Of a DNA stretch of 33,798 nt, positions 1 through 33,798 are shown piece after piece. Under the pieces are notes generated by a model, which had not been told where the DNA came from, searched no databases, and worked only from the letters and a program-made list of their open reading frames with translations. Each line of letters begins with the position of its first letter. The stretch's first letter is position 1. This DNA comes from Firmicutes bacterium HGW-Firmicutes-15 (GTDB lineage Bacteria; Bacillota; Syntrophomonadia; Syntrophomonadales; Syntrophomonadaceae): positions 1-33,798 of the forward strand of contig PHAA01000032.1 in assembly GCA_002840245.1 (NCBI GenBank), written 5' to 3'. A program made the position numbers and the translations under genes.

Positions 1-727
1 AACATAATTACCACCATCACAAAAAAACATAGTATATTTGATTTTTCTTGTTATGAATTGCTAGGAATCAAGGTTTTATACACATTTACTCCCTCAAACT
101 ATCCGGCAACTTTGGCTGATGACAAAAAACCGGACATGGGCTAAGCTGTAACATTCAAATATTTTATTTACTTATTGTATTTAACCAGTTGCTTCTGCAT
201 AATAAGTTTAGGCTCTTAAATATTCTTTTAATCAAAGGCTTTCAAAGGGTTAGCGATCATTGGAATATGCGAGAGCCTATTATAGTAGATGGGGATCTTA
301 TATGTGCCATGCTTGTCCACCTCCTTTGTATGACTTAAACCTTTGGGAGTAACCTCTCAATCAATCTCATAGTGAAAATTAGCATAATCAGCGCTATTTT
401 TGTTCTACGTTATTGGACACATTTTGATAGATAGGAATTTGCTTTTTTACCCTTTTCAGTATATCATTGGATAATATATAACGCTATCATTATTATCCCA
501 ATATTACCCACGATATTATAATTTGCATAAATAAAGTCGTTACCATAGTAGATTTAAGTGAAATCTAACTTGACCATTGCATCAGATGGAACTGACCGGT
601 AGACCCTTATCCAAAATATGGGCATGGGTAAATAGACTATAAGAAATTCACCCTCCTTCCGTGAAATAATCCTCATAGCCAGCTATTGTCCAGGTCGTCA
701 ATATATTATGTTTACAAGCCTGCTGAA
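1..727. other. AT-rich stretch without a recognisable gene
   Basis: I see no convincing coding region here. The sequence is AT-rich with scattered stops in all frames and lies immediately beyond the 3' end of the decayed IS91-type transposase. It probably belongs to the same old integrated element, perhaps including its right-end DNA, but I could not identify a terminus or any other gene fragment. Confidence 0.5.
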
Positions 728-846
728 TCAATCCTCATAAAGTATCCACTGCGAATACTCATCTTCAAACGGCATTGGCATGGCATAATCATCAGAGAAT
801 TCATCAAAACTGAGTTGAGGAAGTTCCTCATAAGAAATCTCTTGAG

Positions 847-962
847 CTTTTACCCTGCGGGTACTTCTGAGGTTTTCATCGTTCGCGATGGAGAGCGGAA
901 CACTTGCGACGTCCACGGATGGACTAGTGCAGCGGTGCCACGGATGGCAAAGAGCTGCCCCA
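847..962. repeat. Composite repeat insertion in the transposase 3' part
   Basis: Aligning the transposase reading frame on both sides shows extra DNA here that interrupts the C-terminal tail. The insertion has two parts. The first is a hairpin-rich unit starting ACCCTGCGGGTAC followed by CATCG-TTCG-CGATG. The second is a 52-bp segment at 907-958 identical but for one base to 24519-24570 in the left GC-rich repeat block. This ties the lesion to the same repeat family found 23 kb away. Confidence 0.7.
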
Positions 963-1908
963 CAGATCCAGATGTATCAATATCTTCTTGACGATAGCCA
1001 GATCTTCGATAATGGATATAATTCGCATGTGACCACTACATTTAGGGCAGAGTAATGGATCGATATGATAAATCTTTTGAATCAGGCGAGCCCAGTTTCT
1101 GCGAAAGGCCTTTTTTTGAAATATCAGATTCAACCAACGACGCCATCTCTACATCAGTCTCGGTTTTTTTGCGCATCCCTCGCGACTTGTTGGAATAATA
1201 TCCGTAATATCTGACCAACTGTTCTCCCTTATTGGGAATATGGGTAACAAGTCTTGCCAACCAGTCAAGAGCCATAAAGGATTCCCGAACCCCGTTGTTC
1301 TTGCCTCTATAGATTACTCTGGCAATACCGTCAGGCACTTCGGATGCGGGTATATAGAGCAGTCTTTCCTGTGAGAGGGGAGCTCTAATAATATATTGAG
1401 CAAGTTTCTCCAGCCCTTCTTGATCCCCTGGATTAATGGCTGGCCCACAATAGACATTAAAACCGCTGTGATGCCAGCTTAGCATATTTTCAATAATGTG
1501 GTTGTCTATTTTCCCTGCCTTTTTCAACATCTTGAATACTTCCCCACAAAACAAGTCTATGAGGCTCGAAGCATCCGGTTCAGTCCCCACCATAAATCCT
1601 CCATCTGTTGCAAAACAGCCATCGCTTGCAATGATATGCAGGTGTGGGTTGAAGTTTAGAAAATCCCCGAAGGTCTGCACCGCTATTACAGCTCCCGGCT
1701 TAGGGTCATCTAAAGAAACCCCCTGGGTCAAGTAAAGTGACAAGACTTTCCAGGCGCATCGGCATAATTTGGACAGCAGGCTACGGTCATACATAAAATA
1801 GCGTCTGAGCCTTTTAGGGATACTAAAGACCCACTGGCGATGGGGTACCTGTTTGAGCACCTCTGTATACAGAGATTCACCGAATTCAAGCACTCTTTTT
1901 TGATGGCA

Positions 1909-1956
1909 GCAACATTATTGGTGAGCGATAGCGAACATCGGTGGTACCCGCAGGGT
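1909..1956 (-). repeat. 48-bp miniature repeat insertion splitting the CPSC motif
   Basis: Removing these 48 bases restores a perfect IS91-type zinc finger (CPS then CHQK) and reading frame. On the minus strand the insert begins ACCCTGCGGGTAC, the same 13 bases that open the second insertion at 847. It then has a second potential hairpin around GTTCGC. It carries a TAA stop in the transposase frame, so it inactivates the gene even though its length is a multiple of three. Confidence 0.65.
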
Positions 1957-2250
1957 GGAAGGGCAAAAATACCGGCGTTTGCAGGAAAATGGCAAGAGAT
2001 ATTCATGACTGCAGTCATCACACTTCACCCTGGCAAAACCCAGGTGAAGGTCACCACAGTCCAGGTATTTATATATAACGTCCAATATATAGGCCGCCAA
2101 TACCCATAATCCTGTTGGTATCTATCATCCCATTTGCCTACCAGTTCCTCGAAATGCGCTTCCACACACCGATAATATTGGTTTTTGCGGGGGATTCGGG
2201 CTGCATAAACGTCAGCGTTCATAATGCAGGCAGGTATCATATGCCACCAT

Positions 2251-2280
2251 CCTTAAACGGAACATGTGTTCTGTTTAAGG
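2251..2280. other. Near-perfect 30-base palindrome upstream of the transposase
   Basis: Two 14-base arms (2251-2264 and 2267-2280) pair completely, counting one G-T, around a two-base loop. The hairpin lies just before the presumed start of the IS91-type transposase. IS91-family ends carry short palindromes (terIS/oriIS), so this may be the element's terminus. There is no T-run, so a terminator is less likely. Confidence 0.4.
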
Positions 2281-2471
2281 TGCCGTATATTACCAGGAAA
2301 ATCAAGAACTGTTATAACAAGAGATTGACATTATAGAGTATGTAGACGGGTGGCAGAAAGGGGGCTGGATATTATTCCGATCCCCTTTTTCACCAGTGAC
2401 AATCAATGTAAAACCCAGTTATATCGGACAATATTAACCACAAAAGCACTGCCATCAGGCAGGAGTACATA

Positions 2472-2517
2472 ACTTTTAATCAGGGCGTCCCGCGTTCGAG
2501 TCGCGGATGGCTCACCA
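2472..2517 (+). pseudogene. tRNA-Lys(TTT) 3' half, probable attachment-site scar
   Basis: From the anticodon loop (CTTTTAA, anticodon TTT at 2475-2477) through the T-arm (CGCG-TTCGAGT-CGCG) to the encoded CCA at 2515-2517, this matches the 3' half of a bacterial tRNA-Lys gene. The 5' half is missing: the bases before the loop do not pair with TCAGG, and no matching acceptor strand lies upstream. Tyrosine-recombinase elements commonly integrate in the anticodon loop and leave exactly such a 3' fragment at the far end. The native terminator follows directly, so the inserted element would lie to the left. Confidence 0.7.
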
Positions 2518-2530
2518 TTACAAAAGTAGA

Positions 2531-2555
2531 ACCCGCAAGTAATTGCGGGTTTTTT
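2531..2555 (+). terminator. Rho-independent terminator of the former tRNA-Lys gene
   Basis: ACCCGCA (2531-2537) pairs with TGCGGGT (2544-2550) around a six-base loop and runs into six Ts. It sits 13 bases after the CCA of the tRNA-Lys fragment, as expected for the original tRNA transcript end. Confidence 0.75.
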
Positions 2556-2689
2556 GTTTCCGATGTAATATACATTTTTATCCCTCATCCGCTAATATCG
2601 GTCGTAAATTTCATTTCTCCTATCTATTAAGGGACCAAAACTATATGGCATAATTAATATTTCATGACCTAATATGTTCGATTGATCTT

Positions 2690-4543
2690 TCAACTAACCG
2701 TAGTATCAACTATTGGAATTGGGAACCTAACGTAAAAAGTGCTACCAGTTGAACTGGTATCTATTTCTATTTTGGTATTATGCCGAGTAGCTATCCGGTA
2801 ACAAACTGCTAACCCCAGCCCCGTCCCTTGCTCTTTGGTAGTAAAAAAAGGTGTACCTAACTTATCCAGCAATTCAAGGTCAATCCCGTGACCTTGATCC
2901 TGAACCTCTAATACCACTTTTTCCTTTTCCATAAAGGTTCTTACGGTTACAACTCCAGGTGAAGACATTGATTCCATTCCGTTATCGACCAGATTAAGTA
3001 TTAGCTGACGGATTTCTTTCTTATCAAGGAGCAAATAAGGTAGCTCATCTAGTTCTAGCTTTATGTATTGACCTTTACTCATAGCCTTGGCCTGAATCAG
3101 TGGAAATATTTTGCTAATTATTGCATTAAGATTTCCTAACTTCATATCCACCATCTTATTTTTGGCCAAAGAAAGGAACTCGGTGATTATTGAATTAGCT
3201 CTATCCAGTTCTTCAATCATAAGATCAAAGCAATCTATCTCCTGAACGTAATCCTTATTTTCCCGCAAGATTTGCAGATAGCCGCGAACGGTAGTCATGG
3301 GGTTTCTGATTTCGTGACCTATACTAGCAGCCATCTCTCCGACTAGATTGAGCCTATCCAGTCGGGTCATTTCAACTTCCATTTGTCTAAATTCAGTTAT
3401 ATCCGTGAGTACACTGAGTATACATAGTTCTCCATTAATTTCAATGCCTTCTGCAGAATATAATCCCAGTCTTTGCTCTCCATTGTTCTTGCAGAAACGT
3501 ATTTCCATATCCTGAACAGCTTGCTTCTCTATAATCCTTTGTATAACTAAGCAACGGTCAGCAGGATCGGCCCAAAAACCTGTCTCAAACGATGTTCGAC
3601 CTATTGCTTCTTCATGACTATATCCCAAAATGCGATAAAAGGCATTGTTAGCCTTTATGAATCTACCATCTTCCAGTGTAGTAATTATCATTACGACTGG
3701 ACTGGCATTAAAGGCTTTGGAGAAGCACTCCTCAGACAAACGTAATGCCTTTTCCATTCGTTTGCTTTCGGTAATATCCCTAGACGCATTAAGTAGATGC
3801 GGTATACCATCTATATCTATTATCTCCCCCGAAAGATAAAAATTCCGTATTTCTCCAGATTTCAATCTCAGCTCAAGTTCAAAGCCCCGGATATGTCCGG
3901 ATTCTCGAATTTTTTTTAGCAAATAGTCTCGTTTTTCAGGAAGTGCCCATATTCCCAAATCTTGTGCAGTACGCCCAATGGTCTCATGCCGTTCATAGCC
4001 GGTAATTTCTACAAAAGCATCATTCACATCAATATAACGCCCATCTGTTAAAGTGCTGATTGCCATTAAATCAGGATTACCATGAAAAGCTTTGGAGAAC
4101 TTCTCTTCTGACTGATGTAACGCGATTTCCGCTTGCTTGCGCTCCGTAATGTCCAAACCGAAACTTAGTAGTAACTCGGTACCATCAGTGTCGATAAAGG
4201 GATAATCATAATTTCGATAGATGTTTCCATCCGGGTACGTATATTCACCTTGCTCACATATAATACTTTCGCCTAGTTTAAAGGTTGAACATCGTTCACA
4301 TGGCTCAGTTAGTCCACGAAACACCTTATAACAGGGCTTTGCCTCAGGATTACCAAAACGTTCTTGGAAAAAGCGATTGTAATATCGGAATGAATAATCT
4401 GGCGCAATAAGATACACATGTGCGGGTAGTCCGTCTATGATTGAACGGAGTCGTTGCCGATCAACTTCCAAGTTCTCTCCCCTCTGCCGCAGTTCGGCCA
4501 GTTCAGCCATAAGTTCCTCTTTTGTTTTGTCTTCATCCTGCAT
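2690..4543 (-). CDS. PAS-domain sensor histidine kinase, sporulation-kinase-like
   Basis: A probable cytoplasmic sensor histidine kinase of 617 residues, which would autophosphorylate and pass phosphate to a response regulator or to Spo0F/Spo0A. A short coiled coil is followed by three PAS domains (roughly residues 30-135, 145-260 and 270-385). Then come a HisKA dimerisation domain with the phospho-acceptor His at about residue 410 (SIGHEIRNPM) and an HATPase domain with N-box (NLVDNGMES), DQGHGID and GTGLGLAV motifs. There is no transmembrane segment. The first PAS domain carries a cysteine cluster (CYK, PCERC) that could bind a metal or sense redox. I chose the ATG at 4543 because AAGGAGG lies eight bases upstream; an in-frame ATG at 4570 is possible. 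No response regulator is adjacent, so it is an orphan kinase, as sporulation kinases usually are. Confidence 0.9.
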   Translation of the reverse strand: MQDEDKTKEELMAELAELRQRGENLEVDRQRLRSIIDGLPAHVYLIAPDYSFRYYNRFFQERFGNPEAKPCYKVFRGLTEPCERCSTFKLGESIICEQGEYTYPDGNIYRNYDYPFIDTDGTELLLSFGLDITERKQAEIALHQSEEKFSKAFHGNPDLMAISTLTDGRYIDVNDAFVEITGYERHETIGRTAQDLGIWALPEKRDYLLKKIRESGHIRGFELELRLKSGEIRNFYLSGEIIDIDGIPHLLNASRDITESKRMEKALRLSEECFSKAFNASPVVMIITTLEDGRFIKANNAFYRILGYSHEEAIGRTSFETGFWADPADRCLVIQRIIEKQAVQDMEIRFCKNNGEQRLGLYSAEGIEINGELCILSVLTDITEFRQMEVEMTRLDRLNLVGEMAASIGHEIRNPMTTVRGYLQILRENKDYVQEIDCFDLMIEELDRANSIITEFLSLAKNKMVDMKLGNLNAIISKIFPLIQAKAMSKGQYIKLELDELPYLLLDKKEIRQLILNLVDNGMESMSSPGVVTVRTFMEKEKVVLEVQDQGHGIDLELLDKLGTPFFTTKEQGTGLGLAVCYRIATRHNTKIEIDTSSTGSTFYVRFPIPIVDTTVS

Positions 4544-4722
4544 CCAAACTGCCTCCTTAAGTCTCATCAAGCCCTTCTTATCGCATGACTACTTTCCTTG
4601 GTTTATTTTGTCGAAAATGGTAACACCATAAATATATCAACAAATTTGCATATTTAAAATACCGCGGGTGATTTATTGCCTTCATCTCTTGTTGTCTATT
4701 ACCTTATATCCATCCACCCAAT

Positions 4723-4752
4723 TTGCAGTATATATATGTGTTCCCATATAAT
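4723..4752 (+). promoter_or_regulatory. Predicted sigma-A promoter of the small membrane protein/DedA pair
   Basis: TTGCAG at 4723-4728 and TATAAT at 4747-4752 are 18 bases apart and lie about 40 bases before the first gene of the pair. Confidence 0.55.
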
Positions 4753-4790
4753 ATAAACTAAGGGTAGATTTAAAAAGGAGAATAACTTAA

Positions 4791-5153
4791 ATGAGCCAAC
4801 GCTGGAAGCTTTTTTTATTGACTGGACTAATGATTGTTATGCTTGTCCTTATAGCTAGGCAATCGTTAAATATATATCAAAACATTAAACAAGTCCACGC
4901 ACCTACACCCCAAACCAGGCAAGATAAAGAGCTCCAAATTCATCACTGGGAGACTATCAGAGAGCTAGCTCAAAAGTGTGGGATGTCAGAGAAAGAAGTG
5001 TTTAGTTACTTGCAAATAACCCCTCAACCAGGCGATGAGAATCTCACTTTGCGAGCCCTTAAAAATAAATATAATAAGACTCAGGACGAAATGGAATCTA
5101 ATTTGAAGATCCTGATCACAAATTCCGCCAGGAAGCACGGAACGACTCGATGA
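4791..5153 (+). CDS. Small membrane-anchored protein with tandem helical motifs
   Basis: A 120-residue protein of unknown function. It has an N-terminal transmembrane helix (about residues 7-22) and a hydrophilic tail with two related helical motifs (TIRELAQKCGMSEKEV and TLRALKNKYNKTQDEM). They resemble the short TLKELAEKYG-type repeat seen in the tails of various clostridial membrane and iron-sulfur proteins. AAGGAG lies just upstream of the ATG. Its stop overlaps the start of the DedA gene, so the two are probably co-translated and may act together at the membrane. Confidence 0.7.
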   Translation: MSQRWKLFLLTGLMIVMLVLIARQSLNIYQNIKQVHAPTPQTRQDKELQIHHWETIRELAQKCGMSEKEVFSYLQITPQPGDENLTLRALKNKYNKTQDEMESNLKILITNSARKHGTTR

Positions 5154-5767
5154 GTGATTTTGTTATCTTACTGATAGAATTATTTCGCAATTATAACGTT
5201 TTGTTCTTAGGAGCATTAATAGTATTACAAAATAATGGTATACCCGTTGGAGCGAACTTTCTGGTTATTGTTTCCGGAGCTTTTGCTTACGCTGGTGAGT
5301 TCAATTTATTGGCCTTATGGGGAGAAGTCTGGTTTTTTACTCTATTGGGTGACAGCCTGAGCTATTGGCTTTGGAGGAAAGGCGGAAGGAACTTAATTGC
5401 TAAGTATCCCCGCATTCATGCTCGAATTGAACCCGGCATAGAAAGAGCAAACAACTTCTTCGACAAACATGGCAAAATAACCGTGTTCTTCACCCGTTTC
5501 CCATTATCTGCAATGGGGCCTTTAGTAAACATCTCGGCCGGAACTAGCCGATACAATTACAAGGTATTTGTTGCATATGCCCTACTGGGAGAATTTTTAT
5601 GGGTAAGTTTTAATCTAGGAGTCGGCTACTGGTTTGGGGATTCTGTCGAGCAGATTGCCTTTATCATCAGTCAATTTGGAGAGTTAACTGTCTTACTATT
5701 AATTCTATTCGTAATAGTCTATTTAACTAGGGTTTATTTAAGGTCAAAGAAGAAAACAATTTCCTGA
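5150..5767 (+). CDS. DedA family membrane protein (VTT domain)
   Basis: A 205-residue polytopic membrane protein of the DedA/VTT (SNARE-associated) family, whose members act as lipid scramblases or carrier flippases and support membrane homeostasis. The diagnostic stretch is FTRFPLSAMGPLVNISAG, a re-entrant loop with the conserved Arg, followed by a helix ending GVGYWFG. An earlier hydrophobic loop contains NNGIPVGANFLVIVSGAFA. The length is normal for the family. The ATG overlaps the preceding stop by four bases (ATGA), showing translational coupling to the small membrane protein upstream. Confidence 0.9.
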   Translation: MSDFVILLIELFRNYNVLFLGALIVLQNNGIPVGANFLVIVSGAFAYAGEFNLLALWGEVWFFTLLGDSLSYWLWRKGGRNLIAKYPRIHARIEPGIERANNFFDKHGKITVFFTRFPLSAMGPLVNISAGTSRYNYKVFVAYALLGEFLWVSFNLGVGYWFGDSVEQIAFIISQFGELTVLLLILFVIVYLTRVYLRSKKKTIS

Positions 5768-5949
5768 TATTGTGCTATTTCGCTCTTGGCAGGAAATGCT
5801 AATGTGTATATCGAATAATATAGAAGGCATGAGATATAATCGGTTAATATTGGAATAAAACTGCCCCCCTGCACTTCATATTCGGCATTGCCACAGTTAA
5901 ACTAGGTAATCAACAAATAATTAATAATAGTTAGAAAGGCGAGCAATTT

Positions 5950-6483
5950 ATGAACAACCTTCTGGCTTTGGTCAAACAGATGAACCTGATCAGGATTCTT
6001 GAGGCTCTGGGCTCAGGTACTTCGATAAGGAAATTGGCGGCAAAGCAAAAATCAGGCCAAACTGCTTCAATTGATAATAAAACCGCAAGTAACACTAGCA
6101 CCCGACCATTCAGCGAAATAATCAAGGAAGCCAGTCATAAATACGGAGTGGCAGAAGATGTTATTAATGCAGTAATCCAGCAGGAATCGTCATTTAATCC
6201 CACTGCGGTTTCCTCCTGCGGTGCTATGGGTCTCATGCAGCTCATGCCCAGCACAGCCGAAAGCCTGGGGGTTGAAAATGCATATAATGCAGAACAAAAT
6301 ATCATGGGTGGAACCTTTTATTTAAAGCAAAAATTAGATGAGTTCGATGGCAACCTACCCCTGGCCCTGGCAGCCTATAACGCTGGCAGCGGCGCGGTAC
6401 GCAAACATGGCGGCATTCCACCTTACAAGGAAACCCAAGCCTATGTAAATAAGATTATGAAATCAGTTGACCACTGGGCTTAA
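5950..6483 (+). CDS. Lytic transglycosylase (SLT domain)
   Basis: A 177-residue lytic transglycosylase that would cleave peptidoglycan glycan strands. The SLT domain spans about residues 57-170. The catalytic Glu is E79 in QQESSFNP, followed by GAMGLMQLMPSTA and ALAAYNAGSGAV, the classic family blocks. The N-terminal 50 residues are polar with no obvious signal peptide, so export may be non-classical. In clostridia such short SLT proteins often act near flagella or spores. It is monocistronic: preceded by 180 bases of non-coding DNA and followed by a strong terminator. Confidence 0.9.
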   Translation: MNNLLALVKQMNLIRILEALGSGTSIRKLAAKQKSGQTASIDNKTASNTSTRPFSEIIKEASHKYGVAEDVINAVIQQESSFNPTAVSSCGAMGLMQLMPSTAESLGVENAYNAEQNIMGGTFYLKQKLDEFDGNLPLALAAYNAGSGAVRKHGGIPPYKETQAYVNKIMKSVDHWA

Positions 6484-6533
6484 GTCATCCGGCTTCTTAT
6501 TGTGGAAAAGGACAAGATAAAATTATTCGATAA

Positions 6534-6583
6534 AAAGGCGAGAACACCGGCTCCTGAAGCCACAAGCGTTCTCGCCTTTTAAA
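6534..6583. terminator. Bidirectional terminator between convergent genes
   Basis: AAAGGCGAGAAC and GTTCTCGCCTTT form a 12-bp stem with A- and T-rich ends on both sides. It separates the convergent transglycosylase and MCP-like genes and can end transcription from either direction. Confidence 0.85.
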
Positions 6584-6592
6584 TATACTTAA

Positions 6593-7450
6593 CTATGCCA
6601 GACTGGTTAAGTGTTGAGCCAAGGCTGATAACTCCTGAGACATGGCCTCCAATTGTTGAATGCTGGCCTGAACTGACTGGGTTAGCTGAGCTTGGGTTTG
6701 GGCTACCTTACCGGATTCTTTCACACCTCCAGTAATCACCTTCACTGATTCTTCAATACTACCCATTATACCCGAAATTCTTTCTACCGAAGCCGTGCTG
6801 TTCTCAGCCAGTTTCCTAACCTCATCAGCGACCACTGCAAATCCACGCCCATGCTCGCCGCTCCGCGCCGCCTCAATGGCCGCATTAAGCCCGAGTAGTT
6901 TGGTCTGTTTGGCGATATTCTTAATGAGGTTAAGCACCTCATCCGTCTCCCCCAACTGTATCACCGTATCATTAGCTGAGTGCATTAGATTGCTTCCTTC
7001 AGCTGCTAATTCCTGCGCTGAACTGGCCAATTGATCTACGATACGGCTGACATTTTGCATGGTGGATGACAATTCCTGAGACATCCCAGCCAATCTTTCC
7101 GCTTCGTTATGCAAGCTGTGAATCATTTCTTCCCGCGCCTCTACCAGGGTCATCATGAGATTAGCACCGTGGGAATCTACCACAGCGACCTTATTACCTT
7201 TATTAGCATTTATTATTTCCTGAACTTTCGCATTGCCGGTGGCTTCAATTATTAAATCCAGGTTCGGCATCCTGAAAATCTCCATCAGATCATTACTTGT
7301 GCCAACACCCAGTTTCCTAGCCAAAGTCATACCCTCTGCCGTAGTATTAACATCACATATACATAGAACTTTTAGCGAATCGATGCCCTGAAATGCTTTT
7401 AAGATTGAACTTCCACCTGCACCTGCTCCGACAATTACAATATTGGTCAT
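6593..7450 (-). CDS. Soluble MCP signalling protein with N-terminal Rossmann domain
   Basis: A 285-residue fusion. Residues 1 to about 95 form an NAD(P)-binding Rossmann domain ([12 protein letters not shown] at the start, then [12 protein letters not shown]), like the N-terminus of aspartate/homoserine dehydrogenase-type oxidoreductases. Residues from about 120 form a methyl-accepting chemotaxis signalling domain with the highly conserved hairpin tip ([20 protein letters not shown] followed by [15 protein letters not shown]). There is no transmembrane segment or HAMP domain, so it is a cytoplasmic receptor. It probably reports nucleotide or metabolite state to CheA/CheW. AAAAGGAGGTG precedes the ATG, giving a secure start. 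No che genes are adjacent. Confidence 0.85.
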
Positions 7451-7638
7451 TCAGACACACCTCCTTTTCTGGCTTATTTGATTATAATTCTAGGTTTCTG
7501 CTTTTTCTCCTCTATATTTTACCGAAATAATTAAATAATTATCTTATCTTTTTTCATTATATTATTAGATAAATGCTCACATCATCACGCTTTGTTTTTA
7601 GAATATCAAACAATACAACATAAAGTATTTAAAGCAGG

Positions 7639-7667
7639 TTGAAATAATCTCTACATCAGGTTATAAT
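7639..7667 (+). promoter_or_regulatory. Sigma-A promoter of tRNA-Leu
   Basis: TTGAAA at 7639-7644 and a perfect TATAAT at 7662-7667 are separated by 17 bases. The tRNA begins 21 bases further on. Confidence 0.8.
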
Positions 7668-7688
7668 ACTGTTTGTACCATTTCAAAT

Positions 7689-7773
7689 GCGGATGTGGCG
7701 GAATTGGCAGACGCACCAGACTTAGGATCTGGCGCTTCACGGCGTGGAGGTTCGAGTCCTCTCATCCGCACCA
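7689..7773 (+). tRNA. tRNA-Leu (anticodon TAG)
   Basis: The acceptor strands GCGGATG (7689-7695) and CATCCGC (7763-7769) pair fully, with discriminator A and encoded CCA at 7771-7773. The anticodon arm is CCAGA-CTTAGGA-TCTGG with anticodon TAG at 7723-7725. A long variable arm and the GGTTCGAGTCC T-arm are typical of class II tRNA-Leu. It is intact and marks the left border of the defence genes, so it is a plausible island integration site. Confidence 0.97.
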
Positions 7774-7783
7774 TAGGGAATAC

Positions 7784-7810
7784 AGAGGCTTTCGGGCCTC
7801 TTTATTTTTT
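7784..7810 (+). terminator. Terminator of tRNA-Leu
   Basis: AGAGGC (7784-7789) pairs with GCCTCT (7796-7801) around TTTCGG, followed by a T-rich run. Confidence 0.75.
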
Positions 7811-7911
7811 GCCCATTTACTGCTTAAGTGCAAAAAAAGTGCAAAATGTTTTTATTCTTTGGTATGCTTTGGAGAAATACCTGCTTAATTGCTCACCAAT
7901 TAAAAAATAAG

Positions 7912-7936
7912 AACCCGCCTATGTTGACGGGTTTTA
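7912..7936. terminator. Probable bidirectional terminator between tRNA-Leu and the defence genes
   Basis: AACCCG and CGGGTT pair around a ten-base loop, with A-rich sequence to the left and T-rich sequence to the right. It can serve the minus-strand operon as well. The rest of 7811-8137 holds no gene. It contains a short CG-rich palindrome (7983-7994) and a weak AATGCC/GGCATT hairpin near 8045-8066 just after the last minus-strand gene. Confidence 0.5.
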
Positions 7937-8137
7937 ACAATGACAACTGCCTTCAGCAAAAACTTATCGCGTGTCTTCACTTCACGCGCGCGTGACAGCG
8001 CGTTGCTTCTTAGTGATTTTTATTTAAATATATCAATCTGAAATAATGCCGTTAAATTGGGCATTAAAAGTATTTTACAGATAATTTACAGATATTTTTT
8101 AGATAAATAAAGATTTTATTTTGATAAGAATCTGTAC

Positions 8138-9823
8138 TTAATCATCATTAAATAATACCCATTGGGGTTTCTTGGCAGATCCCTTATTCCGAATACTCTT
8201 ATCTTTTCGAGACATGGTGTTGAGCAGATTATGAATTTTATTTTGCTTCTGCTTCTCGTCCAGCGTATCAGAAAGCTTATTCATTAATAATTCGTCAATA
8301 TCCTGTCGACTGGCGGAACCAAAAGTCCTAATGTGGCTTATAATCCATTCTTTATAAGTAGAATCATCGAAAGCCCGTTTTTTAGTATAGGCTGCCTTAT
8401 CCCCAGTTGCAGCTGCTACGCTAGCCGAAACATAGTAATTTGGTTTTCGCCCCTCAATTAGTTTTCTAGCTTTCAGTGTTTTAATTTCATCCTGCTTTAA
8501 TTCTGCCGTTCTCCCTTTCTGTACCTTATCAAGGCAGATTACAGTAGGCAGATCCAGATCCAACTTGTTTAATAAAAGGCGGGTGTAATTTTCATTTAAA
8601 ATCCGGCCCCAGATTCTTACTTTAACCCGTTCTGACTCATTAAGTTCATAATCAGGCAAAGGAAAGAACCGCTCCCTTTGCTTAATAAACATACGTTTAA
8701 TTCCACTTCCGTAAGCATCAATCATATTTAAGTTCACCATGGCCTGCACCAACAACGGATTGCGATAGCTTTCAGGGGGAGCATCACGAGTAATAACTGC
8801 CTCAACCGAACCCGGTAAAAAGGTACCGACATTGGTAAAAAGCAAATAATCTGGAGTTTCCACAACATTGATTCTCCCAGCCAATTGATAATCCTGATGA
8901 GCAATACAGTTGTGCAGAGTCTCTCTGAGGACATACTCCTCATATTGTAGAATCTCGGTAGGAAATAAAGTATTACCGGGTAGATAACGATAGGTAAGGT
9001 TTCGAATCAGTTCGAAAACACGATCAGAATTCAACAGGAAGGGAGGCCCAAAATGCCGATAATCCTTCTCAATGCCATGTTCATCTCTAAGCACCCAGGT
9101 AAGCCAGGCTTGAGCAGGGCTAATGAAGTGTTGTGCTTCCTCCCGACCTAATAATACAATCGCCGCCCGGGTTATTTTGCCCTGATAAGCCAACCTTAGT
9201 TTGCTGAGGAAGAGCATATCATCCCAATTGTCTACTTCTGCCGCAAGGCGGAAGTTCTTGATTTTAAATTCCTGGCGAGCCCGTGCCAACGCTTCCGGAT
9301 CAAGATCTTCTACTCTTGCCTCCGGGCAATATTCTGCGGACCAATCCCTCCGGCGAGGCTGGTTGCGTATTTGGTCTATTTCTTGCTGATTTAATTGCCC
9401 AATATTTTCCCCAATCCTGCCATACAGGCTCCCTTTCCATTCAACCGGCAGGCCCAATGGTGCAGCTGGGATTTGGAACATTAATACTCGGCCATTTGGC
9501 AGCATCAATTCATAAATCTCAATAAAGCTAATTCGATTAGTGGTATGCTGGGCTATTTGGGCTTTCAACTTTTCTAAACTGGTACGGGTATTTTTATATG
9601 CTGTCCCTACAACCTTCCGGGGCGGTTTGTCAGTTACACCCAGAATCAACCAACCATAACGGAGTCCCTTTAAATTAGCTTCATTACTGAGCGCAGAAAA
9701 ATATCTTCCCAGGTTTTCTAAGTCAAACTGGGCCTTGGCCTCTTTGAATTCCAGCCATTCAGTTTCCGTCGGTAAAGCTATCATCTCATTTAAAATACGA
9801 ATAAGCTCTTCCTGTTCGATCAC
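8138..9823 (-). CDS. AlbA_2 (Schlafen/RecG-like) domain protein with winged helix
   Basis: A 561-residue protein of the COG2865 type. An N-terminal AlbA_2 domain (about residues 10-160; ETEWLEFKEAK, GWLILGVTDKPP, SLYGRIGENIGQL) is followed by a RecG-associated HATPase-like region (ETLHNCIAHQDYQLAGRI, ANP-type loops, NLNMIDAYGSGIKRMF) and a C-terminal winged-helix/charged tail. The family is often called a transcriptional regulator or RecG-like helicase, but no helicase motifs are present. Members are common in defence islands and may bind nucleic acid or be toxic effectors. The start is GTG, chosen because GGAGGAGGT lies just upstream. It is the last gene of the minus-strand island, 43 bases after the PC4-like gene. 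Confidence 0.8.
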   Translation of the reverse strand: MIEQEELIRILNEMIALPTETEWLEFKEAKAQFDLENLGRYFSALSNEANLKGLRYGWLILGVTDKPPRKVVGTAYKNTRTSLEKLKAQIAQHTTNRISFIEIYELMLPNGRVLMFQIPAAPLGLPVEWKGSLYGRIGENIGQLNQQEIDQIRNQPRRRDWSAEYCPEARVEDLDPEALARARQEFKIKNFRLAAEVDNWDDMLFLSKLRLAYQGKITRAAIVLLGREEAQHFISPAQAWLTWVLRDEHGIEKDYRHFGPPFLLNSDRVFELIRNLTYRYLPGNTLFPTEILQYEEYVLRETLHNCIAHQDYQLAGRINVVETPDYLLFTNVGTFLPGSVEAVITRDAPPESYRNPLLVQAMVNLNMIDAYGSGIKRMFIKQRERFFPLPDYELNESERVKVRIWGRILNENYTRLLLNKLDLDLPTVICLDKVQKGRTAELKQDEIKTLKARKLIEGRKPNYYVSASVAAATGDKAAYTKKRAFDDSTYKEWIISHIRTFGSASRQDIDELLMNKLSDTLDEKQKQNKIHNLLNTMSRKDKSIRNKGSAKKPQWVLFNDD

Positions 9824-9866
9824 CGTCTTACCTCCTCCCCTTTAAACAAAAGCACTGGCTAAACGC

Positions 9867-10106
9867 TTATTCTATCTCCAATGCCTCCAGATCTATGCCA
9901 TCCAGAAGCTCTTTCAGCTTCTTCAATTCCTCGTTATTCAAGGTAATCCCCTTACCCATTTTTTCATGCTCCGGTCCCCATTCGCGGATGTCTATCTTCG
10001 GCTTGCGCTCGTTCCAACTGACCAGATTTATTTCCTTCTGCCAGCCCTTGGAGCCCTCGGAGAGAACGCCCAGCGTTTTGGTTATCTTATATTTTAAATC
10101 CGCCAT
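9867..10106 (-). CDS. PC4/YdbC-like single-stranded DNA-binding protein
   Basis: A 79-residue protein resembling the YdbC/PC4 (transcriptional coactivator p15) family: a four-stranded sheet plus helix that binds single-stranded DNA as a dimer. The typical pattern is visible: LGVLSEGSKGWQKEINLVSW, then KIDIREWGPEHEKMGKGITL, then an amphipathic helix NNEELKKLKELLDGID. The length fits the family. AAGGAG precedes the ATG. It sits between the type III restriction gene and the AlbA_2 gene and may be co-transcribed with the latter. Confidence 0.8.
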   Translation of the reverse strand: MADLKYKITKTLGVLSEGSKGWQKEINLVSWNERKPKIDIREWGPEHEKMGKGITLNNEELKKLKELLDGIDLEALEIE

Positions 10107-10312
10107 AATAAACTCCTTAAACGATTTGTTTTTTCACATTGCATTGCTACTTTCTTGTCTAGTCTAGGAATAAAAAAGTCGTTTCTCCCTGAGCATTTTC
10201 TTTTTGAATCTCTTTCTCACCATTTTTAGAATGTGTTTACGAAACATTATAGGCTGATAAACTATTGTGCCTGCACCATAGAAATAATATCCTATTGATG
10301 CAGGCGGATTTT

Positions 10313-13300
10313 TTAAATTTTCCCCATAATATTGAGCAGGGTCTGGTAACTGTCAACATCATGGTATTTGACCTTGCTGGTTGATAAATGGTTAAATAGC
10401 CGTTTTGCACAATCTATTTTAGCTCTTTCAATTGGGCGAGTTTGCAGTGTTTCCATGGTGCCTTTGGTTTCGGCAATGAAATAAATATGCTTCACAGTGC
10501 CTTCATTAAAAGCAATTGCCCAGTCCGGCGAGTAATTACCAACCGGAGTCGGGATGGAGAAGCCTTTCGGTAGTTTGGCATATACGCAAACCTCGTTGGC
10601 TCGGTCCATATTTTCAGCAAAACGGCGCTCAACGCTCTTTTCAGCGGTGCCATCAGTAAATACATAATCCTGAATATGTTTCTTGGCTCGAAATGCTTTA
10701 GTAAAATCACCCAGAACCTTTTTCGGAGTAAAAATGCTGCTGTCGTATTGCTTTTCAATTTGATCATAGGAAATGTGCTCAACGATCATGGTGGCCTTTT
10801 GCTCCTTGATTAGACGTATCGCTTTGGTAATAAACTCTTCCGGGTTGTCTCTGAACATGCCAAATCTCGGCTTTTCAATACCTGCTAAAATAGTTGCAAC
10901 AGTACGGCGGGTCAGGGTGGTTCCATCGGCAATCTTCCCTACAATGTCGTATTTGATTTGGCTCATTTCCGCATGCCGCAAGGTTTCTGTTCTGGCAGCT
11001 TCACAAACGAAGCTGTCCCCACGAGCAATTGCATACGCATCCAGGTCTGTAGTTTGCTGACCGGTGGCTACCGTATATTGAAGCTGGGTAACAAACATTT
11101 TTTCGTTAATATGCTTTATGGCCTTTTTAATTAACTCCTCACTATCGAACTCAACGGTGTATGCATACTGATGGTTGATATAACCCCATAGTGTCTGAAA
11201 TTCCTGCTTGTAAAAATTATCATTAAGAGCGTTTTCTTTAATCTTGGTGGCATTGCCATTTTCGATCATTGCATCCAGAACACTCTCATCAAAGACGCTC
11301 TGAACTAATGTATGAACACCTTCACCAAGAGACGTCAGCGCTTCAGGGAGATGCGCCAGACAATTGTTTTCCAAATCGGTTCGATAAGCTTCGGTTACGT
11401 TATCGTTGTCATCAATATAATCGTGTTTAAGCAGATAACGATAAATATCTTTGGCCTGCTTGGCATCCAGCACAACCGGCTGTTCTCCGACCATAATGGT
11501 CTTACCCATAAAATATTCCTGAGTTGCCTTGGACGGACGGTCATATAAAGCTGCTTTGATGCCGGTTTGCAAATCAGCAACAAAGTTCTTATAACCCTCG
11601 CTGGCAATAACAGTAAGCATATTGATGGAATGGATAGACTCCCCGTACCGTTCGGAATCCATTCGGTCGCCGTTTTGATTAACACAAAGACGAAGACCTC
11701 GACCGACTTCCTGGCGCTTTTGGGTCGGGCTGATACCGCCATGTTTTAACGTACAAATTTGAAAAACATTCGGGTTGTCCCAGCCTTCACGCAAAGCGGA
11801 GTGTGAGAAGATAAAACGCACCGGTTCCTCAAAGCTGAGCAAACGTTCCTTGTTTTTGAGAATCAAGTCATAGGCAGAAATATCATCACTCTCTTCGCTG
11901 CCTCGCTTGGTGGCACTGTCTACCTTATGACCTTGTTTGTCGATGCTGAAATAGCCCGCATGGGTTGAGTGTGGCTCAATACTTTTTAAGTACCGGCTAT
12001 AAGGCGTATCTATCAAAGTAATGTAATCGTTTAGTACATTGATATACTCCTGTTCAAACATAGCACCGTATTCGGAATTAACCTCTTCACCTGCGTCATT
12101 GTATACCCGATACTTGGCTACTTCATCGATGAAGAACAAAGAAAGGGTCTTAATGCCCAGTTCAAACAGATGCTGTTCTTTTTCAAAGTGTGAGATGATC
12201 GTCTCCCGGATTTGAATTCGACGCATATCCTTTTCGGAAACATCACCAACAACTTCACCACGGGATAACACCTGGCCGTTGGTAAAGGTTACCGTACCGC
12301 GTATAGGATCTATATCGCTGATATGATAGCCCTTGTACTGTTCCATATTGTTGGAAATGACGTAAAGGTCATCATCCACACCAAGAATGCGGGGTTCACG
12401 GTTGATGGATTTTTGATACTTGATTTCCAGTTCGATTTTTGCCATGGGAGGCTTTTTAGGCGAGATCAAGATATTTTCCAGGAATAAATATTTATCCGCA
12501 CCTCGCAAATTCTTCAGTTCAAACCCTTTGACTTCAATCTTCTTAACCAGCCGCTTATTATAGGCATCCACTGCATCCAAAACATATACCAGGTTATGAT
12601 GCTGAGCGTGGGTGGCAGAGTAATTCAAGCAGAACAAAGGATTGAATTTTTTTAAAGCTTCCTGAGTTTTGTCTCCGCCCATTTTTTGCGGTTCATCCAG
12701 TATCAGAATTGGACGGTTGGCTTTAATGACATCAATAGGCCGGCGGCTGCCGAAATCATCTAATTTTTCATAAATGCGGCGAGCTTCTTTACTTCTGGCG
12801 TCTTCTTTCATGGAAGTATTGAACGCCTGGATATTGATGATCATGACGTTGATTCCGGCACTGGAACTAAAATTGTCCAGTTCGGACAGGTTTTTGCTGT
12901 TGTAAATAAAAAACCTTATCTTTTTGCCGTAATGCTCCATAAAGTGTTCCTGGGTGATTTCAAAGGACTTTTTCACACCTTCACGAATCGCGATAGATGG
13001 AACCACCACGATAAATTTGCTCCAGCCGTATTGCTTGCTCAGCTCAAAGATGGTCTTTATGTATACATAAGTTTTACCGGTACCCGTCTCCATCTCCACA
13101 TCCAGACTACAGGCACCTAAATGGCCTACCAGGCTGTCCGACTGTTTGATATTATTGAGCGCTTGCAAATTGCGAATGTTTAAGAGCAGTTGTTCAGGTT
13201 TTAAAGCCAATTTGGCATTTTCGTAGCCAGTTGCAGCCTCATCTTCCGAAGGCTCCTGAGCTACAAATATCGTTCCCTGGGTATGCTGCGGTTTTTTCAC

Positions 13301-13417
13301 GATACCTAAATCGCGCACATAGCTTACCCGTTCGGTAAAAGGTTGTCCGGCAAAGATATTCACGACACTATTTACGGAATCGGTTTGGTAGGGTTGAATT
13401 TTAAATTTGAATTTCAT
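10313..13417 (-). CDS. Type III restriction-modification system, restriction/helicase subunit (Res)
   Basis: A 1034-residue Res subunit that, with Mod, translocates on DNA and cuts when it meets an opposing complex at unmodified sites. The SF2 helicase core has Walker A METGTGKT at 109-116, DEPQ in the Walker B position, SATH as motif III, and QKRQEVGRGLRL as motif VI. The C-terminal part carries a PD-(D/E)xK nuclease: PDWAIAF followed by IYFIAETKG. Full length for the family, and no disrupted motif is seen. It begins two bases after the mod stop, so the pair is one operon. A seven-base-stem hairpin at 10270-10306 lies immediately downstream, without a T-run on this strand. Confidence 0.93.
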   Translation of the reverse strand: MKFKFKIQPYQTDSVNSVVNIFAGQPFTERVSYVRDLGIVKKPQHTQGTIFVAQEPSEDEAATGYENAKLALKPEQLLLNIRNLQALNNIKQSDSLVGHLGACSLDVEMETGTGKTYVYIKTIFELSKQYGWSKFIVVVPSIAIREGVKKSFEITQEHFMEHYGKKIRFFIYNSKNLSELDNFSSSAGINVMIINIQAFNTSMKEDARSKEARRIYEKLDDFGSRRPIDVIKANRPILILDEPQKMGGDKTQEALKKFNPLFCLNYSATHAQHHNLVYVLDAVDAYNKRLVKKIEVKGFELKNLRGADKYLFLENILISPKKPPMAKIELEIKYQKSINREPRILGVDDDLYVISNNMEQYKGYHISDIDPIRGTVTFTNGQVLSRGEVVGDVSEKDMRRIQIRETIISHFEKEQHLFELGIKTLSLFFIDEVAKYRVYNDAGEEVNSEYGAMFEQEYINVLNDYITLIDTPYSRYLKSIEPHSTHAGYFSIDKQGHKVDSATKRGSEESDDISAYDLILKNKERLLSFEEPVRFIFSHSALREGWDNPNVFQICTLKHGGISPTQKRQEVGRGLRLCVNQNGDRMDSERYGESIHSINMLTVIASEGYKNFVADLQTGIKAALYDRPSKATQEYFMGKTIMVGEQPVVLDAKQAKDIYRYLLKHDYIDDNDNVTEAYRTDLENNCLAHLPEALTSLGEGVHTLVQSVFDESVLDAMIENGNATKIKENALNDNFYKQEFQTLWGYINHQYAYTVEFDSEELIKKAIKHINEKMFVTQLQYTVATGQQTTDLDAYAIARGDSFVCEAARTETLRHAEMSQIKYDIVGKIADGTTLTRRTVATILAGIEKPRFGMFRDNPEEFITKAIRLIKEQKATMIVEHISYDQIEKQYDSSIFTPKKVLGDFTKAFRAKKHIQDYVFTDGTAEKSVERRFAENMDRANEVCVYAKLPKGFSIPTPVGNYSPDWAIAFNEGTVKHIYFIAETKGTMETLQTRPIERAKIDCAKRLFNHLSTSKVKYHDVDSYQTLLNIMGKI

Positions 13418-13419
13418 GC

Positions 13420-15399
13420 TTACAGCACCTTCCTTACCGTAGTCGGACTGTAAGTTTCAAAAATCTGCTCAAAGTTAGTGGCGACACTGTCGCTGGCCAT
13501 GGAGCTGTCACGGAACACGGCATAATAAGGCTGCTTTCTGGCAATTTCAGTGATGACCTCGCTGGTGACATTGCTGTCAAAGCAGGCCAGCAGATAACCT
13601 TCGGCTACGTTGAATACCATTTTACCACCGATAATTGTTTCTTCAATTTTGCTGGACAGCAGTACACCCAGATCCAGCATAACCTGAAAGAGCAGGTCTT
13701 CCGGGGTGCGGTCAGGTTTGATGTTGTCAGCAAACAGTAACATCTTATCCTGCTCATATTGGGCAGGGTTGTAGTAAACATCCTGCATGTTGGTTGTATC
13801 TACCTTCAGAACACGGAAGCCGATATCCAATTTGTCCGCAGCTTCAGGGTGTTCCTCCAGAATTTTTTTGCCCGCACTATGGATACGCTCTTTGCCGATT
13901 TCGCAGATGTTCTTATAGCCCGCCTTTAAGGCTTCAGATTTTTCATCAGTCTCCTCTGGTAGCTGCACCATAATAAATTTACGGTTACTTCTATGTTCGG
14001 AATTCAGTTGCATAATGGCATGGGCGGTAGTTGCTGAACCGGAGAAGAAATCGAGTACTATATCATCAGAGGAAGTAAAGGACAAAACATGCTCAGCTAC
14101 GATATCAACAACTTTTGGGGTATCAAATGGTATACCAAGTTCTTTAAGAAGATCATCATCGCTTCCACCATAGTACAGCAATGATGGTATGTTTTCGAAC
14201 ATATTATCTTTTAAAAGATACTTTCTGTTCGGTTGGGTTGTTTCATCTTTACCAAACAATATCATTCCTTTTTTTATCAAATCTTGCATTGTAGCAGAAG
14301 GATTACGCCATCCTCGTTCTGGTATAGGACACGATTTGCCAGTAACAGGATGAATCAATGGGATAAAGTAGTCATCGGGTGCCTTTTTCTTATTAGGCCA
14401 TGCCATGGAAACTGGTCTGTATACATTACCATTTTCATCAATCCTATTATAAGCTTTCTCTCCTCCGCTCAAGTCCGTCTGCGAATTAACCCACTTTGCA
14501 TAGTCGCTATTAGCTTCAACTAATGAACTACTGCGATTAAGTAATTGAGTTGCTTTAGTAAGCATTTTATTAGCATTCTTTTTTGGCCGAATAATTGGGT
14601 GCCTTGTAGTTAAAAATTCTTTATTTCTTGCAAACAAAACAATGTATTCATGTTGAGCCGAAATACCCTTCGCATCGCCTTTAGGATTACGTTTATCCCA
14701 GACAATTGTGCCTAATTCATTTGCATTGCCGAATATTTCATAACAAATCTTTTGGAGGTTAGAAATTTCATTTTCATCCATGTTAATTAAAATAACCCCA
14801 TCATCAGTCAGTAAATCCTTAGCCAGTTTCAGACGCGGATAAATCATGTTCAGCCAGTCAGTATGAAACCGCCCATTGCTTTCCATGTTCTGCACAAGGC
14901 GGTTGCCTTCCTCATCGTACTGCCCGCTATTAGCCAAATATTCATCAGTATCCTGTGCAAAGTCATCCTCATAAACGAAATCATTTCCCGTATTATATGG
15001 CGGATCAATATAAATCATCTTCACTTGGCCTAAGTAGGTTTCCTTCAACAATTTGAGAACATCCAGATTGTCTCCCTCTATGTACAGGTTCTCGGTTTTT
15101 TCAAAATCCACGCTTTCCTCGTGGCAGGGACGCAGGGTTTTGGCAATAGGGGCATTGGCCAGCAATATGGATTTTTTCTTATCCGGCCAGGTAAACTGAT
15201 AGCGTTCCTCCGGGCCTTCCACTACAAAGCTGGACAGCTCCTGGCGCAGTACATCAAAATCAATAGCCGGCTCAATGATGGCCGAACCATCTTCCCTATA
15301 ACCTTTAATAACCTCAGTCAGCGCGTTGGGGAACAATGCTCCTATTTTTTCGATGTTTTCATCAACTTTATTAACAGAGTGCATTTTCAGCTTTTCCAT
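13420..15399 (-). CDS. Type III restriction-modification system, adenine methyltransferase (Mod)
   Basis: A 659-residue N6-adenine methyltransferase of the beta class that recognises and modifies the target site for the type III system. The catalytic motif DPPYNTG lies at residues 132-138 and the AdoMet-binding motif DFFSGSATTA at 450-459. The order (DPPY before FxGxG) and the long intervening target-recognition region are as expected for Mod. GGAGG lies eight bases before the ATG. It starts the downstream part of the island after a 248-base gap from gajB that contains a terminator, so it probably has its own promoter. I found no phase-variable repeat tract in the gene. Confidence 0.94.
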   Translation of the reverse strand: MEKLKMHSVNKVDENIEKIGALFPNALTEVIKGYREDGSAIIEPAIDFDVLRQELSSFVVEGPEERYQFTWPDKKKSILLANAPIAKTLRPCHEESVDFEKTENLYIEGDNLDVLKLLKETYLGQVKMIYIDPPYNTGNDFVYEDDFAQDTDEYLANSGQYDEEGNRLVQNMESNGRFHTDWLNMIYPRLKLAKDLLTDDGVILINMDENEISNLQKICYEIFGNANELGTIVWDKRNPKGDAKGISAQHEYIVLFARNKEFLTTRHPIIRPKKNANKMLTKATQLLNRSSSLVEANSDYAKWVNSQTDLSGGEKAYNRIDENGNVYRPVSMAWPNKKKAPDDYFIPLIHPVTGKSCPIPERGWRNPSATMQDLIKKGMILFGKDETTQPNRKYLLKDNMFENIPSLLYYGGSDDDLLKELGIPFDTPKVVDIVAEHVLSFTSSDDIVLDFFSGSATTAHAIMQLNSEHRSNRKFIMVQLPEETDEKSEALKAGYKNICEIGKERIHSAGKKILEEHPEAADKLDIGFRVLKVDTTNMQDVYYNPAQYEQDKMLLFADNIKPDRTPEDLLFQVMLDLGVLLSSKIEETIIGGKMVFNVAEGYLLACFDSNVTSEVITEIARKQPYYAVFRDSSMASDSVATNFEQIFETYSPTTVRKVL

Positions 15400-15529
15400 T
15401 CATAAAACCTCCAGTTTTATTTAATGCAGAAATTAGATAAGCCTGTACGCCATAGGTTCGTTTGTATTAGTACACCCCTCATATGTCTTTCAATTATTAC
15501 AGTAAGATTGCGGTAAATACCTTATACAG

Positions 15530-15559
15530 GGAACACAAAACCACGCAAACCTGCGCGGT
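15530..15559 (-). terminator. Terminator after the Gabija genes
   Basis: On the minus strand ACCGCGCA pairs with TGCGTGGT (one G-T) around a four-base loop, followed by TTTTGTG. It lies about 90 bases after the gajB stop and separates it from mod. Confidence 0.6.
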
Positions 15560-15576
15560 AATATACATCTATTGAA

Positions 15577-15610
15577 GCTGAGGGACGGATTTGAACCGCC
15601 AACCGGTGGT
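15577..15610 (-). pseudogene. tRNA-like 3' fragment (T-arm and acceptor strand)
   Basis: Read on the minus strand this contains a T-arm (GGCGG-TTCAAAT-CCGTC, one G-T pair) followed by a seven-base acceptor-like strand CCTCAGC. The GGTTCAAATCC stretch is the tRNA consensus. No matching 5' acceptor strand GCTGAGG lies within 100 bases upstream, so it is at most a 3' remnant, directly followed by the terminator at 15530-15559. It could be an integration scar or chance similarity. Confidence 0.35.
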
Positions 15611-15647
15611 TGTTCGTAAGGGTGGGTACAGCCGTTATCAAACCCAT

Positions 15648-16997
15648 CTAATCTAACCAATCCTCAATAATTGCTTTCTGTATTCCTATATCATTGAGCG
15701 CAGTTCTGATGTCTAGTTTATGCTTTTTAAAATTATTCCGCATTCCTTCATCGTCCTCAACAATTAGCAGTAACCGCTGCTTTGTCCTTGTTAGAGCGAC
15801 ATACAGAAGATTTGTTTCTTTGTCATAATTGTTCTTTATGCCGAGCAGAATCTCTAATAGGGAATTACAAATGATAAAGTATGCGGTATCATCCTCTAAT
15901 CCTTTGATTTTCTGTATAGATTCGACGTATATTCCGGCATCTTTGTCACCATTAAACTGGCTGGCAAGTTTTGCATACTCCGGGGTTGGCAGTCGAATCC
16001 CTTGTTTATTAAGATATCGGCTTAAGCCAATTTCATGAATTTCATGTATAGCTGTACGCCGAAGTGCACTAATATCATGCGTAGGATATTTATCGGCAAG
16101 AATTTCAACAAATTCATGCGTCAAACCCACCTGATCATTAGCTGTTGAGAATACATCGGTTTTCATCTTTATATACGAGAATAAATTACGGCTCGTGAGT
16201 TGTTCCTTGACCTTAGTATCAAGCTCAGATAAAAATACATAAGCAACTGATCCGGATTCTCTATTGCAACTACTTAGCGATGAGTTTTCTGGCAATATAC
16301 TATTGCACAAAGGTATTATGCATGCAGGTATCCTGCGTGATACTGCGTTAATTACTGGGGTTATTCCTTCCTGTTTCTCAACTTCCTCATTAAACCATGT
16401 GTATTTGTCGTTGACCCGTAAAGCTTGAAACGGATCGCCGACAAAATAAAAATGCTCAAGTTTACAGATAATTTTTAACATGAGATCGAAAAAGCACTCT
16501 TCCATATCTTGTGCTTCATCAACAAAAAGGCAAAATATATCACTTGCAAAATAACTTTCAGCAATTTCCTTACGCTTCTTAACGCCAACCTTGTCTCTCT
16601 TTTGAGCAATCAGAACGGATTTCGCATACTTTGGGACTTCGCTGGCATGAATTAATCCTGAATCTTTTAAATTCCGTTTACGTTTTGAATGCCATTTTAT
16701 ATCATCAGGAAGCTTCTCCACGCTACAGGAATTTAATGCCTCTCCTTTTACAAAACACGAGTAAGGGTAAATTATGTTGTTAAGAAAAAAGCCATGCACA
16801 GTATCAATTATAATCTTATCAGGTATATCTCGGATATTTTTTATCAATTCATCTTTTATCTGCTTTACCGCATAATTCGTATAAGTAATTACATAAATCT
16901 TTTTATCTTCTGGACAATCATCCAATATGTCAATTATTTTCTGTGCTATACCATATGTTTTTCCAGCTCCAGCGCATTCAATATGTACTTCCCTCAT
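15648..16997 (-). CDS. gajB: Gabija anti-phage system, UvrD-like helicase GajB
   Basis: A 449-residue superfamily 1 helicase acting with GajA in Gabija defence. Walker A is CAGAGKT at residues 8-14, Walker B is FVDEAQDME, and the C-terminal motifs include IQKIKGLEDD and LLYVALTRTKQRLLLI (motif VI). Its short length compared with UvrD, lacking large 1B/2B inserts, fits GajB. I place the start at the ATG at 16997, where ATGA overlaps the gajA stop. A frame extension up to 17072 lies within gajA and would put 25 unusual residues before the P-loop. Identification rests on motif content plus pairing with an OLD-type ATPase/nuclease. Confidence 0.88.
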   Translation of the reverse strand: MREVHIECAGAGKTYGIAQKIIDILDDCPEDKKIYVITYTNYAVKQIKDELIKNIRDIPDKIIIDTVHGFFLNNIIYPYSCFVKGEALNSCSVEKLPDDIKWHSKRKRNLKDSGLIHASEVPKYAKSVLIAQKRDKVGVKKRKEIAESYFASDIFCLFVDEAQDMEECFFDLMLKIICKLEHFYFVGDPFQALRVNDKYTWFNEEVEKQEGITPVINAVSRRIPACIIPLCNSILPENSSLSSCNRESGSVAYVFLSELDTKVKEQLTSRNLFSYIKMKTDVFSTANDQVGLTHEFVEILADKYPTHDISALRRTAIHEIHEIGLSRYLNKQGIRLPTPEYAKLASQFNGDKDAGIYVESIQKIKGLEDDTAYFIICNSLLEILLGIKNNYDKETNLLYVALTRTKQRLLLIVEDDEGMRNNFKKHKLDIRTALNDIGIQKAIIEDWLD

Positions 16998-18721
16998 CGC
17001 TTTATCCATTCTAGCAAAGAGCCGATATAATCTGGTATTGAAAAATCCACTCCTGCGTCCATGGCGCGGCATATTGCGATAATATTATTAAGCTTATCTG
17101 AAGTCATATGATCGTACATCTCTTGTGCAGAAAATGTCTTATCAAATAGTTTATTCAATTTTGCAAGGTTACTAGCCTTTTTAACAAAGTCGTTCTCAAA
17201 TTCTTTGCCCGCAGAAGTTTCTATCATTATTACGTCAGAGTTATAGACCTCATGCTCTCGCTTAGCTTGGTCCTGGTAATCATAATCCCGTACTATGCCC
17301 AATTTTTCCTGAGTGGTATGTTCGTGAAAAGAAGTCCACGCTTTTATAAACGATTTAAAACCTTTTTGGCCAATTGAAATAACCCGTATATTATTGAGCG
17401 AGCTATCCCGTTGCAATAAAGAATTTATGTATATTTCTTCTGTCGAACCTTCCACCATTATCAACTTTGAAGCATAAAACATATTCAGCGTATCAAAGTT
17501 TTCGCGTTTAGCAAGATAATATACAAGTTCTGGGTCAACATTGGCTAAATCAATAACAGAAGTATTGTTAAGCAAAAGTATCACATTTGTTAATTCCAGC
17601 TTATTCATTATTTGATTGCTATGAGTAGAGATAACAAGCTGTGTCAGCGCATTTTTACCCTGCGCCTTTTGAAAAAACTCTATAGCAATTTTAAGATTAT
17701 TTATGTCCAGGTGTGATTCTGGTTCTTCAATACAAACAAGATTAAATCGTTTGAACGTATCACTGAGAAAATAGCTGTATAACGTAAGGAGGAAAATAAG
17801 ATTGCGAGTCCCGAGACCCCGCTGAAAGAGCATGTCGTTACCATAGCTTAAAGTGATATTTTCAATAATATCTTTATATTTTTTTGCATTTGGAACAAGC
17901 CGTATATCATTAATAAAGTCTTCGATAGATTGATTCTGAGAGATAATATCGCTGTATATGCTTCTAAAAGAATCAAGTGACTTAATGCCATCAAAGAATT
18001 CTTCATACCTCTTTGTAAGCTCAGCTTTATCCTTTAAATTCAGGCTGCTATCGATTATATTTGCTACTACCCTTGTGGCACTTGCAGTATCACCGCTTGA
18101 AAAAGAATCGCGTTCAGCATCAATTGTGTTCGCAACGAAGTTTTTTATCTTTGTGTAGTCAATACTTTTATTGTTGTTGGTAGATCTCAGATAATGTTCA
18201 TAGCATTCAAGAAATAGCTGAAAATCCGCATGGCGCTCCTCTAACAACCCCTCTTTTTCCAAGTCGCAAATCAGCTTATTTAGTCTTTTGTTGTCCTTAA
18301 GATAGTACTTATATTCTATTTCAAAGAACTGCAGCTTTTCGTCTCCGTTCAGCCAGTCTCTCAGAAGGCTCTGCTCATATGGCGTTTTCGCATCTTCAAA
18401 CTGCATGCGAATTATAACTATTGGGGCATTTTTTACCAGTTCCGCAGTATAATTTTCTGCATTAAAATCATCTTTCATTCCTTCATAAATCGCTTTCATT
18501 TTGGAAACAAATTCATTAACACACTGGGAGTTAAAGTCATATTTCGATAAGGATTTTGCATAATAATTACCTTTGCTGTTATAAAGCAAAATGTTTATAG
18601 CATCAACAAGATTGCTTTTGCCTGTATCATTTTTCCCAACAATAATTGTAAACGGTTTGAGGGGAACATCAACCGTCGAAAAATTTCTAAAATTCTCTAT
18701 ATGTACATTCGATATATACAC
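16994..18721 (-). CDS. gajA: Gabija anti-phage system, OLD-type ATPase/TOPRIM nuclease GajA
   Basis: A 575-residue class-2 OLD-family endonuclease, close to the known GajA length. It opens with an SMC/ABC-type ATPase head: IENFRNFSTV, Walker A GKNDTGKS at 29-36, a Q-loop and insert, the signature region GLGTRNL, and Walker B LVCIEEPESHLD. The C-terminal TOPRIM nuclease has LIMVEGSTEEIYI (metal-binding Glu) and GIVRDYDYQD (DxD). In Gabija, nucleotide depletion releases GajA nicking activity and GajB processes the ends. The start is GTG with AGGGGTGAG upstream, nine bases after the KilA-N stop, and the end overlaps gajB, so the three genes form one transcript. Confidence 0.9.
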   Translation of the reverse strand: MYISNVHIENFRNFSTVDVPLKPFTIIVGKNDTGKSNLVDAINILLYNSKGNYYAKSLSKYDFNSQCVNEFVSKMKAIYEGMKDDFNAENYTAELVKNAPIVIIRMQFEDAKTPYEQSLLRDWLNGDEKLQFFEIEYKYYLKDNKRLNKLICDLEKEGLLEERHADFQLFLECYEHYLRSTNNNKSIDYTKIKNFVANTIDAERDSFSSGDTASATRVVANIIDSSLNLKDKAELTKRYEEFFDGIKSLDSFRSIYSDIISQNQSIEDFINDIRLVPNAKKYKDIIENITLSYGNDMLFQRGLGTRNLIFLLTLYSYFLSDTFKRFNLVCIEEPESHLDINNLKIAIEFFQKAQGKNALTQLVISTHSNQIMNKLELTNVILLLNNTSVIDLANVDPELVYYLAKRENFDTLNMFYASKLIMVEGSTEEIYINSLLQRDSSLNNIRVISIGQKGFKSFIKAWTSFHEHTTQEKLGIVRDYDYQDQAKREHEVYNSDVIMIETSAGKEFENDFVKKASNLAKLNKLFDKTFSAQEMYDHMTSDKLNNIIAICRAMDAGVDFSIPDYIGSLLEWIKR

Positions 18722-18730
18722 TTTATTATC

Positions 18731-19573
18731 TCACCCCTTTGGCATTTCCAGCCTCTTTAGCCGTTCAATAGCTGCGCTGTCCAGAAGTGATCTCATCATA
18801 TGCTTGGCGCTGGCATTAAGCCGCAGGAGGCGCTCCTTTTGTGGTAGCCCCTGACGAATGAATTCAGCATTTAGGCTTTCCATATTCGCCAGAACAATAA
18901 GCTGCTGGAGTGATGCCTCATCACGGATATTTCCTTTGGCATCCGGATTAGCCTGACGCCATTCTTTTGCCGTTACTCCAAACAGTGCAACATTCAAAAG
19001 ATCTGCTTCATTGGCATAAGTTATGTTTTGTTTTTGTGGTGTAACGTCTGGCGGGATTAAAACATCCTTTATGGCATCGGTATGTATCCGATAATTAATT
19101 TTTGCAATGGTGCGGTTAAGATTCCATCCGAGCGACAGTCGGCTGTTTTCATCTGCTTTTAGTCGTTGATAGTCTTTAATAATGTATAGTTTAAACTCTG
19201 GCGAAATCCACGATGCAAACTCAAAAGCAACATCTAAATGTGCAAATGTAGCAGCATATCGCCCTTGTTTCGTGGTGATACCAATGGCTCCAGTTTTCTC
19301 AACCCACTTTTTTGGCGTTAAAACGAAACTGTTGAGTCCGGCTTCATTTTCAATTGCCTCGAATTCGAGGCAATTGAAACCCGAATTATTTATTTTCTCC
19401 CATAATCCAAGAAAACGAACTACATTTCGGTTCCGCATCCAGTTCTGTATCACATACCCTGGATTTTCATCCGTTTTATACTTTGCAATATCAGTCAGGG
19501 AAATATAATCATTCTCATCGCCACCGGAAATAACAGCAATTTCGGTTCCTTTTGCAATAATAGTTTCCTTCAT
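18731..19573 (-). CDS. KilA-N domain protein
   Basis: A 280-residue protein with an N-terminal KilA-N domain, a DNA-binding fold shared by phages, large DNA viruses and defence-island genes. Typical blocks are DYISLTDIAKYK, VIQNWMRNRNVVRFLGLWE, FAHLDVAFEFASWISPEFKL and YIIKDYQRLK. The C-terminal half is mostly helical and unassigned. I prefer the ATG at 19573, with AAAGGA seven bases upstream and a KilA-N-typical opening (MKETIIAKGTEIAVI). ATGs at 19591 and 19606 are alternatives. It lies nine bases before gajA, so it is probably co-expressed with Gabija and may regulate it or guard against phage functions; that is inference. A perfect 32-base palindrome sits inside the gene. Confidence 0.82.
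   Translation of the reverse strand: MKETIIAKGTEIAVISGGDENDYISLTDIAKYKTDENPGYVIQNWMRNRNVVRFLGLWEKINNSGFNCLEFEAIENEAGLNSFVLTPKKWVEKTGAIGITTKQGRYAATFAHLDVAFEFASWISPEFKLYIIKDYQRLKADENSRLSLGWNLNRTIAKINYRIHTDAIKDVLIPPDVTPQKQNITYANEADLLNVALFGVTAKEWRQANPDAKGNIRDEASLQQLIVLANMESLNAEFIRQGLPQKERLLRLNASAKHMMRSLLDSAAIERLKRLEMPKG
19348..19379. repeat. Perfect 32-base palindrome within the KilA-N gene
   Basis: The 16 bases at 19348-19363 are the exact reverse complement of 19364-19379, centred on GAATTC. It encodes FNCLEFEAIE of the KilA-N protein without breaking the frame. It could be an operator, a cruciform or a recombination footprint. Confidence 0.8.
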
Positions 19574-19813
19574 ATTTTTATCCTTTGTCATCGAATTTGC
19601 CCCCATTCAATATATGAGAAAAGTAGTGAGACTAATTATGAACTGCAAAAAAAAATTCGTGCGGTTCACTTATTCATGTAATAATAACAAAATTTACCTT
19701 TATTCTCAATCCATTATTCTACCCGACCCGTTCCTTAACCTCTGCCATCATTCCTTCATCAATCTCGATATCCTTAGCCATCGAGATGATATGCTTTTTC
19801 GGCTTATCCCTTC

Positions 19814-20440
19814 TCATTCTCCTTTTTCTTCGTCTAATTCTTTTTTCAAACCCTGCAACTGGGTAAATAGTTCAAATCGTTTTTTAGGTTGTTTTTCATT
19901 GCGAGAGAGCCGTTCTAATTTATCGATTTCCTTTTGCAGTTTTAGAATTGTATCCTGTTTTTTTAGCTTTTCAGGAATAGAAAGACTATCATTAACAGGT
20001 CCTACATTTTCCTGCAGAGCAATCTGCTCGATAAAGCCTTCCCATACGCTATCGAGATTGAGGCCTTTGGCATCCAGTTTTAGGTCGGTAAGCGGCATCC
20101 AACTGGTCATGTAAAGCTTGCTGTAGTACAAAGCCAACTGTCCCTGTTCCTCAGATTTTAAAAAGAAAAGCAACTTGTGTGCATTTTGCCGGGCTATATT
20201 TTCTACAATACGATAGTCCATTTCCTGCTTTTTCAGTTCAATTGAGAGGACCAGAATTTCGGATACCTCTGCACCTTTTTCAATATTTATCGTATCCGGT
20301 GACAGTTTGTACTCCATGACAATGCGTTTTACGTCCGCAACGAATTTCTCGCGGATTTGGCTGCTAAGTGTCAGCCTTTTATAAAAAGCTTCCTTTGGCA
20401 TGATTCTTCCAACAGCAGTCCTACTCGGAAAAGTCAGCAC
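19814..20440 (-). CDS. DUF4391 family protein
   Basis: A 208-residue protein resembling the DUF4391 family, of unknown biochemical function, which is repeatedly found beside large helicases and DNA methyltransferases in restriction-like clusters. The opening LTFPSRTAVGRIMPKEAFYK fits the family; the C-terminus is a charged coiled coil (about residues 150-205). I chose the GTG at 20440, preceded by GGTGGTGA and overlapping the helicase stop by seven bases; an upstream TTG at 20461 is less likely. Translational coupling to the helicase argues for a complex between the two. A non-coding gap of about 240 bases (19574-19813) follows before the KilA-N gene. Confidence 0.72.
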   Translation of the reverse strand: MLTFPSRTAVGRIMPKEAFYKRLTLSSQIREKFVADVKRIVMEYKLSPDTINIEKGAEVSEILVLSIELKKQEMDYRIVENIARQNAHKLLFFLKSEEQGQLALYYSKLYMTSWMPLTDLKLDAKGLNLDSVWEGFIEQIALQENVGPVNDSLSIPEKLKKQDTILKLQKEIDKLERLSRNEKQPKKRFELFTQLQGLKKELDEEKGE

Positions 20441-23400
20441 CCTATCACCACCATAAAGCAAATTAGTTCAAAGTCATCCAGACCTGAAATGCTACCAGTC
20501 AAAAAAGTCGTTTGTCCATCATTGAAGAAGCTGTCCAGATCACTTTCTTCTTTAACGCTGATAATCGAAGCAATCGCTTGTTGGAGCAAACCCGATACAC
20601 TATCCATTTTTTTGCCATCGTTGGTTTCGTTATTGAATATCTGGCAGGCATCCATATCAGGTGCATTATTGTCGCGAGAATGATGACGCATAATATCGAG
20701 AGTTGCTTTGGGCTCCAGATGATTGCAAATGACCTCTCCATCCTCACTAATATATACCATGTAAAACGGATGCAGGCGGTTTTGATTTTCGATGTCAACC
20801 GCTTTATTTACGTTCTTTAATACAAAAATTACTCCCGGCTTTTCGCCACGCACTACCGCATGTATGCCGAATGGGGTTCGATCCAGATTCGGATGATCCT
20901 TAATGTAGGCCAGCAAGTCCATACGGAATTCATTCAGTCCCAAATCCATGATAGATATCCCTGTGGTCATATCTTCCAGGTCTACTACTTCGTTCTGCAG
21001 CTTTTCCAATTGCTGGCGGCGATAGGAAAGATCGCCGTTTTCATCCTGATTAATATAGTCATCATCACCTGTGGAGGTCATGACAGAGATCCGCATTCTC
21101 GTTTCAACGCGGCTTTTCAGGTTTATATAATCATCCAAAGTCAAATCCGGCCAGAAGTTCACCAGCTGAATCACCTGGTTCTTGCTGCCGATACGGTCAA
21201 TACGTCCAAATCGCTGAATAATACGTACCGGGTTCCAGTGAATGTCATAGTTGATTACATAGTCACAATCCTGAAGGTTTTGCCCTTCGGATATACAGTC
21301 GGTCGCAATCAGGATATCAATATTGTGATGATCATTGGGCATGAACAGTGCCTTCTCTTTGGAGACTGGCGAGAAGCAGGTCAAAATGGTATTCATATCG
21401 ATGGGAAACTTTGGGATTGTCGTTCTTCCGTCAATTGATCCGGTAATTAAGGCGCTGTTCAGGCCAAATTTAGCTTTCACAAAAGCGCTTACATTTTCAT
21501 ATAAGTACTCTGCTGTATCAGAGAAGGCGGTGAATATAATTATTTTTTTATTATCTTGGTTAATGGGGTTCATGAGTTTCTTCTCTATAACATTCAAGAG
21601 CTCATTCAGCTTATAATCATATTCTGGCGTAATATCTTCACTCATCATGATCAGGATTTCAAGAATTTCTAAGTCAGCTTTCAGATTACGCTGCCATGAT
21701 AGGTAGTCCATATCACGAAGATCAATTTTAAACTTTTTACCGACATTAAAAATATCTAAATTTTGATCATCCAGATCAATATCACCAAAATCATTAATAT
21801 TCCGCACCGTAACTTCCGAACCGGACAGGAAGCTGTTAATGATATCCAGGGTGTCATAAATTTGATCATAGATACGTTTTACGGTTAGCCGGAAGGAATG
21901 AACCGAGCTTTCCATTCTTTTGAGTAAGTTAATGCTCATCAAACGGCGAATTCCTTCTTCACGTCCGCTTTGAGACAGCCGTTTGCTGTGTTCAGAATCC
22001 AGATCAATATATTTGCCCAGCTTGCTGGCCAGGATACAATTACTCGGCGTATAAATCGATAAATTTAGCTGCATTAGCTGTTCATATATCTGCTCGTAGT
22101 TAATGGCATTGTTCAGCGTGGTCAGTTTTGGACGCAAGGAAATCGGCTTATTTCGCTCTGGGAAACCACCAATTTCCGAAATATCATAGTAACGTGTTAT
22201 ATGTTTCCGCGAACGGGCAATAGTCACACTATCCAATACCTCAAAAAAGTCAAAATCCAGCTGCTTCAGTAAAGAGGAAGTGGAACGTAGTTCTGGTGGT
22301 TGCTTACTCCATGCATTGAACACTTTCTGAGCCTGACGGAAAATTGTATCAATATCTGATTTGGTGTTTAGTTTATCGTTGATCAATTCTGATTGTCCCT
22401 CATAAGCCAGGGCCAGTTGGTTGCGCAGATCATAGAAACGATTATTAACGGGTGTAGCCGACAGCATTAAAACCTTAGTTTTTACACCAGGGCGAATGAC
22501 TTTATTTAGTAGCTTCAAATAACGGTTTTCTTTTTCATTGTCTTCTCCGGAAGTAGACCCTCCGTTGCGGAAGTTATGCGATTCATCAATAACCACCAGA
22601 TCGTAGTTGCCCCAGTTAATACGATCGAGAGGCAAGCCAATGACAGAATCTCCACGTTCACGTGATAAATCCGTATGGAAAAGAACATCATACCTCATAC
22701 GATCTTTGGATAGTGGATTGTTGATTAAGTTGCCGCGATAGGTCATCCAATTGTCTTTCAGTTTTTTGGGGCAAAGAACCAGTACATTTTTATTTCGGTT
22801 TTCATAATACTTGATTACTGCCAGCGCAGTGAAGGTTTTACCAAGACCAACGCTGTCTGCTAAAATGCAGCCATTGTACTGTTCTAGTTTATTTATTATT
22901 GCCAATGCGGCATCCTTTTGAAAATTATATAGCTTGTTCCAGATCAGACTGTTTTTGAAACCAGTAGCCTCGTTAGGAAGAATATCTTCGGAAATATCTT
23001 CAAGAAACTCGCTAAAAATGTTTTGAAGAGTCACGAAATAAATAAGTTCAGTAGAGTTTTCCTGATAAACAGCCGAAATATATTCAATGACTTGTTCCGT
23101 CACATCCTGAAGACGGCTCTCATCATTCCATATACTCTCGAAGAGGCGAATGTATTCGCTGCTAAATGGAGCTTCAAATTTATTCACCATATTATAGACA
23201 TTGCTACCACGCTCACAACCAATATCAACAGTTGTGAATCCGTTTAAAGGCATGTAGGTTAGCTGCTGATCAGGCGGCGTTTGCACATTGAGAAATCCCC
23301 CCATGCTGTCTTGTGTAGAGTTTGATTTAAAGGTGACCTTTTTACGAATCCAATCAGCACATTCCCGAGCAATGGCTTTTTGCGACAACTCATTCCTTAA

Positions 23401-23670
23401 CTTCACCTCGAATTCAGTACCATAAAGGCTTCTTTCCCTATGTAATCGCGGAATATAAAATTCCCGTTTTTCCTTGGGAGACTTTTCGGTTACAAATGTG
23501 GGCGATGTAAATATAAAATGCAAGGAATCAACCTTACTTAACTGACGCTTCAATTCCTGATATGCATAAATCGAAAAACAAGCAGCCGCAATAGAAATAC
23601 GGCTTCCCGGAGTAATGACTTGTACTAAATCATCCTTCACTATTTTTGTTGTATTGTTAAACACTTCCAT
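20434..23670 (-). CDS. Large SNF2/RapA-type helicase with PLD-like N-terminal region
   Basis: A 1078-residue SF2 ATPase. The first 150 residues resemble the phospholipase D-like region of helicase-nuclease fusions (ISIAAACFSIYAYQELK), although I see no complete HKD catalytic pair. Helicase motifs follow: Walker A DSVGLGKT at 272-279, VVIDESHNF, MLSATPVNN, then in the second RecA lobe ILIATDCISEGQNLQ and IIQRFGRIDRIGS. The last motifs are typical of SNF2/RapA-like translocases. The start at 23670 follows GGGGGGA by eight bases; the in-frame ATG at 23697 has no such site. It heads the minus-strand island and is coupled to DUF4391. Role inferred: DNA translocation and cleavage or remodelling in a restriction-like system, possibly using the downstream Mod. 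Confidence 0.85.
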   Translation of the reverse strand: MEVFNNTTKIVKDDLVQVITPGSRISIAAACFSIYAYQELKRQLSKVDSLHFIFTSPTFVTEKSPKEKREFYIPRLHRERSLYGTEFEVKLRNELSQKAIARECADWIRKKVTFKSNSTQDSMGGFLNVQTPPDQQLTYMPLNGFTTVDIGCERGSNVYNMVNKFEAPFSSEYIRLFESIWNDESRLQDVTEQVIEYISAVYQENSTELIYFVTLQNIFSEFLEDISEDILPNEATGFKNSLIWNKLYNFQKDAALAIINKLEQYNGCILADSVGLGKTFTALAVIKYYENRNKNVLVLCPKKLKDNWMTYRGNLINNPLSKDRMRYDVLFHTDLSRERGDSVIGLPLDRINWGNYDLVVIDESHNFRNGGSTSGEDNEKENRYLKLLNKVIRPGVKTKVLMLSATPVNNRFYDLRNQLALAYEGQSELINDKLNTKSDIDTIFRQAQKVFNAWSKQPPELRSTSSLLKQLDFDFFEVLDSVTIARSRKHITRYYDISEIGGFPERNKPISLRPKLTTLNNAINYEQIYEQLMQLNLSIYTPSNCILASKLGKYIDLDSEHSKRLSQSGREEGIRRLMSINLLKRMESSVHSFRLTVKRIYDQIYDTLDIINSFLSGSEVTVRNINDFGDIDLDDQNLDIFNVGKKFKIDLRDMDYLSWQRNLKADLEILEILIMMSEDITPEYDYKLNELLNVIEKKLMNPINQDNKKIIIFTAFSDTAEYLYENVSAFVKAKFGLNSALITGSIDGRTTIPKFPIDMNTILTCFSPVSKEKALFMPNDHHNIDILIATDCISEGQNLQDCDYVINYDIHWNPVRIIQRFGRIDRIGSKNQVIQLVNFWPDLTLDDYINLKSRVETRMRISVMTSTGDDDYINQDENGDLSYRRQQLEKLQNEVVDLEDMTTGISIMDLGLNEFRMDLLAYIKDHPNLDRTPFGIHAVVRGEKPGVIFVLKNVNKAVDIENQNRLHPFYMVYISEDGEVICNHLEPKATLDIMRHHSRDNNAPDMDACQIFNNETNDGKKMDSVSGLLQQAIASIISVKEESDLDSFFNDGQTTFLTGSISGLDDFELICFMVVIGC

Positions 23671-24137
23671 GATAAAATTCCCCCCAGATGATATCATACC
23701 AAAGTATCAGTCCCATAGACTAATATAGTTACAACACGCGCGTTTCACTGAGGTTAATAATGATTCCAGTGAAGGCATAATGTCTGAATTATTAGGAGAT
23801 TCAAAATTATTGGTTGTCAATCTATAAATATTCAAGTTGCATCCCACCGGGGCAAGCCCCTCCGCCCAGGGCTTCGCCCGCGCTCCGGGACGTGCCCCTA
23901 TCCCGCTCCGTGCCATGTCCTCCACTGCATTACGCTGCGCAGTTCCGCTCTATTCCGGACTACGTCCTCCACTGAGCTACACCCTGCGCTTCATTCCGTT
24001 CCAGACATAGCCCTTCCGCTCGCTGCTCGCCCGCTCCTTCAGGTTCCGCCTGGAATAGTGGTGCGGAACCCGAACCAGCTCCCCGATGTTATGCTGGTGG
24101 TTGGGAGAACGCTGACGACATCCAACCGCCCATCATC

Positions 24138-24196
24138 CGATAATGGGGATTATGTATTCCCTGCGGAATCTCCGATTTACATAATCACCATTATCG
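24138..24196. repeat. Long hairpin in left repeat block, 19-bp arms
   Basis: Arms 24138-24156 and 24178-24196 pair at 18 of 19 positions. The loop contains its own small hairpin ATTCC-CTGC-GGAAT. The counterpart at 31007-31063 has a different stem sequence but the same pairing. Confidence 0.75.
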
Positions 24197-24991
24197 AAAG
24201 AAGGGCTACCCCGGCTCCGCACGTCCCTCCCGGCTACCCGATCGGCGCTCACCCTCGTGCGCTGCGCGATTGTAAGACTCGGATGTTCGCGGCCTTCCGG
24301 GACATGCTCCACCTCGCTACCCGCCCGCTAGAACCGGCTGCGCTGGCGCTCCGCTCTCGGTACCAGCTCCCCGATGGTATTTGGGTGGGATCCTGGCATA
24401 ACTATCCTTATTAGGTTTGATTAACCCCGCCTAACGGCGGGAGCTGCTGCGGCAGCTGAATAAACTATATCTATCCGTGGCAAGCTCCTCCGGACTGCTG
24501 CGCGCCCTCCGGAACTTACGACGTCCACGGATGGACTAGTGCAGCGGTGCCATGGATGGCAAAGAGCTGCTCCCGTTAACCCGCTCCGGCCAGTCCTCCA
24601 ACGGTTACCCTTTCGGCTCGCTCCTGCCTACTTCGTATCGTGTGCAGATGAGCTCGACCGGTTCCTGGCTAGCTTGCCGCTCAGTGGTCGCCCGCTCGAA
24701 CCGGCTGCGCTTACACTTCGCTCTCGGTACCAGCTCCCCGATGATAGTTTTTTAAGTTTACCGCTCCTTCAGAGTCTCACGGAGTGATATATGCCCTCGC
24801 CGGGCTGGCATTATTGTCTTGTCAGACGGTCTTATTATCATCCTCGCCGGAGGGCATCCCTGCGCTCGATCCTCCTACGTCGGAACCAGCTCCAGGATAG
24901 TGACCGGGACAGGCTCCCTATGGTCGCCAGTCCCTGGGGTTACCCCCCCATAACCTGAATAGGCGGGGAAGATAAAATTATACCGGCTCCA

Positions 24992-25048
24992 TTATAAGCG
25001 GTAAAGGTTTCCCTGCGGCGGGCTTAGCCCGACCTTGACCGCTTATAA
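24992..25048. repeat. Long hairpin near inner end of left repeat block, 17-bp arms
   Basis: Arms 24992-25008 and 25032-25048 pair at 16 of 17 positions, with an inner CGGGC/GCCCG stem in the loop. It occupies the position in the block that corresponds to the hairpin at 29762-29812. Confidence 0.7.
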
Positions 25049-25307
25049 ACGCCGGAGCAGGCAACCTGCCCCCGCCCCCCAGAACATCCATTCTCGCATT
25101 TAGTTTGCGTTATCTATTGTTGACCAAATTCTATTTAATTTTCCATATTCCTGCAAATTATAGTTATTAATTTGCTAATGGGCTTTTAAATAGGAGTTCA
25201 CTCTCACCCCTTCTCTCGAACATCCATTCCCTTTTGTGTTAAAATAGGATATACATGGGATAATGGAGTAATTTATCAGGGATGCCGTTAGGCAGGGGAG
25301 AATAAGA

Positions 25308-25907
25308 ATGGATAAAAAAGTTGAGGAAATTCATGGCCAACTCATAGCCTTTTACCCGGTATATGCCTCTGATGGTAACATGACCAGGCTAATATTTAAC
25401 AGCGATGGGCAAAAGCTAGTAAGCAACAGCACCGATCCGCGCCAGGTGGAGAGTGTTAAGCGCGCCCTGGCGCGTTGCTATGCGGTTGACCTCTCAGCAC
25501 AGGCCTCCCTTTTGCGTGATAAATACCACCGCCGGATACTCTTGCATTTCTATTTGACCGATGGCCGGGTGTTCGTGCCTTTTAAACTGCGGGAAAGCAG
25601 GATCAGCGGTGATGCTTGTTATGGTTATATTGACCTTGACCAGGTAGCCCGCCTAGTACCCGGCAATGATTCTTATGTGAAACTAAAAAGTGGCAACCGC
25701 CTGCCTCTCTACAGTAACATCACCACGGCGCGCCTGGCTTATTTTATGGGTTTGGAGATTTTGTCCGACTGTGTAGATCCCAATGAAGATGCTGATCTGG
25801 ATTTGGTAAATGCCCTGGCGGTTTTGCGCAAGGTGTTTGCGAGTGAGCCCCAGCCGGGGCGGGAACCTGCTCGGCGATTTCGTGTTAAATTTTTGCCCAC
25901 TAAATAA
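25308..25907 (+). CDS. Uncharacterised 199-residue protein, possibly ComK-like
   Basis: I do not recognise this gene with confidence. It encodes a soluble 199-residue protein with no transmembrane segment. The central part (HFYLTDGRVFVPFKLRE, CYGYIDLDQVARLVPGND, VKLKSGNRLPLYSNITTAR) reads as a beta-rich fold whose layout loosely recalls the ComK competence regulator: a hydrophobic block, an acidic turn, then a short strand with GNRLPL. AGGGGAGA precedes the ATG. It is monocistronic, ended by a strong terminator, and its codon use is more GC-rich than that of the CBASS genes downstream, like the adjoining amidase cluster. Confidence 0.6.
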   Translation: MDKKVEEIHGQLIAFYPVYASDGNMTRLIFNSDGQKLVSNSTDPRQVESVKRALARCYAVDLSAQASLLRDKYHRRILLHFYLTDGRVFVPFKLRESRISGDACYGYIDLDQVARLVPGNDSYVKLKSGNRLPLYSNITTARLAYFMGLEILSDCVDPNEDADLDLVNALAVLRKVFASEPQPGREPARRFRVKFLPTK

Positions 25908-25950
25908 TTTACTGCCACGCTTAGGCGGTTGAAATGAATAAGTACGTCTT

Positions 25951-25995
25951 GCCAGCAGCTATTGAATGCATAAATAGCTGCTGGCTTTTCTATTT
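25951..25995 (+). terminator. Strong rho-independent terminator
   Basis: GCCAGCAGCTATT (25951-25963) and AATAGCTGCTGGC (25973-25985) form a perfect 13-bp stem followed by TTTTCTATTT. It ends transcription of the 199-residue gene before the DUF1659 cluster. Confidence 0.9.
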
Positions 25996-26099
25996 ATCGA
26001 TTATGGCCGATTCGACCGGTAGACCTGGGAGTTATACGATAAGGTCAGGGTTGGCCTTAGGTAGGCAGCCACTAAATATAAGGAAGGAGGTATAAGCCA

Positions 26100-26321
26100 A
26101 TGGCAGTAACTTCTACCAATGTCTCAGCCAGTGTGGCCGTTTGTTACCAGCTCCCCGATGGTATAAAAAGCGTAACCCGCCAGTATTCGGATTTAAAAAT
26201 TGCCGCTACTGATGCCGACGTCTATGATGTAGTCTCTGGACCAACCGGGATTGCTACGCTGCAGGACCTAACCGTGATCGCAGTGCAGCGCAGGGATATC
26301 AATGAACTTGAAAATGTCTAG
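26100..26321 (+). CDS. DUF1659 family protein
   Basis: A 73-residue protein of the DUF1659 family, small proteins of unknown function found in many clostridia as the first gene of a DUF1659-DUF2922-YvrJ set. Visible family features are a hydrophobic strand, a central Y/basic region (RQYSDLK), the helix ATDADVYDVV and the final strand LTVIAVQRRDINEL. AAGGAGGT precedes the ATG. Codons for YQLPDG lie within 20 bases (26145-26164) identical to the core motif of the GC-rich repeat blocks, which is unexpected. Confidence 0.82.
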   Translation: MAVTSTNVSASVAVCYQLPDGIKSVTRQYSDLKIAATDADVYDVVSGPTGIATLQDLTVIAVQRRDINELENV

Positions 26322-26383
26322 TCTGCAATAGTTGAGGAGATTGAATCTACCTAACCATACAAAATGAGAAAGGAGGATCATCC

Positions 26384-26599
26384 ATGAGAATATTAGAAAT
26401 GACCTTTTCCACTGAACTTGGTAAAAGTCAAACCATGCGGGTATACGAAGCGAAAGCGGCTTTAACTGGGGCACAGGTTAAAGCGTGTATGGATAACATT
26501 GTCGCGAAGAATATTTTTTCCGGTTCGGGTGGCAATATAACCGGCAAGGTTAGCGCTCGAGTGGTAACGACTACTTCTGCGGAAATGAGCCTGGTCTAG
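26384..26599 (+). CDS. DUF2922 family protein
   Basis: A 71-residue protein of the DUF2922 family. It follows the usual pattern of a first strand (LEMTFSTELGKSQTMRV), a helix (GAQVKACMDNIVAKNIF) and a closing strand (VSARVVTTTSAEMSLV). AAAGGAGG precedes the ATG. It is the normal partner of DUF1659, 62 bases downstream of it. Function unknown; the pair may form a small structural complex. Confidence 0.85.
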   Translation: MRILEMTFSTELGKSQTMRVYEAKAALTGAQVKACMDNIVAKNIFSGSGGNITGKVSARVVTTTSAEMSLV

Positions 26600-26660
26600 T
26601 TTGTTGTCGACGCGCCGGGGCGCGCCTCCCGGCGCAGGCCATTGGAAAGGAGGGCGCGGT

Positions 26661-26861
26661 ATGGATGAAATGATAAAACTAATAGCCAATGTAGGTTTCC
26701 CTATTGCGGTAGCTGTTTTCTTACTGGTGCGGGTGGAGAGCCGGGTAACTATCTTAACCCAGGCAATCACCGAATTGCGCGAAGCGATATTGGTAATGCC
26801 GCGCGAGCAGCCCCAGGTCGTTTACCCGCCTGCCCGGACACCGGTGAGGGATGGCTTATGA
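26661..26861 (+). CDS. YvrJ family small membrane protein
   Basis: A 66-residue single-pass membrane protein of the YvrJ family: a short N-terminal helix, the signature LIANVGFPIAVAVFLLVRVE as transmembrane segment (about residues 6-25), then a cytoplasmic amphipathic helix and proline-rich tail. I start it at 26661, where AAAGGAGG lies close upstream; the frame is open back to 26601 without a better site. Its stop overlaps the amidase start (ATGA), so the two are translated together. Its membrane topology resembles a small holin, which with an amidase next door is suggestive but unproven. Confidence 0.85.
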   Translation: MDEMIKLIANVGFPIAVAVFLLVRVESRVTILTQAITELREAILVMPREQPQVVYPPARTPVRDGL

Positions 26862-27493
26862 CCCTGGTCATACCTACCGGCCTTAACTTCGGTTCCCTAA
26901 GTCCGCGCCGGTTTACCCGGCGCATTATAATTCACCACTCAGCCAGCCCGGATGTATCGGCGGATACCATCCACGGCTGGCATTTGCAACGAGAGTGGAG
27001 TGGGATTGGGTACCATTTTGTAATCCGGCAGGATGGCAGTATCGAATCAGGGCGCCCGGTAGATATGATAGGGGCCCATGCCGGTTCTCAGGTTAATGGT
27101 GATAGTATAGGAATTTGCTTGACTGGAAACTTCATGGAATACGGTCCGACCGATCAGCAGATCCAATCGCTGATTCAACTGATGAGATACCTGCGGGAAC
27201 TCTACCAGGCTAAATTGGAGGTCTTGCAGCACAAGAATGTGGCTTCTACCGAGTGTCCGGGCGATTTGTTCCCCTGGTTGGAATTTAACCAGGCTCTATA
27301 TGGACCGTCAGGCCACGATAATGAGGGAGGTAATATTATGGAGCCTTGGAAAAATGAACTTGTCGCCCAGGCTATGGATAAAAAACTGATCAGCCAGCCC
27401 CATGACCCGAATGAACCCTCTCCCAAATGGTTTGTGCTGGCAGTTGGTCTAAAAATATTACAGGAGGTCGAGAAACGTGGCGAAAAAAGTTAA
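26858..27493 (+). CDS. N-acetylmuramoyl-L-alanine amidase (Amidase_2)
   Basis: A 211-residue peptidoglycan amidase that would cleave the bond between muramic acid and the stem peptide. The Amidase_2/PGRP domain covers residues 20-145. Zinc ligands are likely H26, H125 and C133 (IIHHSAS; QHKNVASTECPGD), with other family blocks at GIGYHFVIRQDG and GDSIGICLTGNF. There is no signal peptide. A 65-residue C-terminal extension (starting about MEPWKNELVAQAM) may bind a partner or the wall. It is coupled to YvrJ upstream and overlaps the next gene at its 3' end. The set resembles a phage or sporulation lysis module kept by the host. Confidence 0.9.
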   Translation: MTLVIPTGLNFGSLSPRRFTRRIIIHHSASPDVSADTIHGWHLQREWSGIGYHFVIRQDGSIESGRPVDMIGAHAGSQVNGDSIGICLTGNFMEYGPTDQQIQSLIQLMRYLRELYQAKLEVLQHKNVASTECPGDLFPWLEFNQALYGPSGHDNEGGNIMEPWKNELVAQAMDKKLISQPHDPNEPSPKWFVLAVGLKILQEVEKRGEKS

Positions 27494-27809
27494 GATGAAC
27501 TCTAAACAGTTTGGATTATGGATAGAGGAAAAGGCTGGAGCCAAGTTCCGGCTGGGACCAGGCCGGACAGACTGCGTGGTTAATATTGATCACATCGAGC
27601 CCGGCAAGTTTGCCTCCTTATATGCAATTGATTCAGCCACCGGCTTAGTGGTGGTGGAACTGGTGGACAGCTTTGCCAACGAGGATGAGGCCTGGCAGGC
27701 AATCGAAGATGCGAGTAGCCCGGCTCATCCTCCCCGGTTTTATACGGAATGGATGGGAGAGCAATATTTGACGGATAAAACTGCCCATGTGGAGAGGTTT
27801 AAATTGTAA
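27477..27809 (+). CDS. Small hypothetical protein of the amidase cluster
   Basis: A 110-residue soluble protein that I do not recognise. It begins with GTG, preceded by AGGAGGT at eight bases, inside the end of the amidase gene, so it is part of the same operon. It has a basic start, a predicted beta-rich middle (ASLYAIDSATGLVVVELVDSF) and an acidic helix (NEDEAWQAIEDA). It might assist or regulate the amidase, judged only by position. The non-coding stretch after it (27810-28124) shows no gene or clear terminator. Confidence 0.65.
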   Translation: MAKKVKMNSKQFGLWIEEKAGAKFRLGPGRTDCVVNIDHIEPGKFASLYAIDSATGLVVVELVDSFANEDEAWQAIEDASSPAHPPRFYTEWMGEQYLTDKTAHVERFKL

Positions 27810-28020
27810 ACCATCTTGTAGCGCCAAAGGTCATAGAACTATCGTATCTGCCAGCTGGTAGAAAGAACTTTCAAGGGAGGTAGATCATATTTTCCTATAT
27901 GATTACTGTCTCTGATAAAATAGAATTATTTTCGTAAGAGAGCCTCTTCGTATGCTCAAGTAGCAGGGATGGGCTCATTTTTTCTAAAATTGATCGACAC
28001 CAACGACATGAAAAATATGT

Positions 28021-28026
28021 TATAAT
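28021..28026 (+). promoter_or_regulatory. Candidate -10 box for the CBASS-like operon
   Basis: A perfect TATAAT lies about 100 bases before the CD-NTase start in AT-rich DNA. No good -35 box is at the right spacing, so the promoter may need an activator or be weak. Confidence 0.3.
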
Positions 28027-28124
28027 TTCCATATAATTAACCTGGAAATCTGCGGATATAAAGTAATTAATGTCTAATAATGGCAAGGTGCCAGAAAATA
28101 AATTTAATAAGGAGTGTTAATTTT

Positions 28125-28916
28125 ATGTCAGTATTGAGTTATTTGGAAGATACAGCAAGCAGCTTGGTGTTATCTAGCAACGAGAAAAGTAGCATAACTA
28201 CTTCAGTAAGTACTATTAAAAGCCGGATTGATTCATATTTTGGTTCGGATGTTAAAGATCATTTTCAATTTGGTTCATATACAAGAGATACTATCCTTCC
28301 AAGAAAATATGATGAGCGGTCAGATGTTGATTATATTGTTATTTTTAAAAATCCCGATAACTATAAGCCTCAGACACTACTTAATTGGCTAAAGCAATTT
28401 GCAGAAAAATATTATTCTAGTTCAGAAATTTATCAATCACATCCAACAATGGTATTGGAATTATCTCATATAAAATTTGAACTTGTTCCTGCAATCAAAG
28501 ACGGTTGGGGTACAATATCTATCCCTTCACCTTCAAGTACGTATTCTGATTGGATGACAACTGACCCTAATGGTTTCAATACAAGTTTAACGAATGCAAA
28601 TACAAATAACTCATATAAAATAAAGCCCCTTATAAGGTTAATGAAGTATTGGAATGTGAAAAAGGTAAGTAGAGGGTATTCTTCATTTTTGCTTGAAAAG
28701 TGGGTAGTTGATAATTCCTATTATAGTTGTAGTAACCTTAAGGATTATTTCTTTAAGTGCATTGATGATATTTCATATAATTACGATAGCCCTCAATATT
28801 TGAAAACTGCAATTGATAATGCTAAGACAGTTGTTAAAAATATTAGACAATATGAAAAAGATGGACAAATAACTAGTGCTGAAAATGAAATAAAGAAAAT
28901 TATACCAGAGTTATAA
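28125..28916 (+). CDS. CBASS-like CD-NTase (SMODS nucleotidyltransferase)
   Basis: A 263-residue cGAS/DncV-like nucleotidyltransferase that would make a cyclic oligonucleotide alarm on phage infection. The active site is FGSYTRDTILP (Gly50-Ser51), the metal-binding pair D67 and D69 in RSDVDYIVIF, and the third acidic residue E119 in IKFELVPAI. A helical C-terminal domain follows (LIRLMKYWNVKK, YSSFLLEKWV). The start at 28125 follows AAGGAGTG; the frame is open upstream to 28080 without a better site. The gene is far more AT-rich than the amidase cluster before it, pointing to separate acquisition. The predicted membrane effector begins 11 bases later. The exact cyclic nucleotide cannot be told from sequence. 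Confidence 0.88.
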   Translation: MSVLSYLEDTASSLVLSSNEKSSITTSVSTIKSRIDSYFGSDVKDHFQFGSYTRDTILPRKYDERSDVDYIVIFKNPDNYKPQTLLNWLKQFAEKYYSSSEIYQSHPTMVLELSHIKFELVPAIKDGWGTISIPSPSSTYSDWMTTDPNGFNTSLTNANTNNSYKIKPLIRLMKYWNVKKVSRGYSSFLLEKWVVDNSYYSCSNLKDYFFKCIDDISYNYDSPQYLKTAIDNAKTVVKNIRQYEKDGQITSAENEIKKIIPEL

Positions 28917-28927
28917 GTAAAGATATT

Positions 28928-29689
28928 ATGATCAATAGATATGATTCTTTAAATAAATATTATAATCCGATAGAGATATTTGAGACTATTAGTAAAGTGT
29001 CGTACTGGCTTCTTGCATTCTTATCTCTTATAATTTTGTACGTGAAAGATACAAATATTAACAATATATTATCTGAGATTTTCATACTACTTACCCTTGT
29101 TTTTTTCTTTTCAAATAACACTAATAAAATATATCTAATACCGAATGGTGAAAATAGAAGAAGGGTTCATTTACTGTCAAATTCATTGGGTGTTTGTCTT
29201 GACTACGAAAAAACTAATGGCTATTACAACAATAATATTAAACCATCTATATTAAAGCTTGGAGCTAATGTATTTGAGAACTCTTTATTTGCCAAAACAG
29301 TAGTATCCAAGATGTTGATAATCGAAAGAATTAAAATAGCAACATATTTTTTTGTCTTTATGACTTCAATACTTTATAAAGGGATAGATTTATCAGCAGT
29401 TGCTATTGTAGCGCAGACCTTATTTTCTGGAGAAGTTCTTTCAAGGTGGCTCTATATGGAACACCTTAAACGTGAGAATGAAAGAATATTTGAGGATATG
29501 AATAAATTGTTTCTTAATTACACAGACGAGAAAAAAAATGAATTTAAAGCTCAAGTTATAGACAGTTTTGTGAGATATGAATCTGTTAAGGCTTATTGCG
29601 GGATTAAGCAATCAAGTAAGATTTTCTTTAAAATAAATGGGGAGACAAGTAATCACTGGGAAGAAATAAAGAATAAATTGACAATATAA
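28928..29689 (+). CDS. Four-helix membrane effector of the CBASS-like operon (S-4TM-like)
   Basis: A 253-residue membrane protein. Two hydrophobic hairpins are visible: helices at about 24-39 and 47-62, then about 137-151 and 154-171. A hydrophilic middle domain (65-130) and a charged C-terminal tail lie outside them. This matches the layout of S-4TM type pore-forming effectors linked to SMODS nucleotidyltransferases, which would permeabilise the membrane when the second messenger binds. Assignment rests on topology and on pairing with the CD-NTase, 11 bases away, not on a sequence signature. It lacks a clear ribosome site and is probably translated by coupling. No Cap2/Cap3 accessory genes are present, so this would be a minimal (type I) CBASS. 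Confidence 0.7.
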   Translation: MINRYDSLNKYYNPIEIFETISKVSYWLLAFLSLIILYVKDTNINNILSEIFILLTLVFFFSNNTNKIYLIPNGENRRRVHLLSNSLGVCLDYEKTNGYYNNNIKPSILKLGANVFENSLFAKTVVSKMLIIERIKIATYFFVFMTSILYKGIDLSAVAIVAQTLFSGEVLSRWLYMEHLKRENERIFEDMNKLFLNYTDEKKNEFKAQVIDSFVRYESVKAYCGIKQSSKIFFKINGETSNHWEEIKNKLTI

Positions 29690-29712
29690 CTGTCCAAAAT
29701 CTTTTTTTTGGA

Positions 29713-29895
29713 ACGAATATTCCGGGAGGGGCGGGAGTAGGTTCCCTGCCTTGGCGAGTCGGAGAGGTCAAGTCCGGGCATAAGCCCGCCGTAAGGATAG
29801 ACTTGACCTCTCTGTTTGCGAGCCGGTATAATGATCAATTCCCCGCCCGTTCCGGTTCCCCGGGCACCCCCCTGGGACTGGCGAGCGCAGGGATG
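29713..29895. repeat. Right repeat block, proximal (shortened) part
   Basis: GC-rich non-coding DNA matching, in inverted orientation, the inner end of the left block (25085 down to about 24930). It contains the hairpin at 29762-29812. Compared with the fuller copy at 30563 it is internally deleted: the sequence passes directly from CTGGGACTGGCGA to GAGCGCAGGGATGC. Confidence 0.75.
29762..29812. repeat. Two-stem hairpin in right repeat block
   Basis: GAGAGGTCAAGTC (29762-29774) is the exact reverse complement of 29800-29812. The loop starts with a second perfect stem, CGGGC-ATAA-GCCCG (29775-29788). It occupies the position equivalent to 24992-25048 in the left block, with the same nested arrangement and a different outer stem. 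Confidence 0.8.
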
Positions 29896-29897
29896 CT

Positions 29898-30380
29898 CTA
29901 CTCTAATTTAACAAGTACTTCCCTTTTTATGTCTATAATTTCTTTAAAATTACGGGCGTTTTCTTGCACATCTGACTGCCACTTATCAAAGTTAGAATCT
30001 AAATATGTGTCTGCGTCATTGGCATATTCTTTGGCATAAATTGAAACAGCTATGTCTAATGAGCATTCTCTTAAATTTTCAAATCCATCCTTTAATTCAT
30101 TATCCATTGTGTGAATATATTGATAGAACAGAGATTCAATTGCGTTCCAATCGTTAAGAAGGAAATTAAATATAAGCTGTTTTTCATTCAAATCCTGGTC
30201 TTCTAGCAGTCCAACTACATCAATTAGTCGATCCAATCTTTGAGAAATAGGATTTAGTACAAATCGAAGTAATTCTTCGTCTCTTTTTCTATTTTCCGTT
30301 TTAGACTGTAAGAAAAAAGTTAAATATACTCCTACAAGTGAAGTTAATACACCTAAAACGAAGCTAATATAATCGTTCAT
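29898..30380 (-). CDS. Membrane-anchored 160-residue protein, single-gene cassette
   Basis: An unrecognised protein with one N-terminal transmembrane helix (about residues 5-24) followed by a basic stretch (QSKTENRKRDEELLRF) and a long, mainly helical cytoplasmic domain rich in acidic residues. GGGAGGA precedes the ATG. The gene is AT-rich and lies alone between two directly repeated copies of the same repeat segment (29806-29890 and 30563-30650), on the opposite strand to its neighbours. It therefore looks like an inserted cassette. A TM-plus-helical layout is common among small defence effectors, but no function can be assigned. The 180 bases upstream (30381-30562) show no other gene. Confidence 0.65.
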   Translation of the reverse strand: MNDYISFVLGVLTSLVGVYLTFFLQSKTENRKRDEELLRFVLNPISQRLDRLIDVVGLLEDQDLNEKQLIFNFLLNDWNAIESLFYQYIHTMDNELKDGFENLRECSLDIAVSIYAKEYANDADTYLDSNFDKWQSDVQENARNFKEIIDIKREVLVKLE

Positions 30381-30562
30381 TACGTATCCTCCCTATTTCT
30401 AAATACTTAAGGGTGCTATAAAACTGGTCCAAATGAATGCTACGGGCCATATAATACCACCTCCAATTTCCAGCACTCTTTTAATGCATTATACCACTTA
30501 ATTCCAGTTAATTAGAATCGCTGTGTATGAGCTCATTATTAGAAAAGCTCTCCGATACATTT

Positions 30563-31565
30563 ACCTCTCTGTTTGCGAGCCGGTATACTAATTAGCTCCC
30601 CGCCCATTCCGGTTTCCCAAGCGCAACCTCTGGGATTGGCGACCAGAGGGAGCCTGTCCTCGTTCCAATCCTGGAGCTGGTTCCGACGCAGGAGGATCGA
30701 GCGCAGGGATGCCTATCCGGCGAGGATTATAATAAGACCGTCTGACAAGACTATAGTGCCAGCCCGGCGAGGGCCACAGATCACTCCGTGAGACTCAGAA
30801 AGAGTAGGTGCCCGAAAATACTATCACCGGGGAGCTGGTACCGAGAGCGGAGCGCAAGCGCAGCCGGTTCGAGCGGGCGGGCAGCGAGGTGGAGCATGTC
30901 CCGGAAGGCCGCACTCATCTGCGACTTACAATCGCGCAGCGCTCGCAGGAGTGCGCCGATCGAGCAGCCTGGAGGGACTTGCGGAGCCGGGATAGCACCT
31001 ACTTAGTATAATAGTCGTTATGTAACCCATAGGGTGCGCAGCGCATACATAACGTCTATTATAGGAAGTCGGTGCGGCGGGCTATCGCCAGCGGGCTCTA
31101 AGCAGAAAGACTACCACTGGGGAGCTGATACCGAGAGCGGAGCGTAAGCGCAGCCGGTATGAGCGGGCGACCACCGAGTGGAAGGCTCAGGGCGGAGGGC
31201 CGCGAACATCCGAGTCTTATAATCGCGCAGCGCACGAGGGTGAGCGCCGATCGGGCAGCCCGCAGCCCTGTGCCGGAACGGGATATCAGGGATCGCCAGC
31301 GTTCTCCAACCCACAAGAATATCATCGGGGAGCTGGTACCGAGAGCGGAACGAAGTGCAGCCGGTTCTAGCGGGCGGCCACCGAGCGGGAGGGCTATGTC
31401 TGGAACGGAATGAAGCGCAGGGTGTAGCATAGTGGAGGGCATGGCCCGGAACGGAACGGAACTCCGGAGGGTAATGGAGTGGAGGACATGGCACGGAGCG
31501 GGATAGGGGCAAAGTCCCGGAGCGCGGGCGCAGCCCGGTGCGGAGGGGCTTGCCCCGGTGGTGCG
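30563..31565. repeat. Right GC-rich repeat block, main part
   Basis: About 1 kb of GC-rich DNA that is the inverted counterpart of 23845-24965. The core motif (here as CGGGGAGCTGGTACCGAGAG or a close variant) occurs at about 30828, 31117 and 31325, each followed by GCGGA and CGCAGCCGGT. These mark tandem sub-repeats about 200-290 bases apart. The hairpin at 31007-31063 lies inside. The outer end (CCGGGGCAAGCCCC, minus strand) mirrors 23847. Overlapping open frames on both strands are compositional and lack ribosome sites. The 31566-31759 stretch is AT-rich leader DNA of the next gene. Confidence 0.85.
31007..31063. repeat. Long hairpin in right repeat block, 18-bp arms
   Basis: Arms 31007-31024 and 31046-31063 pair at 17 of 18 positions. 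The loop holds a small TGCGCAGCGCA hairpin. It lies at the position equivalent to 24138-24196 in the left block. At four stem positions both arms differ between the copies in a way that keeps pairing, and the single mismatch is at the same place. Confidence 0.75.
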
Positions 31566-31759
31566 AAAAATAACAACTGAAAATAATCTCAAATTGGAGA
31601 TTATAATATATTTGTGGGATAATTTAAAGAAATTTGCTAAAAGGATTTTAGTCTTCTAATATCGAAGATAACTAAGATAATTGTTATTTTATTACGAATG
31701 ACTATTAATGTGTTAGCAGAGCAATAATTATTAAAAAGCTTAATAATTGGAGGATTTAT

Positions 31760-32857
31760 ATGGCGAAGGTTGACCGTATAGTAATAAAAGGATTTAAATC
31801 CATTAAAGACACGAATATTGAGCTAGGTAACCTTAACGTCTTAATCGGTGCTAATGGCGCAGGTAAAACTAATTTTATTTCTTTTTTCAAAATGCTCAAT
31901 GAATTATATAATAAAAATCTTCAACTTTATACCGCTAAATCGGGTGGAGCAAACAGTTTGTTGTATTTTGGCAAAAAACATACTAAATATTTTTTTGCCA
32001 ATGTTTATTTTGGTAAAAACGATTATTGGTTTCAGCTAGAACCTACAGATGATGATCAATTCATATTTGCTTCTGAGGGCGTTGGTTTTCATAATCCCGC
32101 GTATCCAAATCCTTATGAAGATCATTATGGTGGAGGACACAAAGAGACAGCTCTATTTAAAATTTCCAAATCTAAGAATAAAATGACCCCCGCTGATCAT
32201 GTAATAAGTTCTTTACGAGGTTGGAAAGTATATCATTTTCATGATACAAGCCAATCTGCTGAAATGAAAAACAATTGTGATATCAATGATAATGATGTTC
32301 TAAAGCCTAATGCCGCAAATTTGGCACCTTTTTTGTATATGTTAAAAACCAAACATTACGGTCATTACGAGCAAATTTTGAACACTGTTCAATTGGTTGC
32401 TCCATTTATAAAAGACTTTTTTATACAGCCTTTAAAACTTAGTGAAGGTTTAATCCGCTTAAAATGGGTACATAAAGATGATGATGAAATATTTGATATT
32501 ACACAATTATCAGACGGAACTATTAGAACTATATGTTTGATTACTCTACTACTTCAGCCTGATCCACCATCAACAATTATTATTGATGAACCAGAATTGG
32601 GCTTGCATCCATACGCTATTAATATATTGGGTTCGGTTATTAAAAGTGTATCCAAAAAACTTCAGATCATTATTTCTACCCAGTCTATTTCTTTGGTAGA
32701 TGTTTTTGAGCCCGAAGATATTATTGTCGTCGATTATTATGATATGCAATCGCATTTCAGAAAGTACTCTTCTGATGAATTGAAAGATTGGCTTGACGAG
32801 TATTCTCTTGGTGAACTCTGGGCAAAAAATGTTCTTGGGGGGAGACCGAAATGGTAA
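31760..32857 (+). CDS. AAA family ATPase (AAA_21, OLD/SMC-like)
   Basis: A 365-residue ABC/SMC-type ATPase of the kind paired with TOPRIM-like nucleases in defence systems. It begins IVIKGFKSIKDTNIELGNLN and has Walker A GANGAGKT at residues 30-37, a signature-like TQLSDGTIRTI and Walker B IIIDEPELGLHP near 272-283, then a D-loop and IISTQSISLVD with the switch region. It lacks its own nuclease domain, which is supplied by the next gene. AATTGGAGG precedes the ATG. The gene is AT-rich and overlaps the DUF4276 gene by seven bases. Confidence 0.85.
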   Translation: MAKVDRIVIKGFKSIKDTNIELGNLNVLIGANGAGKTNFISFFKMLNELYNKNLQLYTAKSGGANSLLYFGKKHTKYFFANVYFGKNDYWFQLEPTDDDQFIFASEGVGFHNPAYPNPYEDHYGGGHKETALFKISKSKNKMTPADHVISSLRGWKVYHFHDTSQSAEMKNNCDINDNDVLKPNAANLAPFLYMLKTKHYGHYEQILNTVQLVAPFIKDFFIQPLKLSEGLIRLKWVHKDDDEIFDITQLSDGTIRTICLITLLLQPDPPSTIIIDEPELGLHPYAINILGSVIKSVSKKLQIIISTQSISLVDVFEPEDIIVVDYYDMQSHFRKYSSDELKDWLDEYSLGELWAKNVLGGRPKW

Positions 32858-33516
32858 AGAGAATACATATTTTAGTTGAAGGCCCTACAGAAGAGACTTT
32901 CGTGGATAGATTAATAATTCCACATTTAAGTAGATTTCACATATACGCTGATGCTACAATTGTTTGTACTAAAAGGGTACAAGGTAGACGGGCTTATAGA
33001 GGTGGTGGTAATGATTATCAAAAAATGCGGAATGACCTTCAAATATTGTTGAGAAATGATACTTCCGCAACGGCAGTCACAACAATATTTGATTATTATG
33101 GTCTTCCTGGAGATTTTCCTGGTTATCATACTCGGCCAACTATGGACCCCTTCTCTAAAGTTGCTTATCTTGAGGAACAAATGTACTTAGATATAAATCA
33201 TACTAAGTTCATTCCAAATCTTATTCTTCATGAATTTGAAGCTTTACTCTTTAGTGATCATGAGATTATTGCAGAAACCCTAGAGATTTCGAGAAGACAA
33301 CGCGATAAACTTAATACTATAATTAACTCCGTTTCATCACCAGAAGAAATCAACAACTCTCCTGATACAGCCCCTTCAAAACGATTAGAACAAATAATTC
33401 CAGGGTATCAAAAGCAATTCCATTGTTCCATCATAGCTCCTAAAATTGGTTTGGGAAAAATGAGGGAAAAATGTACTCATTTTAATAATTGGATGAATAA
33501 ACTAGAAAGCTTATAA
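32851..33516 (+). CDS. DUF4276 family protein, TOPRIM-like
   Basis: A 221-residue protein of the DUF4276 family. It opens HILVEGPTEETFVDRL (E10, E14), which resembles the first metal-binding block of TOPRIM nucleases. FDYYGLPGDFPG (D81) and LHEFEALLFS follow, the usual DUF4276 blocks. Its start lies inside the end of the ATPase gene, with GGGGGGAG just upstream, so the two are expressed together. By analogy with PARIS, Gabija and split OLD systems it is probably the effector or nuclease released by the ATPase when infection is sensed; this is inference. Confidence 0.82.
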   Translation: MVKRIHILVEGPTEETFVDRLIIPHLSRFHIYADATIVCTKRVQGRRAYRGGGNDYQKMRNDLQILLRNDTSATAVTTIFDYYGLPGDFPGYHTRPTMDPFSKVAYLEEQMYLDINHTKFIPNLILHEFEALLFSDHEIIAETLEISRRQRDKLNTIINSVSSPEEINNSPDTAPSKRLEQIIPGYQKQFHCSIIAPKIGLGKMREKCTHFNNWMNKLESL

Positions 33517-33617
33517 GCTATTATTTCAGTGCAACTACAACTTTCTCAAAGCCAACAGTAAAAATTGTATGACACCTACCAATTTAATACTTTCATATCA
33601 TATTATTAACTGCTAAA

Positions 33618-33728
33618 TCAACAGTTTTTCCGTTTCCTCCAATCCTCCCCCCCAATCTTAACCCCTTCACACATTTCCATAATCCGGGACACTGACCGGC
33701 TATAATGCTCCCAGGGAGTGAGACACAT
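33618..33728 (-). CDS. Possible 36-residue open frame upstream of the IS3-type element
   Basis: A short minus-strand frame reading MCLTPWEHYSRSVSRIMEMC then a glycine-rich segment and WRKRKNC. The amino acid make-up looks coding-like, perhaps the C-terminal remnant of a larger gene cut off by the insertion sequence. I do not recognise the family and see no ribosome site. The rest of 33517-33751 shows nothing else. Confidence 0.2.
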   Translation of the reverse strand: MCLTPWEHYSRSVSRIMEMCEGVKIGGEDWRKRKNC

Positions 33729-33751
33729 AAAACTAAAAAATAAGCTAAACT

Positions 33752-33798
33752 ATGATTATGGAAAAACGAAATCGCTACACAGCAGAATTTAAAGCCAA
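33752..33798 (+). mobile_element. IS3-type transposase OrfA, 5' end (runs off the window)
   Basis: The window ends inside an open frame reading MIMEKRNRYTAEFKA. The K-R-x-Y-x-x-E-F-K-A pattern is the start of the helix-turn-helix DNA-binding protein (OrfA) of IS3-family insertion sequences. The start may be 33752 or 33758. Only about 15 residues are visible, so the family call rests on this motif alone. I could not define the left inverted repeat. Confidence 0.6.

Follow-up and report, generated by a model that had tools for sequence, protein, structure and literature searches.

A 48-nt structured repeat, here called element B, is inserted at positions 1909–1956 (minus strand) of the window, the whole 33,798-nt stretch of contig PHAA01000032.1 from Firmicutes bacterium HGW-Firmicutes-15 that was analysed. 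Insertion of B is precise and strand-specific. B is a REP/RPE-like micro-element, self-nesting and gene-invading, of a family undescribed in the literature that could be searched, where no paper on repeats in Syntrophomonas was found. At a probability of about 0.55, it is read here as a non-autonomous single-stranded-DNA element that depends for its movement on an enzyme acting in trans, most probably a Y1 (HUH) transposase.

Features of the window (positions, strand, description):

749–2231 (outer limits approximate), minus strand: IS91-type (Y2_Tnp) transposase pseudogene; Pfam PF04986, E 3e-21; reading frames; relatives.

852–905, plus strand: stretch starting with ACCCTGCGGGTAC, taken by the preliminary description as insertion; common to all IS91-type relatives; weak covariance-model scores.

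867/868, strand not applicable: empty site GGTACTTC^TGAGG; the paralogue on contig C45 has another 48-nt B exactly there.

908–959, plus strand: A element, 52 nt as inserted, 51-nt core 908–958, GACGTCCACGGATGGACTAGTGCAGCGGTGCCACGGATGGCAAAGAGCTGC, two hairpins with ANGGAT loops; absent at the site in locus L243, present in L256 and L006.

978/979, strand not applicable: empty site gatgtatc^aatatc; the C45 paralogue has a 48-nt B exactly there.

1909–1956, minus strand: intact 48-nt copy of B, ACCCTGCGGGTACCACCGATGTTCGCTATCGCTCACCAATAATGTTGC, inserted 3' of C; covariance model 72.5 bits; empty sites in relatives.

24520–24570, plus strand: second A element of the window, in a GC-rich block; one difference from 908–958.

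The longest open piece of the pseudogene is 1042–1893; both inserts, B at 1909–1956 and A at 908–959, sit within the pseudogene, and the B copy introduces a TAA stop in the frame of the transposase gene. IS91-type relatives with an empty site (genomes G057, G007 and G045) lack exactly the 48 bases of 1909–1956; their DNA reads ...CCC(T/A)TCC^TG(C/T)CA(T/C)CA(A/G)AA... with nothing between, and the protein across the site, RRYFCPSCHQKR (one residue differs in G045), runs uninterrupted through YFCPSCHQKR. The 48-bp insertion claimed in the preliminary description is therefore exact. Had these bases been native to the IS91 lineage, with no insertion, their occurrence at the identical position in the IS91-type gene of G069, another genus (locus L246), would follow; this reading is refuted by the three other lineages, in which precisely these 48 bases are missing and the CPSCHQKR motif is unbroken, and by the presence of the same 48 nt in unrelated loci. 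The L246 copy suggests transfer of the transposon together with its insert. The C45 paralogue of the window gene carries two additional B copies where the window is empty.

The 13-mer ACCCTGCGGGTAC occurs exactly twice in the window (852–864, plus; 1944–1956, minus; expected 0.03), in opposite orientations, and 12 times as an exact match in the 3.47-Mb genome; the common 48-nt unit was recognised by reading these exact copies with their flanks. It had been proposed that the 13-mer opens two insertions of one element, the second being a single insertion of ~115 bp at 847–962. The 13-mer is indeed present at both sites, but at 852–864 it lies within sequence shared by the relatives and is not the start of an insert: 852 to ~905 aligns, though diverged, with every IS91-type relative reaching that far (L242, L243, L256, L006), so this 13-mer is not part of a recent insertion. 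The inserted part is 908–959 only, a member of another repeat family, of 52 nt (A). Intact IS91 relatives with the same bases, which had been named as the observation that would speak against insertion, are found for 852–905; for 1909–1956 this objection fails. The B covariance model scores 11–20 bits on 852–905, so a very old, decayed B or a chance likeness to B is possible; from the alignment, the stretch may be native coding sequence, which is the preferred reading.

The 52-base match between ~908–959 and 24519–24570, with one difference, is real; the shared bases are the separate mobile element A and not, as had been supposed, a piece by which one element shares parts with the GC-rich blocks. 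About 30 copies of A were present in the fetched loci. Two A insertion points are seen in the IS91-type relatives. On its left side the window copy joins the flank as at one of these points, on its right side as at the other; from these mixed junctions it looks like a product of recombination between two A copies. A nests in A at A position 26, on the same strand, in five loci. Its structure has three helices (98% of cells paired) with compensatory change, GCAGC/GCTGC and GTCGC/GCGAC. Among 26 distinct copies the ANGGA loop is present in 25 (hairpin 1) and 24 (hairpin 2), N being any of the four bases; both terminal loops read ANGGAT, A.GGA being conserved and N free to vary, and fit the CsrA/RsmA consensus ANGGA in a hairpin hexaloop. 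The loop of RsmZ hairpin 2 (RsmZ-2) is AAGGAU (PMC3791407). Judged by its loops, A is a possible candidate for a mobile CsrA-binding RNA.

B copies: the common unit is ACCCTGCGGGTACCACYGRTGTTCGCTATCGCTCACCAATAATGTTGC, which was found inserted at unrelated places; length 47–53 nt; 3' end GTTGC. With a covariance model built from 35 copies, 82 matches at E<0.001 were obtained in the own genome and 137 at the same threshold in G059 (2,936,195 bp, one contig); genome-wide statistics are based on genome-search matches and fetched loci. B is present in 41 of 54 genomes of the host's family (probably Syntrophomonadaceae), at 0 to >110 copies per genome in that survey, and in only 2 of ~289 sampled genomes elsewhere in the phylum; matches to the B pattern that carry names are Syntrophomonas MAGs. 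No Rfam family reached its gathering score near the inserts.

B structure: hairpin I is ACCC-loop-GGGT. In hairpin II the pairs at positions 22/35 (UA or CG, 18:15) and 25/32 (CG or GC, 18:15) covary, the covariation score being reached by 0 of 500 shuffles, and an internal mismatch is conserved in 80 of 83 distinct copies (TC/TC in 68, TC/TT in 12). Length classes of 47, 48 and 53 nt were seen in G059, the 53-nt class having a longer upper stem of hairpin II with the TC/TC mismatch retained. The B consensus is without terminal inverted repeats; classification as a MITE was rejected on this ground and for the lack of a duplication beyond one ambiguous C, a CRISPR-like explanation because tandem copies have no spacers, and an attC explanation because attC core sites are absent. 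Two further repeat families carry B. A third repeat of ~150 bp (...AAGGAATAAACAAGGCAGAATACTCCGAGGATTT...GACAAGGCGTC...ACCGGAGTAAATGACTAG) at L016, L012, L056, L061, L092 and other loci contains B at various positions and was apparently amplified with B already in it; at L134–L139 (G043) identical B copies lie within the separate family TGTCAT(C/T)GCGAGG...GCGAAGCGACG(T/C)GGCGATCT.

Insertion rule: the base at −1 of B is C in 34 of 35 unrelated sites, with weak preferences for T/G at −2 and C/G at −5. No target duplication was found at B sites beyond one ambiguous C, which is either a 1-nt duplication or a retained target base. Excision of B in silico restores the empty site exactly, and occupied/empty pairs are available for the window site, for the C45 copy against the window, and for mutL. 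The genome search and the comparison of occupied with empty sites, as recommended in the preliminary description, thus gave exact boundaries; the suggested miniature repeat family that enters genes is borne out more strongly than proposed, by many exact pairs and by in-frame copies in host genes.

Nesting: removal in silico of 16 of 98 B copies, with rejoining of the flanks, restores a complete or nearly complete outer B, and the inner copy has the orientation of the outer one in all cases (16:0; binomial p 3e-5). The insertion points in the outer B are after position 7 (nine times), 16 (five times) and 26 (twice), i.e., the last loop base of hairpin I, the linker, and the base just 5' of the hairpin II loop, respectively. 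A further 11 copies have another B directly after them. Double-strand insertion without strand preference is hard to reconcile with this one-strand nesting, seen likewise for A in A. In the closed genome of G059, the B strand of 68 of 105 B clusters has the leading-strand sense, which places it on the lagging-strand template (OR 3.4, p 0.003), a modest bias that is uncorrected for gene orientation and phylogeny.

B in host genes: in-frame copies were located in long ORFs of the own genome, in the sense orientation in mutL, addA, addB and tldD and in the antisense orientation in parA, cheA-like, addA and tex-like genes; addA thus contains B twice, the antisense case being a nested pile. B is also present in a parB-like reading frame. 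All single copies in those host ORFs are 48 nt long, which amounts to 16 added codons. In mutL of G000 an insert of exactly 48 nt interrupts the ancestral GGCAAT^CT.CG; a decayed B occupies the same site in G006 (82% protein identity over the matched part), and mutL of 23 other aligned genomes has no B. Among 28 copies examined in G059, 25 are 47 or 53 nt long and none lies in a long ORF. Set against the 48-nt copies in genes, these 47/53-nt copies outside long ORFs indicate that retention in genes is apparently filtered by reading frame. Intragenic REPs of other bacteria are also frequent in DNA repair genes (PMC3733652).

Proposed mechanism: the ACCC... strand of B would move as folded single-stranded DNA. 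Cleavage would fall just 3' of its terminal C, and joining just 3' of a C in an unpaired region of the target strand, with processing as for IS200/IS605 and REP elements by Y1 (HUH) transposases. The recognition hairpin would be hairpin II, with its TC/TC mismatch, and the enzyme would be supplied in trans. A gene-borne copy would survive only where 48 nt give 16 sense codons; in other frames it would break the gene, as in the transposase of the window. Insertion of IS608 is exact, 3' of its target, and relies on a guide and a hairpin (PMC5934647, PMC6006769); E. coli TnpA-REP requires a mismatch bulge, and the cleavage sites of TnpA-REP enzymes follow a C (C|T, C|A) (PMC8266576). Taken together, the exact insertion of B 3' of a fixed base, absence of duplication, one-strand nesting, the mismatched, recognition-like hairpin and the replichore bias make up the signature of Y1 (HUH) single-strand transposition as known for IS608 and TnpA-REP. 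Counts of Y1 transposases and of B over 54 genomes correlate modestly (rho 0.49, uncorrected for phylogeny). The target of B, one fixed base instead of a tetranucleotide, counts against a Y1 enzyme. No B was found within 1.5 kb of the three RAYT-type Y1 genes tested or within 11 kb of the six Y1 genes of G059; a Y1 gene was not detected in the B-rich genomes G011, G014 and G048, two of which are >90% complete, and Y1 is present in several B-free genomes. Inspection of partial matches gave no convincing larger autonomous element with B ends.

Movement through RNA is a less probable route, in which the structured RNA would join unpaired loops of other RNAs in a manner resembling reverse splicing and a reverse transcriptase would copy the product to DNA. 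The covarying structure, the one-orientation nesting at unpaired or loop positions and the absence of target duplication would suit an RNA target equally well, and movement as RNA has reportedly been proposed for the small dispersed repeats of Nostoc, likewise self-nesting. From insertion into mRNA only sense copies would be expected, so the intragenic copies in both orientations disfavour it, and the replichore bias points toward replication. Still less probable is that B is a cut-down derivative of another type of transposon (IS91-like rolling-circle Y2, IS607 or IS110), mobilised by the enzyme of that type. These types likewise leave no target duplication, and the host of this very B copy is a Y2 transposase gene; however, relatives of the IS91-type gene were found in just 11 of the 54 family genomes, and several B-rich genomes (e.g., G006, G043, G059) yielded none; moreover, the single conserved C does not match the targets of IS607 (a 2-nt core) or IS91 (GTTC/CTTG). 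It is quite improbable that B is retained for its use to the host, as an RNA hairpin or a binding site for proteins in the manner of some REPs, with mobility incidental. The strong structural conservation of B, mismatch included, would suit such a use, and host roles have been proposed for REPs (PMC3733652), but copy numbers from 0 to >110 across related genomes, decayed copies, nested wrecks and pseudogene insertions make B look selfish.

The preferred reading is single-strand movement in trans. An extended version of it, put forward tentatively and rather doubtful, would make B the smallest stand-alone single-strand transposon. Both ends would be provided by a single imperfect hairpin, preceded by ~20 nt and followed by ~12 nt, and the bare 48-base unit would enter unpaired bases of one strand; 48 being divisible by three, B would repeatedly add 16-residue inserts to housekeeping proteins. 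Its companion A would carry CsrA-type hairpins, two at a time, across these same genomes, possibly as a mobile CsrA decoy.

Other features of the window: two GC-rich blocks of ~1 kb (23844–24989 and 30577–31561), piecewise 80–95% complementary to each other, lie on either side of a 5.6-kb segment that contains an amidase gene and a gene of SMODS type (CBASS-type nucleotidyltransferase). Positions 10313–23697, 28080–28916 and 31760–32857 have the look of a defence island, with helicase/endonuclease genes of the type III restriction kind and genes for an SNF2-type helicase, a SMODS synthetase and an AAA_21 ATPase. At 2477–2519, what resembles the 3' portion of a tRNA gene (GTTCGAGTC...CACCA) precedes a terminator-like repeat; no tRNA is called there by ARAGORN, and the stretch is possibly an attachment-site remnant.

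Since transposition intermediates and clean empty sites are seldom encountered, the manner in which very small palindromic elements (REP, RPE, SDR) spread is unsettled. The B family offers numerous exact pairs of filled and empty sites, nested copies from which target strand and target base can be read, and a natural contrast between 48-nt copies, which enter genes, and 47/53-nt copies, which were not seen to; it makes single-strand mobility of minimal elements directly testable by biochemistry. The anaerobe lineage tolerates in-frame selfish DNA within repair genes.

Comparison with known systems: the small dispersed repeats (SDR) of Nostoc are, like B, very small, structured, mobile and self-nested; they were reportedly described by Elhai in 2008 as units of 21–27 nt in cyanobacteria, and are not known to insert in frame into genes. 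Rickettsia palindromic elements (RPE; features after Ogata 2000 as given in the review PMC2229807) are, like B, small hairpin-forming repeats that occur between genes as well as in frame within conserved protein genes. B likewise lies in frame in a conserved gene whose homologues lack it (mutL); RPEs are long palindromes of 105–146 nt specific to Rickettsia, whereas B is 47–53 nt with two short hairpins, is confined almost wholly to one family of another phylum, self-nests and has a defined 3'-of-C rule.

REP/REPIN sequences with their RAYT (TnpA-REP) are also small high-copy hairpins (PMC3733652, PMC3116915, PMC8266576). E. coli REP has a conserved stem mismatch and cutting after C, and hairpin II of B also has a conserved mismatch; intragenic REPs are often in DNA repair genes, B likewise in mutL, addA and addB. 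Neither a GTAG nor a CGTC tag stands at the hairpin feet of the B consensus. REPs usually flank their RAYT, whereas B is not beside the Y1 genes where tested (three RAYT loci, six Y1 genes of G059); REPINs are inverted doublets, whereas B is not so arranged and single copies insert precisely.

IS200/IS605 elements and their non-autonomous derivatives insert precisely 3' of a target that is retained in the left flank, without duplication (PMC5934647, PMC6006769), are strand-specific, carry a subterminal imperfect hairpin and prefer the lagging strand, in all of which B is like them; for B the target is C and strand specificity is seen in the 16:0 nesting and the OR of 3.4. B differs in having no transposase gene, a total of 48 nt and one fixed target base instead of a tetranucleotide. 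The kinds closest to B are Rickettsia palindromic elements, REP/REPIN sequences and IS200/IS605 derivatives.
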